A stretch of DNA of 64,000 bases from Blautia sp. SC05B48 (GTDB lineage: Bacteria > Bacillota > Clostridia > Lachnospirales > Lachnospiraceae), in the NCBI RefSeq assembly GCF_005848555.1, contig NZ_CP040518.1:2619501-2683500 (forward strand). The letters are read 5' to 3'. Every line of letters begins with the position of its first letter. Position 1 is the first letter of the stretch. Below, piece after piece: positions 1-64,000 of the stretch. The notes beneath the pieces were generated by a model. It ran no database searches. It saw nothing but the letters and a program-made list of their open reading frames with translations, and was not told the DNA's origin. The position numbers were made by a program, and so were the translations under genes.

Positions 1-1403
1 AGGCCCAGGAAAGAGTCCGGACTGCATTTAAGAACAACCGACTTTGTCTGCCACCAAAAAAAGTAACTGTAAATTTTGCACCTGCCGATATGAAAAAGGA
101 AGGAGCCGGTTTTGACCTGCCTGTGGCGGCTGCAGTACTTGCGGCTGCCGGAATTCTGGAACCGGATCTTCTGGAAGGAGTTATGATCGTAGGAGAGATC
201 AGTCTGAATGGAGAGATCCATGGGGTTGCCGGAGTTTTGCCACGGGTGATCCGCGCAAGAGAGATGGGCTTACGCTTTTGCGTTATTCCGGAGGAAAATA
301 TCCGGGAGGGGAATCTGGTGAAGGATATGCCGGTGTTTGGAGTAAAAAGTCTGAATGACATGATCCGATGTCTGAGAGACCCAAACACTTATACAAATGA
401 GTATCAGGAAAAAGAAAAAACAGAAAATAAACCGGAAAAACCAAATGTTGATTTTGCGGACATCTGCGGGCAGGAAGGAGCCCGGCGCGCGGCCGAGATC
501 GCAGTGAGCGGTTTTCATAATATTCTTTTTATCGGACCGCCAGGATCCGGAAAGACCATGCTGGCAAGACGTCTGCCTACTATTATGCCGGAGATGACAT
601 TTGAGGAAAGCCTGGAAATCACCAAGGTATACAGTGTGGCAGGACTTCTCACGGAAAAAGATCCGCTGATCCGGCAGAGGCCTTTTCGAAGTCCGCATCA
701 TACCAGTTCCCCTCAGGCTCTGGCAGGTGGCGGCAGGATACCGGGACCGGGGGAGATCACTCTTGCACACAGAGGTGTGCTTTTTCTGGATGAGATGCCG
801 GAATTTTCCAGAAAAAGCCTGGAGATCCTGCGTCAGCCGCTGGAAGATAAGGAGATCCATCTGTCCAGAGCTGCCGGAACTTATATTTTTCCGGCCAGTT
901 TTATGCTGGCGGCAGCGATGAATCCCTGTCCCTGCGGATTTTACCCGGATATGAACAGATGTCGCTGTACATCAGGGGAGATCACGCATTATCTTGGAAA
1001 GATCAGCCAGCCTCTCCTGGAGCGTATTGATATCTGCACGGAAGTTCCGGCAGTGAGTTTTTCAAAAATGAAAAAGAAAATTGCAGGGGAATCCTCTGCT
1101 CAAATAAGAAAGAGGGTGGAAGCAGTACAGGAGATCCAGAGAGAACGTTACAAAAAGGAAAAATTTTGCTTCAATGGGGAGCTTGACGGAAGAAAACTGG
1201 AGAAATACTGTGTAATGACGGGAGGGGCAGACAAACTTCTGGAGCAGGCATATGAGCAGTTTCAATTCAGTACCAGAGCATATCATAAGATCCTGAAAAC
1301 GGCCAGGACCATCGCGGATATGGAATCTTCCGAAAAGATAAAGGAAGAACATATCTGCGAGGCGTTGGCTTACCGGGCATATGACAAGAAATACTGGTCA
1401 TAA
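1..1403 (+). CDS. comM: YifB/ComM-family Mg-chelatase-like AAA+ ATPase (5' end outside window)
   Basis: The reading frame is open from base 3, so the gene starts upstream and only about 467 C-terminal residues are visible. The remaining N-terminal part is the end of the Lon-protease-like (ChlI) domain. An AAA+ module follows, with Walker A GPPGSGKT near base 535, Walker B GVLFLDEMPEF near 777, and the family signature NPCPCG near 925. The C-terminal helical Mg-chelatase domain ends with a RAYHKILKTART segment. ComM proteins act as hexameric branch-migration helicases in natural transformation; whether this host is competent is not shown here. dprA follows 25 bp downstream, which fits a DNA-processing operon. 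No frameshift is seen. Confidence 0.93.
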   Translation, partial: AQERVRTAFKNNRLCLPPKKVTVNFAPADMKKEGAGFDLPVAAAVLAAAGILEPDLLEGVMIVGEISLNGEIHGVAGVLPRVIRAREMGLRFCVIPEENIREGNLVKDMPVFGVKSLNDMIRCLRDPNTYTNEYQEKEKTENKPEKPNVDFADICGQEGARRAAEIAVSGFHNILFIGPPGSGKTMLARRLPTIMPEMTFEESLEITKVYSVAGLLTEKDPLIRQRPFRSPHHTSSPQALAGGGRIPGPGEITLAHRGVLFLDEMPEFSRKSLEILRQPLEDKEIHLSRAAGTYIFPASFMLAAAMNPCPCGFYPDMNRCRCTSGEITHYLGKISQPLLERIDICTEVPAVSFSKMKKKIAGESSAQIRKRVEAVQEIQRERYKKEKFCFNGELDGRKLEKYCVMTGGADKLLEQAYEQFQFSTRAYHKILKTARTIADMESSEKIKEEHICEALAYRAYDKKYWS

Positions 1404-1428
1404 AACAGAAAAAAGGAAGGTATTTTAT

Positions 1429-2316
1429 ATGGAAGAAATACAGCAAACAAGGATCCGGTGTGCCCGGAAGGACAGTAGTGTTTATCCGGCAAGACTTAAG
1501 GAACTTCCCGGTATGCCAAAACAATTATATTACATTGGAAGCTTTCCGGATGATGCCAAACCTACAGCGGCGATCGTGGGAGCAAGGCTGTGCAGTCCTT
1601 ACGGACGGATACAGGCCTTTAATTACGGAAAATTCTTAAGCGAACATGGTGTACAGGTGATCAGCGGTATGGCGGCCGGCATTGATGCTGAGGGCCACAA
1701 GGGTGCTCTGGAAGGTGGTACCCCGACCTTTGCCGTGCTGGGAAATGGTGTGGACATCTGTTATCCTTCATCCAGCAGAGGTATTTACCGGAGGATCCCC
1801 GAAAAAAACGGAGGGATCATCAGCGAATATGAACCAGGTACCAAAGGCAGGGCATATTATTTTCCGGCAAGGAACCGGATCATCAGCGGACTGGCAGATC
1901 TGGTGCTTGTGGTGGAAGCAAAAGAAAAGAGCGGATCACTGATCACAGCTGCCTGTGCACTGGAACAGGGGAAGATGGTATATGCCATTCCGGGAGCAGT
2001 AAATGATGCTCTGAGCAGAGGCTGTCACAAGCTGATCTACGACGGAGCAGGAATTGCATACTCTCCGGAAATACTTCTGGATGAGTGGGGATTATCTGTG
2101 AAAAAAAAGACAAATTTGTCTGAAAAAAGCAAGTTAGGACTTGCAACGGATTTGGATTTGGTGTATAGTTGTCTCGATTTACGACCAAAAAATCTGGATC
2201 ATATTATAAGAAAAACCGGTTTTTCACCGGGAAAAACAGCCGGGATCCTGGGACAGCTTATTTTGATGGGGCTTGTGAAGGAAACCGGGAGACAGTATTA
2301 TATCAGACTTGAATAA
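1429..2316 (+). CDS. dprA: DNA-processing protein DprA
   Basis: This 295-residue protein loads RecA onto incoming single-stranded DNA during transformation. The Rossmann-like core is clear: VGAR near the start of the fold, then VISGMAAGIDAEGHKGAL, the nucleotide-fold segment LGNGVD and ARNRIISGLAD. A C-terminal winged-helix segment follows (about residues 235-290). I chose the ATG at 1429 because AAGGAAGG lies 8 bp upstream. The longer frame from 1381 would overlap the upstream stop and has no ribosome site. It lies between comM and topA, the usual Firmicute order. Confidence 0.93.
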   Translation: MEEIQQTRIRCARKDSSVYPARLKELPGMPKQLYYIGSFPDDAKPTAAIVGARLCSPYGRIQAFNYGKFLSEHGVQVISGMAAGIDAEGHKGALEGGTPTFAVLGNGVDICYPSSSRGIYRRIPEKNGGIISEYEPGTKGRAYYFPARNRIISGLADLVLVVEAKEKSGSLITAACALEQGKMVYAIPGAVNDALSRGCHKLIYDGAGIAYSPEILLDEWGLSVKKKTNLSEKSKLGLATDLDLVYSCLDLRPKNLDHIIRKTGFSPGKTAGILGQLILMGLVKETGRQYYIRLE

Positions 2317-2391
2317 ATGCTTTTTTGCCCGGAGATTTGGCAGGAGCTTTTAAGCCGGACAGGAAGGCAGAATGAGATTAGGAGAGGTAAA

Positions 2392-4464
2392 ATGGCCAAA
2401 AATCTGGTGATAGTAGAGTCACCTGCTAAAATGAAGACAGTAAAGAAATTTCTGGGGGCAAATTATACAGTAGAAGCGTCCAACGGTCATGTGAGGGATT
2501 TTCCAAAGAGCCAGTTTGGTATTGACGTGGACAATGATTTTGAACCGAAGTATATTACAATACGTGGAAAGGGTGAGCTTCTTGCAAAACTTCGCAAAGA
2601 AGCAAAAAAAGCAGATAAGATCTATCTTGCAACTGACCCTGACCGTGAGGGAGAAGCAATTTCCTGGCATTTGATGCAGGCTTTGAAGACAGATACTGCA
2701 AAGATGCACAGGATCACATTTAACGAGGTAACAAAAACAGCAGTTAAGGCTTCCATCAAGCAGGCCAGGGAACTGGACATGAACCTGGTAGATGCACAGC
2801 AGGCAAGGCGTATGCTGGATCGTATGGTAGGTTATACCATCAGTCCGCTGCTCTGGGCCAAGGTAAAAAGAGGCTTAAGTGCAGGCCGTGTACAGTCTGT
2901 GGCACTGCGTATCATCTGTGACAGAGAAGATGAGATCAATGCATTCATTCCTGAAGAATACTGGAGCCTGGAGGGTGAATTTCAGGTAAAGGGTGAGAAG
3001 AAGCCGTTGATAGCCAAGTTCTATGGAACGGATAAAAAACTTCCGATCAGAAACCGTCAGGAAATGGATGAGATTCTGAAAAGTCTGGAAGACTGTAAAT
3101 ATGAGATCACAGAAGTAAAAAAAGGTGAGAGGATCAAGAACGCTCCCCTTCCGTTTACCACAAGTACTCTGCAGCAGGAAGCTGCCAAGACATTGAATTT
3201 TTCTACGCAGAAGACTATGCGCCTGGCACAGCAGTTATATGAAGGTGTGGATGTAAAAGGCAGTGGTACGGTAGGTCTGATCTCCTATCTGCGTACAGAT
3301 TCCACTCGAATTTCAGAGGAAGCAGATGCAGCAGCAAGAACTTATATTTCTGAGCAGTATGGTTTAGATTATGTTTCTCAGACAGAGAAGGCAATCAAAA
3401 ACGGACAGAAGATACAGGATGCTCATGAGGCAATCCGTCCTACAGATATTGCGAGGACACCAGTTCTGGTGAAGGAATCCCTGACCAGGGATCAGTTCCG
3501 TTTATATCAGCTGATCTGGAGACGTTTTGCGGCAAGCAGAATGGCACCGGCACGTTATGAGACCACGTCTGTCAAGATCGGAGCAGGTGAGTATGTGTTT
3601 ACGGTTGCGGCATCCAAGGTTGCCTTTGATGGTTTTATGTCTGTGTACACAGAAGAGGGCGATGACAAAAAGGGCAATGTTTTAAGTCAAAGTCTGGAGA
3701 GGGGTATGGAGCTGAAGCTGAAAGAGCTGAAGCCGGAGCAGCATTTTACACAGCCGCCGGCACATTACACAGAGGCGTCACTTGTAAAGACCATGGAAGA
3801 GCTTGGAATCGGACGTCCAAGTACGTATGCGCCGACCATCACAACGATCATCAGCAGACGCTATGTATCCAAGGAACAGAAAAATCTTTACGTCACAGAG
3901 CTTGGAGAGGTTGTTAATAATATTATGAAACAGGCTTTTCCAAGTATTGTGGATGTAAACTTTACAGCAACTATGGAGGGGCTTTTGGACTGCGTGGAAG
4001 CTGGTACTGTACAGTGGAAAACGGTTGTACGTAACTTCTATCCGGATCTGAAGCATGATGTGGATGAGGCTGAAAAAGAACTTGAGAAAGTTGATATACA
4101 GGATGAGGTTACGGATGTGATCTGCGACAACTGTGGCCGCAACATGGTGATCAAGTATGGTCCTCATGGAAGATTTCTTGCATGTCCCGGATTTCCGGAC
4201 TGCCGTAATACAAAACCATATTATGAGAAAATCGGTGTTGCATGTCCGAAGTGCGGCGGCGAAATTGTCATGAAAAAAACGAAAAAAGGCAGAAAATATT
4301 ACGGATGTGAGAATAATCCGGAATGTGATTTTATGTCCTGGCAGAAACCTTCTGCAAAGAAATGTCCGAAATGTGGTAATTATATGCTCGAAAAGGGAAA
4401 TAAACTGGTTTGTAGCCAGGAAACCTGTGGATATGTGGAACAAAAACCAAAAGATGAAGATTGA
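2392..4464 (+). CDS. topA: DNA topoisomerase I (type IA)
   Basis: This 690-residue enzyme relaxes negative supercoils by transient single-strand cleavage. It opens with the Toprim motif VIVESPAKMKTV and has the metal-binding stretch TDPDREGEAISWH near residues 80-95. The active-site tyrosine lies in SYLRTDSTRIS (about Tyr299). The C-terminus carries three four-cysteine zinc ribbons (starting CDNCG, CPKCGG and CPKCGN), the usual number for Firmicute TopA. The start at 2392 follows AGGAGAG; an in-frame ATG at 2317 lacks a ribosome site. It is probably co-transcribed with dprA, only 75 bp away. Confidence 0.96.
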   Translation: MAKNLVIVESPAKMKTVKKFLGANYTVEASNGHVRDFPKSQFGIDVDNDFEPKYITIRGKGELLAKLRKEAKKADKIYLATDPDREGEAISWHLMQALKTDTAKMHRITFNEVTKTAVKASIKQARELDMNLVDAQQARRMLDRMVGYTISPLLWAKVKRGLSAGRVQSVALRIICDREDEINAFIPEEYWSLEGEFQVKGEKKPLIAKFYGTDKKLPIRNRQEMDEILKSLEDCKYEITEVKKGERIKNAPLPFTTSTLQQEAAKTLNFSTQKTMRLAQQLYEGVDVKGSGTVGLISYLRTDSTRISEEADAAARTYISEQYGLDYVSQTEKAIKNGQKIQDAHEAIRPTDIARTPVLVKESLTRDQFRLYQLIWRRFAASRMAPARYETTSVKIGAGEYVFTVAASKVAFDGFMSVYTEEGDDKKGNVLSQSLERGMELKLKELKPEQHFTQPPAHYTEASLVKTMEELGIGRPSTYAPTITTIISRRYVSKEQKNLYVTELGEVVNNIMKQAFPSIVDVNFTATMEGLLDCVEAGTVQWKTVVRNFYPDLKHDVDEAEKELEKVDIQDEVTDVICDNCGRNMVIKYGPHGRFLACPGFPDCRNTKPYYEKIGVACPKCGGEIVMKKTKKGRKYYGCENNPECDFMSWQKPSAKKCPKCGNYMLEKGNKLVCSQETCGYVEQKPKDED

Positions 4465-4485
4465 TCGAAAAAATGCTTTTCTATT

Positions 4486-4500
4486 AATTTTCAGAAAATC
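4486..4500. promoter_or_regulatory. CodY box upstream of codY
   Basis: AATTTTCAGAAAATC matches the published CodY consensus AATTTTCWGAAAATT at 14 of 15 positions. It sits just downstream of the topA stop and about 32 bp ahead of the -35 element of the codY promoter, a plausible autoregulatory site. Confidence 0.7.
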
Positions 4501-4531
4501 CCGTTAAAAATAAAAAAAATATAAAAATGTC

Positions 4532-4560
4532 TTGTAAATTTCCAGAATAACGTGTAATAT
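4532..4560 (+). promoter_or_regulatory. codY promoter (sigma-A type)
   Basis: TTGTAA and TAATAT are separated by exactly 17 bp. The -10 lies 50 bp before the codY ATG. It gives codY its own transcription start independent of topA. Confidence 0.65.
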
Positions 4561-4610
4561 TAGACTAGAAAAACGATTTCTTTCAAGGTACGAAAGTGAA
4601 AGGAGGAAAA

Positions 4611-5396
4611 ATGAGCGTTCAGTTGCTAGATAAAACTAGAAAAATCAATAAGCTTCTGCATAACAGCAGCTCAAGCAAGGTAGTGTTTAACGACATTTGT
4701 CAGGTGCTCATGGAAACCTTAAGTTCCAATATCCTGGTACTCAGTAAGAAAGGTAAGGTTCTGGGAGTCAGTATCTGCCCGGGTGTGGATGAGATCACAG
4801 AGCTGATCGATGACAAGATTGGCGGACATATCGACCCGTTATTAAATGAGAGATTTCTTGGTGTTCTTTCCACAAAGGAGAATGTCAATCTCCAGACACT
4901 TGGCTTTGAGCATGTACCCGGAAATTATCAGGGAATCGTGAATCCGATCGATATTGCAGGTGAGAGACTGGGAACGTTATTCATGTACCGCAATGATCAT
5001 CCCTATGATATTGAAGATATTATCGTCAGCGAGTATGGTACAACAGTTGTAGGCCTGGAAATGATGCGTGCGGTTCATGATGAGAACGCGGAAGAAGACA
5101 GAAAACAGCAGATCGTTAAATCGGCATTCAGTACACTGTCCTTCTCAGAGCTTGAGGCGATCATCCATATCTTTGATGAGCTGGATGGGGATGAGGGTAT
5201 CCTGGTTGCCAGCAAGATTGCTGACCGTGTAGGTATCACCAGATCTGTGATCGTAAATGCATTGCGTAAATTCGAGAGTGCAGGTGTGATCGAATCCCGT
5301 TCATCCGGTATGAAGGGAACTTACATTAAAGTTCTTAATGAAGTGATCTTTGATGAGCTTGAGGAGATAAAAGCACAGAGAAGCAAGAAGGCATAA
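4611..5396 (+). CDS. codY: GTP/branched-chain-amino-acid-responsive global repressor CodY
   Basis: At 261 residues this is the usual family length (259 in Bacillus subtilis). It starts with the family signature MSVQLLDKTRKIN after an AGGAGG ribosome site ending 4 bp before the ATG. The N-terminal two-thirds is the GAF effector domain. The C-terminal winged helix-turn-helix has the nearly invariant ASKIADRVGITRSVIVNALR followed by a GMKGTYIKV wing. CodY represses biosynthetic, transport and competence genes when GTP and branched-chain amino acids are plentiful. The upstream CodY box implies autoregulation. Confidence 0.97.
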   Translation: MSVQLLDKTRKINKLLHNSSSSKVVFNDICQVLMETLSSNILVLSKKGKVLGVSICPGVDEITELIDDKIGGHIDPLLNERFLGVLSTKENVNLQTLGFEHVPGNYQGIVNPIDIAGERLGTLFMYRNDHPYDIEDIIVSEYGTTVVGLEMMRAVHDENAEEDRKQQIVKSAFSTLSFSELEAIIHIFDELDGDEGILVASKIADRVGITRSVIVNALRKFESAGVIESRSSGMKGTYIKVLNEVIFDELEEIKAQRSKKA

Positions 5397-5445
5397 TGTG
5401 ATCAGCACTGTCAGATGCTTGATATAAGATAAAGAACGTGACAAA

Positions 5446-5480
5446 AGAGACTTCCCGTTATCGTGGGAGTCTCTTTTTTG
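5446..5480 (+). terminator. Rho-independent terminator after codY
   Basis: AGAGACTTCCC pairs with GGGAGTCTCT across an 8-base loop, with one bulge, followed by a T run. Confidence 0.8.
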
Positions 5481-5588
5481 TCTGTTTCATAAAATCAAAA
5501 TAAATAATGAAATTAAGAAAACAAGAGAAAAAAAGAGTATTAAAGAGATAAAATTAGAATAATATAGAAAAACTATATCTTAAAAGGG

Positions 5589-5617
5589 TTGCGAAAATAT
5601 GTGAAATTCACTAATAT
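5589..5617 (+). promoter_or_regulatory. groESL promoter
   Basis: TTGCGA (5589-5594) and TAATAT (5612-5617) are separated by 17 bp. The start point would fall just before or within the CIRCE operator. Confidence 0.75.
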
Positions 5618-5628
5618 AGCCATAGTGA

Positions 5629-5655
5629 TTAGCACTCGTAGAAAGTGAGTGCTAG
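5629..5655. promoter_or_regulatory. CIRCE operator (HrcA binding site)
   Basis: TTAGCACTC, nine bases, then GAGTGCTAG. This matches the CIRCE inverted repeat at 17 of 18 arm positions. It lies 12 bp after the -10, so HrcA would block initiation of groESL until heat or unfolded protein inactivates it. hrcA itself is not in the window. Confidence 0.95.
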
Positions 5656-5693
5656 CAGACGAAGATGGAACTTATAAAGGAGGAACATAGATC

Positions 5694-5978
5694 ATGAAGT
5701 TAGTACCTTTAGGCGACAGAGTAGTATTAAAACAGGTTGAAGCAGAAGAAACAACAGCATCCGGGATTGTGCTTCCGGGACAGGCACAGGAGAAACCACA
5801 GCAGGCAGAGGTTATTGCAGTTGGACCTGGCGGAGTTGTAAACGGGAAAGAAGTAAAAATGGAAGTAGAAGTCGGAAATACTGTTATCTATTCCAAATAT
5901 GCAGGAACAGAAGTAAAGATGGATGGAACTGATTATATTATTGTAAAGCAGGAAGATATCCTGGCAATCATTAAATAA
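5694..5978 (+). CDS. groES: Co-chaperonin GroES (Hsp10)
   Basis: This 94-residue protein starts [14 protein letters not shown] after an AAAGGAGG site. It has the mobile-loop segment [11 protein letters not shown] (about residues 19-29) that contacts GroEL, and ends in the typical [14 protein letters not shown]. Seven copies cap the GroEL ring. It is first gene of the CIRCE-controlled operon, with groEL 47 bp downstream. Confidence 0.98.
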
Positions 5979-6007
5979 TATAAACATCTTATCGTATATC
6001 AATATAA

Positions 6008-7645
<1,638 letters not shown>

Positions 7646-7677
7646 TTTCAATCAGGCAGGTAAATAATTTACAAAAT

Positions 7678-7714
7678 GAGAGGGCCTGCGTCATGGACGC
7701 GGCTCTCTTTTTGT
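7678..7714 (+). terminator. Rho-independent terminator after groEL
   Basis: GAGAGGGCCTGCGTC and GACGCGGCTCTC pair around a short loop (GCGTC/GACGC at the tip, GAGAG/CTCTC at the base), followed by TTTTT. Confidence 0.75.
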
Positions 7715-7758
7715 GTTATAATCAAAAGAAATCAGTAAATTACGAAAGGAAGAAGCAA

Positions 7759-8258
7759 ATGAGTGACTTATATTCAGAACTTCTGGTAAAGAAGAAACAG
7801 ACAGGGAAGGATCTTGTTGTAAAATACGGTCTTATTGCACTGACCGTGATCATGGTTCTGGGAGGTCTGGTGCTGAATGCACTTCTTCTGGTTCCGGCTA
7901 TCGCTCTTGGTGTTGCATGTTATTTTGTGATTCCGAAAACAGACCTGGAATATGAATATCTGTTTGTTAACGGGGAACTGGATATTGATATGATCATGTC
8001 CAAGTCAAAGAGGAAAAGAGTAAAATCACTCCAGCTTGCGGAGGCTGATCTTGTGGCACCTCTGAAATCCCACAGAATGGATTATTACAACGGAAATCAG
8101 AAGATGAAAACCATAGACTTTTCCTCAGGGATTGAGGATCATAAGCGCTATGCCATGATCGTAAGAGACAGCGGAGAAACCTGCAAGGTGATCCTGGAGC
8201 TGGATGATGAACTTGCCAATACCATGAAAAATTCTGCACCGAGTAAAGTTTTTTTGGA

Positions 8259-8262
<4 letters not shown>
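7759..8262 (+). CDS. Small two-helix membrane protein, DUF6106-like (paralogue 1)
   Basis: This 167-residue protein has no function known to me. Residues about 24-60 form two hydrophobic helices separated by a short turn (LIALTVIMVLGGLVLNALLL and VPAIALGVACYFVI). A charged soluble C-terminal domain follows. The start at 7759 has AAAGGAAGA upstream. A homologue lies at 55219-55731, and the two share the pattern YEY-NGxLxID-RK-YxMIxR-TMK-KVF. The family assignment is from memory of similar Lachnospiraceae proteins and is tentative. Its stop codon overlaps the guaB -35 element. Confidence 0.75.
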
Positions 8263-10614
<2,352 letters not shown>

Positions 10615-10657
10615 AGTGTTATTGTTTATTTTGTGAGCAACAAGAAGTCTGGAAAAA

Positions 10658-10672
10658 TAATTTCTGAAAATA
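10658..10672. promoter_or_regulatory. Possible CodY-like box before the purine promoter
   Basis: TAATTTCTGAAAATA matches the CodY consensus at 12 of 15 positions, with the central TTTCTGAAAAT intact. It abuts the -35 element at 10678. CodY is encoded in this window, and in related Firmicutes it responds to GTP, so repression of purine genes would make sense. This is inference. Confidence 0.4.
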
Positions 10673-10677
10673 GGGGC

Positions 10678-10706
10678 TTGAAAATTAAGAAGAAGTATTG
10701 TAGTAT
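10678..10706 (+). promoter_or_regulatory. Promoter of the ZTP riboswitch / purine operon
   Basis: TTGAAA (10678-10683), 17 bp, TAGTAT (10701-10706). Initiation would fall a few bases before the aptamer. Confidence 0.7.
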
Positions 10707-10713
10707 AACAGCA

Positions 10714-10788
10714 GAAGCTGCATGACTGGCGGAAAGTAGGATCACCTACAGGGAGTGCAGTGAAGTGAGAAGCCGACCGCCTGGGCAG
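10714..10788 (+). ncRNA. ZTP (pfl) riboswitch aptamer
   Basis: The segment has the pfl/ZTP layout. A first stem-loop domain contains CATGACTGGCGGAA, GATCACC and AGGGAGTGCAGTG. A short linker leads to the conserved 3' pseudoknot stem GCCGACCGCCTGGGCA. ZTP/ZMP riboswitches sense 10-formyl-THF shortage through accumulated AICAR ribotide. The downstream genes are the two last steps of IMP synthesis, exactly the expected targets. The CCGCCTGG of the aptamer is also the 5' arm of the terminator that follows, which gives an obvious ON-switch mechanism. Confidence 0.92.
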
Positions 10789-10817
10789 CCTGATAAGGGG
10801 TGTCCAGGCGGTTTTTT
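10777..10817 (+). terminator. Riboswitch-controlled terminator
   Basis: CCGCCTGG (10777-10784) pairs with CCAGGCGG (10804-10811), then a run of six T. The 5' arm is shared with the aptamer pseudoknot, so ligand binding should prevent termination. Confidence 0.9.
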
Positions 10818-10879
10818 GTTACCGTTCATATCCTGGGATAAGCCCTGGGCCTTACATTAGACAAGGAGGACTGTGAAAA

Positions 10880-11593
10880 ATGACGACATTTTCACTTGAA
10901 AAAGAACTGAAAGAAAATTCCTATCCGGGAAGAGGAATTGTGATCGGACGTTCCGCTGACGGGAAACATGCAGTTACTGCATATTTTATTATGGGAAGAA
11001 GCGAGAACAGCAGAAACCGTATTTTTGTTGAGGATGGGGAAGGAATCCGTACACAGGCTTTTGATCCATCCAAGCTTACAGACCCGAGCCTGATCATCTA
11101 TGCACCGGTACGTGTCCTTGGAAATAAGACCATTGTAACAAATGGTGATCAGACAGATACGATCTATGAGGGAATGGACAGACAGCTTACCTTTGAACAG
11201 TCTCTCCGCAGCAGAGAGTTTGAGCCGGATGCGCCGAACTATACACCTCGTATTTCAGGCGTTCTTCATGTTGAAAACGGTAAATTCAATTATGCGATGT
11301 CTATTTTAAAGAGCAATAACGGAAATCCGGATTCCTGTCTTCGTTATACATTCGCCTATGAGAATGCGGCAGCAGGACAGGGACGTTTTATCCATACTTA
11401 TAAATGTGATGGAAATCCACTTCCAAGTTTCGAGGGAGAGCCGAAGCTGGTAGAGATCCCAAGCGATATTGATGAATTTGCGGATCTCCTCTGGAAGAGC
11501 CTGAACCAGGATAATAAAGTTTCTCTCTTTGTTCGTTTTATTGACATTGAGACAGGAAAATATGAATCCAGGATTGTAAACAAGAATAAATAA
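10880..11593 (+). CDS. IMP cyclohydrolase (PurO-like family)
   Basis: This 237-residue protein closes FAICAR to IMP. It resembles the stand-alone cyclohydrolase family (IMP_cyclohyd) rather than the N-terminal MGS-like domain of bifunctional PurH. Visible cues are the N-terminal YPGRGIVIGRSADGKHAVTAYFIMGRSENSRNR and the later NYTPRISGV segment. An AAGGAGGA site precedes the ATG. It is first gene after the ZTP riboswitch and is followed 38 bp later by the formyltransferase, so the pair replaces bifunctional PurH. The family name rests on recognition only. Confidence 0.88.
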   Translation: MTTFSLEKELKENSYPGRGIVIGRSADGKHAVTAYFIMGRSENSRNRIFVEDGEGIRTQAFDPSKLTDPSLIIYAPVRVLGNKTIVTNGDQTDTIYEGMDRQLTFEQSLRSREFEPDAPNYTPRISGVLHVENGKFNYAMSILKSNNGNPDSCLRYTFAYENAAAGQGRFIHTYKCDGNPLPSFEGEPKLVEIPSDIDEFADLLWKSLNQDNKVSLFVRFIDIETGKYESRIVNKNK

Positions 11594-11631
11594 GAAAATA
11601 GGGATATCACAGAGAACGGAGGAGCTTTTTC

Positions 11632-12816
11632 ATGAAAGAATTACAGTTAAAATATGGATGTAACCCAAATCAGAAACCATCAAAGATCTATATGGCAGAT
11701 GGAAGTGAGCTTCCGATCCAGGTACTCTCCGGAAGACCAGGATACATCAACTTCCTGGATGCTTTTAATGGCTGGCAGCTGGTACGTGACCTTAAGAAAG
11801 CAACCGGACTTCCGGCAGCAACTTCATTTAAGCATGTATCTCCGGCAGGTGCTTCCATCGGACTCCCACTGAATGAGACACTGGCAAAGATCTATTGGGT
11901 AGACGATATGGACTGGAAGAATTTTTCTCCGCTTGCATGTGCGTATGCAAGAGCAAGAGGTGCAGATCGTATGTCATCATTTGGTGATTTTATTTCTCTT
12001 TCTGATGTCTGCGACAAAGATACCGCAATACTGATCAAGAGAGAGGTTTCTGATGGTGTGATCGCACCTGGATATACAGAGGAGGCTCTTGAAATTCTGA
12101 AGCAGAAGAAAAAAGGCAATTACAATGTGATCCAGATTGATGAAAACTATGTTCCGGAACCTTTGGAGCACAAACAGGTATTTGGAGTCACTTTTGAGCA
12201 GGGCCGCCAGGAGCTGGCAATTGATGATGCGCTGATCTCCAATATTGTAACAGAGAATAAAGAGCTTACGGAAGAAGCCAAGAGAGATATGAAGGTTTCT
12301 CTGATCATCCTGAAATATACACAGTCCAATTCCGTATGCTTTGTTAAGGACGGACAGGCTATCGGCGTTGGTGCAGGACAGCAGTCCCGTGTACATTGCA
12401 CACGCCTTGCAGGCCAGAAGGCAGATAACTGGTATCTCCGTCAGTGCCCGAAGGTACTGGAGCTTCCGTTTAAAGACACGATCACACGTGCGGAGAGAGA
12501 TAATGCCATTGATGTTTACATTGGTGAGGAATATATGGATGTCCTTGCAGATGGTGCGTGGGAAAAGACATTCACAGAGAAGCCGGAAGTGTTCACAAAA
12601 GAAGAGAAGAGAGCATGGCTGGATGGTCTTACCGGTGTGACACTGGGATCCGATGCATTCTTCCCGTTCAGTGATAATATTGAGCGCGCATATAAGAGCG
12701 GTGTAAAATATATTGCAGAGCCGGGCGGATCTGTCCGTGATGACGCAGTTATCGATACATGTAATAAGTATGGAATGGTGATGGCATTTACTGGAATCCG
12801 CCTTTTCCACCACTAA
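11632..12816 (+). CDS. AICAR formyltransferase (stand-alone PurH C-domain type)
   Basis: This 394-residue protein transfers a formyl group from 10-formyl-THF to AICAR. It begins MKELQLKYGCNPNQKPSKIY and has the transformylase signatures ATSFKHVSPAG and SNSVCFVKDGQAIGVGAGQQSRVHCTRLAG. It ends SDAFFPFSDNIERA…GGSVRDDAVIDTC as in PurH. The N-terminal cyclohydrolase half of PurH is absent; that reaction is supplied by the upstream gene. A GGAGGAG site precedes the ATG, and a strong terminator follows the gene. Confidence 0.94.
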   Translation: MKELQLKYGCNPNQKPSKIYMADGSELPIQVLSGRPGYINFLDAFNGWQLVRDLKKATGLPAATSFKHVSPAGASIGLPLNETLAKIYWVDDMDWKNFSPLACAYARARGADRMSSFGDFISLSDVCDKDTAILIKREVSDGVIAPGYTEEALEILKQKKKGNYNVIQIDENYVPEPLEHKQVFGVTFEQGRQELAIDDALISNIVTENKELTEEAKRDMKVSLIILKYTQSNSVCFVKDGQAIGVGAGQQSRVHCTRLAGQKADNWYLRQCPKVLELPFKDTITRAERDNAIDVYIGEEYMDVLADGAWEKTFTEKPEVFTKEEKRAWLDGLTGVTLGSDAFFPFSDNIERAYKSGVKYIAEPGGSVRDDAVIDTCNKYGMVMAFTGIRLFHH

Positions 12817-12869
12817 AAGATATATATCATGACCATGATAAGCGGCTGAAATAAAAGATAAAAAATATA

Positions 12870-12921
12870 AAGTCCCGAATCTGAATTTCTGGAAAAAAGA
12901 AATCAGATTCGGGACTTTTTG
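12870..12921 (+). terminator. Rho-independent terminator of the purine operon
   Basis: AGTCCCGAATCTGA (from 12871) pairs perfectly with TCAGATTCGGGACT (12903-12916), followed by a T run. Confidence 0.9.
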
Positions 12922-12987
12922 ATTGAAGGAGGATAGTTTTCAACAGGCTGTGAATGTCCATATGATTGAAAGCAGGTATAAATCAGC

Positions 12988-13019
12988 AAAAAAAAAGAAC
13001 TCTGAAAAATCAGAGTTCT
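12988..13019 (-). terminator. Terminator of tRNA-Gly (minus strand)
   Basis: On the minus strand AGAACTCTGA pairs with TCAGAGTTCT around a short loop, followed by a run of at least eight T. Confidence 0.85.
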
Positions 13020-13023
13020 AAAG

Positions 13024-13096
13024 AGCGATAGACGGGGCTCGAACCCGCGGTCTCGACCTTGGCAAGGTCGCGCGTTACCAACTACGCCACTATCGC
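13024..13096 (-). tRNA. tRNA-Gly (GCC)
   Basis: A full cloverleaf on the minus strand: acceptor GCGATAG/CTATCGC, D arm GCGTAGTTGGTAACGC, anticodon stem CGACC with loop TTGCCAA (anticodon GCC), and T arm GCGGGTTCGAGCCCCGT. CCA is not encoded. Confidence 0.97.
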
Positions 13097-13262
13097 ATAT
13101 GCCTTATCGCCTCAAGTATCTCCCTCAGCGACAAGACATATATTAGCATAGATTTTATATTCTGTCAAATGTTTTTTGGAATTTTTTTGAAATTATATAC
13201 AACATATAAAGTTTATTCCAGACATCTGAAACAGACCTTGTATATGACAATATTTCGGTGGC

Positions 13263-13952
13263 TTATGAGTTATTGTCTAAGTGGTAATAGCGCAAAACAT
13301 GATCCGGATAGTATTGGTCACCATAGTCCCATGGACCTGCAGGATCGTGAAGGGGATCATCTTCATCACGTTGTGTGTTGCCGCTTGCCATCTGGGCAAA
13401 GGCCTGGGCACTTTGGGCCGTCCACACAGTCTGATCGTTCTCCTCCAGATAAGCAAAATAGGAATCGGCTCCGAAATTGTATGCCTGCAGAGCCAGACGG
13501 ATTTTGGAAAGATCAGTCGGACCGGTACAGCCGGCTTTATCCAGAGCATATTTCAGTTCTTGGATGCCACAGGAAATAGAGTAAGAAGGATCTGTGATAC
13601 CATTGGGCTGCTGAGGATATCTGGCATTGTAGGCTCCTTCTGAGGACTGCATGGGATCGGTACCCTGTCCGGAGCTTTCCTGCATCATCACAGCCAGGAG
13701 CAGGTCTACATAGTCGGACATATTATATTGTGCTGCTTCGCTGGAAACCTCATCGCGATAAGCTTCACAGGCTGCATTGATCTGATGGGTTTCCTCCTGC
13801 CTGCCGGAAAATCTGGGAAAACGCAGAAGGATACAGCCCACGATCAGCAGAAAAAGACATGTCAGAAAGATCTTTTGCCTGCGTACCTGCTGTACACGGA
13901 GTCTGTGGCGCTGTTTTTTAGTAAGGGTTGGTTTCTTGTGTTTTGTATTCAT
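13263..13952 (-). CDS. Membrane-anchored lysozyme-like muramidase
   Basis: This 229-residue protein has a basic N-terminus, one transmembrane helix (about residues 28-44) and an extracellular domain. That domain resembles the bacterial lysozyme-like family found in CwlT/Tn916 Orf14: VDLLLAVMMQESSGQG with a candidate catalytic Glu, then SISCGIQELKYAL and LALQAYNFGADSYF. It is predicted to cut peptidoglycan glycan strands. No Shine-Dalgarno sequence precedes the ATG. A possible -10 (TACAAT) lies only 6 bp upstream, so the mRNA may be leaderless or the start may be misplaced. Confidence 0.82.
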   Translation of the reverse strand: MNTKHKKPTLTKKQRHRLRVQQVRRQKIFLTCLFLLIVGCILLRFPRFSGRQEETHQINAACEAYRDEVSSEAAQYNMSDYVDLLLAVMMQESSGQGTDPMQSSEGAYNARYPQQPNGITDPSYSISCGIQELKYALDKAGCTGPTDLSKIRLALQAYNFGADSYFAYLEENDQTVWTAQSAQAFAQMASGNTQRDEDDPLHDPAGPWDYGDQYYPDHVLRYYHLDNNS

Positions 13953-13962
13953 ATATGTATTG

Positions 13963-13977
13963 TATCCGTTACGGATA
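13963..13977. repeat. Short palindrome TATCCGT-T-ACGGATA
   Basis: Seven-base perfect arms around one base. It lies 11 bp upstream of the muramidase start, at the -10 side of its probable promoter, so it could be an operator. A longer palindrome with the same core occurs at 47941-47961. Confidence 0.5.
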
Positions 13978-14039
13978 GATTTGACCAGTTAAAAAATATG
14001 ATCTTTTTGTTAAAAATTTCTGAAGACTGTCCTGTGAAA

Positions 14040-14068
14040 TTGCAAAATATGATCTGATATGCTATGAT
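14040..14068 (+). promoter_or_regulatory. Promoter of the 3D-domain protein gene
   Basis: TTGCAA (14040-14045), 17 bp, TATGAT (14063-14068). It is 46 bp ahead of the ATG. Confidence 0.65.
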
Positions 14069-14114
14069 AGTCGGGACAAACCGTAGAATGCTGGAAAAAA
14101 GGAGGCAAGATTTC

Positions 14115-15194
14115 ATGCGAAAAAAGCTTCTGGCAGTTATTTTATGTGCTTCTATGCTTTTCCCTGTATCAGTATCTGCAGAGGTACTGGGATATGAAGC
14201 AACATTGGATACATATACACAGGAGAAAAAAACACCTCAGCAGTTTCAGATTGATGATGGGGCGGGAAATACAGTAAATGTTTTGGCGAAGAATGATACG
14301 CTTTATGTTACAGCGAAAAATACGTTAATCCGGTCCAATCCGGGAGACAGTGGTACAGAGCTGCGTTCTGTGATCCTGGGAACGAAGCTTGAAAGAGTTG
14401 CAGTCTGTGACAATGGCTGGAGCAAGGTGACCTTCCAAAAGAAAGGTGAGGACAAGATCATCGGTTATGTTTCGGACAGCGTGCTCAGTGATACAGAGAT
14501 CGTAAATAAATTTACGGATACAGTTACAGCGGCACAGGACAGTGATATCCTGGATTATCCCGGCAAGAAAGACGGAGAGGTTGTAGGAGAGGTCCTTCAG
14601 GATGATGAGTTGAAAAGAACAGGTACGGTAGATGCTATCTGGAGCAGGATCGTTTACACAGATGACAGTGGTTCAGATCACGTCGGATATATTCCGACCA
14701 GCTGTCTGGAAGGTTATCAGGCTACGGAAGTGGCCAAGGCAGAGCAGGAAAAGAACACAAAAGCAGGATCCCTTACCAAGAGTTCCGGGGAGGGGATTTT
14801 TGCGGATGCAGTGGATGGTGTAACTTCCACAGGTGGTTCCGGAAGTACCGCAGCTGGCGTACAGATCGGAACGCCGGTATCAGTATCTTCTGACGCGACA
14901 CTGAAACCACTGGGAACATTCCGGATCACGCATTATTGTCCGTGCAGCATCTGCTGCGGACCATGGGCGAATGGAATTACTTCCACAGGAGTAACGGCCA
15001 CTACCAACCGTACGATCGCAGTGGATCCGAGTCAGATCCCATACGGTTCCAAAGTAGTGATCAATGGCCAGGTTTATGTTGCAGAGGACTGTGGAGGAGC
15101 AATCCGGACCAATTGTATCGACGTATATGTGGCAACACATTCCGAAGCAGAGCAGAAGGGTGTGTTTTATACAGAAGTATATTTGCTTCAGTGA
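14115..15194 (+). CDS. Secreted SH3/3D-domain cell-wall protein
   Basis: This 359-residue protein has a Sec signal peptide (KKLLAVILCASMLFPVSVSA, residues 3-22). Two SH3-like repeats follow (about residues 58-125 and 135-205). After a Ser/Gly-rich linker comes a C-terminal 3D domain like those of YabE, YocH and other Rpf-like muralytic enzymes. That domain shows TSTGVTATTNRTIAVDPSQIP, the acidic pair EDCGG and CIDVYVATHSEA. It probably acts as a wall-bound lytic transglycosylase. The start at 14115 follows AAGGAGG. Four Cys cluster near residues 275-284 (CPCSICC), an odd local feature in a secreted protein. Confidence 0.85.
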   Translation: MRKKLLAVILCASMLFPVSVSAEVLGYEATLDTYTQEKKTPQQFQIDDGAGNTVNVLAKNDTLYVTAKNTLIRSNPGDSGTELRSVILGTKLERVAVCDNGWSKVTFQKKGEDKIIGYVSDSVLSDTEIVNKFTDTVTAAQDSDILDYPGKKDGEVVGEVLQDDELKRTGTVDAIWSRIVYTDDSGSDHVGYIPTSCLEGYQATEVAKAEQEKNTKAGSLTKSSGEGIFADAVDGVTSTGGSGSTAAGVQIGTPVSVSSDATLKPLGTFRITHYCPCSICCGPWANGITSTGVTATTNRTIAVDPSQIPYGSKVVINGQVYVAEDCGGAIRTNCIDVYVATHSEAEQKGVFYTEVYLLQ

Positions 15195-15202
15195 TCAGAA
15201 AA

Positions 15203-15244
15203 AGACTGCTGTAGATTCCACAAGGGATTTGCAGCAGTTTTTTT
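15203..15244 (+). terminator. Terminator after the 3D-domain gene
   Basis: ACTGCTGTAGATTCC pairs with GGATTTGCAGCAGT (one mismatch), followed by a T run. Confidence 0.75.
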
Positions 15245-15248
15245 GTAT

Positions 15249-15289
15249 AAAAAAACTCTGACCAGCAGAGGCTATTCTGCGATCAGAGT
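15249..15289 (-). terminator. Terminator of tRNA-Phe (minus strand)
   Basis: On the minus strand ACTCTGA pairs with TCAGAGT around a loop that holds a second small stem; a T run follows. Confidence 0.65.
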
Positions 15290-15299
15290 AAAAAAATAA

Positions 15300-15372
<73 letters not shown>

Positions 15373-15502
15373 ATGTCTCTTTCGAGTACTTTGTTACTTT
15401 AACACATTTATGTAGAGAATGCAAGGGAAAAATAAAAAAAACAGATGTTTTTCTGAAAAATCTGATTTTCAAAAAAACATCTGCAATATTATGGCTACAG
15501 AT

Positions 15503-16687
15503 TTATCTGGCAGCAAGATAGATTTTTTCCATATCTTTCATGTTCAGCTGTTTGAATACACCGATGGTACGGGTGTCTTCAAAGCTGCATTTAAACGCCA
15601 GATCATGGATCTCCTTTTCTGTAAGATCAAGACCAAGCTCATGAAGGCTGGTAGGCATCTGGATGGAACGAAAATAATCTTCCATGGCTTCAATGCCGGC
15701 AAGGGCAGTTTTGTTGAAGTCAGTACTGCAGGGAATGTCAAATATATTGACTGCAAACTGGGCAAAGCGTTCCGGATTTGCATCATAAACGTAACGTGCC
15801 CAGCTTCCCCACAAAGCGGCAAGACCAGCTCCGTGAGCTACATCGTAGGTGCCGCCCAGTTCATGCTCCAGCTGGTGACAGGCCCAGTCACCACCGCCGG
15901 TTCCGCAGCCGGTAAGTCCATTGTGGGAAAGGCTGCCGGCCCACATGATCTCTGCCCGTGCAGTATAATTATCCGGCTCCTTCATCAGGATTCGGGAGTT
16001 ATAGATCACAGTCTGCATCAGAGATTCGCTGATACTGTCAGTGATCTCCATGGTTTCGATATTTACAAAGTACCGTTCCATAGTATGCATCAGGATATCC
16101 ACACAGCCGCTTTCGGTCTGATATTGCGGCAGGGTATAGGTGAGTCGAGGATTTAAAATAGCAAAACGTGGGCGGCACAGATCGTTGCGGGCACTACTCC
16201 GTTTCAGCCAGCCATCTTCATTGGTGATCACACAGGATCCGCTCATTTCACTTCCGGAAGCTGCGATCGTCAGGATAACGCCTACGGGAAGACAGGATTT
16301 TGGGGTTTCGGTGCGGAGAAAAAAGTTCCATACATCTGTATCCGGATTGGCAAGTCCATAGCCGATGGCCTTGCAGGAATCAATAACGCTGCCACCGCCA
16401 ACAGCCAAAAGAAAATCAACCTGTTCTTTGCGGCAAAGCTCAATACCCTCACGTACCTTAGAGAGACGGGGATTGGGAACCACACCGCCAAGAGTGACAT
16501 AGGAGATACCAGCTTCATCCAGAGAAGATCGGATCTCATCGATCAGACCGGAGCTTACTGCACTGTGGCTGCCATAATGGATCAGTACTTTGCTGCAGTT
16601 CTGCTCTTTTAGAACAGTGCCGATCTTAAGGTGTGTATCTTTCCCGAAAATAACCCGGGTAGGGGTAAAATATTCAAAATTTCTCAT
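15503..16687 (-). CDS. Iron-containing (butanol-type) alcohol dehydrogenase
   Basis: This 394-residue group III alcohol dehydrogenase resembles BDH/YqhD. It starts MRNFEYFTPTRVIFGKDT after an AGGAG site, so the longer frame to 16726 is not needed. The coenzyme motif GGGSVIDSCKAIG is at about residues 93-105. Metal-ligand histidines appear in CHQLEHELGGTYDVAHGAGLAAL. It should reduce short-chain or methylglyoxal-type aldehydes with NAD(P)H. It stands alone between tRNA-Phe and the thioredoxin genes. Confidence 0.92.
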   Translation of the reverse strand: MRNFEYFTPTRVIFGKDTHLKIGTVLKEQNCSKVLIHYGSHSAVSSGLIDEIRSSLDEAGISYVTLGGVVPNPRLSKVREGIELCRKEQVDFLLAVGGGSVIDSCKAIGYGLANPDTDVWNFFLRTETPKSCLPVGVILTIAASGSEMSGSCVITNEDGWLKRSSARNDLCRPRFAILNPRLTYTLPQYQTESGCVDILMHTMERYFVNIETMEITDSISESLMQTVIYNSRILMKEPDNYTARAEIMWAGSLSHNGLTGCGTGGGDWACHQLEHELGGTYDVAHGAGLAALWGSWARYVYDANPERFAQFAVNIFDIPCSTDFNKTALAGIEAMEDYFRSIQMPTSLHELGLDLTEKEIHDLAFKCSFEDTRTIGVFKQLNMKDMEKIYLAAR

Positions 16688-16828
16688 AGAGATTAGGCTC
16701 CTTTTTATGATCCGCAGGGGTATCATCTTGGTTCATTTAATTGGTTTAAAGACGTTATAATAATAGCATAGAAGAGAAACAGACGCAAATAAAAGCTATT
16801 GAAAAAAGGGTGTAATTTTGGGGGAATG

Positions 16829-16837
16829 TGGTATAAT
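16829..16837 (+). promoter_or_regulatory. Extended -10 promoter before trxB
   Basis: TGGTATAAT, a TGn-extended consensus -10, lies about 100 bp before the reductase start. There is no good -35 at 17 bp spacing. Confidence 0.5.
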
Positions 16838-16936
16838 GACTTCTGTGAAGGAAAAGTGACCTGATCACAGAAACAGACCAATGCGAAGCGTATATTATAG
16901 AACAGATCCAAATGAAGAAGAAAGCAGGTGTCTGAA

Positions 16937-17845
16937 ATGGAGAATATCATTATCATAGGAGCAGGTCCGGCCGGAATCTCGGCAGCACTTTATGCGGCAA
17001 GGGGAAATATGGATCCGCTGATTATAAATACAGGGATCGGTTCACTGGAAAAAGCAGAGAAGATCGAGAATTATTACGGACTGGAGCATCCATTGTCCGG
17101 CAGAGAGCTTTTTGAAAGAGGTCTTGCCCAGGCAAGAGCACTTGGAGTACGGATCCTGGATGCCCAGGTTGTGGGAATGGGTGGTTTTGATACTTTTGAG
17201 GTGAAAACTACCGCAGGAGATTTTGAGGCACGCAGCGTGATCCTGGCAACCGGAAGCAGGAGAGCTTCTGCCAGGATTCCGGGAGTAAAGGAATTTGAGG
17301 GAAAAGGTGTCAGCTACTGCGCAGTATGTGACGCATTTTTTTACAGAGGAAAAGAAGTGGCAGTGCTTGGAAGCAGTGATTTTGCTCTTCATGAAGCAGA
17401 AGAACTTTCTCATACCGCTTCCCGTGTGACGATCTTTACAGATGGAAAGAAACCGGAATTTTCAAGAGAAAATCAGCTTCCGGTTAATACCATGAAGATC
17501 CAGGCAATCGAAGGGGATGAACGTGTTTCAGGCATCCGCCTGAAAAGTGATGTGTCCATGCAGGAGGCAGGTGCCGGAGAAGATTCTTTTGTGCCGGCAG
17601 AGGGAGTCTTTGTAGCGCTTGGTACAGCCGGAAGCTCGGAGATGGCCCGCCAGATCGGCGCGGAGCTGAATGAAAAAGGAAATATCCGGATCAATGAAGA
17701 GATGGAGACTACAGTTCCGGGGCTGTATGCAGCAGGTGATTGCACCGGTGGACTTCTCCAGGTGGCAAAAGCTGTTCATGACGGTGCCCAGGCAGGACTT
17801 TCCGCCTGTCGGTATGTGCGGAAGCTTTTGAAAGCGGAGGCATAA
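16937..17845 (+). CDS. trxB: Thioredoxin-disulfide reductase
   Basis: This 302-residue flavoprotein reduces thioredoxin with NADPH. It opens with the FAD dinucleotide fold MENIIIIGAGPAGISAALYAARG. The redox pair is C128-A-V-C131 in SYCAVCDAFFYRG, followed by the NAD(P) fold VAVLGSSDFALHEAEEL; the final FAD motif is PGLYAAGDCTGG. In the nucleotide-binding loop the usual GGGxSA is GSSDFA, so coenzyme preference may differ. I prefer the ATG at 16937; an in-frame GTG at 16928 is possible. Thioredoxin follows 46 bp later. Confidence 0.93.
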   Translation: MENIIIIGAGPAGISAALYAARGNMDPLIINTGIGSLEKAEKIENYYGLEHPLSGRELFERGLAQARALGVRILDAQVVGMGGFDTFEVKTTAGDFEARSVILATGSRRASARIPGVKEFEGKGVSYCAVCDAFFYRGKEVAVLGSSDFALHEAEELSHTASRVTIFTDGKKPEFSRENQLPVNTMKIQAIEGDERVSGIRLKSDVSMQEAGAGEDSFVPAEGVFVALGTAGSSEMARQIGAELNEKGNIRINEEMETTVPGLYAAGDCTGGLLQVAKAVHDGAQAGLSACRYVRKLLKAEA

Positions 17846-17891
17846 GCTGAAATTAAAAAAAACAAATACAGGATCAAGGAGGAATTTTATC

Positions 17892-18191
17892 ATGGCAAAA
17901 GTTTTTACAACAGACAATTTTGAAACTGAGGTATTAAATGCAGAAAAGCCGGTACTGGTAGATTTTTGGGCAACCTGGTGCGGACCATGCAGACGCCAGG
18001 CTCCGGTCGTGGAAGAACTTGCAGAAGCCGGATATGAAGTTGGCAAGGTTGACGTAGACAAAGAGCCATCACTGGCACAGCAGTACAAAATCATGAGTAT
18101 CCCTACACTGCTGGTATTCAAAGGAGGAAAAGAGACCGCACGTTTTGTGGGACTGACATCAAAGACAGAGCTTGAGGCAGCGCTTCAGTAA
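17892..18191 (+). CDS. trxA: Thioredoxin
   Basis: This 99-residue protein has the active site WCGPC (C30, C33) and the cis-proline segment SIPTLLVFKGGKE. The sequence is slightly shorter than classical thioredoxin, with small deletions after the active-site helix. It is paired with the reductase just upstream as an operon. AAGGAGG precedes the ATG. Confidence 0.96.
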   Translation: MAKVFTTDNFETEVLNAEKPVLVDFWATWCGPCRRQAPVVEELAEAGYEVGKVDVDKEPSLAQQYKIMSIPTLLVFKGGKETARFVGLTSKTELEAALQ

Positions 18192-18221
18192 CCAAAACAG
18201 AAAACAGAAAAAACAGATACA

Positions 18222-18250
18222 GCTCTGGGAACCGAAACGGTTTCCAGAGC
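18222..18250 (+). terminator. Hairpin after trxA, weak terminator
   Basis: GCTCTGGGAACC pairs with GGTTTCCAGAGC around a short loop. The following T tract is poor (ATTGTTGG), so termination may be partial. Confidence 0.45.
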
Positions 18251-18292
18251 ATTGTTGGCTTACTGAAAATTTTAAACAAGGGTTAATAAAAT

Positions 18293-20116
18293 ATGGATGA
18301 GAAAATAATAAAAAAGAATGCAGTGCCTGTGATCGCGGCAATGATCACAGCACTGGCCTTTTCTTTTACGGGCCTTCCAATGGATGGCAATACTTCTGCA
18401 GAGAAAATGAGCAATGTTTATAATGGATTGGGATGCACGAGCTTACTTGCATGGATCCTGCTGCTTATTTTATACGTGAAAGGATGGGAGGGCTACCGGA
18501 AATACAGAAACTGGCAGGCACATGTTTTGGCAGTGATCTTTTCAGCGGGAATGCTTCTTGGAACTTCTTATTTTACAAATGGAAACTGGGATTTTCTGTT
18601 TGGCGCAAAGAAACAGATCCTGATCTCAGCCGGATGCTTTATAGGATTTTATATTATCTGTGATATGGGAATCACTTATTTCTGGAGGATTCCTGAGATG
18701 GAGTTTTTCCGAAAGGCCTGCGGGCGTATCCCGGCCAGAGAGGAAGAAGTAATGTGGTTCCGCCTGGCAAAGATATCTATGATCATTGGATGGACACCGT
18801 TTATCCTGGCGTTTCTCCCAGGCTCGATCCCGGCGGATGGATTTCGGCAGCTGGATGTATTTTTGGGAGCCATGCCGCTGGACAATCATCATCCATGGGT
18901 CCTGACGATGATCATGGGTGGACTGCTGACACTTGGAAAAACTATCTGGTGTTATAATTTTGGAGTATTTCTGATCGTCATTGTGTTTACTTCTGTGGAA
19001 ATCTGGTGTTACAGTGCGGTAGTCCGCTATCTGTACAGATGGAAGGCTCCAAAATGGATACTTTTTGGTACTGTTCTGCTGTTTGCATTTGTTCCCATAT
19101 TTGGAAGCTATGCGCAGGCAGTGATCAAAGATGGATTATATACGGCAGTCATTACTTTGTATTTTGCAGTGTATATAGATATTTGTCATTCTTTTTCCAA
19201 GAGAAAGGCAGTATATTTATTTCTTCTGGGAATCAGTGTTTGTCTTACCCGAAATAATGGCATTCATCTAGTCCTGCCTTCTTTGATCCTTTTGTTTTTC
19301 TTCCTGGTAAAGGGCGCGAGGAAATATGCATTTATTGTGGCTGTCTGTGTTTTTGCCTGTTATCTGGGCGTAGAAAAGGGGGCAGCACCTGCCCTTGGCG
19401 TGGCACCTGGATCCCGATGTGAAATGCTTTCGGTACCGTTTCAGCAGACTGCCCGATATCTGAGAGAATATCCGGATGATGTAACCGCAAGTGAGAAGAA
19501 AGCGATAAACAGGATCCTGGATTATGATGTTCTTGCCGAGAAGTATAATCCGGAACTGTCGGATCCTGTGAAAATTACATTCAGGTTCAGAGATAATGAT
19601 GATGATCCTAAATTGGATGGATACATGAAGGATTATTTTAAAGCCTGGTTTGCCATGTTCCGTCGTCATCCGGGAGTATATATCCAGGCGACATTGAATA
19701 ATATTTACAGTTATAATGATCCGTTCCATATGGGAAGAGGACAGCAGGGCGTGTACCGGTTCTACATAGATAAACTGTATCAGAAGAAATCCGGGATCGA
19801 TGTCAGTTATGTTGGACCAAAAAAAATCCAGTATATATTCCGGCTTTATGATGAATTATGGATGCGCGCACCTGGCCTGGGACTTATCCTAAGTGCAGGA
19901 ACGTATACATGGCTTACCCTGTTGCTGATAGGATATCTTCTTGTGAAGAAACAATGGAAAAAAATCCTGATCTTTGCCATACCGGTGCTGAATATACTGA
20001 TATGTCTTGTTTCTCCTGTAAATGGGATGATCCGTTATATGTGGCCGGTAATGACTATTATGCCGATGCTGTTCTGGTGGATTCTGCAGCCGGCACCAAA
20101 AATAGCTTCAAATTAA
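18293..20116 (+). CDS. Polytopic membrane protein, DUF6020/glycosyltransferase-like
   Basis: This 607-residue protein has many hydrophobic segments: several across residues 12-130, a cluster at about 160-345, and two near 515-595. A soluble stretch lies at about 365-500. The pattern of short loops, an extracellular loop ending near an LTRNNG motif and a C-terminal membrane pair recalls GT-C-type glycosyltransferases and the DUF6020 family. I recognise no catalytic motif with confidence. The gene ends convergently with the next one, sharing 4 bp. Confidence 0.7.
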   Translation: MDEKIIKKNAVPVIAAMITALAFSFTGLPMDGNTSAEKMSNVYNGLGCTSLLAWILLLILYVKGWEGYRKYRNWQAHVLAVIFSAGMLLGTSYFTNGNWDFLFGAKKQILISAGCFIGFYIICDMGITYFWRIPEMEFFRKACGRIPAREEEVMWFRLAKISMIIGWTPFILAFLPGSIPADGFRQLDVFLGAMPLDNHHPWVLTMIMGGLLTLGKTIWCYNFGVFLIVIVFTSVEIWCYSAVVRYLYRWKAPKWILFGTVLLFAFVPIFGSYAQAVIKDGLYTAVITLYFAVYIDICHSFSKRKAVYLFLLGISVCLTRNNGIHLVLPSLILLFFFLVKGARKYAFIVAVCVFACYLGVEKGAAPALGVAPGSRCEMLSVPFQQTARYLREYPDDVTASEKKAINRILDYDVLAEKYNPELSDPVKITFRFRDNDDDPKLDGYMKDYFKAWFAMFRRHPGVYIQATLNNIYSYNDPFHMGRGQQGVYRFYIDKLYQKKSGIDVSYVGPKKIQYIFRLYDELWMRAPGLGLILSAGTYTWLTLLLIGYLLVKKQWKKILIFAIPVLNILICLVSPVNGMIRYMWPVMTIMPMLFWWILQPAPKIASN

Positions 20117-20793
20117 AAAAGATTCATCATTTCATAAAGACGTCTTTTATCCAGAATGCGGATCGATCCCCGTGAGATCTGGATAGAGCCGTCTTTATTC
20201 ATTTTTTTCAGGCTGCGGCTGACAGCTTCCCTGGCACTTCCGATGGAGCGGGCGATGGCTTCCTGCGTGAGAGCAAGCTCATCGGAACCGGTATCTGCAG
20301 CTTCATCCAGAAGAAAGGCTGCGATCCTCTGAGTCAGGGTCATAAAAAATGTCCGTTCGATTCCTGCAATCACATCTGAGAAATGTTCAGTTGTCCGTTT
20401 GTAGATGAAATTTTCCAGATAGATATTGTTTTTCATCAGCCGGGAAAAAGGAACTGCCGGAAGCAGAAGCAGATCACAGTCTGTTTCTGCATCGATCTGT
20501 ACATCAAATGTAATGGCAGAAAGCATGCAGGAGGCGGAAAGAGTGCAGATATCACTGTCCCTTAAACGGTACAGGGTAGCCTCTTTTCCCTGAGCGGACA
20601 GTAGATAAACACGGAGAACTCCCTTCAGAAGAAAAAGAGTTCCCAGGCACTGGCGCTCTTCAGACTGTATGGCAGCACCTGCCGGGTAATGAAGCTCGCG
20701 AATGTTATCAAGAAGAAAATTCCGATCTTCTTCAGTCATATGTTCCCAGAAGGGAAACGCCTGAAAATAATTCAGACAGCTGTTTCGATCCAT
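20113..20793 (-). CDS. Crp/Fnr-family transcriptional regulator
   Basis: This 226-residue protein has an N-terminal cyclic-nucleotide-binding-type beta barrel (about residues 12-120, including GTLFLLKGVLRVYLLSAQGKE). A dimer helix follows, then a C-terminal winged helix with LALTQEAIARSIGSAREAVSRSLKKM as recognition motif. The FNR iron-sulfur cysteine pattern is absent, so it is not an oxygen sensor of that type. The effector is unknown. On the minus strand, AAAGGAGTAAT precedes the start. Confidence 0.9.
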   Translation of the reverse strand: MDRNSCLNYFQAFPFWEHMTEEDRNFLLDNIRELHYPAGAAIQSEERQCLGTLFLLKGVLRVYLLSAQGKEATLYRLRDSDICTLSASCMLSAITFDVQIDAETDCDLLLLPAVPFSRLMKNNIYLENFIYKRTTEHFSDVIAGIERTFFMTLTQRIAAFLLDEAADTGSDELALTQEAIARSIGSAREAVSRSLKKMNKDGSIQISRGSIRILDKRRLYEMMNLF

Positions 20794-20899
20794 AAAAAGA
20801 TTACTCCTTTATAAAAATATATAGTACTCATTTTAACGCTGTTTGGATGGAAATACAACAAAAACGGCATTTTTGCGGCAGGAGGGAAATCCTTGTTTA

Positions 20900-21042
20900 T
20901 TATGGTTCACTCCGTTCTCAGCAACACGCTTCGCGATGCACAGAATTTATGCTGATCGCATAAATTCGCGCGGTATGTCTCGGGTTTTCTGTGACCTTCG
21001 CTCACAAAAAACACCTCGCGGAATATTACCAGTGAACAGTAA
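20900..21042. repeat. Candidate MITE/REP-like palindromic element
   Basis: The ends are imperfect 12-bp inverted repeats (TTATGGTTCACT and, inverted, TTACTGTTCACT). The interior is packed with hairpins: GAATTTATGC/GCATAAATTC and TGTGA/TCACA. Together with flanks it fills the 375-bp gap between the Crp-like regulator and the radical SAM gene. A 107-residue open frame crosses it but looks non-coding. Whether it repeats elsewhere in the genome cannot be seen here. Confidence 0.5.
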
Positions 21043-21169
21043 CCCCTGTTTTTCTATTTACATCCGGTGGAGGGAACGTTATAATCATAAAGCGAAAAGG
21101 ATCAACAGAGAAATAATGAAAACTGCCGGGGAAAGAAATTATCCGGCAGAAGTTAGGAGAATGTAAAAT

Positions 21170-22855
21170 TTGAAAATCTTACTTGCAGCATGCAATGCAA
21201 AATATATCCATTCCAATCTTGCGGTATATAACTTGAAATCCTGTTCCGGAGAATACAGCTCCAGGGTTGTGGTCAAAGAGTACACGATCAATCAGATCAG
21301 GGATGACATTTTAAAAGATATTTATCTGGAGCAGCCGGATGTGATCTGCTTTTCCTGCTATATCTGGAATATTTCCTTTGTCAGGGAACTAGTGCCGGAT
21401 CTTAAGAAAATTCTTCCACAGGTGGAATTTTGGGCAGGAGGCCCGGAGGTATCCTACGATGCGGTGGAATTTCTGAAAAAGAATCCTGCGTTTTTTGGAG
21501 TGATGGTGGGAGAAGGAGAGGAAACCTTCCATGAACTGGCAGGTTATTATATAGAAAGAAAACCGGAAACTTTGAGCGAGATCCGTGGAGTGGCTTTTCG
21601 TGATGAAAACAAAGACAGGAATATTGTACACACGGGCTGGCGGGAATTGATGGATCTAAGTAAAGTTCCGTTTGCATACAGCAATCTTACAGAGTTTAAA
21701 AACCGCATTATTTATTATGAGAGCAGCAGGGGATGCCCCTTTTCCTGCAGCTATTGCCTTTCTTCCATAGATAAGAAGCTTCGGTTCCGTGATATTGAGC
21801 TTGTAAAAAAGGAATTGCAGTTTTTTATTGATAATAAAGTTCCTCAGGTCAAATTTGTGGATCGTACTTTCAACTGCAAGCATGACCATGCCATGGAGAT
21901 CTGGAGGTATATTACGGAGCATGACAACGGGATCACCAATTTTCACTTTGAAATTTCAGCAGATCTTCTCCGTGCGGAGGAGCTGGCGCTGATGAAAACC
22001 ATGCGTCCGGGTCTGATCCAGCTGGAGATTGGTGTACAGTCTACCAATCCTCAGACCATCAAAGCCATTCGGAGAACCATGGATTTTGAAAAGCTGAAAA
22101 GGATTGTAGAGCAGATCCACAGCTTTGGAAATATCCACCAGCATCTGGATCTGATCGCAGGACTTCCCTATGAGGGCTATGATAGCTTCCACAAGTCCTT
22201 CTGCGATGTTTACACACTGCATCCGGAACAGTTTCAGCTTGGTTTTCTGAAGGTGCTGAAGGGATCACACATGATGGAAATGACAGGGGAATATCAGATT
22301 CTTTATAAGGATCGGGAACCCTATGAGGTACTTTCCACAGCCTGGCTGACCTACGAGGAGATTTTAAGGCTGAAAATGGTGGAAAGTATGGTGGAAGTGT
22401 ATTATAATAGTGGGCAGTTCAAAAATACCCTTGTATTTCTGGAGAAGTATTTTGACGATCCTTTCCGGATGTATGAGGCACTTGGCAGATTTTATGAGAA
22501 AAAAGGTTACTCGGAGATCTCTCATTCCAGAATGAGGCGCTATGAGATTCTTATGGAGTTTGCCGGAGAACAGAAAGAGATCCCGCCGGAAGCACTTTCC
22601 GATGTAATGCTCCTCGATCTGTATCTTCGAGAGAATTTAAAGAGCAGGCCATCCTTTGCTTCAGACCAGAAGCCGTATGAGCGGCAGATCTGGGATTACC
22701 GGAAAGCAAAAAAAATCCCGAAAACCGCCCATATCGAGGTGTTCCGGGATGGAAAGAGGCTTCTTTTTGATTATACAGACAGGGATCCTTTGACCAACAA
22801 TGCACAATTAACGGATATTACAGATGAGGTGAATAATAATTATGGGAATGTTTGA
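21170..22855 (+). CDS. B12-binding-domain radical SAM protein with DUF4080-type C-terminus
   Basis: This 561-residue protein has an N-terminal cobalamin-binding-like Rossmann fold (about residues 1-140). A radical SAM domain follows with RGCPFSCSYC (C189, C193, C196) and later GLPYEGYDSF. The C-terminal 150 residues match the DUF4080 type seen in Firmicutes. The substrate is unknown. The start is TTG at 21170, 9 bp after AGGAGA; an in-frame ATG at 21161 is immediately followed by TAA and cannot be used for this product. Confidence 0.88.
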   Translation: MKILLAACNAKYIHSNLAVYNLKSCSGEYSSRVVVKEYTINQIRDDILKDIYLEQPDVICFSCYIWNISFVRELVPDLKKILPQVEFWAGGPEVSYDAVEFLKKNPAFFGVMVGEGEETFHELAGYYIERKPETLSEIRGVAFRDENKDRNIVHTGWRELMDLSKVPFAYSNLTEFKNRIIYYESSRGCPFSCSYCLSSIDKKLRFRDIELVKKELQFFIDNKVPQVKFVDRTFNCKHDHAMEIWRYITEHDNGITNFHFEISADLLRAEELALMKTMRPGLIQLEIGVQSTNPQTIKAIRRTMDFEKLKRIVEQIHSFGNIHQHLDLIAGLPYEGYDSFHKSFCDVYTLHPEQFQLGFLKVLKGSHMMEMTGEYQILYKDREPYEVLSTAWLTYEEILRLKMVESMVEVYYNSGQFKNTLVFLEKYFDDPFRMYEALGRFYEKKGYSEISHSRMRRYEILMEFAGEQKEIPPEALSDVMLLDLYLRENLKSRPSFASDQKPYERQIWDYRKAKKIPKTAHIEVFRDGKRLLFDYTDRDPLTNNAQLTDITDEVNNNYGNV

Positions 22856-22949
22856 TCCGAAAAAAAGGAAAGTGATCACAGCGATCATCGCAGTTATTCT
22901 GGTACTGGCAATGGTAGTTCCGACTGTGCTTTCGCTTATCATTTATTAA
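22842..22949 (+). CDS. 35-residue single-helix membrane microprotein
   Basis: MGMFDPKKRK is followed by a 22-residue hydrophobic helix (ITAIIAVILVLAMVVPTVLS) and a short tail. It overlaps the end of the radical SAM gene by 14 bp and ends 10 bp before the next start, so it is well placed for translational coupling. The basic-then-helix layout resembles DUF4044-type small Firmicute proteins. Function unknown; no strong ribosome site is seen. Confidence 0.6.
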   Translation: MGMFDPKKRKVITAIIAVILVLAMVVPTVLSLIIY

Positions 22950-22959
22950 GGCGGCAGTT

Positions 22960-23577
22960 ATGAAACTTGGAAAAAAGGCACTGGAGGCGCTTCAGGCAGA
23001 AATAGACGGGCGGCTTATGCCGGGAGATGAGCTGATCGTGGCAGGCCCTGTGGCTGCAGAAGGAACTGCATGGATCACAAAGAATTATCATGACAGACTG
23101 CGGGATGTTTTTGCAGAACGGTTTCTAGAGGATGTTGTGAAGCTTCCGGAGGTTTACGGAATAGGAACAGAAAAAGAGAATAATAAGATCTGGAAAATGG
23201 CGGAAGAATCCGGAGCCAGTGCCCGATATCTGATGGGAGAAGGTGGCTTTCTTGCTGCCCTCTGGAAAATAGCGGAGGCATCCGGAGTAGGTCTTAGCGC
23301 AGATCTTCGGAGTGTGCCCATCCGACAGGAAACCATAGAGATCTGTGAGGTCTTTGATGTGAATCCGTACAAGCTCCTTTCCAGCGGAAGTATTCTTCTG
23401 GGAATCCGTGGAGGCGATGCGTTTGTGCAGCAGCTGCGGCGAGAGGGGATCATGGCAGCAGTGATCGGACAGACCGATTCCGGAAATGACAGGCTTCTTT
23501 ACAGCGGCGGAAATGCCAGATATCTGGAACGGCCGGCAGAAGATGAAATCAAAAAGCTTGGCTTTTTGATTTCATGA
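22960..23577 (+). CDS. AIR-synthase-related (PurM/HypE C-domain-like) protein
   Basis: At 205 residues this is only the C-terminal half of the PurM/HypE/SelD fold. GEGGFLAALWKIAEASGVGLSADLRSVPIRQETIEICEVFDVNPYKLLSSGSILLG follows the AIRS_C pattern, while the N-terminal ATP-binding half is missing. It is therefore unlikely to be a complete synthetase. It lies in the same operon as the microprotein and radical SAM gene upstream, and trmL follows. Function unknown. Confidence 0.75.
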   Translation: MKLGKKALEALQAEIDGRLMPGDELIVAGPVAAEGTAWITKNYHDRLRDVFAERFLEDVVKLPEVYGIGTEKENNKIWKMAEESGASARYLMGEGGFLAALWKIAEASGVGLSADLRSVPIRQETIEICEVFDVNPYKLLSSGSILLGIRGGDAFVQQLRREGIMAAVIGQTDSGNDRLLYSGGNARYLERPAEDEIKKLGFLIS

Positions 23578-23655
23578 GCAAGCAGCGAAGCGGAAGCGGA
23601 GTGCGAATGCATATTTTGTATATTTAATGTTATGTAGAAAAGAGGAAAATAATAA

Positions 23656-24156
23656 ATGGGAGTTTTGAATATTGTGCTCCATGAGCCGGAAATTCCGGCA
23701 AATACAGGAAATATCGGCAGAACCTGTGTGGCAACAGGAACCAGGCTGCATCTGATCGAACCGCTTGGTTTCCGCCTGAATGAAAAGGCCATCAAGCGTG
23801 CAGGTATGGATTATTGGGAACAACTGGATGTGACCAGATATCTGGACTATGAGGATTTTCTCAAAAAGAATCCGGGAGCAAAGATTTATTACGCAACCAC
23901 CAAGGCACCTCAGACTTATACAGATGTGCAGTATGAGGATGACTGTTTCATTATGTTTGGCAAGGAGAGTGCGGGAATCCCGGAGGATATTCTGGTAAAC
24001 AATCAGGAAACCTGCGTGCGGATCCCGATGATCGGAGATATCCGTTCCCTGAATTTAAGCAATTCAGTTGCCATTGTGCTTTATGAGGCGCTGCGACAGC
24101 ATAATTTCACGCATATGAATCTGGAAGGTCATCTGAGAAATTACGACTGGAAATAA
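23656..24156 (+). CDS. trmL: tRNA (cytidine(34)-2'-O)-methyltransferase TrmL
   Basis: This 166-residue SPOUT methyltransferase methylates the wobble ribose of tRNA-Leu isoacceptors. It begins MGVLNIVLHEPEIPANTGNIGRTC and carries the knot motifs FGKESAGIP and IPMIGDIRSLNLSNSVAIVLYEALRQ. The length is typical for the minimal family without accessory domains. AAGAGGAAAA precedes the ATG. Confidence 0.94.
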   Translation: MGVLNIVLHEPEIPANTGNIGRTCVATGTRLHLIEPLGFRLNEKAIKRAGMDYWEQLDVTRYLDYEDFLKKNPGAKIYYATTKAPQTYTDVQYEDDCFIMFGKESAGIPEDILVNNQETCVRIPMIGDIRSLNLSNSVAIVLYEALRQHNFTHMNLEGHLRNYDWK

Positions 24157-24174
24157 GCCTGCAAAGAGTAAATA

Positions 24175-24252
24175 AAAACCTCTGATCTGGAAATACTGTA
24201 GGAGATATTGAGAGATATTTCTTTTACAGCCTTCCGGATCAGAGGTTTTTTG
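24175..24252. terminator. Bidirectional terminator between trmL and the histidine kinase
   Basis: AAAACCTCTGATC pairs with GATCAGAGGTTTT, with a long AT-rich loop and T runs on both strands. It serves the two convergent operons. Confidence 0.8.
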
Positions 24253-24257
24253 ATGTT

Positions 24258-25667
24258 TTATTTTGATTTTTCCAGTGTAAAGATAAATTCTGTTCCAACA
24301 CCTACGGTGCTGATCACATTGATGTTCTGCTTATGAGCGTTGATGATCTCTTTTACAATGGCAAGGCCAAGTCCGGTACCCTTGCGGTCTTTTCCACGGG
24401 AGGCATCGATCTTATAGAAACGGTCCCAGATCCTGGAAAGACTTTCTTTTGGAATTCCGGTTCCATGGTCTTTGACTGAGACAAAAACCTTGCCATGGTT
24501 GACGGTGGTTTCCAGTGTGATGGAAGAATTGTCACTGCTGAATTTTACTGCATTGTCCAATAAATTGTACAGTACCTGCTGAATCTGTTCCATATCTGCA
24601 CGGACAAAAAGCTCTTTTCCCGCAAGGAGGAGCTCCAGACGGATGTTTCGTTCCGAACAGGTTCCTTCAAAGGTGGCGGCTGTGGTACGGATCGTTTCAT
24701 TGATATCAAAACGCCGCATATGCATCATACGCTTTTTGACATCCAGTTCGTTTAAGGTAAGGAGACTTCGGGTAAGCTTCTCCAGACGGGTGGATTCAAA
24801 AGCAATGACCCTTAGATAACGGTCCTGCATTTCCGGTGGGATGGTACCGTCCAGCATGGCTTCCACATAGCCTTTGATGGAGGTCAGAGGTGATCGGAAA
24901 TCATGGGACACATTGGAAATGAACTGCCGTTGATACTCTCCGTTTTTGTTCAGCTTGTCTGCCATGTAATTCAGGGAGTGGGAAAGATATCCCATCTCAT
25001 CTTCAGAATCTACGGGGATCGTGTAGGAAAGATTTCCGTTGGCAAATTCCAGGGCACCCTTTAAGATTTCTTTCAGAGGTTTATGGACCCTGTAAAAATA
25101 GATCAGAAGAAAACTGAAAAACAGTGCATAGATCACAATAAAGATCAGTACCATAACCTCTACGATATTGCTGCGGCTTTCGTAGAGGTTTTTCATAGAA
25201 TAGTGGATCACCAGATAACCGATCACCAGATCTGTATCTTTTATGGGAACAACTGTGCTTAACTGTGCGGTTTTTAATGTCCCGTAAAACGTACCGGAAG
25301 AATAGCAGGTATCTTCGTAATCTTCCGGCCGGAAGTTCCTGACGGTGATAGCACCGGAATCAGAGGACTGCTGGTTTGTGTTTATCAGAACGGTCCCATC
25401 TGTATCCATAACCCAGAAATCTGCATTTTGAAAGGCTGCTGCTGAGGAAAGAGCCAGGATGCTGGATTCGTTTTTGGGGCTTTTTACAGCCTGACGAAGT
25501 TCATTTTTGGAAACCAGCTGGCTGGCAGTGCGGTAAAGAGACTCTCCGGTAGAGCGCTCCAGCCTTTTTTCTACCAGGTAGGAGCCGCCGGAGGAAAGCA
25601 GCAGAAAGCAGATTCCGCCCAGCATAAAGTACAGGATCAGCAGTTTAGTATAAAGATGCAGTTTCAT
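24258..25667 (-). CDS. Membrane sensor histidine kinase
   Basis: This 469-residue kinase has an N-terminal transmembrane helix (about residues 8-28) and an extracytoplasmic sensor region of about 140 residues. A second helix (about 170-195) and a HAMP linker follow. HisKA contains FISNVSHDFRSPLTSIKGY with phosphoacceptor His255. The HATPase boxes are DNAVKFS (N), DHGTGIP (G1) and GTGLGLAIVK (G2). It overlaps the response regulator by 4 bp (ATGA), so the two are translationally coupled. The signal is unknown. Confidence 0.94.
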   Translation of the reverse strand: MKLHLYTKLLILYFMLGGICFLLLSSGGSYLVEKRLERSTGESLYRTASQLVSKNELRQAVKSPKNESSILALSSAAAFQNADFWVMDTDGTVLINTNQQSSDSGAITVRNFRPEDYEDTCYSSGTFYGTLKTAQLSTVVPIKDTDLVIGYLVIHYSMKNLYESRSNIVEVMVLIFIVIYALFFSFLLIYFYRVHKPLKEILKGALEFANGNLSYTIPVDSEDEMGYLSHSLNYMADKLNKNGEYQRQFISNVSHDFRSPLTSIKGYVEAMLDGTIPPEMQDRYLRVIAFESTRLEKLTRSLLTLNELDVKKRMMHMRRFDINETIRTTAATFEGTCSERNIRLELLLAGKELFVRADMEQIQQVLYNLLDNAVKFSSDNSSITLETTVNHGKVFVSVKDHGTGIPKESLSRIWDRFYKIDASRGKDRKGTGLGLAIVKEIINAHKQNINVISTVGVGTEFIFTLEKSK

Positions 25668-26365
25668 GAATCCTTTACCTCAAATTTGTAACCGATTCCC
25701 CAGACTGTGGAAAGAGCCCAGTTTGGGTTATCCTTGATCTTTTCACGGAGACGTTTGATGTGAACGTCTACGGTTCTGGTATCACCAATGTATTCATAGC
25801 CCCAGATGTGATCCAGAAGCTGTTCTCTTGTGAAAACCTGATTGGGAGAAGCTGCCAGGAAATAGAGAAGCTCCAACTCCTTTGGCGGCATATCGATCTG
25901 GTGTCCCATATAAGTTACAGAATAGTTGGTTAGGTTGATCACCAGATCCGGATAGGAAACACATTTTTCCTTTGGCGCGGCAGACGGAGATTTTACATGA
26001 AATCTGCGCAGTACCGCACGGACACGTGCCACCAGCTCTTTGGAGTCAAAAGGCTTGATGATGTAATCATCCGCTCCAAGCTCCAGTCCCAGGACTTTGT
26101 CAAAGGTTTCTCCCTTGGCGGAAAGCATAATGATCGGTACATCGGAGGTGTGACGGATCTCACGGCATACCTGGTATCCGTCAATGCCCGGAAGCATGAG
26201 ATCCAGAAGGATCAGATCCGGGTGAAAAATATGGAACTGCTTCAGGGCTTCCTCGCCGTCATTTACGATCTTAGTCTCAAAGCATTCTTTTGTGAGATAG
26301 AGAGCAACCAGCTCTGCAATGTTGTTGTCATCGTCAACAATGAGGATTTTCTGTTTTGTAGCCAT
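25664..26365 (-). CDS. OmpR/PhoB-family response regulator
   Basis: This 233-residue regulator has a receiver domain with acidic pocket DDD (11-13), phosphoacceptor Asp55 in LILLDLMLPG and the conserved Lys in IIKPFDSKEL. A C-terminal winged helix follows, with ELELLYFLAASPNQVFTREQLLDHIWG and TRTVDVHIKRLREK. It is the partner of the adjacent kinase. The start lies 16 bp after the mutS2 stop, suggesting one transcript for all three. Confidence 0.95.
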   Translation of the reverse strand: MATKQKILIVDDDNNIAELVALYLTKECFETKIVNDGEEALKQFHIFHPDLILLDLMLPGIDGYQVCREIRHTSDVPIIMLSAKGETFDKVLGLELGADDYIIKPFDSKELVARVRAVLRRFHVKSPSAAPKEKCVSYPDLVINLTNYSVTYMGHQIDMPPKELELLYFLAASPNQVFTREQLLDHIWGYEYIGDTRTVDVHIKRLREKIKDNPNWALSTVWGIGYKFEVKDS

Positions 26366-26381
26366 GGTTTCAGCTCCTTTT

Positions 26382-28763
26382 TTATTTCTTGAATTCTACA
26401 ATGGTCACGCCGGCATCGCCTTCTCCGAATTCGCCGAGACGGAAGGAAGCTACGTGCTTCTGGCGCTTCAGGTAATTGTGGACACCTTTGCGGAGGGCAC
26501 CGGTACCTTTTCCGTGAACGATACGGACGGATTTCATGTGTGCGATATAGGCGTCATCCAGATATTTATCCAGCTCTGCAACTGCCTCATCTACGGTTTT
26601 TCCGAGAAGATTGATCTCTGTGGAAATGCTGGCTGCCTTGGACATACGGATCTTTCCGGCACCGGTGCGCTGCATGGACGGAGTGGTGATCACCGGTTCG
26701 TCCACAAGCTCCAGATCGGAGATATGAACCTTGGAACGGATGATACCCATCTGCACAAAGAGATATCCTTTGGAATCCGGATGACTGGAAACTGTTCCCT
26801 TGAGATTCAGGCTGAGCACCTTTACGGTATCGCCAAGAGAAAGATCGGATGGTTTCAGCTGTTTTTTTGGCTTTTGCTTCTGCTGTTTGGAAGACATTCC
26901 AGTTTCGGCTTTTGACATACGTTTTTTCAGGTTCTGGCGCTCTTTTTCCACGGAAGCGGTATCTACGTGATCCTTCTGGAATTTATGGAAAAGCTTCATG
27001 GTCTGATCTGCGTATTCCTTGGTATCGCGGAGAATCGCATGTGCCTGTTCATTGGCTTCTCTGAGAATCCGCTCTTTACGTTCATCCAGCTTTTCTTCTT
27101 TTTCCTGAAGGGATTTTTTCAGATCTTCTACCTGTTCTTTATAACGAGCAATTTCAGCACGCTCGTTTTCGATGGTGACACGGCTCTGCTCCAGGGATGT
27201 CAGAACATCTTCAAAAGATTCATCCTGCTCGCTGATCTGTTCTTTTGCTTTGTCGATGATGAAATCCGGAAGCCCTAGCTTGGAAGAAATGGCAAATGCG
27301 TTACTTTTTCCCGGAACACCGATCAGAAGGCGGTAGGTCGGACGTAAGGTTTCTACATCGAATTCACAGCAGGCATTTTCCACACCCGGAGTGGAGAGGG
27401 CATAGATCTTCAGTTCGCTGTAATGTGTGGTCGCCATGGTACGGATACCCTGCTCGTGAAGATGTGACAGGATCGCAATGGCAAGAGCGGCACCCTCTGT
27501 AGGGTCAGTACCGGCACCAAGCTCATCGAAGAGGACCAGGGAATCCTGATCTGCGGATTTCAGGAAGGAAACCACGTTTGTCATATGAGAGGAGAAGGTA
27601 CTTAAGGACTGTTCAATGCTCTGCTCATCTCCGATATCAGCATAAACCTCGCGGAAAAGTGCAAGTTCGGAACGATCGAGCGCCGGGATATGGAGACCCG
27701 ACTGTCCCATCATGGTAAGAAGACCTACGGTTTTCAGAGAAACAGTTTTACCACCGGTGTTTGGTCCGGTGACAACCAGGAGGTCAAAATCATCCCCGAG
27801 ACGGATGTCAATAGGAACGGCTTTTTTCTTATCGATCAGTGGATGACGGGCCTGGCGAAGCCGGATCCGGCCTTCTGTGTTGAAAATAGGTTCACTGGCG
27901 TTCATGTCCATGGCAAGTGCAGCACGGGCAAAAATAAAATCTAGCTGTACCATGATGGAAAGATCTGCGTGAATAGCTTCCAGCTCAGCAGCTACCTGCT
28001 GGCTTAAGGATGCAAGGATCACTTCGATCTCTTTCTGCTCTTTCAGCTCCAGCTCGCGGATGTCGTTGTTTAGCTTGACAACAGCCATGGGCTCAATGAA
28101 AAGGGTGGAGCCAGTGGCTGACTGGTCGTGGATCATACCGGGAACCTGGCCTTTATATTCAGCCTTTACTGGGATACAGTAGCGACCGTCACGCATGGTG
28201 ATAACGGAATCCTGAAGATAATTCCTAGCACTTCCTGCAACCAGAGAAGAAAGCTGGGTGTGTATCCGGTCGTTGGTGGCTTTGATGCTGCGGCGGATCT
28301 GACGAAGTGTACTGCTGGCATCGTCACTTATCTCATCCTCAGAAAGGATACAGCGGCGGATCTCTGTACTAAGGGGCGTCAGAGGCTCCAGTGCCGCAAA
28401 CATTCCATCAAGGGAATCAGTCATTCCGTCATCACGATCACTTCTGGAATAGGCCTTTACACGACCGGTATTCTCGAGAAGACTGCAGACAGAAAGCAGC
28501 TCCGGTGCATTCAGAGCGCTGCCCACAGTAAGACGTTTTAATGTGCCACGGATATCCTTGACACTGCCGAAGGAAATGCCGCCTTTTTTGAACAGGCGGG
28601 CAAGGGCATCGTGTGTTTGTAACTGCATGGACCGGATTTCATCAATGTCCGTGGAAGGGGTGAGCTTCCTGCAGAGATCTTTTCCCATGGGGGAGGAGGC
28701 CTTGTCTGTGAGCAGATCTATGATTTTATAGTATTCAAGTGCTTTGTATGCTTTTTTGTTCAT
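26382..28763 (-). CDS. mutS2: Endonuclease MutS2
   Basis: This 793-residue protein has the MutS clamp/core helices and an ABC-type ATPase with Walker A GPNTGGKT (residues 333-340). Further ATPase motifs are SLSTFSSHMTN, SLVLFDELGAGTDPTEGAALA and the His-loop TTHYSELK. A long coiled coil spans about residues 520-640. The C-terminal Smr nuclease domain contains INLLGKTVDEA and VRIVHGKGTGALRKG. MutS2 acts in suppression of recombination and in rescue of collided ribosomes. An AGGAG site precedes the start. Confidence 0.96.
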   Translation of the reverse strand: MNKKAYKALEYYKIIDLLTDKASSPMGKDLCRKLTPSTDIDEIRSMQLQTHDALARLFKKGGISFGSVKDIRGTLKRLTVGSALNAPELLSVCSLLENTGRVKAYSRSDRDDGMTDSLDGMFAALEPLTPLSTEIRRCILSEDEISDDASSTLRQIRRSIKATNDRIHTQLSSLVAGSARNYLQDSVITMRDGRYCIPVKAEYKGQVPGMIHDQSATGSTLFIEPMAVVKLNNDIRELELKEQKEIEVILASLSQQVAAELEAIHADLSIMVQLDFIFARAALAMDMNASEPIFNTEGRIRLRQARHPLIDKKKAVPIDIRLGDDFDLLVVTGPNTGGKTVSLKTVGLLTMMGQSGLHIPALDRSELALFREVYADIGDEQSIEQSLSTFSSHMTNVVSFLKSADQDSLVLFDELGAGTDPTEGAALAIAILSHLHEQGIRTMATTHYSELKIYALSTPGVENACCEFDVETLRPTYRLLIGVPGKSNAFAISSKLGLPDFIIDKAKEQISEQDESFEDVLTSLEQSRVTIENERAEIARYKEQVEDLKKSLQEKEEKLDERKERILREANEQAHAILRDTKEYADQTMKLFHKFQKDHVDTASVEKERQNLKKRMSKAETGMSSKQQKQKPKKQLKPSDLSLGDTVKVLSLNLKGTVSSHPDSKGYLFVQMGIIRSKVHISDLELVDEPVITTPSMQRTGAGKIRMSKAASISTEINLLGKTVDEAVAELDKYLDDAYIAHMKSVRIVHGKGTGALRKGVHNYLKRQKHVASFRLGEFGEGDAGVTIVEFKK

Positions 28764-28892
28764 TGTTGCTGTAGTTACTCCTTTTTGTTACTTCTGTTGA
28801 TTCTGTGTTTTTCTGCGCAACACAGGATATGCAAAAAAACACTTCGTTTCCTATTTTACATGATTTCCATAGCAAAGGAAAGTAAAATGTGT

Positions 28893-29070
28893 TATGATAC
28901 TGAATAAAGCCCGGAAGTAAATGGAAACCGCGCAGAAATGCAGGGAAGCTCGGACCGGGGTACAGCCAGAGATCGTAAAGAAAGACTGGTTGTGAATGCA
29001 AAGTGTGAAGTAGATGCGTTCGTAAGTATGTCCGCTTTGAAAGTAAAAAGAACAGAAAGGCAAGAAATTT
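28893..29070 (+). promoter_or_regulatory. Possible structured 5' leader of yhaM
   Basis: A TATGAT -10-like hexamer (28893-28898) is followed by about 170 non-coding bases of high GC content with pairing potential (CCCGG/CCGGG, CAGCCAG/CTGGTTG). It matches no riboswitch class I know. The rest of the 307-bp gap back to mutS2 holds only the mutS2 leader and its ribosome site. Confidence 0.35.
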
Positions 29071-30018
29071 ATGCGTTTTTTAAATGAATTACATGAAGGA
29101 GACAGAGTAAACGGGATCTATCTCTGCAAACAGAAACAGGCAGCTACAACGAAGAATGGCAAGCCTTATGAGAATCTGATCCTTCAGGATAAAACAGGTG
29201 TGATCGATGGTAAGATCTGGGATCCCAATTCTCTGGGAATTGATGATTTTGATGCTCTTGATTACATTGAGATCATGGGAGATGTGACAAGCTTTGCAGG
29301 CGCCATGCAGCTGAATATCAAGAGAGCACGCAAGGCAGGAGAAGGGGAGTATGATCCGGCAGATTATCTTCCTACCAGTGAGAACAGTGTGGATGATATG
29401 CAGAGCCAGCTGCGAGAGCTTATCAACAGTGTGAAGAATCCCTATCTTTCCCAGCTTCTGAAGAAGCTTTTTGTAGAAGATCAGGAATTTATGAAGATAT
29501 TTGAGGGACATTCTGCGGCCAAGACCGTACATCATGGCTTTATCGGTGGATTGATGGAACACACTCTTGGAGTGACACGTCTCTGTGATTACATGGCGAA
29601 TGCATATCCGGTTTTAAACCGTGATCTTCTGATCACAACTGCACTTCTTCATGATGTGGGTAAAACTAAGGAGCTTTCTGCTTTTCCGATGAATGATTAT
29701 ACAGATGAGGGACAGCTTCTGGGACATATTGTGATCGGGGCGCAGATGGTACATGATCTTGCAAAAGAGATTCCGGATTTTCCGGAGAAGATTGAGAATC
29801 AGGTGATCCACTGTATTCTTGCACATCATGGTGAGCTGGAGTACGGTTCTCCCAAGAAACCGGCACTTGCGGAGGCAGTTGCCCTGAATCTGGCAGACAA
29901 TACAGATGCAAGGATGGAGACTCTGACAGAAATTTTCCACGCAGACAAAGGCAAAAAAGAATGGCTTGGTTTCAACCGGCTTTTTGAGTCCAATTTAAGA
30001 AGAACAGGAGATATTTAA
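29071..30018 (+). CDS. yhaM: YhaM-family 3'-5' exoribonuclease (OB + HD domains)
   Basis: At 315 residues this is the usual YhaM length. The N-terminal OB-fold (residues 1-95) binds nucleic acid. The C-terminal HD domain has HHGFIGGLMEHTLGV, ALLHDVGK and HCILAHHGELEYGSP as metal-binding segments. YhaM trims RNA 3' ends and also degrades DNA. rlmD begins 3 bp after its stop. Confidence 0.93.
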   Translation: MRFLNELHEGDRVNGIYLCKQKQAATTKNGKPYENLILQDKTGVIDGKIWDPNSLGIDDFDALDYIEIMGDVTSFAGAMQLNIKRARKAGEGEYDPADYLPTSENSVDDMQSQLRELINSVKNPYLSQLLKKLFVEDQEFMKIFEGHSAAKTVHHGFIGGLMEHTLGVTRLCDYMANAYPVLNRDLLITTALLHDVGKTKELSAFPMNDYTDEGQLLGHIVIGAQMVHDLAKEIPDFPEKIENQVIHCILAHHGELEYGSPKKPALAEAVALNLADNTDARMETLTEIFHADKGKKEWLGFNRLFESNLRRTGDI

Positions 30019-30021
30019 TAC

Positions 30022-31389
30022 ATGGAATTCCGTAAAAACGATATACTCACTTTAGATATAGAGGATTGCGGAGTTGACGGTGAAGGTATCGGGAAAGCCG
30101 ATGGCTTCACCGTTTTTGTGAAAGACGCCGTGATCGGAGACCGGATCAAAGCCAAGATCATCAAGGCAAAAAAGAACTACGGCTATGGCCGCCTGATGGA
30201 GGTGATCACGCCGTCTCCATACCGTGTGAAGCCTGCCTGCTCCATTGCCCGCCAGTGCGGAGGATGCCAGCTTCAGGCATTATCCTACGAGCAGCAGCTG
30301 AAATTTAAAGAGAAAAAGGTTCGTGGACATCTGGAAAGAATCGGAGGTTTTCAGAATCTTGATATGGAACCGATCATGGGGATGGAAGAACCCTATCATT
30401 ATCGAAACAAGGCACAGTTTCCGGTAGGAAAAAATAAAGACGGAAAGATCATCACAGGCTTTTATGCAGGAAGAACCCACTCCATCATTGATAACCGGGA
30501 ATGTATTCTGGGAGTGAAACAGAATAAAGAGGTTTTGGATCGTGTGATCGGACACATGGAAAAATATCATGTACAGCCTTACGATGAGACTACGGGAAAA
30601 GGTCTTGTACGTCATATTATGATTCGTTATGGCTTCCATACAGATGAGATGATGGTCTGTCTGATCTTAAACGGAGATAAGATCCCTGCAGAAAAGGCTC
30701 TGGTGGAATCACTCTGTGAAATTCCGGAAATGACCAGCATTACCATCAATGTTAATAAAAAACGGAATAATGTGATCCTGGGTGATCAGCTTCGTCTCCT
30801 TTGGGGACAGTCCTATATAACGGACAGCATCGGAGATATTTCCTATCAGATTTCTCCCCTGTCCTTTTTCCAGGTTAATCCCATCCAGACCGAAAAACTG
30901 TATGGAAAGGCTCTGGAATATGCCGGCCTTACGGGAAATGAAACTGTATGGGATCTGTACTGTGGAATCGGAACTATCTCCCTGTTCCTGGCCCAGAAAG
31001 CAAAATTCGTCCGCGGCGTGGAGATCGTACCACAGGCCATTGACAATGCAAGAGAGAATGCGAAGCTCAATGGCATTGAGAATGTAGAGTTTTTTGTCGG
31101 AAAAGCAGAGGAAGTGCTGCCGAGAGAGTATGAGAAGAATGGCGTTTATGCAGACGTTATCGTGGTAGACCCGCCACGGAAGGGCTGTGATGAGGTGCTT
31201 CTGGATACAATCCTTAAAATGAAGCCGGAGAGGGTTGTGTATGTGAGCTGTGATAGTGCGACACTGGCGAGGGATCTGAAGGTGCTGTGTGCGGAGGATT
31301 ATGAGTTGATGCGGGTTTCTACTACGGATATGTTTCCGCAGGGAGTCCATGTTGAAACAGTCTGCCTTCTGTCAAGAAAATCCCAATAA
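30022..31389 (+). CDS. rlmD: 23S rRNA (uracil-5)-methyltransferase, RlmD/TrmA family
   Basis: This 455-residue enzyme has an N-terminal TRAM domain (about residues 1-58) and a [4Fe-4S] motif in CSIARQCGGCQLQ plus an upstream Cys. The SAM fold is VWDLYCGIGTISLFLA, the catalytic loop DPPRKGCDE, and the nucleophile motif VYVSCDSATLARDL. Firmicutes use RlmCD-type relatives that modify U747 and U1939, so exact target is uncertain. It is the last clear core gene before the accessory island. Confidence 0.93.
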   Translation: MEFRKNDILTLDIEDCGVDGEGIGKADGFTVFVKDAVIGDRIKAKIIKAKKNYGYGRLMEVITPSPYRVKPACSIARQCGGCQLQALSYEQQLKFKEKKVRGHLERIGGFQNLDMEPIMGMEEPYHYRNKAQFPVGKNKDGKIITGFYAGRTHSIIDNRECILGVKQNKEVLDRVIGHMEKYHVQPYDETTGKGLVRHIMIRYGFHTDEMMVCLILNGDKIPAEKALVESLCEIPEMTSITINVNKKRNNVILGDQLRLLWGQSYITDSIGDISYQISPLSFFQVNPIQTEKLYGKALEYAGLTGNETVWDLYCGIGTISLFLAQKAKFVRGVEIVPQAIDNARENAKLNGIENVEFFVGKAEEVLPREYEKNGVYADVIVVDPPRKGCDEVLLDTILKMKPERVVYVSCDSATLARDLKVLCAEDYELMRVSTTDMFPQGVHVETVCLLSRKSQ

Positions 31390-31941
31390 ATCAAAGGTTT
31401 CTGCGATTTTGGAAGAAAAATAGATGTGTGTTTCTGTTTCCGAAGAGTGATGATATAATCGGAGATTTACCCCAGGGGATAGGATTTGGGGAATGAGAGA
31501 TATACATTTTGGCAAAAGTGGTTTTGTTAAAGGAGCGTATGATGAAGGAAATTAAACAGTTCACAACCCAATTTCGAAGAGCGATTGATTTGGCTTTGGA
31601 AGCAGGGGAGTTTGATAATGACAGCATATATCGCAGATTTCCACGTGCTTGTTGCGGAGATACGAGTGATTTGTTAGCCCAGTATTTATTAGATAAAGGT
31701 ATCAAAACAGATTATGTCTGTGGAACATATTGGGGTAAACCGGATGAAAACGGACATCTCATGCGTGGCTGATGGTAGACAAACATATTATTATAGATAT
31801 CACAGGTGACCAATTTAGTGGCAAGTCTACTTTTCTTAATTATGACAATGGTGCTAGAATATAAATAGTACAAGCCAAAATGAGAAATTCCAAATACACA
31901 TAAGCATGATATAATAGAGGCATGCTGAAGGAGGATCTCAT

Positions 31942-32226
31942 ATGGCAAAGCAACATGACAAACAATTTAAACTTGATGCAGTCCAGTACTATCAGGATCA
32001 CAAAAATCTCGGAGTACGTGGATGTGCAGAAAATCTTGGCATCGGATACAGCACATTAACAAAATGGCTGAAAGACTTCCGGGAATCAGGTGATATTCCT
32101 GTTCGTGGTTCTGGTAATTATGCATCTGATGAGCAGAAGGAAATTGCCCGTCTCAGACGTGAATTACGTGATGCCCAAGATGCACTTGATGTGTTAAAAA
32201 AAGCAATCAACATTCTGAGAAAATGA
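31942..32226 (+). CDS. IS3-family transposase OrfA
   Basis: This 94-residue protein has a helix-turn-helix (GVRGCAENLGIGYSTLTKWLKDF) and a C-terminal leucine-zipper coiled coil (about residues 60-93). A run of seven A then G at 32196-32203 is a good -1 slippage site for an OrfAB fusion. It overlaps orfB by 4 bp. AAGGAGG precedes the ATG. Confidence 0.93.
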   Translation: MAKQHDKQFKLDAVQYYQDHKNLGVRGCAENLGIGYSTLTKWLKDFRESGDIPVRGSGNYASDEQKEIARLRRELRDAQDALDVLKKAINILRK

Positions 32227-33137
32227 CGGAAGCCATTTATCTTGAAGTGTCTGAGAAGACGGAAGCTGCCAAAAAGGCTGGACGCCGGGTTTCCGTCTCC
32301 AGAATGTTGAAATTTTTAGGTGTCTCTCGCTCAGGATATCTTGCATGGCTCCACCACGTACCTTCTGATACAGAAAAACGTCGTAAAGCTGTAAAAGCAA
32401 AAATACAGGATATTTATGATGATTCCAAGCAGAACTACGGTGCTCCGAAAATCACTGTAGAACTTCGAAAAACTGGTGAAGTCATTTCGGAAAGAACCGT
32501 TGGTACATATATGCGCCAAATGGGGATCCGTGCTCAGTGGAGCAAACCATGGACGATCACCACAAAAGATTCCGATTTCAGCACTGAATTACAAAATATC
32601 CTTGATGAGCAATTTAATCCTGATCGTCCGAATGCAGTCTGGTGTTCGGATATTACCTACATCTGGACAATAGATGGATTTGTCTATCTGACCAGTGTTA
32701 TGGATTTATTTTCCAGAAAAATCATAGCCTGGACGCTTTCAGAAACACTGGAAGTATCTTGCGTGATTGATACTATAAACAAAGCCCAAGTTCGCCGAAA
32801 TATCGATCAACCATTAATTATCCATTCGGATCGTGGCAGCCAATATGTTGCAAAGGAATATAAAAAAGCAACCGAAAATATGTAGCGCAGTTATTCGAAG
32901 AAAGCTTTTCCGTGGGATAATGCATGCATTGAATCCTTTCATTCTATTATCAAACGTGAATGGCTCAATCGCTTTAAAATTCGCGACTATAAGCAGACAT
33001 ACCAGTTGATTTTTGAATATCTGGAAGCTTTCTACAATACGAAACGAATTCATAGCCATTGCAACTATATGTCGCCAAACGAATTCGAACGAGTGTATGA
33101 AAGAACGCACACTGAGGCTGAGCTTCTGGCAGGTTAA
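32223..33137 (+). pseudogene. IS3-family transposase OrfB with in-frame amber codon
   Basis: The frame is continuous over 304 codons apart from TAG at 32883-32885 (codon 221). The HTH_21 domain is followed by the integrase core. DDE residues appear as WCSDITYI, SVMDLFSRKIIAW and, after the stop, NACIESFHSIIKREW. A product ending at the TAG lacks the catalytic Glu. The expected residue at the stop is probably Gln (CAG to TAG). Confidence 0.88.
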
Positions 33138-33405
33138 AATGGGGAGAAATTTCTCATTTTAACTCGTACTAAATCTTGACATAGGACCAGTCTTCATCCG
33201 GCAATGTTAGATGTGCAGGAGGAAATACTTAAAATGTTCCAAACAGCTGCGTATGAACAATATACAGAAATTTTAGAAAGGCAGAGACAGGAAGCCTTGT
33301 AGCAGGGGTAAAATCTTTTGGAAAATCCCATTATAAACAAAAGTGATGATAAATATATTGATACTGTGATACACATATTTTCTTTTCAATAGAGATGGTG
33401 GTTAT

Positions 33406-34026
33406 ATGTTAGAGAAGGAAAAACTAGACGGTTATTTTATAGCTGTAGATGGTCCTAATGGTGTTGGAAAGTCAACACTAATAGAGGCTATAAAAAATAA
33501 ATTGGAAGTATTGGGATATGCTGTATATATAACAAGGGAGCCCACGGATACTAAACTGGGAAATTTCTTAAGAGAGTTTGCAGAAAAACATTCAGGGATA
33601 AGTTTGGCGTGTTTGGTTGCGGCAGATAGATATGAGCATATGACCAATGAAATTATACCTGCATTAGAAGAGGGACAACTGGTTATTTCTGATAGGTATA
33701 TACTTTCATCACTAATATTGCAAGAAATGGATGGTGTTAGTGCTACTTTTGTGTTGACTGCAAATTCCGAAATAATAAAGCCGGATTTGCAATTGGCAGT
33801 GTTTGCAGATGAAAGGGTTTTGCAAAAAAGATTATCAGAACGAGATACATTGACTAGATTTGAAAAAGGGAATCAGTCAAAAAGTGAACTTGATTTTATG
33901 GAGAGAGGGATTATAGAATTAAGGAAATATAATATCGATGTTATGAATATTTATAACAATGACAATTTGGAAGAAAATGTAGAAAAAGTGGTTTCTTATG
34001 TAGTTAATAACTGGAGGAAGGTATGA
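33406..34026 (+). CDS. Thymidylate-kinase-like nucleoside monophosphate kinase
   Basis: This 206-residue P-loop kinase has VDGPNGVGKST (Lys22), TREPTDT (residues 43-49, TMK motif TREPGGT), AADRYEHMTNEIIPAL (72-87) and DRY (96-98). A LID-like segment RLSERDTLTRFE follows. It looks like dTMP kinase but is probably not the housekeeping copy: it is AT-rich and sits in an island. It overlaps the next gene by 4 bp (ATGA). Substrate could be dTMP or a modified deoxynucleotide. Only about 100 bp of AT-rich sequence with no clear promoter separates it from the IS-split pseudogene. Confidence 0.82.
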   Translation: MLEKEKLDGYFIAVDGPNGVGKSTLIEAIKNKLEVLGYAVYITREPTDTKLGNFLREFAEKHSGISLACLVAADRYEHMTNEIIPALEEGQLVISDRYILSSLILQEMDGVSATFVLTANSEIIKPDLQLAVFADERVLQKRLSERDTLTRFEKGNQSKSELDFMERGIIELRKYNIDVMNIYNNDNLEENVEKVVSYVVNNWRKV

Positions 34027-35357
34027 AAAAATTTATTCTATTTAACTCTCCTATATTTTGGGATACCACAAAAGAGAAAGAACAGTATTTATCACCACTG
34101 GGATTAGGATATATAGCAACATATTTAGAAAAAGCGGGAATAGATGTTACTATTGTAGATTGCGTAAAAGAAAGAAAATCTGTAACAGATATAGCGAATT
34201 TTATTAATAAAATGCATCCAGATTATATTGGAATAAACATTTTTACGCAAAATTACGAAATGGTGAAGTTTATTATTGAAAGTATTGAGATCCCATGTGA
34301 TTGTTTTATCGGAGGACAAGCCGTTAAGAGTATTTATTTTGATATACTTCAATGGGATACCCAAAATAGATTGAACATAATTATTGGTGAGGGAGAATTT
34401 ATAATACCTGCCCTTGTTTTAGGATTATGCAATCAGATTCCAGAGGAACAAAAGAATCAAAAATTTGTATATAGAGTTAATAAAGATTCGGAATATTTTC
34501 CAGAGGATATTTCAAATGTCTTTTTGGATAGGAGGTATTTGGGAAACGAGATAGTAGACAATCATTATGGTGAGAAAGAAATAGCAATCATTACATCGAG
34601 AGGATGTGCGTTTGATTGCGCGTTTTGCGGAGGGGCCAGGAGCTTAAATAAAGATGTTACAACCAGAATTCGCACAGAAGAAAGTGTTATAATGGAAATC
34701 AAAGAAATACTATCTACATATCCAGATATACAAAGCATTCGAATTTTAGATGATTTGTTTTTAAGAAATGGTAAAAGTATAGATATGGCAAATAATATTT
34801 TTTCAAAATTTCCACAGTTGAGTTGGCGAGGAATGGTTCATGTGTTGTCTCTAATTGGAAATATTGAAAAAGTGAAGGATCTCCACAATGGAAGGTGTAG
34901 GGAATTGTTTATTGGAATCGAATCTGGTTCAGAAAGAATGAGAAAGAAAATAAATAAGCTTGGTAGTTCAGATGATGTTATAACTGTTTCAAAAGAAATT
35001 CTGGAGAATGGAATTGACTTGAAGGGGTATTTTATTTATGGTTTTCCAGAAGAAACAAAAGAAGATTTTCAAAAAACATATGAATTGGCTTCTAAAATAA
35101 AAGAAATATCGCTTAAGACTCCTGGAACATTTAGAACCAGTGTGTTCCAATTTAGACCATATCATGGAACGCAGTTATATAATGAAATAGTAAAAAGCAC
35201 TGGAATTATTCATGGGTGTGAATTTAATAAATCAATAAGTCAATTTGAGGGAAGATCACAGTTCAATTTTGAATTTGGGAATTATAGTGCGGAGATAGAT
35301 GAAATGTTAAATGAATATATTATAAAAACACAGAAACTTACAGAGGAAGAACAATGA
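34023..35357 (+). CDS. B12-binding-type radical SAM enzyme of the TMK-UDG cassette
   Basis: This 444-residue protein has an N-terminal cobalamin-binding-like Rossmann domain (about residues 1-150; SPLGLGYIATYLEKAGIDVTIVD, then FIGGQAV and GEGEF). A radical SAM barrel follows with SRGCAFDCAFCGG (C195, C199, C202). The canonical DxHxxG cobalamin histidine is not evident, so B12 may bind base-off without it or not at all. It has ATGA overlaps with the kinase before and the glycosylase-like gene after. The reaction is unknown; methylation or rearrangement of a nucleotide is a reasonable guess from context. Confidence 0.85.
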   Translation: MKKFILFNSPIFWDTTKEKEQYLSPLGLGYIATYLEKAGIDVTIVDCVKERKSVTDIANFINKMHPDYIGINIFTQNYEMVKFIIESIEIPCDCFIGGQAVKSIYFDILQWDTQNRLNIIIGEGEFIIPALVLGLCNQIPEEQKNQKFVYRVNKDSEYFPEDISNVFLDRRYLGNEIVDNHYGEKEIAIITSRGCAFDCAFCGGARSLNKDVTTRIRTEESVIMEIKEILSTYPDIQSIRILDDLFLRNGKSIDMANNIFSKFPQLSWRGMVHVLSLIGNIEKVKDLHNGRCRELFIGIESGSERMRKKINKLGSSDDVITVSKEILENGIDLKGYFIYGFPEETKEDFQKTYELASKIKEISLKTPGTFRTSVFQFRPYHGTQLYNEIVKSTGIIHGCEFNKSISQFEGRSQFNFEFGNYSAEIDEMLNEYIIKTQKLTEEEQ

Positions 35358-35902
35358 TTGAGCAAATACGTAGATGTCAAAAGTGCGGTTTGTGTTTTAA
35401 CCAAAAACCGCTATTAGATACAGAAAAAGAATGTCAGGTTTTTTGGGTAGGTCTTTCGGCAAAAAAAATGGAATCTGATGAAGAAGTCCCGTTGTCTCCG
35501 GAAACCAATACAGGAATGTTGATTCAAAAGATAGAGGAATTGTGTGGAGAGGTAATCACATATAAAACAAATTTAGTAAAATGCCTTCCTTTAACAGAGG
35601 AACAAAAATTGCGTTATCCTAATAGAAAAGAAATCGATAGTTGTTTTGAACATTTGGTTGGTGAAATTCAGGCAATGTCTCCGAAAATAGTTTTTTTGTT
35701 GGGAGAAAAAGTTTATTCATCTGTTGGAAAACATTTAAAAATCAATTTTGAAAAATGGGATGAATTTGAATATCATTATAAAAAATATGAAGGGACTTAT
35801 TATGTACCAATTCACCATCCATCTTATATTTACGTTTATAAAAGAAAACGAATGGATGAATATATTGAGGGGGTTGAAAGGATAATAAATCAATTATTAT
35901 AG
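35354..35902 (+). CDS. Fe-S uracil-DNA-glycosylase-like protein with altered active site
   Basis: This 182-residue protein follows the family 4/5 UDG layout. Cluster cysteines are C8, C11 (CQKC), C77 in TNLVKCLP and C97 in EIDSCFEHL. MSPKIVFLLGEKV and the C-terminal HHPSYI (His155) match UDG motifs. Motif A, normally GEAPG, reads GLSAKK here, so the usual catalytic region is changed and uracil may not be the substrate. It is the last gene of the kinase-radical SAM-UDG cassette, coupled by a 4-bp overlap, and ends with TAG. Confidence 0.8.
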   Translation: MIEQIRRCQKCGLCFNQKPLLDTEKECQVFWVGLSAKKMESDEEVPLSPETNTGMLIQKIEELCGEVITYKTNLVKCLPLTEEQKLRYPNRKEIDSCFEHLVGEIQAMSPKIVFLLGEKVYSSVGKHLKINFEKWDEFEYHYKKYEGTYYVPIHHPSYIYVYKRKRMDEYIEGVERIINQLL

Positions 35903-36299
35903 TTGTGATGGATATAAAGCGTGATATGTTCCTGCTACAATCGCAGGTATAAAAATGACGGAGAACTAAGTCGGTTGGGGTCTGGGACATATGGCACACT
36001 TTTTGCCTCTCGTTTAAAAGCTGAATGATTCGGACTAAAACTTGTAGTGTAGGAAAGTTGATTAGACGGGGTAAATGCTATCCCCCTAATAGTGATACAA
36101 ACATTTTCGCAAAAGGTGACGGTTTCGCTATTTAGTATAAGAAGTAACTTTCACCGCATGTAGAGACTGTGTGCCTCTTGAGCAACCGAAAACCAGATAC
36201 CACGGTAAAACTCAGCGTGGATATGGATGATTACTATCGTATTAAAGATGGTAAAGAGCCTAAATAAAACCAAATAATACACTGAAACAAAGCAAGACA
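35903..36299. other. Gene-free relic region between the cassette and symE
   Basis: No intact gene is seen. Near 36172-36267 one frame reads KPDTTVKLSVDMDDYYRIKDGKEPK then stop, without a start or ribosome site. It looks like the 3' end of a decayed mobile-element gene. The rest shows no recognisable feature. Confidence 0.4.
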
Positions 36300-36350
36300 G
36301 AAGCTGTTGATGCGTTAGAAGATAACGTGTCAGCGGCTTTTTCTTTTTAT
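36300..36350 (+). terminator. Terminator-like hairpin before symE
   Basis: AAGCTGTTGATGCGTT pairs with AACGTGTCAGCGGCTT, including G-U pairs, followed by TTTTTCTTTTT. Confidence 0.65.
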
Positions 36351-36389
36351 CTGAAAATCTATTAGTCAAATCTGAAAGGAGTCAATTCT

Positions 36390-36710
36390 ATGGCAAAGAA
36401 AAATGTAAGAAATATGAAGGTTTGTGGACAGAGCGGTTATAAATATGAGACGGTTCCGACAATTACATTAAAAGGAAAATGGCTGGAAGAACTTGGATTT
36501 CATCTTGGAGATTATGTACAGGTGAAATGTGAAAATGGTCAGCTGATTATCACACCGGATGTGAATAAAGCACAGGAGCAGGAAGCAAAAACAGCATTTA
36601 TGGATGAGGAGATTAAGAAACTGAAAATCAGATACCAGAATGAAAAAGAAGAAATTACTGCAAAATATGTGGCGGAGCAGAGTGCCGGCTGTTATGGAAA
36701 GAAAGCATGA
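36390..36710 (+). CDS. SymE-like (AbrB-fold) toxin-type protein
   Basis: This 106-residue protein matches the SymE family: RNMKVCGQSGYKY, then PTITLKGKWLEELGFHLGDYVQVKCENGQLIITPD. A Glu/Lys-rich helical tail follows. E. coli SymE is an SOS-induced RNA-associated toxin held by an antisense RNA; in Lachnospiraceae elements homologues commonly sit beside parA. An antisense regulator was not identified. AAAGGAG precedes the ATG. It overlaps the longest parA frame by 4 bp. Confidence 0.78.
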   Translation: MAKKNVRNMKVCGQSGYKYETVPTITLKGKWLEELGFHLGDYVQVKCENGQLIITPDVNKAQEQEAKTAFMDEEIKKLKIRYQNEKEEITAKYVAEQSAGCYGKKA

Positions 36711-36724
36711 GAGGGGGAGAGAGT

Positions 36725-37510
36725 ATGGCAAGGATTATTATGTGCGGATCATTTAAAGGGGGAGTTGGCAAGACTGCCAGCTCCTGGAACCTGGCTTATT
36801 CACTGGCTGAGATGGGAAAAAGGGTTCTGGCTGTTGATTTTGACAGCCAGGCAAATCAGACTACCAGCTTCGGAATTGAAGATCCTGCGGCTGTACCGGT
36901 GACGATTGGACATCTGATGATGAATCGGCTGGAAGATGAGGAAGTGCCGGATCCGTCAGAATTTATTCAGAGCAGAAACGGTGTGGACTTTATTCCATCA
37001 TCCATGATGCTTTCGGCAGTGGACAGTAAGCTACGGATGGAAATGGGTTCAGAGAAGATGCTGGTCGGCATTCTGGAGCCACTGAGAGGGCTGTATGACT
37101 ATATTATTGTAGACACCTGTCCATCGCTCGGAACATTGACGATTAACGCACTGACGGCGGCTGATGAGGTGATTATTGCTGTCAATCCACAGCTTCTGGC
37201 AATGATGGGATTGCAGGATTTTATCCGGACAGTGAAGAAAGTCAGAAGCAGACTGAATGACCGCCTGCAGATTGCAGGGATTCTGCTGACTATGTGTGAT
37301 GCCAGAACAAATCTCTGCAAGGTAATCACAGAACAGCTGACGGATACTTTTGATGGACAGATCCGGATTTTTAAGAACATCATACCAAACACAGTAAAGG
37401 TGGGAGAATCAATTTATTACAGTGAGCCGCTTCTGGAGTATGCACCGGAGAATAAGGCTTGTAAAGCATACCGAAATCTGGCAGAGGAGGTGGTTGGGGA
37501 TGAAAGCTAA
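36725..37510 (+). CDS. parA: ParA-family partition ATPase
   Basis: This 261-residue protein has the deviant Walker A KGGVGKT (Lys11, Lys16), VDFDSQANQT as Walker A' and VDTCPSLGTLTINAL as Walker B. It drives DNA segregation or positioning with ParB. The ATG at 36725 follows a GGGGGAGAG site; the in-frame ATG at 36707 overlaps symE. It shows that the island contains plasmid/ICE backbone. The gene is intact, but its partner parB is not. Confidence 0.93.
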   Translation: MARIIMCGSFKGGVGKTASSWNLAYSLAEMGKRVLAVDFDSQANQTTSFGIEDPAAVPVTIGHLMMNRLEDEEVPDPSEFIQSRNGVDFIPSSMMLSAVDSKLRMEMGSEKMLVGILEPLRGLYDYIIVDTCPSLGTLTINALTAADEVIIAVNPQLLAMMGLQDFIRTVKKVRSRLNDRLQIAGILLTMCDARTNLCKVITEQLTDTFDGQIRIFKNIIPNTVKVGESIYYSEPLLEYAPENKACKAYRNLAEEVVGDES

Positions 37511-38498
37511 TGCACCAAAAAGAAAAGTATTTCAGGACGCACTGGATCTTCTTGCTGAGGATCCGGTGAAGGATACGCCAGTGGCTGTGAATGGGATTGT
37601 TTCTATTCCTGTTGAGGAAATCCATCCGTTTCATGATCATCCATTCCGGCTGTATGAGGGAGACCGCCTCGAAGATATGGTACAGAGCATCAGGGAGCAT
37701 GGTGTGCTGAATCCGGTGATCGTGAGGAAGGCTGCAAGGGGATATGAGATGCTTGCAGGGCATAACAGAACCAATGCGGCAAAGATAGCAGGATTGACGG
37801 AGGTGCCGGCGATAGTGAAGACGGATCTGTCTGATGAGGATGCTTATGTGTACGTGATCGAGACAAACCTGTTGCAGAGATCCTTTGCGGAACTGCTTCC
37901 ATCAGAGAAGGCGGCAGTGCTGGTGGCACGTTATGAAAAAATAAGCAGTCAGGGGAAACGGAATGATATCCGGTAGGAAATTGAGGCTTTGGAAAAAACC
38001 TGTGGACACGATGTCCACAAGTCCAGACAGAGAACCTGTGGACATGATGTCCACAAGTCACAGAAGAGCCGTGATGGACTTGGTGAGGAATATGGAATGA
38101 CTGGAAGGAATATTGCCAGATATATGAGACTGGACCGGCTGATTCCGGAATTTAAGGATGCAGTAGATAAGGGGACACTGGCAATGGTAGTTGCTGTTGA
38201 TTTGTCTTATCTGAATGTGAAGATGCAGAAGATGATCCAGCAGGTGGCAGAGGCTGAGGGAAAGAAACTGAAACCGAAGTAGGCAGTGGAACTGCGGAAG
38301 ATGGGAAAGGAGATTACGAAAGAGACGGTTGAGAGTGTTCTGGCGTGTAAAGAAAAGAAGAAGCCGCAGAGTGTGTCAGTGAAACTGCCGGTGGAATTGT
38401 ATGAGAAGTATTTTGCACAGATGGATGCCGGAGCAGTGCAGGAGATTATGGAGAAGGCATTGGAAGGGTATTTTGGAAAGGAGGCAACAGGTGTTTAG
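37500..38498 (+). pseudogene. parB: ParB-family partition protein with two in-frame amber codons
   Basis: One frame runs through 333 codons but contains TAG at 37974-37976 and 38280-38282. The ParB/Srx nuclease-like domain is clear: VEEIHPFHDHPFRLYEGD, then REHGVLNPVIVRKA, AGHNRTNAAKIAGL and ETNLLQRSF. After the first stop come a repeated TCGHDVHKS linker, the HTH part GMTGRNIARYMRLDRLIPE and a C-terminal helix. The start overlaps parA by 11 bp. Without suppression only the N-terminal 158 residues are made, lacking the HTH. Confidence 0.88.
37998..38069. repeat. Two 36-bp direct repeats, each holding a palindrome
   Basis: ACCTGTGGACAYGATGTCCACAAGTC-like units repeat at 36-bp spacing inside parB. 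Each contains TGTGGACA and TGTCCACA arms around three bases (38001-38019, 38037-38055). They encode the repeated TCGHDVHKS peptide. They could be an embedded partition or operator site. Confidence 0.6.
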
Positions 38499-38770
38499 CA
38501 GAGAAGATCTTGAATGTCTGGATCCGGGGTATTTTGAGATTATTTATATGGATGACCGGGATGTAACCATCATGTCCCCGGAATACAAGGCATATGTGGT
38601 ATATACATAATCCAGAATATCCATTGATGGGATCCTGTATCATATTTCATAAGCATAAGGTGTCCCATCCGTATCATCAGCATGGCCGCAGTAATACACT
38701 GCGGCAGGCTGTGCGGAGCATTAAGAAACATGATAAATGGCAGTTGGGTGGAAGAAAGATTACAAATTGA
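38491..38770 (+). pseudogene. Small conserved ICE/plasmid gene, frameshifted
   Basis: GTG at 38491 after AAGGAGG starts VFSREDLECLDPGYFEIIYMDDRDVTIMS. The frame then breaks at a CCCC run (about 38576-38579). One C fewer restores RNTRHMWYIHN, then IIFHKHKVSHPYHQHGRSNTLRQAV to a TGA at 38770. Similar proteins accompany ParA/ParB in Lachnospiraceae elements as far as I recall. Function unknown. Confidence 0.65.
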
Positions 38771-38853
38771 TATAGTTTGGAAAGGTGTTATCAGAAATGG
38801 TAGCGTCTTTTTTATGTTTGGTGTATATCTTTGAAAACAATTTACTATACAAA

Positions 38854-38882
38854 TTGAAAATACATTTATGTCCTAGCATTAT
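38854..38882 (+). promoter_or_regulatory. Possible promoter of the NgoFVII-Z1 operon
   Basis: TTGAAA (38854-38859), 17 bp, CATTAT (38877-38882). The -10 is weak; it is the best candidate in the 167-bp gap. Confidence 0.35.
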
Positions 38883-38937
38883 CAGCTGTTTTGCAGTAAA
38901 ATTGAATAATACATTAAGAGTTTATAGGGGGTGCAGG

Positions 38938-40089
38938 ATGGAATTATTATATTCAAATATTCTGCCATTAGGAACAGAGGATGATCAGGAAACAATAATG
39001 GACTGCTTTAATGAACAGATGAAAATAGCTGACAGAGTCGAAATCGCAGTTGGATATACTTCTAATGCATCACTTGCCGAATTAGACAGGCTTGTGGATA
39101 AATGTGGTATTTCTAAAGTTTGCTTAAATATAGGGATGTATTTTATTGAAGGTATGCCAGAAGGAGCATATCATACAGCAATAAAAATCAATGAAAAGTG
39201 GCAGAAATCAGATATTGGTGAGATTCGAGTTATAAAGGCATTCAAGTATCATGGAAAACTGTTTTGCTTTTATAAAGACGGAAAACCATTTTCGGCAATT
39301 ATCGGATCTGCAAATCTTGGAGTTATCAAATTGGAAGCAAGCAATAGAAGGCAGTACGAGATGTCTGCTATTACAACAACTGAACAGGAAGTGGCGGAGA
39401 TTGCAGAACACATTGAGAAGTTGAAAATGCAAAACTGCTCAGAGAATATTGCGCTTGTAAAGAATATGCCGCTTGTGAGAGAAGTTAATACTGCATTAAA
39501 TGGAATAGAACTGGTTACATCTGTACCAAAATCAAATGTGGAGTTTTATGAAAGATGTAAAGCGTATGTTTCATTCTTTCTGAAACTGAAAGTTCCTAAG
39601 AAAGATGAGCGTCATTTGGATGATGGAAAGCATTATACAAAGTCAAATATTAATGTCTGTTATGCAGCACCGCGAAGTAAGAGAAAGGCAAGAGACTGGT
39701 ATGAAACTCAGCTGACAGTTGGCGCAGATGTGTACCGTATGGAAGGTTATCCAGAGAAGAATAAACCATTTTTTGTAGTGACAGATGATGGATATTGGTT
39801 CAAAGCACATACAACAAGTGATAATAATAAACAGTTTAGTGCAGTTGGCGATGAATTGATAATGGGAAGATGGCTGAAAGGAAGGCTGGCAGCGGCAGGT
39901 ATAGTAAAGCCAGTAAATAATACGGCAGTTGATACGGATCGCCTGGGAATGATTACAGAAGAAATGCTTCAGGAATATGGATGTGACAGGCTGGAATTTA
40001 AGAAAACAGGTCAGACTGCATTGGATGAAGATGGAAATCCGCTGGATGTCTGGATGCTTTCATTTACAGCTGGATCCGAAGATGAATAG
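38938..40089 (+). CDS. NgoFVII-family PLD-type restriction endonuclease
   Basis: This 383-residue protein has an N-terminal phospholipase-D-like nuclease domain with the half-site YHGKLF (His105, Lys107) and GSAN (123-126). A C-terminal B3-like recognition domain of the R.NgoFVII type follows (about residues 225-375). It is predicted to cut DNA at a short site protected by the nearby C5 methyltransferase. The ATG at 38938 follows GGGGGTGCAGG; the longer frame from 38785 has no ribosome site. It is first of three coupled genes with the Z1 helicase next. Confidence 0.85.
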   Translation: MELLYSNILPLGTEDDQETIMDCFNEQMKIADRVEIAVGYTSNASLAELDRLVDKCGISKVCLNIGMYFIEGMPEGAYHTAIKINEKWQKSDIGEIRVIKAFKYHGKLFCFYKDGKPFSAIIGSANLGVIKLEASNRRQYEMSAITTTEQEVAEIAEHIEKLKMQNCSENIALVKNMPLVREVNTALNGIELVTSVPKSNVEFYERCKAYVSFFLKLKVPKKDERHLDDGKHYTKSNINVCYAAPRSKRKARDWYETQLTVGADVYRMEGYPEKNKPFFVVTDDGYWFKAHTTSDNNKQFSAVGDELIMGRWLKGRLAAAGIVKPVNNTAVDTDRLGMITEEMLQEYGCDRLEFKKTGQTALDEDGNPLDVWMLSFTAGSEDE

Positions 40090-40100
40090 GAGAAAAGTAT

Positions 40101-41951
40101 ATGCAGTATTTGAAAACCTACCTTAAAAAAATAACTGATAGAGGAAATACAAAACTTGCAGAATCTATTGAAAAAACAGCAAATGATGTTGGAAATAAGC
40201 ATATAAAAACATTTTCTTTTTCCAGTCATGAAATTGGTCTGTTGCTGGGAAATGTTCAATCCGGTAAAACTGGACAGATGTTTGGAATTATATGCAAGGC
40301 GGCAGATTTAGGATTTCCGGTATTTGTTTTACTGACCACAGACAATGTTGTTCTTCAGCAGCAGACTCTGGATCGAGTAAAAACAGATCTTGATGGATTC
40401 TGTATTTGCGGAGAAAATGATGCGGCACTTTTCAATGAAAACAGTCTGATGGATCCTGTAATTATTGTATTAAAGAAGAATGTGCGGATGCTGAAATTGT
40501 GGGCGAATATTCTTAATTCAACAGGTTTTATGAAAGGAAATCCGCTGTTCATCATTGATGATGAGGCTGATGCGGCTTCATTAAATACGTTGGTCAACAG
40601 AAACTGGCAGTCTTCAATTAATAAATATCTGGACAGCATAAAAAATGGTGCATCAAGCAGTTTATATCTGCAGGTGACAGGAACGCCGCAGGCAATCTTT
40701 TTACAGACGCTTGCATCTGGATGGCATCCATATTTTACATATTATTTTCAGCCGGGAGATGCTTATCTTGGAGGTGATTTTTTCTTCCCTTCAAGTGGAA
40801 AGCCGGACTGTGTATCATTTTTGGAAAAGCTTAAAATGCCTATGAGAGAAGTGGTTGTAAGACATCTGTTGGTGTCTGCTCAGATTCTTTTGTCAGGCGG
40901 TAAAGTATCTAACTGCTTGTTTCATCCGAGCGTAAGGGTAGCTGTACATAAGAAGATTGAAGGAGATATACAGAAGGAACTAAAATGGTGTATTGAAAAT
41001 CTTGATGCAGAATTAAAGAATGAATTAAGCAGACAGTACGCAGATATGAATCCGTCAAGATCTCAAAAGTGTTCTTTGGAAGACTTGTATGCTAAAGTTA
41101 AAGAAATATTAACTGGAAATCAGTTCAGAGTTCTTGTTATGAATGGAAAAAATGATGTGGAGAGTTCAGATTATGAAGCTGGCTGCAATTTCGTTGTTGG
41201 CGGAAATACATTGGGCCGTGGCGTAACATTTCCGGGATTACAGACTATTTACTATACGAGAACGAGTAAAAAACCGCAGGCAGATACAATGTGGCAGCAC
41301 AGCAGGATGTTTGGATATGATCGTGATCCGGGCATGATGAAGGTTTACATTGATGAAAATCTGTATAAATTGTTTGCAGATATAAACGCTACCAATAATT
41401 CTATAATTGCACAGGTTGAAAAGGGCATTGAGGATGTGAAGATATATTATCCAGAGGGGCTTAATCCAACACGTAAAAATGTATTGGATAATGACCACGT
41501 GGAAATTATTTCAGGAGGAACAAATTATTATCCGTTTAATCCTGATAATGATTCTATTGAAGATATATCAAAACTTCTGGAGGCATTTTCTGAAACAGAG
41601 CCGTATTATCAGGTGAGTCTTCGTCTAATGAAAGAAATATTGGCACATATTATTCCGAGTCCTGATTTTAAACTCCAGGCATTTTGCTCTGTTATAGATA
41701 CTATTTTGTCAGAGCATCCGACAGGACAGGGAATTTTGATTATACGCCGGGAAAGAAATGTTGCTCAGGGTACAGGTGCATTGTTGTCACCTAATGATTG
41801 GCAGCTGGGTGGAACTTTTACAGATAAAGTGGTTCTGACAATGTATCAGATAACTGGAACAAAAGGATGGGGCGGAAAGAAACTCTGGGTTCCGAATATA
41901 AAATTGCCGAGTAATACAATGTATTATGATGTCATTGAGGAGGATGCTTGA
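40101..41951 (+). CDS. Z1-domain superfamily II ATPase/helicase
   Basis: This 616-residue ATPase has Walker A GNVQSGKT (residues 50-57), Walker B IIDDEADAAS (from Asp153), motif III TGTP and a C-terminal helicase half with VVGGNTLGRGVTFPGL and DTMWQHSRMFGYDRD. These define the Z1 family, known from restriction-type operons with Dcm, Vsr and MutL/MORC-like ATPases. It probably translocates DNA or assists cleavage by the flanking PLD nuclease. It overlaps the next gene by 4 bp. Confidence 0.88.
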   Translation: MQYLKTYLKKITDRGNTKLAESIEKTANDVGNKHIKTFSFSSHEIGLLLGNVQSGKTGQMFGIICKAADLGFPVFVLLTTDNVVLQQQTLDRVKTDLDGFCICGENDAALFNENSLMDPVIIVLKKNVRMLKLWANILNSTGFMKGNPLFIIDDEADAASLNTLVNRNWQSSINKYLDSIKNGASSSLYLQVTGTPQAIFLQTLASGWHPYFTYYFQPGDAYLGGDFFFPSSGKPDCVSFLEKLKMPMREVVVRHLLVSAQILLSGGKVSNCLFHPSVRVAVHKKIEGDIQKELKWCIENLDAELKNELSRQYADMNPSRSQKCSLEDLYAKVKEILTGNQFRVLVMNGKNDVESSDYEAGCNFVVGGNTLGRGVTFPGLQTIYYTRTSKKPQADTMWQHSRMFGYDRDPGMMKVYIDENLYKLFADINATNNSIIAQVEKGIEDVKIYYPEGLNPTRKNVLDNDHVEIISGGTNYYPFNPDNDSIEDISKLLEAFSETEPYYQVSLRLMKEILAHIIPSPDFKLQAFCSVIDTILSEHPTGQGILIIRRERNVAQGTGALLSPNDWQLGGTFTDKVVLTMYQITGTKGWGGKKLWVPNIKLPSNTMYYDVIEEDA

Positions 41952-42916
41952 TGAGCGGTGATTTAAAATATCCGGATGGAATTGCAGGAAAAATTCTGTT
42001 TGATCCAATAAAAGAGGGCGTAGACAGGCTGTGTATTTTAACAGCAGAAGCTACACCGAGTATGGCTTCATGGCTGCTAAAAAGCTATGAGGAACTTGGA
42101 ATTTCCGATGTGACAGTTAAATTGATTATCGGTGATACTTTGAATAAGGGAATAGATAAAGGATCTCATGAAAGTTTTAAGGAACTGCATGGAACCAGAT
42201 ATTCAGATACATGGGGGAATTTTTCATGTAGTTATTTGACATATCCGCCAGCATTTGAAAATAGCAGCTATTATATTTGGTTGAATGGAGACACACCGGT
42301 AAGGGCGTATAAGATTTCAGGACCTTTTACGCAGCAATATCTTTTGCATGATGATAAAGAGAATGTAAATGAGACGGATGCTGTTCGGGCGTATGGAATA
42401 TATACAGATGCCGAGAAAAGGACGATGTATTGTACATATGCAGAAGTAGATGAATATGTTGTTTTGCGGTCAGCAGAAGATACGACAAGGGAACAAATGG
42501 AAACAGATGCTGAGAATTGTGTGCATTTGTCACTCTTGGCACGAGGCGGAGAAACTGGAACTAGATCTGGATTAAACTGGGGACAGAGGAATAAAAGAAA
42601 CAGAAATGAGGCTTATATTCCGTTGCCATCGCATATTGCGAAATCTGGATTTTTCCCGTTGGATAAACAGCATTTTTTAGTAGTTACAGATGATCATCAC
42701 ACGTTACAGCTGAGAGTAGAACAGCAGAATGATAAAGCAATTACTACTCCTGCCAGTAATGCGTTGTTGGGAGAATATTTTAGAAACCGGCTTGGATTAT
42801 GCAATGGAGCATATGTCAAAAAAGATGATCTTTTGGCGTATGGAAGAACAGATGTGACTTTTTACAAGATAGATGAAGAACAGTACTATATGGACTTTTC
42901 TGTTGAAGAAAAGTGA
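41948..42916 (+). CDS. PLD/B3-like protein paralogous to the NgoFVII-type nuclease, apparently catalytically dead
   Basis: The C-terminal half of this 322-residue protein (about residues 195-315) aligns by eye with the NgoFVII-like gene's recognition domain. Shared cues are FLVVTDDH against FFVVTDDG, a similar LGEYFRNRL/MGRWLKGRL helix, and a final FYKIDEE strand. The N-terminal half has a PLD-like order, but where the nuclease has HGK it reads NSS, and the GSAN segment becomes SGPF. It may be a specificity or structural subunit. It overlaps the Z1 gene by 4 bp. Confidence 0.65.
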   Translation: MMSGDLKYPDGIAGKILFDPIKEGVDRLCILTAEATPSMASWLLKSYEELGISDVTVKLIIGDTLNKGIDKGSHESFKELHGTRYSDTWGNFSCSYLTYPPAFENSSYYIWLNGDTPVRAYKISGPFTQQYLLHDDKENVNETDAVRAYGIYTDAEKRTMYCTYAEVDEYVVLRSAEDTTREQMETDAENCVHLSLLARGGETGTRSGLNWGQRNKRNRNEAYIPLPSHIAKSGFFPLDKQHFLVVTDDHHTLQLRVEQQNDKAITTPASNALLGEYFRNRLGLCNGAYVKKDDLLAYGRTDVTFYKIDEEQYYMDFSVEEK

Positions 42917-42924
42917 TGAATAAT

Positions 42925-42958
42925 AAAAAGCCGGAAGCTGCTAAACTTCCGACTTTTT
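42925..42958. terminator. Bidirectional terminator between the nuclease operon and the methyltransferase
   Basis: AAAAAGCCGGAAG pairs with CTTCCGACTTTTT (one mismatch) around an 8-base loop, with T runs on both strands. Confidence 0.85.
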
Positions 42959-42959
42959 G

Positions 42960-44012
42960 TTATTCATTGATATTAGCTTCGACAGATGGATAATCAATAT
43001 CTGCGAAACTTTTAAGAATCGCTTCAAAGATTATCTGAGCTCCACGACAAGGAACTGCCATTCCAATCTGTTTACGTACACTTTCCTTGGTTCCCTGAAA
43101 TTCATAAGTATCTGGGAATGTCTGGAGTCTGGCACGTTCGCGGTTGGTTAATGCTCTTGGTTCTTCCCAGTGGTAAATGTGGGTTCCGCCGCCGCCGCTT
43201 CCGGTTACTGTATAAGATGGCTTTTCTGGATCCAGTCTTTTGTAAATCTGGCTGATTCGGGCACCTTTAATGTTAAGCTGTAATTCAGGCGGAAGATCCG
43301 CTGTAAATGCATTTTCACCAGGACGAATATGTCTGAGACGTTCAACTACGGTCGCTGACTGTCGCGTAGCTTCATTGTTTGGTGCATCTGCAGGGATTGG
43401 CGGGTTTTGAATAGCATTTCTGCATGTGTTGTCTATCTCACTATATGGTTCAGGAGAAGGGACGTGATAGGTTACATTAATGTCATTGCGGATGCCGACA
43501 ATAATAATTCTATGACGTGCCTGAGGAATACCATATTCTTCAAATTTATAAAGATGCGGAGTAATCGTGTATCCGGCATCACGGAGTTCTGTTAAGATTT
43601 TGGTGAAAGCCGTGCCGTCGTTAGCATTACGCAAACCACCAACATTTTCCGCAAGAAACCATTGTGGTTTAAATCTTTTCAGAGCTGTTACTCCGTAAGA
43701 ATATAATGGTCCATATACACCGTCCATTCCTTTCTGTTCTCCTACAACGCTGTAATCATTACAGGGGAAGCCGAAGGCCAGGGCGTCGATTGGTGCCAGC
43801 TTGCTCATATCGAATTTACGGATATCTTCATGGTAAACTGTTTGTGGTGCATCAGGGCAGATATTGTGCCGGTATGTTTCGCAAGTATTTGCATCATAAT
43901 CATTGGCCCATTGATGTACAATTGAATAATCGGAATTGCCTATATCAGCGTGGGTAGCTCCCCATGCAATTCCGCCTGGACCACAAAATAATTCTCCTAA
44001 TCTGTATTGCAT
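42960..44012 (-). CDS. DNA cytosine-5 methyltransferase (Dcm family)
   Basis: This 350-residue enzyme carries motif I ELFCGPGGIAWG, motif IV GFPCNDYS (Cys84), motif VI AENVGG (Glu122), motif VIII QARHRII and motif X RKQIGMAVPCRGAQ. The target-recognition region between VIII and IX-X is short. Motif IV is PCN rather than PCQ. It is the modification half of the NgoFVII-type system and lies convergent to the nuclease operon. The site is unknown; R.NgoFVII itself cuts GCSGC. It is in an operon with the XRE controller 11 bp upstream. Confidence 0.94.
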   Translation of the reverse strand: MQYRLGELFCGPGGIAWGATHADIGNSDYSIVHQWANDYDANTCETYRHNICPDAPQTVYHEDIRKFDMSKLAPIDALAFGFPCNDYSVVGEQKGMDGVYGPLYSYGVTALKRFKPQWFLAENVGGLRNANDGTAFTKILTELRDAGYTITPHLYKFEEYGIPQARHRIIIVGIRNDINVTYHVPSPEPYSEIDNTCRNAIQNPPIPADAPNNEATRQSATVVERLRHIRPGENAFTADLPPELQLNIKGARISQIYKRLDPEKPSYTVTGSGGGGTHIYHWEEPRALTNRERARLQTFPDTYEFQGTKESVRKQIGMAVPCRGAQIIFEAILKSFADIDYPSVEANINE

Positions 44013-44023
44013 AAGTAGCCTCC

Positions 44024-44362
44024 TTAATCGTTCAGACAGGTCTTTTCCTGTGTTTTGATAAAGTTAACGAACAGTTGAACTGTATTGAGTTGTTGCTCAT
44101 TCAGATCTTCCAGTCCGCTGATCAATAATGGTGGATGAATATCATTTTCTGATATGTACCCAGCACTAAGCAAAACCTCAAATGGGTGAAAATTTAATGC
44201 CTTTGCAATTTTACAAAGATGTTCCCAGCTTGGTTTCTTGCGGGTACCGTTTTCAATTTTTAATATTTCAGTGTCGCTGATTCCAGTTGCGGAACTTAAT
44301 TTTTTTAAAGATAATCCGGAAGATTCTCTTTTGGATTTTATAAATTGGCCTAAATTGGGCAT
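44024..44362 (-). CDS. XRE-family HTH regulator (probable controller protein)
   Basis: This 112-residue protein has an N-terminal HTH: LGQFIKSKRESSGLSLKKLSSATGISDTEILKIENGTRKKPSW. A short helical C-terminal part follows. It sits directly upstream of the methyltransferase on the same strand, the classic place for a restriction-modification controller. GAGGTGAG precedes the ATG. It probably regulates its own promoter and so the order in which methylase and nuclease appear. Confidence 0.9.
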   Translation of the reverse strand: MPNLGQFIKSKRESSGLSLKKLSSATGISDTEILKIENGTRKKPSWEHLCKIAKALNFHPFEVLLSAGYISENDIHPPLLISGLEDLNEQQLNTVQLFVNFIKTQEKTCLND

Positions 44363-44380
44363 ACTCTCACCTCTTGTGAA

Positions 44381-44409
44381 AGTATATCACGCACGCTGCC
44401 TAATGTCAA
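44381..44409 (-). promoter_or_regulatory. Promoter of the controller-methyltransferase operon
   Basis: On the minus strand TTGACA, 17 bp, TATACT: near perfect. The start point would be about 12 bp before the ATG, so the leader is almost only the ribosome site. A TCAC-N5-GTGA repeat overlaps the start and ribosome site and could be the controller's operator. Confidence 0.75.
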
Positions 44410-44568
44410 TGAAAAAATTAACAAAATGCTGCCAAAAAGCAGCGAAAATATGAACTGTAAGAACTTATGCGATTAAAAAATAACTGGCTGTAAAAATGTG
44501 ATATAGTGTATAGTGAGTGTAAGAAATAAATCAAAATTGGAAAAGCACGTTAAGATAAGGAAGATAAT

Positions 44569-45351
44569 ATGGCAAATCGGAATGGAGTAAAATGGAGCCG
44601 GGAAGAAACGATTTTAGCATATGAATTGTATTGTCGAACACCATTTAGTAAAATTAGCCAGTCAAATCCAGAAATAAAAAAGCTTGCAGAACTTTTAGGT
44701 AGAACGCCTGGATCTGTAGGATTAAAGATGCATAATTTAGCGCATTATGATCCGGAATTAAAAAAAAGAAATGTTACAGCAATGGCACATGGCAGTAAAC
44801 TGGATGGAGAAATATTTAGCGAATTTTGCAATGATTGGACAGAACTATCATATCAGGCTCAGGAAATTCGAGCAAGAATGCAAAATGTAGAAGTTAGGGA
44901 AATTATTGATGTGGGAGATATTGATGATATTCCACCGGGAGAATATAAAGAGCGAGTAATGAAGAAGCGTGTTGGACAATATTTTTTCAGAATGGCTGTT
45001 TTAAGCTCATACGGAAATAAATGCTGTATAACAGGAATGTCAAAATCATCTTTGTTAATTGCGAGTCATATTAAACCTTGGAATGTTTGTGATGAAAAAA
45101 CTGAAAGAACAAATCCATGTAATGGATTGTGTTTAAATTCATTACATGATAAGGCCTTTGATAGAGGTTTAATAACGTTAGACAGTAAATTAAGGCTGAT
45201 AGTTTCTAAAGAAATGAAAAATGCTGAAATGGATAAGCAAACAAGAGATTGGTTCTATGGGTATGAAGGTACACAAATCAATCTTCCAGATAAATTTTTG
45301 CCCGGTAAATCATTTCTTGAATATCACAATGATGTAGTCTTTTTGGGGTAA
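44569..45351 (+). CDS. HNH endonuclease
   Basis: The C-terminal part of this 260-residue protein is an HNH_2-type nuclease: CCITGMSKSSLLIASHIKPWNVCDE, then NPCNGLCLNSLHDKAFDRGLITLD. The N-terminal part is a DNA-binding-like helical region (REETILAYELYCRTPFSKI, LGRTPGSVGLKMHNLAHYD) common in restriction HNH proteins. It is divergent from the controller gene and 5 bp before vsr. It may be an additional nuclease of the system or a modification-dependent one. Confidence 0.85.
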   Translation: MANRNGVKWSREETILAYELYCRTPFSKISQSNPEIKKLAELLGRTPGSVGLKMHNLAHYDPELKKRNVTAMAHGSKLDGEIFSEFCNDWTELSYQAQEIRARMQNVEVREIIDVGDIDDIPPGEYKERVMKKRVGQYFFRMAVLSSYGNKCCITGMSKSSLLIASHIKPWNVCDEKTERTNPCNGLCLNSLHDKAFDRGLITLDSKLRLIVSKEMKNAEMDKQTRDWFYGYEGTQINLPDKFLPGKSFLEYHNDVVFLG

Positions 45352-45356
45352 TTGAT

Positions 45357-45813
45357 ATGGATAATTTGACACCGGATCAAAGAAAGAAGAATATGCAACA
45401 CATTCGTTCAGATAATACGAAGATAGAAACAATACTACGGAAAGCACTGTGGGATAAAGGGTACAGATATAGAAAGAACTATAAAGAGCTTCCTGGAAAA
45501 CCGGATATTGTTCTTACAAAGTATAAAATTGCTATTTTTTGTGATGGTGAATTTTTTCATGGGAAAGACTGGGAAGTTTTAAAACCAAGACTTGAAAAAG
45601 GGAATAATAGTGAATACTGGTTAGCGAAGATTTCCAGAAATAGAGAGAGATGATGAGATTAATAAGAAATTGCTGTTTATGGGTTGGACGGTGATTAGAT
45701 TCTGGGGAAAGGATATTAAGAAGAATACAGATGAGTGTGTACGTGTTGTTGAAGAGACGATTTTTGATTTGAAAATCAGAAATGATGAATCTGAATATAT
45801 GAAAGAAGAATGA
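45357..45813 (+). pseudogene. vsr: Very short patch repair endonuclease Vsr, frameshifted in a GA repeat
   Basis: The N-terminal 98 residues are clear Vsr: MDNLTPDQRKKNMQHIRSDNTKIE, GYRYRKNYKELPGKPDIVL and IFCDGEFFHGKDW. After RNRER the frame stops at TGA 45651. One more GA in the GAGAGAGA run (45643-45650) restores DDEINKKLLFMGWTVIRFWGKDI to a stop at 45813. Vsr repairs T:G mismatches from deaminated 5-methylcytosine. The loss may be phase variation, mutation or sequence error. Confidence 0.88.
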
Positions 45814-45819
45814 GGCGTG

Positions 45820-45848
45820 TTGCTGTAAGTTGGCGTTTGTATTATAAT
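45820..45848 (+). promoter_or_regulatory. Promoter of the AIPR-family gene
   Basis: TTGCTG (45820-45825), 17 bp, TATAAT (45843-45848), giving a leader of about 65 bases. Confidence 0.65.
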
Positions 45849-45920
45849 TGCTATAACTGAAAAGGACTTATGTGGATAAAATAATGTGATTCTTAGTGAA
45901 CATACGAGAAAGGATAATTT

Positions 45921-47615
45921 ATGGATAGAATTGTACAGAGCTATATGGATTCTTTTTTAAAATCGCAGGATATAGTTGAAAAAAATCAAAGCAAACAATT
46001 TGAAATGTTTTCTTCATATTGCGCTATAGAACAAATGTATTCAGAAAATTTTAACCCGATAGATGTTGTAATAGGAGATGGTGATGATTGTGGAATAGAT
46101 GCAATTGCAATATTAGTGAATGGATTGCTGATTACATCAAAAGAGGAAATAGATGATTTGCTTGAGATTAATAAGAAATTATCCGAAATAAATTTTGTTT
46201 TTGTACAGGCAAAAACATCATCAAATTTTGACTATGGTGATATGGGAACTTTTGGAACTGGAGTAAAAGATTTCTTTTCAGACAGTCCACAAATGCGAAG
46301 AAATGAGGCTATAATTGAAAAAAGTAAAATCGTTGAATATATTTTTTCAAAGGCTACATATATAAAGAAGAAACCTGTATGTTATTTGTATTATATAACC
46401 ACAGGAAAATGGGTTAATGATCAGAATTGCGTGGGGAGAATGGAGCTTGTCAAAAGTGACTTATTAGACTTGAATATTTTTAGCAATGTAGTATATATTC
46501 CGGTTGGTGCTGATTTATTGCAGAAATATTATAGAAACACAATAGATGTGATTGAAACAGAAATAGAATTTAGTAATAAAATTCTTTTGCCAGAAATACC
46601 TGGAGTTACTCAGTCGTATTTAGGATATATTGATAGTGAATCTTATTTGAAACTTATTACAGGAGAAAATGGAGAAATACGTAAAAGTGTGTTTTATGAC
46701 AATGTAAGGGATTTTCAGGGAGATAATCCCGTAAATCATGAAATGTCTGAATCGTTAAGAACAGATTCACAAAAATTCGTTCTTCTTAATAATGGTGTGA
46801 CTGTAATATGTAAGGAATTGTCGAATATAGGAAATAAATTTACATTGACAGATTATCAGATTGTTAATGGATGTCAAACTAGTCATGTTATATTTAATAA
46901 TAAAGATGATATAATAAATGGATTGCAGTTACCGATAAAATTAATAGAAACAGAAGATGATGAAACTGTAAACAGAATAATAAAGGCAACAAACCGTCAA
47001 ACAGAGGTATCTGATGAACAGTTAATAGCATTAAACGAATTTCATAGAAAATTGGAAGCATTTTATGGAACATTTACGGGAGCCAATCGCCTCTATTACG
47101 AGAGAAGGTCCAAGCAATATAATTATGGAACAGATATTGAAAAAGTGCGTATTGTTTCTATAAGTACTCAAATTAAAGCGGTTGCATCTATGTTTTACGA
47201 TAAACCACATTTAGCTAGTAGATATTATGGTCGTTTGTTAAAAGCAATAGATGGAATTTTTAATGAGGGACATCAGCTATTGCCATATTATACTTGTGCA
47301 TTTACATTATATCGTTTGGAATTTCTATTTAGAAATAAAAGCATTCCTGCGCAATATAGAAAATTTAAATATTTTATATTAATGCTGATTAAATACGATT
47401 TAGCTGATGATAAAATTCCTGAAATGAATGCAAATAAGATGAATAAGTTTTGCGAGAAAATTTTAGTTATAGCATCGGATAATTCGAAATTAACAGACGA
47501 AGTAAATAAATTAACGCAATTAATTGATAAGCATGTAACAGATATCACTAGTGCAGAATCTACTAAAACAGCTACTTTGGTAGAAAATTTGAAAACGGAA
47601 TTTGTAATTAAATGA
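45921..47615 (+). CDS. AIPR-family (abortive phage resistance) protein
   Basis: The N-terminal part of this 564-residue protein has a PD-(D/E)xK-like nuclease pattern: DDCGIDAIAILVNG, then FVFVQAKTSSNFDYGDMG. The family core is FVLLNNGVTVICKEL, YQIVNGCQTSHVIF and later ATNRQTEVSDEQLIALNEFH. AIPR proteins are linked to phage abortive infection and often lie beside Z1/Dcm/Vsr genes. It has its own promoter and terminator, so it may act as a stand-alone layer. The sequence is strongly AT-rich. Confidence 0.87.
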   Translation: MDRIVQSYMDSFLKSQDIVEKNQSKQFEMFSSYCAIEQMYSENFNPIDVVIGDGDDCGIDAIAILVNGLLITSKEEIDDLLEINKKLSEINFVFVQAKTSSNFDYGDMGTFGTGVKDFFSDSPQMRRNEAIIEKSKIVEYIFSKATYIKKKPVCYLYYITTGKWVNDQNCVGRMELVKSDLLDLNIFSNVVYIPVGADLLQKYYRNTIDVIETEIEFSNKILLPEIPGVTQSYLGYIDSESYLKLITGENGEIRKSVFYDNVRDFQGDNPVNHEMSESLRTDSQKFVLLNNGVTVICKELSNIGNKFTLTDYQIVNGCQTSHVIFNNKDDIINGLQLPIKLIETEDDETVNRIIKATNRQTEVSDEQLIALNEFHRKLEAFYGTFTGANRLYYERRSKQYNYGTDIEKVRIVSISTQIKAVASMFYDKPHLASRYYGRLLKAIDGIFNEGHQLLPYYTCAFTLYRLEFLFRNKSIPAQYRKFKYFILMLIKYDLADDKIPEMNANKMNKFCEKILVIASDNSKLTDEVNKLTQLIDKHVTDITSAESTKTATLVENLKTEFVIK

Positions 47616-47624
47616 TGAAAGAAT

Positions 47625-47664
47625 AAATCCACCTGTCGATAAGTTGAAACAGGTGGATTTTTTT
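47625..47664 (+). terminator. Terminator after the AIPR gene
   Basis: AAATCCACCTGT pairs perfectly with ACAGGTGGATTT around a 12-base loop, followed by a T run. Confidence 0.9.
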
Positions 47665-47668
47665 CTGT

Positions 47669-48371
47669 TTAAATATTATCAATTGTCTGCAAATATTCCT
47701 TAAAAATTGGCCTAAGTGTCTGTACCCAGCCGTAGAGCGTTCGCTGTGGCTTATGCAGGATTGCAGAGGCTTCTTTTAGGGTAAATTCTTGTCCTAGGAG
47801 TTTAATTAATTCTATATATCTGTTATACTTGGGATAGTTCTTTTGAATGTAGCTGATCCATCCGGTGAGTAGTTCCTGGTAGTGGTCAGTATAGTTGATG
47901 TCACGGGTGGACACTGGCTCGTAGGAATCGGTGTTTCCGTCATTATCCGTGACGGATAATGTTGAAAAGCAGGTTTTTCCTTTCAGAAGATTGAACTTAT
48001 TGTTGTACGGACAGGCAGTACAGCTGTTAGATAAGGTTTTGGGCTGCCCGTTGTCCGGAGTGTATGAGGGGTTGGGGATTCTGATGAGGCAGAATCTTGC
48101 TTTTCCGTTTTGACCGCTGACGATACAGCGGTTTTCTATTCTGTAATGATGCTCCTGCATCCATTGTTCTCGTTTGAAAACATCATAGGCTTTTTATTGA
48201 CTTCCAGTTTGAGGGCGGGAACCATTTTGCCTTCTATGCACATCTTAGAGAGCATGGCGCGGATCTGTCCTGATCAGAACAGGACTGAAATTGGCGGATG
48301 CCTTCTTCATCTGTTTCAAAGAGTACAAAATATTTCTTTTCGTCGGCTGTTTCCTGGGATTTTTTTGCCAT
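47669..48371 (-). pseudogene. Mobile-element HTH protein, at least two frameshifts
   Basis: The ATG at 48371 after AAAGGAGT starts MAKKSQETADEKKYFVLFET. The frame shifts near 48255-48265 (into RAMLSKMCIEGKMVPALKLEV) and again at a T run at 48191-48195 (into AYDVFKREQWMQEHHYRIENR). It then stays open for 163 codons to 47669. Visible features are a Cys cluster (SNSCTACPYNN) and a C-terminal HTH (LKEASAILHKPQRTLYGWV). It looks like decayed ICE/plasmid backbone, as with parB. Function unknown. Confidence 0.65.
47941..47961. repeat. 21-bp perfect palindrome inside the HTH pseudogene
   Basis: Arms CATTATCCGT and ACGGATAATG around a single G. The core TATCCGT-N-ACGGATA is the same as the palindrome at 13963-13977. 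It lies in coding sequence, so the match may be chance. Confidence 0.5.
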
Positions 48372-48871
48372 AGGGGACTCCTTTCGTGACGATTGCCGAA
48401 AGGGGGATGCACATGGCAGTGCCGGATCTCGGATAGAAGAGGCGAAAAAAGCGCACAAAAAAAGAGGTCAGGCACAGGAATTTCTGACGGGTCTGTTAGG
48501 ACAGATCAGAAAATATGTGCATCCTCCTGCTTTTGCGCGCTTGGATTAAAGCAATCAGATTTATTTGTTGTAGAGAAGAATAAATTATACAATTTTTAAT
48601 TGTCATCATAGTAGAATTAAGTTCTGCGATAGCAAAGTTTTAATACATAGATATGCAAATCATTCATTTTGGGACTTCAATGAAGGTTGTGCGCTCATGT
48701 CAAATGAAATAGTAAGTCATTATCGGATAAAGATATTCAGTTGATGACATTGAGCTTGAACTCTTCCTGATACAAGCAGGTCCTCACCCACTGCTTATTG
48801 CTTTTCGCAACCTCCACAGGGGAGTTACTTGATTCGGTTAAAATATATGTAAATTTTCCACCAAAATATTA
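48372..48871. other. Gene-free right flank of the island
   Basis: No intact gene or RNA is recognised in these 500 bp. One short frame near 48743-48833 reads ELELFLIQAG and LLIAFRNLHRGVT without a start. This is probably where the accessory island ends. Confidence 0.4.
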
Positions 48872-48900
48872 TTGACGTAAGAAAAACCACATGGTATTTT
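48872..48900 (+). promoter_or_regulatory. Promoter of the c-di-GMP riboswitch transcript
   Basis: TTGACG (48872-48877), 17 bp, TATTTT (48895-48900), about 30 bp before the aptamer. Confidence 0.55.
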
Positions 48901-48926
48901 ATTTTTGGAAAAAATGAAAATTATTT

Positions 48927-49010
48927 TAAAGGCAAACCTGTTGAAAGGCAGGGCCGCAAAGCCAGAAGGGACTAAAGTCAGAAAGTTTGACCATGTCAGC
49001 CGGTTGCCAC
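48927..49010 (+). ncRNA. GEMM-I (c-di-GMP-I) riboswitch-like aptamer
   Basis: The GEMM-I consensus order is present: GGCAAACC, a GAAAGGC-bearing hairpin, GGGCCGCAAAGCC, then GGGACTAAAGTC, and the closing CCGGTTGCC. Most class members sense c-di-GMP; a few variants sense cGAMP. A terminator-like hairpin at 49109 lies between the aptamer and the sensor kinase, so control by premature termination is likely. Confidence 0.85.
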
Positions 49011-49108
49011 TGTTTCCATATCATCATAATATATGGAAAAGATGTTTGAACAGGAGAGATTCCGATACCTTTTATACTATATAGATGTGTGATTTTAAAG
49101 AATATAGT

Positions 49109-49146
49109 AGGGACACTGGCAGATTTTGGCAGATGTCCTTTTTGTA
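49109..49146 (+). terminator. Terminator-like hairpin downstream of the GEMM-I aptamer
   Basis: GGGACACTGGCAG-type 5' arm pairs through GGACA/TGTCC, followed by TTTTT. It lies about 100 bp before the kinase ATG and is the probable expression platform. Confidence 0.65.
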
Positions 49147-49243
49147 TGCAAAAATGGGTAACAAAACTAGCAGGGACAGGTTTTCTGTATACAGATAAAA
49201 GCAGGATGAAGAAGGCATAAGACGGAGAGAGGACTTTTATAAA

Positions 49244-52200
49244 ATGAAAAATTATGAAGACAAAATATATTCCTTAGGTGAGACTGTAACGGGGCAGACA
49301 CAGGCCATGTCACAGGCCGTACAGAAAACACTGGAAAATAATGGCGGGGTAGGTATAATGACAGGATCTTATGACCAAAACCTGTCTATTTTGTCTGTGG
49401 ATAATCTGCTGTTGCATAGTACAGGATATACATTCGATACTTTCATGGAACAGACAAAAGGCTCATTGAGAAACTTCTTTTATGACGAGGAAGATATACT
49501 GGAGCGAGACCGTTTTTTGCAGCTTCACGGAACAGGGGAAGCACAGATCCTTGCAGCAGACGGTACAGTGAATAATGTACGGCTTTGTAAAGAGGATGCG
49601 ACAGATGAGGCGGGCAGACAGATCTGGGTTATGTCCGTACAGGTCAACTGGGATCATATAAATTTGGCACTGCTCAATGAGGCTATCTGTTCCGGCTTCT
49701 GGTATTTTGACTGTGACGAAAACAGTGAGATTGTGAATGCAAACTGGAGTCATGAATTTCGAAAAATGCTTGGCTATCATGACACCCTGGACTTTCCGAA
49801 TAAACTGGAATCCTGGTCAGATCTTCTGCATCCACAGGATAAAGAAAGAGTAATGGTGCAGCTTCAGGCGGCAATTAAGGATAAGACGAACCAGATAAAA
49901 TACCAGGTAGAGTATCGTATGAGAATGAAGGATAATCAATACCAGTGGTTTCGGGCATCGGCAGAAGTAATACGCCGTCTGGATGGTTCTGCCAGCAGGA
50001 TTGCCGGGATTTTTATTAACATTGATGGGGAGAAAAAAGAAATCATGCAGGCACAAAAATCTGCTGCTTTCCACCGGGCTTTTACGAAAGCAGATTTGTG
50101 CGAGTATTATGTGAATCTGGAAGCGAATACTTTTGATACCTTTAAGGTTGAACCGTCCCTGATGACCGTCTTTGAACAGAGTCATACGTGGGATGAATTG
50201 ATCCGGCATTTTGTGGATTCCTATGTTGTGGAGACAGATAAGAAGGCGGTATCCTCTTTTTACGACCGTGGTTATATTGCAGAAAGGCTGAAGGGGCTGG
50301 AAACCGAATTGGCTTTAGAGTGCCGTATCACTCTGAATGGAGAAGAACGATGGGTCCGCAATGTGGTCATACGTGGCGAAATAGAGGATTCAGAATATGC
50401 CATGATCTTTCTGCGTGATATCACAGAGACAAAGGTAGAGAGCGCACGGCATCTGCAGATGGCAGCAGATAATGCTTCCATGGAGCAGCTGATCCAGAGC
50501 ATAGTGCGTCTGGTTGACCGCTTTGTTGTCTGTGATCTGGAAAATGACAGATATGAATTCTACAATCTGAATGGACAGATGATATATAAACCTCTGGGAT
50601 TTTATCATGATTTTCAGATGCAGGTTCTTGAAAAATATAAGACACTGGAACCATTGGAAGCTATAGATATCCTGATAGCCCCGGATAATATTCGGAAAAA
50701 ACTGAAAAGTGAAAATGATATTTATAAGTTTGAGTATTGCAGCCTGGATGAAAAGACTTATAAAATCGCTTCTTATATTCCCTTGGAATGGAAGAATGGA
50801 AAGCTGGAAAAGGTATTGCTGGCATCCATGGATGTGACACAGGAGAAGAAAGCAGAGATTGAATCCCGTCAGGCACTGAAAGAGGCTTACCGGTCCGCAG
50901 AAAATGCAAATCGTGCGAAAACAGAATTCCTTTCCAATATGTCCCATGATATCCGGACACCAATGAATGCGATTGTGGGTCTGACAGCAATCGCAGGAGC
51001 AAATGTTGAGAGCCAGGACAGAGTCATTGAATGCCTCGGCAAGATCACAGAATCAAGCCGCCATCTGCTGGGGCTGATCAATGAAGTATTGGATATGGCA
51101 CGCATTGAAAGTGGAAAAATGACACTGGCACAGGAAGATTTCAATCTGTCAGAGCTGGTAGATAATCTTATTACACTTACGAAACCGGTGCTTGATGAAC
51201 ATAAACATAATTTTGATATACACATCAATCATATTGAACATGAGGCTGTCTGTGGTGACAGCTTGAGGATTCAGCAGGTATTTGTGAATCTGATGAGTAA
51301 TGCGATCAAGTATACACCGGATGGCGGGAATATTATTTTTTCCATAGAGGAAAAGCCAAATGGATTTTCAGAACTTGGATGCTATGAATTTACGATTGAG
51401 GATAATGGGATCGGTATGTCACCGGAATTCCAGAAAATCATGTTTGAGCCGTTCAGCCGCGCGGATGACCACCGGACAACCAGAGTCCAGGGAACTGGTC
51501 TGGGAATGGCAATCAGCAGAAATATTGTGAACCTGATGAATGGCACTATTAAAGTGGACAGTACCTTGCACAAGGGAACTAAAATCACAGTAACAATTTA
51601 TCTGGAGCTTCAGGAAAAAGAAAAAGAACAGGACAGAGATCTGATGAATCTGCCGGTCCTGGTTGTGGATGATGATAGGACATGCTGTGAAAGTACAGTT
51701 GCAACATTAAAGGAAATCGGTATTATGGGTGAATGGGTTCTCTCTGGCAGGGAAGCGGTTGAGCGCTGTTATGCACGGCATGAGTTGAAAGATGATTACT
51801 TTGCTGTTATTTTAGACTGGAAGATGCCGGAGATGGATGGTATAGAAACTGCCAGACAGATCCGGAAACGGATAGGAAAAGAGATCCCCATCATTGTACT
51901 GACATCCTATGAATTCAGCGAAATTGAAGAAGAAGCAAAGGCTGCAGGTGTAGATGCTTTTATTGCAAAACCGCTGTTCCGTTCCAGGCTGACGGCAACA
52001 CTGCGGCAGTTTACTTCAGGAAGAAAAGAAAAAACAGCAAGAAATTATCTGGAGAAGCTGTCAGAATCAGACTACACGGGAAAAAGGATTCTGCTGGTTG
52101 AGGATAATGAGTTGAACAGAGAAATTGCTGGTGAAATTTTGCAGATGACAGGTGCAAAAGTGGAAACGGCAGAAAATGGGAAAATTGCAGTTGAAAAAGT

Positions 52201-52450
52201 GGAAGCTTCTCCGGAAGGATTGTATGATCTTGTTTTTATGGATATCCAAATGCCTGTCATGAATGGTTATGAGGCAACTGCAGCAATCAGGAGCCTTCCG
52301 GGTGAAAAGGGAAAACTGCCTATTGTTGCCATGACTGCCAATGCTTTTGCAGAAGATGTACAGCTGGCCAAAAATACAGGCATGAATGGACATATCGCGA
52401 AACCGCTGGATATGAATAAGCTGAATGATGTTCTGGAAAGCTGGCTGTAA
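49244..52450 (+). CDS. PAS-domain hybrid sensor histidine kinase with two receiver domains
   Basis: This 1068-residue protein has no transmembrane segment, so it is cytosolic. The N-terminal half holds PAS-like domains (about residues 45-125, 145-265 and further PAS-like sequence to about 540). HisKA has SNMSHDIRTPMNAIVGL with His568. The HATPase boxes are NAIKYTPDGG, DNGIGMS and GTGLGMAIS. Two receivers follow, with phosphoacceptors Asp858 (LDWKMPEMDG) and Asp1000 (MDIQMPVMNG). There is no output domain, so phosphate probably passes elsewhere. It is controlled by the riboswitch upstream. Confidence 0.93.
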   Translation: MKNYEDKIYSLGETVTGQTQAMSQAVQKTLENNGGVGIMTGSYDQNLSILSVDNLLLHSTGYTFDTFMEQTKGSLRNFFYDEEDILERDRFLQLHGTGEAQILAADGTVNNVRLCKEDATDEAGRQIWVMSVQVNWDHINLALLNEAICSGFWYFDCDENSEIVNANWSHEFRKMLGYHDTLDFPNKLESWSDLLHPQDKERVMVQLQAAIKDKTNQIKYQVEYRMRMKDNQYQWFRASAEVIRRLDGSASRIAGIFINIDGEKKEIMQAQKSAAFHRAFTKADLCEYYVNLEANTFDTFKVEPSLMTVFEQSHTWDELIRHFVDSYVVETDKKAVSSFYDRGYIAERLKGLETELALECRITLNGEERWVRNVVIRGEIEDSEYAMIFLRDITETKVESARHLQMAADNASMEQLIQSIVRLVDRFVVCDLENDRYEFYNLNGQMIYKPLGFYHDFQMQVLEKYKTLEPLEAIDILIAPDNIRKKLKSENDIYKFEYCSLDEKTYKIASYIPLEWKNGKLEKVLLASMDVTQEKKAEIESRQALKEAYRSAENANRAKTEFLSNMSHDIRTPMNAIVGLTAIAGANVESQDRVIECLGKITESSRHLLGLINEVLDMARIESGKMTLAQEDFNLSELVDNLITLTKPVLDEHKHNFDIHINHIEHEAVCGDSLRIQQVFVNLMSNAIKYTPDGGNIIFSIEEKPNGFSELGCYEFTIEDNGIGMSPEFQKIMFEPFSRADDHRTTRVQGTGLGMAISRNIVNLMNGTIKVDSTLHKGTKITVTIYLELQEKEKEQDRDLMNLPVLVVDDDRTCCESTVATLKEIGIMGEWVLSGREAVERCYARHELKDDYFAVILDWKMPEMDGIETARQIRKRIGKEIPIIVLTSYEFSEIEEEAKAAGVDAFIAKPLFRSRLTATLRQFTSGRKEKTARNYLEKLSESDYTGKRILLVEDNELNREIAGEILQMTGAKVETAENGKIAVEKVEASPEGLYDLVFMDIQMPVMNGYEATAAIRSLPGEKGKLPIVAMTANAFAEDVQLAKNTGMNGHIAKPLDMNKLNDVLESWL

Positions 52451-52934
52451 CTGATTTTCATGTGATCACAAAGTATATTACTAGGAACAGAGCAAACAGA
52501 CAGAAAATTTTGAATCAGAATGAAGGATTTACAGTGAGTACTTCGTATGATTCCAGAAATAGCAGTTACAAGCGCCAATATACAGTAAAAGATGGAAAAT
52601 TGCATATTCAGGAAGTATGCCAAATATCATAAAACACTGCACTTTGATCAAATCAATTAATTCCCCTGAAACATACCATGTTCCTTATATAGAAGTCGTA
52701 AGCTGTAAATTCCAAAACGATGCAAATTTGGGTGGCACTGCAATGTTTTCTGACATATGCAGGATAGTAGATTGACTGGGAGAAAAAGAAAATTGCTTAA
52801 CAGCTTTTCAGATCAGGTGATGCTGTATAAATCCTCAAATACTCCTTGCAATAAAAAAATACAGCAATTATAATATAAATACAAAAGCCGGATGCGGAGG
52901 CTGACTTCTGAAAACAAAGAAAGGAAATATAAAA
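52451..52934 (+). other. Gap with a possible gene remnant before gldA
   Basis: A frame ending at 52632 reads GFTVSTSYDSRNSSYK and YTVKDGKLHIQEVCQIS. It lacks a ribosome site and a convincing start (GTG at 52462 is possible). It looks like the 3' tail of a lost gene. The remaining 300 bp shows no clear element beyond the gldA ribosome site. Confidence 0.3.
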
Positions 52935-54035
52935 ATGGCGAAAATTTTAATCAGCCCGTCCAAATATTTACAGGGCGCGGGAGAAATGAAGAATCTTGGA
53001 ACTTATGCTGCAAAGAGCGGAAAAAAAGCGTTGGTTCTGATCAGTAAAGGCGGATATAAAAGAATTGGCAAAACGATCGAAGAGAGCTTTGCTGAGAGTT
53101 CCTGTGAGGTGGTTTTTGATTATTTTAACGGTGAATGCTGTAACAGTGAGATCGATCGTCTGGTAAAGATCGTAAAAGATGAGCAGTGTGATCTTACCAT
53201 TGGTATTGGTGGAGGAAAGATCTTTGATACAGCGAAGGCAGTTGCATATTATGCGGGAACACCGGTATTTATTTGTCCGACGATCGCATCTACAGATGCC
53301 CCTTGCAGTGCTTTGTCTGTTATTTATACAGAAGAAGGAGTTTTTGAAAAATATCTGTTTCTTCCGGCAAATCCGAATCTTGTTCTGATGGATACAGATA
53401 TCATCGCCAAATCACCGGTTCGTCTTACTGTGGCTGGTATGGGAGATGCACTGGCAACATATTTTGAGGCAAGGGCATGCAAGAGAAGCGGCGCGACTTC
53501 CTGTGCGGGAGGTAAGACAACAGAGGCTGCAATGGCACTGGCTGAACTTTGCTTTAATACCTTGATGGATGAGGGTGTAAAAGCTAAGATAGCTCTGGAA
53601 GCAGGAGTATGCACACCGGCAGTTGAGAAAGTGATTGAGGCTAATACACTTCTTTCTGGAATTGGTTTTGAAAGTGCAGGACTTGCAGGTGCACATGCGA
53701 TCCATAACGGATTTACTGTACTGGAAGAATGCCATCATATGTATCATGGAGAAAAAGTCGCATTCGGAACCATCACACAGCTGGTACTGGAGAATATTCC
53801 TCAGGAAGATCTGGAAGAGATCATCTTATGGTGCATTGAAGTAGGACTTCCTGTTACTCTGGCAGAGCTTGGAGCTGGGAAGGTAACTGACGAGCAGCTT
53901 ATGGAAGTTGCCAGAACTGCATGTGCGGAGAATGATACACTTCACAACATGCCATTTGAAGTTACACCGGAAACTGTATTTGCAACAATTAAAGCGGCAG
54001 ATGCATATGGAAAATATTACCTGGACGAGGAATAA
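52935..54035 (+). CDS. gldA: Glycerol dehydrogenase
   Basis: This 366-residue NAD-dependent metal dehydrogenase oxidises glycerol to dihydroxyacetone. It starts MAKILISPSKYLQGAGEM and has the NAD motif GIGGGKIFDTAKAVAYYAG. CPTIASTDAPCSALSV follows, with zinc-ligand segments GMGDALATYFEA, LAGAHAIHNGFTVL and HHMYHGEKVAFG. A AAGGAAA site precedes the ATG and a terminator follows, so it is monocistronic. Confidence 0.95.
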   Translation: MAKILISPSKYLQGAGEMKNLGTYAAKSGKKALVLISKGGYKRIGKTIEESFAESSCEVVFDYFNGECCNSEIDRLVKIVKDEQCDLTIGIGGGKIFDTAKAVAYYAGTPVFICPTIASTDAPCSALSVIYTEEGVFEKYLFLPANPNLVLMDTDIIAKSPVRLTVAGMGDALATYFEARACKRSGATSCAGGKTTEAAMALAELCFNTLMDEGVKAKIALEAGVCTPAVEKVIEANTLLSGIGFESAGLAGAHAIHNGFTVLEECHHMYHGEKVAFGTITQLVLENIPQEDLEEIILWCIEVGLPVTLAELGAGKVTDEQLMEVARTACAENDTLHNMPFEVTPETVFATIKAADAYGKYYLDEE

Positions 54036-54071
54036 ACAGATAAAAAGCAACTAGCTGATATAAATAAAATT

Positions 54072-54128
54072 GCAATCTGCAGAAACAAGAGTTATTAATT
54101 ATTGTTATCCTGCAGGTTGCTTTTTTTT
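54072..54128 (+). terminator. Terminator after gldA
   Basis: GCAATCTGCAG pairs with CTGCAGGTTGC (one mismatch) across an AT-rich loop, followed by eight T. Confidence 0.85.
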
Positions 54129-54195
54129 ATGTATGGCTGTAATATAACAGAAAGATCAGTAAATATCGGAACAGAAAACATACGGAGGAATATTT

Positions 54196-55131
54196 GTGGC
54201 AAAAAAACGAAAACCCAAAATGGAGCTGCGATATTATAAGATGCCGGAGGGGAGTCCCATCCTTGCATTGCTCGGACAGAAGTGGGTCCAGAATTATGGG
54301 AACGATATCGATTATCTCCATTTTCATAATTATCTGGAAATCGGGTTCTGCTATGAAGGACAGGGATTTATGATACTGGGAGAGGATAAGGTACAGTTTC
54401 ATGACCGGATATTTTCGGTGATCCCAGCCAATTATCCACATACCACAAACAGTGATATTGGAACTATCAGCCGCTGGGAGTATCTTTTTATTGATGTAGA
54501 AGGATTCCTGGATAAATTTATTAATAATTCAGTAAAAAGAGAAAAAATCGTTCAGCGGATCAACTCCAGATCGCTTTTTCTGAATGAAAAAGAAAACCGA
54601 TCCATGGCAGGTAAGATCCTTAAGATTCTGGATATCATGCGGGATGGAGAGGAATTTTATCTGGAAGAAGCTAAGGGAGTTTTGGCATCGCTTCTTGTGG
54701 AAATCGCAAGGATAAACCGGGATTCAGGCGAAGAACGTTACAGCGAAGGCAGAGGGAAAGTCATGGATATGATCTCCAGGTCCCAGGATTATATTTCTGA
54801 TCATTACATGGAGGATATTCGTATTGACGAACTGGCAGAATACTGTCATATCAGTGAAACTCATTTGCGCCGGATATTTACGACTTACATGAAGATGAGC
54901 CCGCTGGAATATATCAATACGATCCGTATTCAGGCGGCCTGTGATTATCTGAAAAAAACAGATCAGCCAATTGCAGATATAGCACATAAGTGTGGTTTTA
55001 CCACCAATTCCACATTTAACCGGAATTTTCGCCAGGTTACGGGAATGACACCTCTGGAGTGGAGAAAACGTCCGGAGAACTATGAACAGCAGCTTCTTAA
55101 GTTTGACATCCATTCAGAGGAAGGCTGGTAA
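54196..55131 (+). CDS. AraC-family transcriptional regulator with cupin sensor
   Basis: This 311-residue protein has an N-terminal cupin-like sugar-sensing domain (about residues 30-140). Two HTH motifs follow at the C-terminus: IRIDELAEYCHISETHLRRIF and QPIADIAHKCGFTTNSTFNRNF. The start is GTG after CGGAGGAA. Lying upstream of the glycan operon, it is the obvious candidate activator for the transporter and GH42/GH112 genes, though the small membrane protein gene intervenes. Confidence 0.92.
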   Translation: MAKKRKPKMELRYYKMPEGSPILALLGQKWVQNYGNDIDYLHFHNYLEIGFCYEGQGFMILGEDKVQFHDRIFSVIPANYPHTTNSDIGTISRWEYLFIDVEGFLDKFINNSVKREKIVQRINSRSLFLNEKENRSMAGKILKILDIMRDGEEFYLEEAKGVLASLLVEIARINRDSGEERYSEGRGKVMDMISRSQDYISDHYMEDIRIDELAEYCHISETHLRRIFTTYMKMSPLEYINTIRIQAACDYLKKTDQPIADIAHKCGFTTNSTFNRNFRQVTGMTPLEWRKRPENYEQQLLKFDIHSEEGW

Positions 55132-55218
55132 AACAACAAAACCAGATATGTGGATCTGACACGACAGAATAGAAATATCAGACTGTATGCGGATCAGGCA
55201 GATAGAAAGAGGTAAGAA

Positions 55219-55731
55219 ATGTACGATTACAGGATTGTGGAGCAGGTCTCCAGAAAAAAAAAACATATGTCAGGAGCTCTCAGAAAAGTAATGGTGATCT
55301 TTGCGGCAATTTTTGTACTGATGGGTATCACGATCTCTCAGGCATTCATGCTTCCGGGATTTCTTCTGGCATTGCTTTATTTTGTTTATGACATATTCAG
55401 CCAGAGAGACTATGAATATACCATGGAAAACGGACAACTGACTATAGATGTGATCTATGGCAAAAAATATCGCAAAACAGCTCACGTGCTGAATCTTGAG
55501 GAAATGGAAGTGACCGTACCTCACTATCATGAAAAAGTGGCAAAATATAAAAAGAATACCGGAACGGAGAAACTGAAAAAATACGATTATACTTCTTATG
55601 AAGATGATGTACCTTACTATACAATGATCATCCGGGAAAATGGACGCAAAATAAAACTTCTTCTTGATCTGACGGAGGAAATGCTGCATACGATGAAAAC
55701 ACAGTTTCCTGAAAAGGTTTATTTTGCATAA
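55219..55731 (+). CDS. Small two-helix membrane protein, DUF6106-like (paralogue 2)
   Basis: This 170-residue protein has the same build as the one at 7759-8262: a charged N-terminus, two hydrophobic helices (about residues 23-58), and a soluble domain. That domain has DYEYTMENGQLTIDVIYGKKYRK, DVPYYTMIIRENG and TMKTQFPEKVYFA. The similarity between the two is clear by eye across the soluble part. Function unknown. GAAAGAGGTAAG precedes the ATG. Confidence 0.72.
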   Translation: MYDYRIVEQVSRKKKHMSGALRKVMVIFAAIFVLMGITISQAFMLPGFLLALLYFVYDIFSQRDYEYTMENGQLTIDVIYGKKYRKTAHVLNLEEMEVTVPHYHEKVAKYKKNTGTEKLKKYDYTSYEDDVPYYTMIIRENGRKIKLLLDLTEEMLHTMKTQFPEKVYFA

Positions 55732-56051
55732 TACATTCAAATGTTTGTGAAAAATGTATGAAAAACAATATGAAATTTTATGAAATAGAAACAAAAACCT
55801 TCTTTTTTGACGAAAAATGTTCGTATAATGTCGAAAAAGGAGGCTTTTTTTTTGCGTTCTGACGAACGCGAAAAGAGATAATCCTCAAAGTGCATATTTT
55901 TTATGGAAATACAGCGTGATAATAGTGCATAATCGATAAAATGGTTGAAATTGCATATTATATGAACGGTTCTGCAAACTATGGCCGGAATGCGGATGCT
56001 ATAATCTACTCATAAGCAAACGGGAAGTGCTTAATAAAGGAGGAAAAGTAA
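55732..56051 (+). promoter_or_regulatory. Upstream control region of the glycan transporter operon
   Basis: The 320 bp hold a hairpin or operator with arms GCGTTC/GAACGC (55854-55869). There is also an imperfect repeat TTTTTTGAC…GTCGAAAAA around 55804-55838. A TATAAT at 56000-56005 lies 46 bp before the ATG. The -35 at 17 bp is poor, which fits an activator-dependent promoter (AraC type). Confidence 0.45.
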
Positions 56052-57341
56052 ATGAAGAAAAAATTACTCGCAATGTTAATGACAGGTATCATGGTAATGT
56101 CTTTTGCCGCAACAACTACAGCAGTATATGCAAAGGGTGATGACGACAACACGTTGACTGTATGGGCATGGGACCAGAATTTCAATATTAAGTCTATGAA
56201 CATTGCCGGTGAGCAGTATGCAAAGGATCACGAGGGATTTAAGGTTGATGTTGTTGAGACATCTTCCGATGACTGCCAGACCAAGCTTACAACAGCTGCA
56301 AACGCCGGAGATTACAGTACACTTCCGGATATCGTCCTGATGCAGGATAACAGCTATCAGAAATATCTGAAGAGTTATCCAGACGCATTCACAGATCTGA
56401 AAGATATGGATATCAACTGGGATGATTTCGGAAAACTGAAACAGTCCTACTCTATGGTAGATGACACACATTACGGAGTTCCGTTTGATAACGGTGCAGC
56501 AATTGCCTGCTATCGTACAGATATTCTGAAAGAAGCAGGATATACCATTGATGACCTTACAGATATCACATGGAGCAAATTCATGGAGATCGGTAAAGAC
56601 GTTCATGAAAAAACCGGTAAATATCTCCTTACAAGTGAAGCAACAGGCGGCGATACTCTGATGATGATGATCCAGTCCTGTGGAGCAAACTTCGTAAATG
56701 ATGACGGAGAGGCTTATATCGTTGGCAATGATGTAGCAGAAAAATGTGTAGATCTTTATGTGGATCTTGTAAAGAACAATGTTGTTAAATTAGTAAATAA
56801 CTGGGATGAGTATATCTCCACGATCACAGGCGGAGAGGCTGCCGGTATCGTTAACGGTAACTGGATCACAGCTACGCTGATGGGAACAGAGGATCAGAAG
56901 GGGCTGTGGCAGATCACAACAATGCCGAAGGTTGACGGCGTTGATACAGCTACAAACTATGCAAACAACGGTGGATCTTCCTGGTACATTACATCCAACT
57001 GCAAGAATGTAGAGCTTGCTGAGGACTTCCTTGCAAGCACATTTGGTTCCAGCACAGACTTCTATGATGCAATCCTTCCGGAGACAGGTGCGATTTCCTG
57101 CTACCTGCCGGCTGGTGAGTCTGAGGTTTACAATGAGCCAAGCGAGTTCTTCAATAACCAGCCGATCTTCTCAACAATTGTAGAGTACTCTTCACATATT
57201 CCGGAATTCACAAAAACTCCTTATCATTATGAGGCAAGAGAGTGCATCAATACAGCTGTTGTCAATATCGTAAATGGTACAGACAAAGAATCTGCACTTC
57301 AGGAGGCACAGGATACACTGGCATTCAAGATGACAGAGTAA
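56052..57341 (+). CDS. CUT1 ABC transporter solute-binding protein
   Basis: The signal peptide of this 429-residue protein (about residues 1-27) ends ATTTAVYA before KGDDD. There is no lipobox cysteine at the cleavage site, unusual for a Gram-positive binding protein. The mature part follows the family 1 extracellular solute-binding fold (LTVWAWDQNFN, PDIVLMQDNSYQKYL, GVPFDNGAAIACYRTDIL). By context the ligand is probably galacto-N-biose or lacto-N-biose. GGAGG precedes the ATG. The permeases follow. Confidence 0.9.
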   Translation: MKKKLLAMLMTGIMVMSFAATTTAVYAKGDDDNTLTVWAWDQNFNIKSMNIAGEQYAKDHEGFKVDVVETSSDDCQTKLTTAANAGDYSTLPDIVLMQDNSYQKYLKSYPDAFTDLKDMDINWDDFGKLKQSYSMVDDTHYGVPFDNGAAIACYRTDILKEAGYTIDDLTDITWSKFMEIGKDVHEKTGKYLLTSEATGGDTLMMMIQSCGANFVNDDGEAYIVGNDVAEKCVDLYVDLVKNNVVKLVNNWDEYISTITGGEAAGIVNGNWITATLMGTEDQKGLWQITTMPKVDGVDTATNYANNGGSSWYITSNCKNVELAEDFLASTFGSSTDFYDAILPETGAISCYLPAGESEVYNEPSEFFNNQPIFSTIVEYSSHIPEFTKTPYHYEARECINTAVVNIVNGTDKESALQEAQDTLAFKMTE

Positions 57342-57431
57342 AGCTGAAATATTAATGAAATACAGAGCAGGGGACTGCATGCAGTCCCCTGTCTTATGTA
57401 AAGGTTTAGATGTTTGAAAGGAGGAGTTCCT

Positions 57432-58331
57432 GTGAATTCCAAAAAAAGTGGCATGTCTCTGGTGGCGAAACAGAGAGCGGCGGGCTGGATCTTTCTGGCA
57501 CCGGCAACGATCATGATCGCTGTCATGAGTTTTTATCCGATGATCCGTGCATTTATCATCTCTTTACAGACAGGTGCCGGAGCAAATATGAGGTTTGCGG
57601 ATCCGATCTTCAGTAACTATAAACGTATCATGATGGATAAGGTATTCCAGCAGTCCATCGTCAATACGTTCCTGTATCTTATTATTCAGGTACCGATCAT
57701 GCTGGTCCTTGCGATCCTGCTTGCACAGCTTCTGAATAACAAGGATCTGAAATTTAAAGGTTTTTTCCGCACATGTGTATTTCTTCCATGTGCAACATCT
57801 CTTGTATCTTATTCTCTGATCTTTCGTTCTATGTTTGCAACAGACGGTCTGATCAACAGCATCCTGATCAAACTTGGAATTTTAACAACTGGCTATAACT
57901 TCCTGGGTAACTCCACAAGTGCAAAGATCGTGATCATCATCGCACTGATCTGGAGATGGACAGGATATAACATGGTGTTCTATCTGGCAGGTCTTCAGAA
58001 TATTGAATATTCTGTATACGAGGCAGCAAAGATCGATGGTGCCAATGGCTGGAAGACTTTCTGGAAAATTACCGTACCACTTCTGAAACCGACAATTATC
58101 ATGACATTTATTATGTCGATCAATGGTACACTGCAGTTGTTTGATGAGTCTGTCAACCTGACAAAAGGTGGCCCGGCAAACTCAACCATCACAATGTCCC
58201 ATTATGTTTATAATACATGCTTCATCAACGTGCCAAACTTCGGATATGCGGCAGCAATGTCATTTATCATATTTATCATGGTAGCGATCCTGGCCTTTAT
58301 CAATTTGAAAGTAGGTGATACACGTGACTGA
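57432..58331 (+). CDS. CUT1 ABC transporter permease (MalF/UgpA type)
   Basis: This 299-residue membrane protein has about six transmembrane segments. The EAA loop is YEAAKIDGANGWKTFWKITVPLLKPT, which contacts the cytosolic ATPase. I chose GTG at 57432, 7 bp after GGAGGAG; a TTG at 57414 would place the ribosome site inside the gene. It overlaps the next permease by 8 bp. No ATPase gene is in the operon, so a shared MsmK/UgpC-type ATPase is likely. Confidence 0.92.
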   Translation: MNSKKSGMSLVAKQRAAGWIFLAPATIMIAVMSFYPMIRAFIISLQTGAGANMRFADPIFSNYKRIMMDKVFQQSIVNTFLYLIIQVPIMLVLAILLAQLLNNKDLKFKGFFRTCVFLPCATSLVSYSLIFRSMFATDGLINSILIKLGILTTGYNFLGNSTSAKIVIIIALIWRWTGYNMVFYLAGLQNIEYSVYEAAKIDGANGWKTFWKITVPLLKPTIIMTFIMSINGTLQLFDESVNLTKGGPANSTITMSHYVYNTCFINVPNFGYAAAMSFIIFIMVAILAFINLKVGDTRD

Positions 58332-59154
58332 GAAAAAGAACAAATCCGCAATTCAGAGAAGATTGATCCCTACATATATTTTTCTGATCATCGTATCATT
58401 TATCTCTGTATTTCCGCTGTACTGGATGATCTCTGCGGCAACCAATACATCCACAGATGTATCCAGAGGTCGGATCCTTCCGGGTACATATTTTATGCAG
58501 AACTTTAAAAACCTGACTGCACAGCAGCCGCTGTGGAGAGCTCTTGGAAACTCTCTGTTTTATGCAGCTCTTACCACAGTGATCTGCCTTCTGATCTGTT
58601 CTATTGCAGGTTATGGCTTTGAGGTATATCATGACAGATGGAAAGACAGACTGTTTTCCATCCTGCTTCTTGCCATGATGATTCCGCAGGTTGCAACGAT
58701 GGTTCCTTTATTTAAGATGTTTTCCAAAGCAGGACTCTTAAATACAGCGGTAGGTTTTATTCTCCCGATCATCTCCACACCATTTATGATCATGATGTTC
58801 CGTCAGAATGCCAGAGCATTTCCTGTTGATATCATTGAAGCAGCACGTATTGATGGATTAAGCGAGGTAAGGATCTTTTTCCAGATGTTTATTCCGACTA
58901 TGAAATCTACTTATGCGGCGGCAGCAGTTATCACATTTATGAATGCATGGAATTCTTATCTGTGGCCGAAGGTAATCATGACAGATAATAAGGCGATGAC
59001 AATGCCGATGCTGATCGCCAATCTGATCACAGGATATGTAACAGATTACGGTATGCTGATGTGCGGTGTATTATTCTGTTCCATTCCGACTATGATTGTA
59101 TTCTTTGTATTGCAGAAACAGTTTGCGGAGGGTATTACGGGAGCTGTAAAATAA
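58324..59154 (+). CDS. CUT1 ABC transporter permease (MalG/UgpE type)
   Basis: This 276-residue membrane protein has about six transmembrane segments. The EAA loop is IEAARIDGLSEVRIFFQMFIPTMKST. The start is GTG at 58324 behind a TAGGTGAT site inside the previous gene; GTG at 58315 is an alternative. It is the second permease of the glycan importer and is followed by a terminator. Confidence 0.92.
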   Translation: MTEKKNKSAIQRRLIPTYIFLIIVSFISVFPLYWMISAATNTSTDVSRGRILPGTYFMQNFKNLTAQQPLWRALGNSLFYAALTTVICLLICSIAGYGFEVYHDRWKDRLFSILLLAMMIPQVATMVPLFKMFSKAGLLNTAVGFILPIISTPFMIMMFRQNARAFPVDIIEAARIDGLSEVRIFFQMFIPTMKSTYAAAAVITFMNAWNSYLWPKVIMTDNKAMTMPMLIANLITGYVTDYGMLMCGVLFCSIPTMIVFFVLQKQFAEGITGAVK

Positions 59155-59193
59155 TCTTAACCTAATGTGGATTGCGAATACCTGCTTGACACA

Positions 59194-59268
59194 AAAAGGA
59201 TGCTGCTGAAATCTTTAGGTATATTGTATAATATGCTTTAACTGGATTATGTAGCATCCTTTTCTTAA
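59194..59268 (+). terminator. Terminator after the ABC transporter genes
   Basis: AAAAGGATGCT pairs with AGCATCCTTTT across an AT-rich loop, with T at the end. A TATAAT (59227-59232) lies in the loop and could start transcription of the downstream glycosidase. Confidence 0.65.
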
Positions 59269-59355
59269 CCAGAGCAGTTGTCTGGGATAAAGCTTCGCAG
59301 CGCAGCGGATGCTTTTGTCCGCTTGATGCGAATCAAATTATAAGGAGATAAAAAA

Positions 59356-61380
59356 ATGGCAGAGCAGATCAGATATGACCATTATCTACACGGCGGCGAT
59401 TACAACCCTGAGCAGTGGCTGGACAGACCGGATATTCTGAAAAAAGATATCGAATATTTCAAAAAAGCCCATATCAATACCGTTTCCATGGGAATGTTTT
59501 CCTGGGCAGTGCTGGAGCCGGAAGAGGGAAGATATAATTTTGACTGGCTGGAAGAGGTGATCGATAATCTGTATAAAGAAGGAATTTATACGATACTTTC
59601 CACACCATCCGGAGCAAGACCGAAATGGATGGCAGATAAATACGAAGAAGTTCTTCGCATGGATCCGGATCGCACAAGAAGATTTTTCGGTGGAAGACAT
59701 AATCACTGTTATACTTCTCCGGTATATAGGGAAAAAGTCTACAATATTAATAAGAAGCTTTCTGAACGTTTCGGAAAACATCCCGCAGTGCTTTTGTGGC
59801 ATATTTCTAATGAATATGGCGGAGAATGCCACTGTCCTCTGTGCCAGGAAAAATTCCGGGAATGGCTGAAAGAAAAATACGGAACCATCGAAAATTTAAA
59901 TTCCAGATGGTGCACAACATTCTGGAGCCATACCTATAACAGCTTTGATCAGATCGAAAGTCCTTCGCCAAAGGGGGAAAATGCTCTTCATGCACTTACC
60001 CTGGACTGGAAACGTTTTGTTACAGACAGGACTGTGGATTTTATGAAGTATGAAATTTCTGCGATCCGTGCAGGTGGTTCCGAGCTTCCGGCAACCGCCA
60101 ATCTGATGTATGACTACAACGGACTGGACTATAAAAAATTTAAGGATGTTATGGATATTGCATCCTGGGATAATTACCCAAGCTGGCATAAAAAAGACAA
60201 TTATACCACAGCGTTGGACGGAGCCATGCAGCATGATCTTATGCGAAGCATCAAGAAAGCACCGTTTCTTCTGATGGAATCCTGTCCCTCTGCGACCAAC
60301 TGGAAGCCTGTCAACAAGCTGAAAAAACCAGGAATACATCTGGCTGCTTCTCTGCAGGCAGTTGCTCATGGTTCAGACAGTGTTCTGTATTTCCAGCTTC
60401 GTCAGAGTCAGGGAGCCTCTGAGAAATTCCATGGTGCGGTGATCGATCACTACGGTGGGGATGATACCCGTATTTTCCGCGAAGTGACAGAGGTAGGAGA
60501 AGCATTGGAGCAGATCCGGGAAACTGCTGGAAGCGTGACGAAGTCTCCGGTGGCTGTTCTCTATGACAGGGAAAATGACTGGGCGCTGAAGGATGCGCAG
60601 GGACCTCGAAACGAGGATATGCATTATCAGGAAAATGTGCAGAAACAATATCGTGCCCTCCGAAGAAAAGGCTATAATACAGACATCATCAATATGGAAC
60701 ATGATCTGTCCCGGTACCGTCTGTTAACGGCACCGATGGCCTACATGTTTTATCATGGATATGCCGAAAAGCTGCGCACTTTTGCAAAAAATGGCGGTAC
60801 TCTGGTACTTTCCTACTGGTCAGGAATTGTAGATGAAACAGATAAATGCTATCTTGAGGGAACCCCTCACGGACTGATGGAGGCAGCCGGTATCCGTACG
60901 GAAGAAATCGATGCACTTTATGACTGGGAAGAAAATGTAGGTGTTCCGGAAACAGGAAATCATCTCAGACTTACAGAAAGCTATACCTGTAAAAATCTCT
61001 GCGAGCTTGCAAAGGTTTCCGATGCGGAAGTGTTGCTGCGTTATGGAAGGGATTTCTATCAGGGGTATCCGGTGCTGACTCACAAGAAATACGGAAAGGG
61101 CCATGTTTATTATGTGGCGGCAGATATGGAAGCGTCTTTTTATGAGGACTTTCTGGGAAGGGCAGCAGAGGAAGCAGGTGTGAAGATGCCGATTACATTT
61201 ATACCGGAATGTATTTCTGTGACAACCAGAGAAAATGAGGATACGGAATATCTGTTTATCCAGAACTTCGGAGAAAAGACAGAAACTGTTTCTGTTCCGG
61301 GGGATTACGAAGTTCTCTATGGATCAGCGGATGAAAATATGGCTCCGCTTGCCACCAGGATCTTAAAGCGGAAAAAATGA
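59356..61380 (+). CDS. GH42 beta-galactosidase
   Basis: At 674 residues this has the GH42 length and three-domain plan. The TIM barrel starts HGGDYNPEQW. The acid/base is Glu153 in HISNEYGG and the probable nucleophile Glu308 in LLMESCPSATNW. A Zn-type Cys cluster (CHCPLC, plus C118) is present. There is no signal peptide, so it acts inside the cell on imported galactosides. AAGGAG precedes the ATG. It is in the same gene group as the transporter and the hexosamine kinase. Confidence 0.94.
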   Translation: MAEQIRYDHYLHGGDYNPEQWLDRPDILKKDIEYFKKAHINTVSMGMFSWAVLEPEEGRYNFDWLEEVIDNLYKEGIYTILSTPSGARPKWMADKYEEVLRMDPDRTRRFFGGRHNHCYTSPVYREKVYNINKKLSERFGKHPAVLLWHISNEYGGECHCPLCQEKFREWLKEKYGTIENLNSRWCTTFWSHTYNSFDQIESPSPKGENALHALTLDWKRFVTDRTVDFMKYEISAIRAGGSELPATANLMYDYNGLDYKKFKDVMDIASWDNYPSWHKKDNYTTALDGAMQHDLMRSIKKAPFLLMESCPSATNWKPVNKLKKPGIHLAASLQAVAHGSDSVLYFQLRQSQGASEKFHGAVIDHYGGDDTRIFREVTEVGEALEQIRETAGSVTKSPVAVLYDRENDWALKDAQGPRNEDMHYQENVQKQYRALRRKGYNTDIINMEHDLSRYRLLTAPMAYMFYHGYAEKLRTFAKNGGTLVLSYWSGIVDETDKCYLEGTPHGLMEAAGIRTEEIDALYDWEENVGVPETGNHLRLTESYTCKNLCELAKVSDAEVLLRYGRDFYQGYPVLTHKKYGKGHVYYVAADMEASFYEDFLGRAAEEAGVKMPITFIPECISVTTRENEDTEYLFIQNFGEKTETVSVPGDYEVLYGSADENMAPLATRILKRKK

Positions 61381-61456
61381 TCACAGCAAAAAGTATAAAG
61401 CATATTTGTTTTCGGACGGTATGCTTTTTACTGTTGTCTGGGAAAGAGAAGGTAAA

Positions 61457-62572
61457 ATGAAAGGTACAGCAAAAGAAGAGATAAAAAGAATAGCGGATCA
61501 GTTTGCATTTACCGGAGAACTGGTTTCCTGCGGCCCTTGCGGAAGCGGGCATATCAACGAAACCTATATGCTGAGATATCGGATCGGAGATATGGGGTCC
61601 ATTAAGGTGATCCTTCAGAAGATCAATCGGGAAATCTTTCAGAAACCGGAAGAACTGATGGAGAACATTGCCGGAGTCACTGGACATCTGAAAAAGAAAG
61701 TCCTTCAGAAGGGAGGAGATCCGGAACGGGAGGTTCTGAACCTGATTCCGACGAAAGAGGGGAAGGCATTCTTGACAGATGAAAACGGAGAATGCTGGAG
61801 AGCTTATATTTTTATTACCGATGCAGTAAGCTATGATCTGGCGGAAAAACCGGAGGATTTTTATGAAAGTGCAGTTGCATTTGGAAAATTCCAGGAAATG
61901 CTGGCAGATTATCCGGCAGAGACTCTGCATGAAACGATAAAGGATTTTCATGATACAAAGAAACGTTTTCAGACTTTGAAAAATGCCATAGAGAAGGACA
62001 GCTGCCATCGTGCCGAATCTGTAAAAGAAGAGATTGCATTTGCGCTTCAGCATGAGTATCTGGCAAATGTATTCGGTGAGCTTCTGGCAAAAGGTGAGGT
62101 GCCCCTTCGGGTAACGCACAACGATACGAAGCTGAATAACGTTATGATCGATCTGGAAACAGGAAAGGGAATCTGTGTAGTGGATCTGGACACGGTTATG
62201 CCGGGACTTGCCATGAATGATTTTGGGGATTCCATTCGTTTCGGGGCCAGCACTGCATTGGAGGATGAGAAAGATTTAAGCAAAGTATCCTGTGATATGG
62301 AACTCTATGAAATCTATGTAAAAGGCTTTCTGGAAAGCTGTGGAGATAAGCTTAGTGCAAAAGAGATCGAAATGCTTCCCATGGGAGCTAAGGTGATGAC
62401 CTATGAATGCGGCATTCGCTTTCTTACTGATTATCTGGAGGGAGATCATTATTTTAAAATCGACCGGGAAGAACATAATCTGGACCGCTGCCGCACACAG
62501 TTTAAATTGGTGGCAGATATGGAACAGAAATGGGACACTATGCAGACGATCGTGAAAAAATATCAGAAATAA
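61457..62572 (+). CDS. nahK: N-acetylhexosamine 1-kinase (NahK-like, APH fold)
   Basis: This 371-residue aminoglycoside-phosphotransferase-fold kinase has a nucleotide loop near CGPCGSGHINETY. The catalytic loop is VTHNDTKLNNVMID (Asp223), followed by the metal motif VVDLDTVMPG. Homologues phosphorylate GlcNAc/GalNAc at C1 after phosphorolysis of lacto-N-biose. It lies between GH42 and GH112, exactly the pathway context. The start at 61457 follows GAAGGTAAA; an in-frame ATG at 61406 lacks a site. Confidence 0.88.
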   Translation: MKGTAKEEIKRIADQFAFTGELVSCGPCGSGHINETYMLRYRIGDMGSIKVILQKINREIFQKPEELMENIAGVTGHLKKKVLQKGGDPEREVLNLIPTKEGKAFLTDENGECWRAYIFITDAVSYDLAEKPEDFYESAVAFGKFQEMLADYPAETLHETIKDFHDTKKRFQTLKNAIEKDSCHRAESVKEEIAFALQHEYLANVFGELLAKGEVPLRVTHNDTKLNNVMIDLETGKGICVVDLDTVMPGLAMNDFGDSIRFGASTALEDEKDLSKVSCDMELYEIYVKGFLESCGDKLSAKEIEMLPMGAKVMTYECGIRFLTDYLEGDHYFKIDREEHNLDRCRTQFKLVADMEQKWDTMQTIVKKYQK

Positions 62573-62604
62573 AAAACAGAGGTTTTTACAATGGAGGTAA
62601 AGCG

Positions 62605-64000
62605 ATGAGCGAAACAAAAGGAAGAGTGACTATTCCGACAGATCTGGATGTGATTCCGGAGACACTGAAAATGCTGGACGAATGGGGGGCAGATGCCATC
62701 CGTGACTGTGATGGAACAGAATTTCCGGCAGAGCTGAAGAAAACCGGCGCAAAGATTTATGCAACTTATTATACCACCAGAAAGGATAATGCCTGGGCAA
62801 AGGCTCATCCGGAAGAAATCCAGCAGATGTATATCATGACATCTTTTCACACGGCAGTGTCGGATACTCTGGAGATCCATCTGATGGATCATCTGTATCC
62901 GGATATGCTGGCGGTGAATACAAGAGATGATATCAGAAGATGGTGGGAAGTCATTGATCGGACTACCGGGGAAGTTGTCAGTACAGAGGAATGGTCATAC
63001 GATGAAAAAAACGGAAATGTTGTGATCAGACCGGCGAAAGGGTTTCATGAGTATACGGTAAGCTTTCTTGCATATATCATGTGGGATCCGGTACATATGT
63101 ATAATGCAGTTGTCAATGACTGGAAGGATGTAGAGCCTCAGATCACTTTTGATGTGCGTCAGCCTGCAACACGTGCGCATTCTATGGATCGCCTCCGCAG
63201 ATTTCTGGATTCCCATGATTATGTGAATGTAGTACGATTTACTACCTTTTTTCACCAGTTCACACTGATTTTTGATGAGATGGCACGGGAAAAATATGTA
63301 GACTGGTTCGGATATTCCGCTTCGGTGAGTCCATATATCCTGGAACAGTTTGAGCAGGAAGTGGGATATAAGTTCCGTCCGGAGTTTATCATTGATCAGG
63401 GATACATGAACAACACTTATCGGATCCCATCAAAAGAATTTAAAGATTTCCAGGCTTTTCAGAGACGGGAAGTGGCGAAGCTTGCAAAGGAAATGGTAGA
63501 CATTGTTCATGAATATGGAAAAGAAGCCATGATGTTCATGGGCGATCACTGGATCGGAATGGAGCCCTTTATGGATGAGTTTGCTTCCATCGGGCTGGAT
63601 GCGGTAGTGGGAAGCGTTGGAAACGGTGCGACCTTACGTTTGTTCAGTGATATTAAACATGTAAAATATACGGAGGGAAGATTTCTGCCGTACTTTTTCC
63701 CGGATACCTTCCATGAGGGAGGGGATCCTGTAAAAGAGGCAAAAGTAAACTGGGTGACTGCAAGAAGAGCCATCCTTCGAAGCCCGATCCAGAGGATTGG
63801 ATATGGCGGTTATCTGAAGCTGGCTCTGGAATTTCCGGATTTTGTACAGTATATCAAGGAAGTCTGCCAGGAATTCCGTGTGCTCTACGACAACATCCGG
63901 GGAACCACACCGTACTGCGTAAAACGTGTGGCAGTTTTAAATTGCTGGGGAAAAATGCGCTCCTGGGGAAACCATATGGTACATCATGCCATCTATTACA
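62605..64000 (+). CDS. GH112 1,3-beta-galactosyl-N-acetylhexosamine phosphorylase (3' end outside window)
   Basis: The frame is open from ATG 62605 (GGAGG upstream) to the window end: 465 residues of a protein normally over 700. It begins MSETKGRVTIPTDLDVIPET, then has MLDEWGADAIRDCDGTEFP with the GH112 general acid Asp region, FTTFFHQFTLIFDE, and MFMGDHWIGMEPF. It should convert Gal-beta-1,3-GlcNAc/GalNAc plus phosphate to galactose-1-phosphate and HexNAc. Some GH112 enzymes prefer galactosyl-rhamnose, but the adjacent NahK-like kinase favours the HexNAc reading. Confidence 0.9.
   Translation, partial: MSETKGRVTIPTDLDVIPETLKMLDEWGADAIRDCDGTEFPAELKKTGAKIYATYYTTRKDNAWAKAHPEEIQQMYIMTSFHTAVSDTLEIHLMDHLYPDMLAVNTRDDIRRWWEVIDRTTGEVVSTEEWSYDEKNGNVVIRPAKGFHEYTVSFLAYIMWDPVHMYNAVVNDWKDVEPQITFDVRQPATRAHSMDRLRRFLDSHDYVNVVRFTTFFHQFTLIFDEMAREKYVDWFGYSASVSPYILEQFEQEVGYKFRPEFIIDQGYMNNTYRIPSKEFKDFQAFQRREVAKLAKEMVDIVHEYGKEAMMFMGDHWIGMEPFMDEFASIGLDAVVGSVGNGATLRLFSDIKHVKYTEGRFLPYFFPDTFHEGGDPVKEAKVNWVTARRAILRSPIQRIGYGGYLKLALEFPDFVQYIKEVCQEFRVLYDNIRGTTPYCVKRVAVLNCWGKMRSWGNHMVHHAIYY

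Follow-up and report, generated by a model that had tools for sequence, protein, structure and literature searches.

What could a thymidylate-kinase-like protein, a cobalamin-binding radical SAM enzyme and a protein with the UDG fold be doing together, encoded by overlapping genes on a recently acquired segment of DNA? The question is raised by a locus of Blautia sp. SC05B48, whose genome is a single contig of 3.73 Mb. The stretch analyzed here (the window) comprises 64,000 nucleotides, and positions are counted from its first letter.

A mobile set of three overlapping genes

The following features are needed for the description of the locus, with the three genes designated T, R, and G.

31942 to 33137, plus strand: broken IS3-type element with an approximate right end (open reading frame list and sequence; IS family assigned by eye)
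33190 to 36056, no strand assigned: mobile unit, the sole stretch in common with locus L002 of R. inulinivorans DSM 16841 (blastn, junctions)
33190 to 33302, plus strand: remaining C-terminal part of a gene whose intact form is present in L002 (blastn against L002, junctions)
33406 to 34026, plus strand: T, thymidylate-kinase-family protein of 206 aa (PF02223, TIGR00041, residue table)
34023 to 35357, plus strand: R, cobalamin-binding radical SAM enzyme of 444 aa (B12-binding and Radical_SAM domains)
35354 to 35902, plus strand: G, family-4-UDG-like protein of 182 aa with the UDG fold (PF03167, 4zbx profile, Foldseek)

The original prediction of three coupled genes of these families was correct in both families and coordinates, and the two joints (T/R and R/G) are ATGA overlaps on the plus strand. 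The AT-rich setting beside an insertion sequence and defense genes that it described was also found. The GC content of the cassette is 31.8% vs. 45.0% in the first 31 kb of the window, and the cassette lies between the broken IS3-type element (orfA at 31942-32226, orfB at 32223-32885, with transposase-like coding that continues past the orfB stop) and a run of defense genes. The window and L002 share 99.3% identity over 2867 bases (33190-36056) with different sequence on both flanks, whereas the groEL genes of the two genomes are only 79% identical; the cassette was therefore recently transferred between species. The remnant at its left end, cut beside the IS3-type element, belongs to a gene that encodes 361 aa in L002 (4864-5949 of that locus). 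The trio is thus a small mobile unit. Its products probably include an abnormal building block for DNA and an enzyme that excises it again, and its purpose is most likely protection against phages.

Defense genes also accompany related copies, which are denoted here by locus numbers. KwaB and KwaA of Kiwa precede R and G in L007, with KwaA overlapping R, and L008 is the same by sequence. In L004, GajB of Gabija lies 54 bases upstream of T; type I restriction genes lie downstream of the trio in L003, and L142 carries a PDC-S25 candidate upstream of T and a KwaA gene downstream. A scan of chosen proteins at 10 loci recognized defense genes at six (the window, L003, L004, L007, L142, and L145), a weak fragment at L002, and none at L006, L017, and L143. 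The trio of L146 adjoins phage head genes (terminase and portal). A stub upstream in L005 was considered as Gabija and rejected (E 0.94). No defense context was apparent by eye at L018, where the neighbors are genes for ribosomal proteins and other ordinary genes, or at L144, which adjoins what resembles a pilus locus.

The three proteins and their pocket residues

T matches PF02223 at 8.1e-34 (117.4 bits vs. a gathering cut-off of 27) and the dTMP kinase equivalog TIGR00041 with 111 bits, above the cut-off of 83.25. It shares the P-loop, the DRY motif, and the thymine-edge Arg and Gln with the thymidylate kinases of S. aureus (4dwj) and M. tuberculosis (1g3u), but differs from them at the stacking Phe/Tyr, at the Tyr before the Gln, and in the EPGG motif. 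These positions were tabulated for 16 cassette kinases and five canonical clostridial kinases, the latter drawn from nine other PF02223 kinases that were fetched (L125-L133), with the more divergent L130-L133 left out. The thymine-stacking position (V71 in T) is Val in all 16 cassette kinases vs. Tyr in all five canonical ones, Leu, Val, or Met takes the place of the Tyr that precedes the conserved Gln (L105 in T), and EPGG has become [EQ]P[ST] in 16/16; R75 and Q106 are retained throughout the 16 aligned sequences. The cassette kinases consequently lack the aromatic stacking on thymine of the canonical dTMP pocket. In canonical kinases, the Tyr lost at L105 screens the 2' position. An aromatic residue was also seen by eye at the thymine-stacking position of L130-L132. 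As reported for the M. tuberculosis enzyme (PMC3619541), Phe70 stacks on the pyrimidine (thymine), which also forms bonds with Arg74 and Asn100. Judged by its profile score, T may simply phosphorylate dTMP, since it passes the NCBI equivalog cut-off.

R contains an N-terminal B12-binding domain (4.6e-11) and a Radical_SAM domain (6.6e-17), the latter with a CxxxCxxC motif (C195/C199/C202) whose cysteines are invariant in nine aligned sequences; on this sequence evidence, it is predicted to be a cobalamin-dependent radical SAM enzyme. It falls below the cut-off of every NCBIfam model among the 25 of 35 matches listed. Because its best profile matches (9ccb, AprD4, OxsB, CysS, and TokK) are enzymes of varied chemistry, a nucleotide substrate is suggested for R by its partner genes. 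The match to OxsB is distant (2.9e-7). OxsB and AlsB are nevertheless a precedent for nucleotide substrates in this cobalamin and radical SAM architecture, as they act on dAMP/dATP (PMC13331322). In the same paper, their partners are the phosphohydrolase OxsA and a second radical SAM enzyme, AlsA, whereas those of R are a kinase and a glycosylase.

G matches PF03167 at 1.8e-13 and the family-4 UDG of S. tokodaii (4zbx) at 1.3e-13 by profile and 3.5e-8 by Foldseek. It shares with this enzyme the fold, the four cluster cysteines, the uracil-edge Asn, and the HP(S) motif, but has GLSA for GEAPG and Leu (L47) for the stacking Phe, and it scores below both curated family-4 cut-offs (48.1 bits vs. 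250 for NCBIfam, and 42.4 vs. 125.3). The cysteines C8, C11, C77, and C97 and the change to GLSA, both pointed out in the original prediction, proved to be conserved in 15/15 G proteins, as were N73, HPS, and the Leu. The structural model of G has a pLDDT of 79.6, with values below 50 for residues 1-12, the segment that contains C8 and C11. The roles of the stacking Phe and uracil-edge Asn are taken from F55 and N82 as given in PMC11078745. Since T and G both handle bases and both have lost the aromatic base contact, their residues predict a substrate that has a thymine-like edge but differs in the base or in its geometry.

Linkage in Clostridia and the version in Actinomycetota and phages

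The original prediction could have failed if homologs of these genes never co-occurred elsewhere; R and G were found together well beyond this genome. Among 391 genomes of the class, searches with R and with G matched the same three, including this genome, with R and G adjacent in each. Among 392 genomes of the order, R matched four, including this one and all of them full trios (4/4), and G matched the same four and one more. At a stricter threshold, R matched only this genome among 299 genomes of the phylum, which shows that the module is rare. In searches started from R, which are for that reason unbiased toward G, G adjoined R in 6/6 distinct clostridial genomes (G000, G124, G296, G713, G770, and G800). 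Altogether, G lies directly downstream of R in 13/13 clostridial-type R loci (the window, L002, L003, L004, L006, L007, L008, L017, L018, L142, L143, L144, and L146), a count that favors the pairing because seven of these loci (L002, L003, L004, L006, L007, L008, and L146) were found only via G; a scan of public genomes begun from G yielded eight loci. T is directly upstream of R in 10 of the 13, with L007, L008, and L018 lacking it. The pairwise distances of T, R, and G in nine trios are correlated at 0.959-0.964, values reached in none of 5000 permutations for each pair. The loci as a whole include near copies, namely L007/L008, L026/L027 (identical R), L023/L024 (95%), and several NBC plasmids (82-83% in U, described below).

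Far relatives of R, with 26-30% identity over most of the length, occur on Streptomyces and Kitasatospora plasmids and in Streptomyces phage SF3. In SF3, genes annotated as B12 radical SAM, thymidylate kinase, and NUDIX overlap one another and are preceded by a hypothetical gene of 279 aa (U), with an integrase gene nearby. Strong matches to R, with E values of 1e-44 or better, were obtained for at least 12 plasmids (among the 30 of 65 matches listed), and U adjoins R in 12/12 of these records. In the seven that were checked for T and the fourth gene, T was found in all and NUDIX in six; the fourth gene of the remaining one (ITFR-21) is annotated as MazG-like and lies just above the Pfam cut-off for PRA-PH. 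ABC transporter genes, a second radical SAM gene, and a methyltransferase gene are located near the set on Streptomyces plasmid L119.

U is an HhH-GPD glycosylase by profile (AlkA, 2jhj, 5.5e-7), and its structural model (pLDDT 84.0) matches the fold of AlkA (2jhn, 2.5e-7, the best match) and OGG1. The IGPWTA hairpin and the following Asp (D216) are invariant in 7/7 U proteins, as expected of the HhH-GPD fold, in whose glycosylases this Asp has a known role; the Pfam HhH-GPD cut-off was reached by 0/7 proteins, one of which was the divergent L151. As U has this fold, glycosylases of two unrelated folds (UDG and HhH-GPD) accompany one core of radical SAM enzyme and kinase. Scans of viral contigs with single sequences gave no match, and profile scans did. 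Among the 80 of 129 R relatives listed from the profile scan, six strong loci all carry T and NUDIX, and five carry U, the sixth ending at a contig edge; in the 74 weaker relatives, T, U, NUDIX, or G was found in 0/74 of the stretches examined, and likewise in 0/2 weaker plasmid relatives. A U profile scan of viral contigs recovered the five strong loci and two more that have another radical SAM type or are cut off. The L153 locus is cut off. S. nigrescens plasmid L134 and viral L151 were rejected as members, because the radical SAM protein of each gave no match to R.

In the loci analyzed, a strong R always occurs with a glycosylase unless the contig ends, yet G occurs without R in four loci (L005, L009, L145, and L013), and this is the pattern of an antidote, although in only four cases. 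In L005, G is intact and is accompanied by a remnant from the C-terminal part of R; the search for remnants of T or R was negative in L009, L145, and L013. The dN/dS of the lone G is 0.064-0.094 in L005 and 0.124 in L009, with high dS. The G of L013 is truncated by a stop, and the assembly that contains L145 is 76% complete.

Possible function of the module

The enzyme families are known; what is new is their combination, the use in another phylum of a glycosylase with an unrelated fold, and the uniformity of the pocket changes. That no named system comprises this trio, as stated at the outset, agrees with the literature: searches on the model name and on the gene set gave no description of it, and no title listed in a search on cobalamin radical SAM enzymes and phage defense concerned such a system. 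PDC-M51, a PADLOC candidate, was weakly matched by R (component A, radical SAM, 1.4e-14) and T (component B, kinase, 9.3e-14), but another B12 radical SAM protein in the window scores better (6.1e-34) and, when four ordinary PF02223 kinases were tested, three had scores as good as that of T; because controls scored equally or better, this identity was rejected. Prokaryotic viperin is a radical SAM enzyme that acts with a nucleotide kinase to make a chain-stopping nucleotide. The module resembles viperin in this idea but differs in the cobalamin domain of R and in having a DNA glycosylase as a partner, neither of which is known from viperin. The NCBIfam and PADLOC libraries presumably contain a viperin model, and none appeared for R among the 25 of 35 NCBIfam matches listed or as its single PADLOC match.

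The preferred reading, with a probability of about 0.4, is a mobile poison-and-antidote defense module in which R and T make a harmful thymidylate analog and the glycosylase is the antidote. R would remodel a thymidylate-like nucleotide into the analog, and T, judging from its family and pocket, would phosphorylate it toward the triphosphate. The analog would then be incorporated into DNA that is synthesized in a burst, such as replicating phage DNA, and would block or corrupt it, which would give protection against phages. The dedicated glycosylase (G in Clostridia, the HhH-GPD protein U in Actinomycetota) would remove the analog from host DNA, and in Actinomycetota the product of the additional NTP-pyrophosphohydrolase-type gene (NUDIX, in one case PRA-PH/MazG-like) may break down triphosphate that is still free. 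Against this reading, it is not obvious why an enzyme that removes bases would be needed if the product were altered in the sugar. Of the two hypotheses originally offered, synthesis and phosphorylation of a modified thymidylate with a matching glycosylase is the better fit, given the co-occurrence of R and G, the exchange of the glycosylase, the NUDIX partner, and the lost base-stacking aromatics; that interpretation is thus partly supported. If it is true, cells use a new analog of a DNA base or sugar for immunity, with a glycosylase of their own as the antidote. The module would then be a source of antiviral nucleotide chemistry and of glycosylase specificities, both new, the latter being useful for editing or detecting DNA, and it would allow one to test directly how phage DNA synthesis is poisoned while the cell's own is spared. 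A still more tentative proposal is that of a new anti-phage class, in which an unnatural deoxynucleotide made from thymidylate by cobalamin-radical chemistry has its own kinase, a matched glycosylase (UDG or HhH-GPD) and, in Actinomycetota, a matched NTP pyrophosphohydrolase, and is resisted by the glycosylase alone. Such a module would correspond to viperin but be directed at DNA, would include the means to repair the genome of its own host, and would be distributed on islands, plasmids, and phages.

The glycosylase could equally be the effector. In this second-ranked and rather doubtful reading, an unnatural thymidine supplied by R and T would be built into phage DNA and then converted by the glycosylase to abasic sites, much as modified T4 DNA is attacked by Brig1. 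Brig1 and Brig3 are UDG-superfamily glycosylases near defense genes that serve as defense effectors (PMC11078745, PMC13160076), although they differ from the module in acting on phage-made bases. The invariable position of G after R in Clostridia, together with the two unrelated folds beside the same core of R and T, would suit such a role. Host DNA would be hit as well, however, unless the module is induced, the four loci with G but no R do not fit, and the NUDIX partner would lower the marked dNTP.

Removal of bases modified by phages was the other original hypothesis. Here the glycosylase would cut a modified thymine or uracil of the phage, and R, T, and NUDIX would handle the modified nucleotides in the pool of the phage. 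Cytosines modified by phages are cut in this manner by Brig1 and Brig3, G retains the uracil-edge N73 with the stacking Phe lost, and the defense and phage context is in keeping with such a target. It fits less well and is improbable, because a dedicated kinase would drive modified nucleotides toward DNA instead of removing them; moreover, "radical SAM" and the kinase terms searched for have zero occurrences in the main texts of both Brig papers (PMC11078745, PMC13160076).

Even less probable is the biosynthesis of a nucleoside small molecule, an antibiotic or signal, on mobile DNA with the glycosylase and NUDIX as self-resistance. OxsB and AlsB do use the chemistry of cobalamin radical SAM enzymes to produce natural products of the nucleoside type (PMC13331322), and the neighbors on plasmid L119 are of a kind that would be expected of such a pathway. 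On the other hand, no exporter or tailoring gene recurs in the loci whose neighbors were read, and several clostridial copies adjoin defense genes. A nucleotide-pool and DNA repair cassette for a common thymine lesion, in which T would be an ordinary dTMP kinase and the function would be unrelated to conflict, is the least probable explanation, for although T passes the equivalog cut-off and its partners resemble sanitation or repair enzymes, no repair route is known to need a cobalamin radical SAM enzyme, the module is rare and recently mobile rather than core, and its pocket substitutions are uniform.

Thymidylate kinase and the PDC-M51A model

In a whole-genome scan of Blautia sp. SC05B48, the cassette kinase T was the sole PF02223 (thymidylate kinase) match over the cut-off. 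Eleven of the 12 same-genus genomes, several of which are incomplete, had no PF02223 match at E 0.001. Judging from these profile searches, and with several of the 12 relatives incomplete, the dTMP kinase of the genus seems to be a divergent or unrecognised form.

The PADLOC model PDC-M51A (radical SAM component of a candidate system) looks non-specific, because it was matched at 6.1e-34 by a radical SAM protein with a B12-binding domain whose gene (window 21170-22855) does not belong to the cassette.

Glycosylase-like partners in other settings

PDB entry 9qhs_A, the family-A DNA polymerase of phage phiLo with modified template, matched the UDG-like protein G by both profile and fold, hinting at phage polymerases with UDG-like domains.

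Relatives of the HhH-GPD glycosylase, the partner of R on Streptomyces and Kitasatospora plasmids, adjoined a different radical SAM protein on an S. nigrescens plasmid (L134:1287-4268) and in a viral locus (L151:5998-8999). In both loci the glycosylase relative also adjoined a further gene, annotated in L134 as an aminoglycoside phosphotransferase. By gene content, the two loci perhaps carry a parallel set of radical SAM protein, kinase, and glycosylase.

Neighbouring genes

The following were observed at or near the cassette or its relatives:
L007:5161-8549, one operon encoding KwaB and KwaA (Kiwa), then R and G; the T gene is absent
L143:10750-12378, DUF6119 protein (8.5e-143) directly upstream of the trio, without a PADLOC model match at 1e-5
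Window 36707-37976, ParA-like and ParB-like genes (names assigned by eye)
Window 38785-47612, downstream island encoding a type II REase, a helicase, a methyltransferase, an HNH protein, and AbiU
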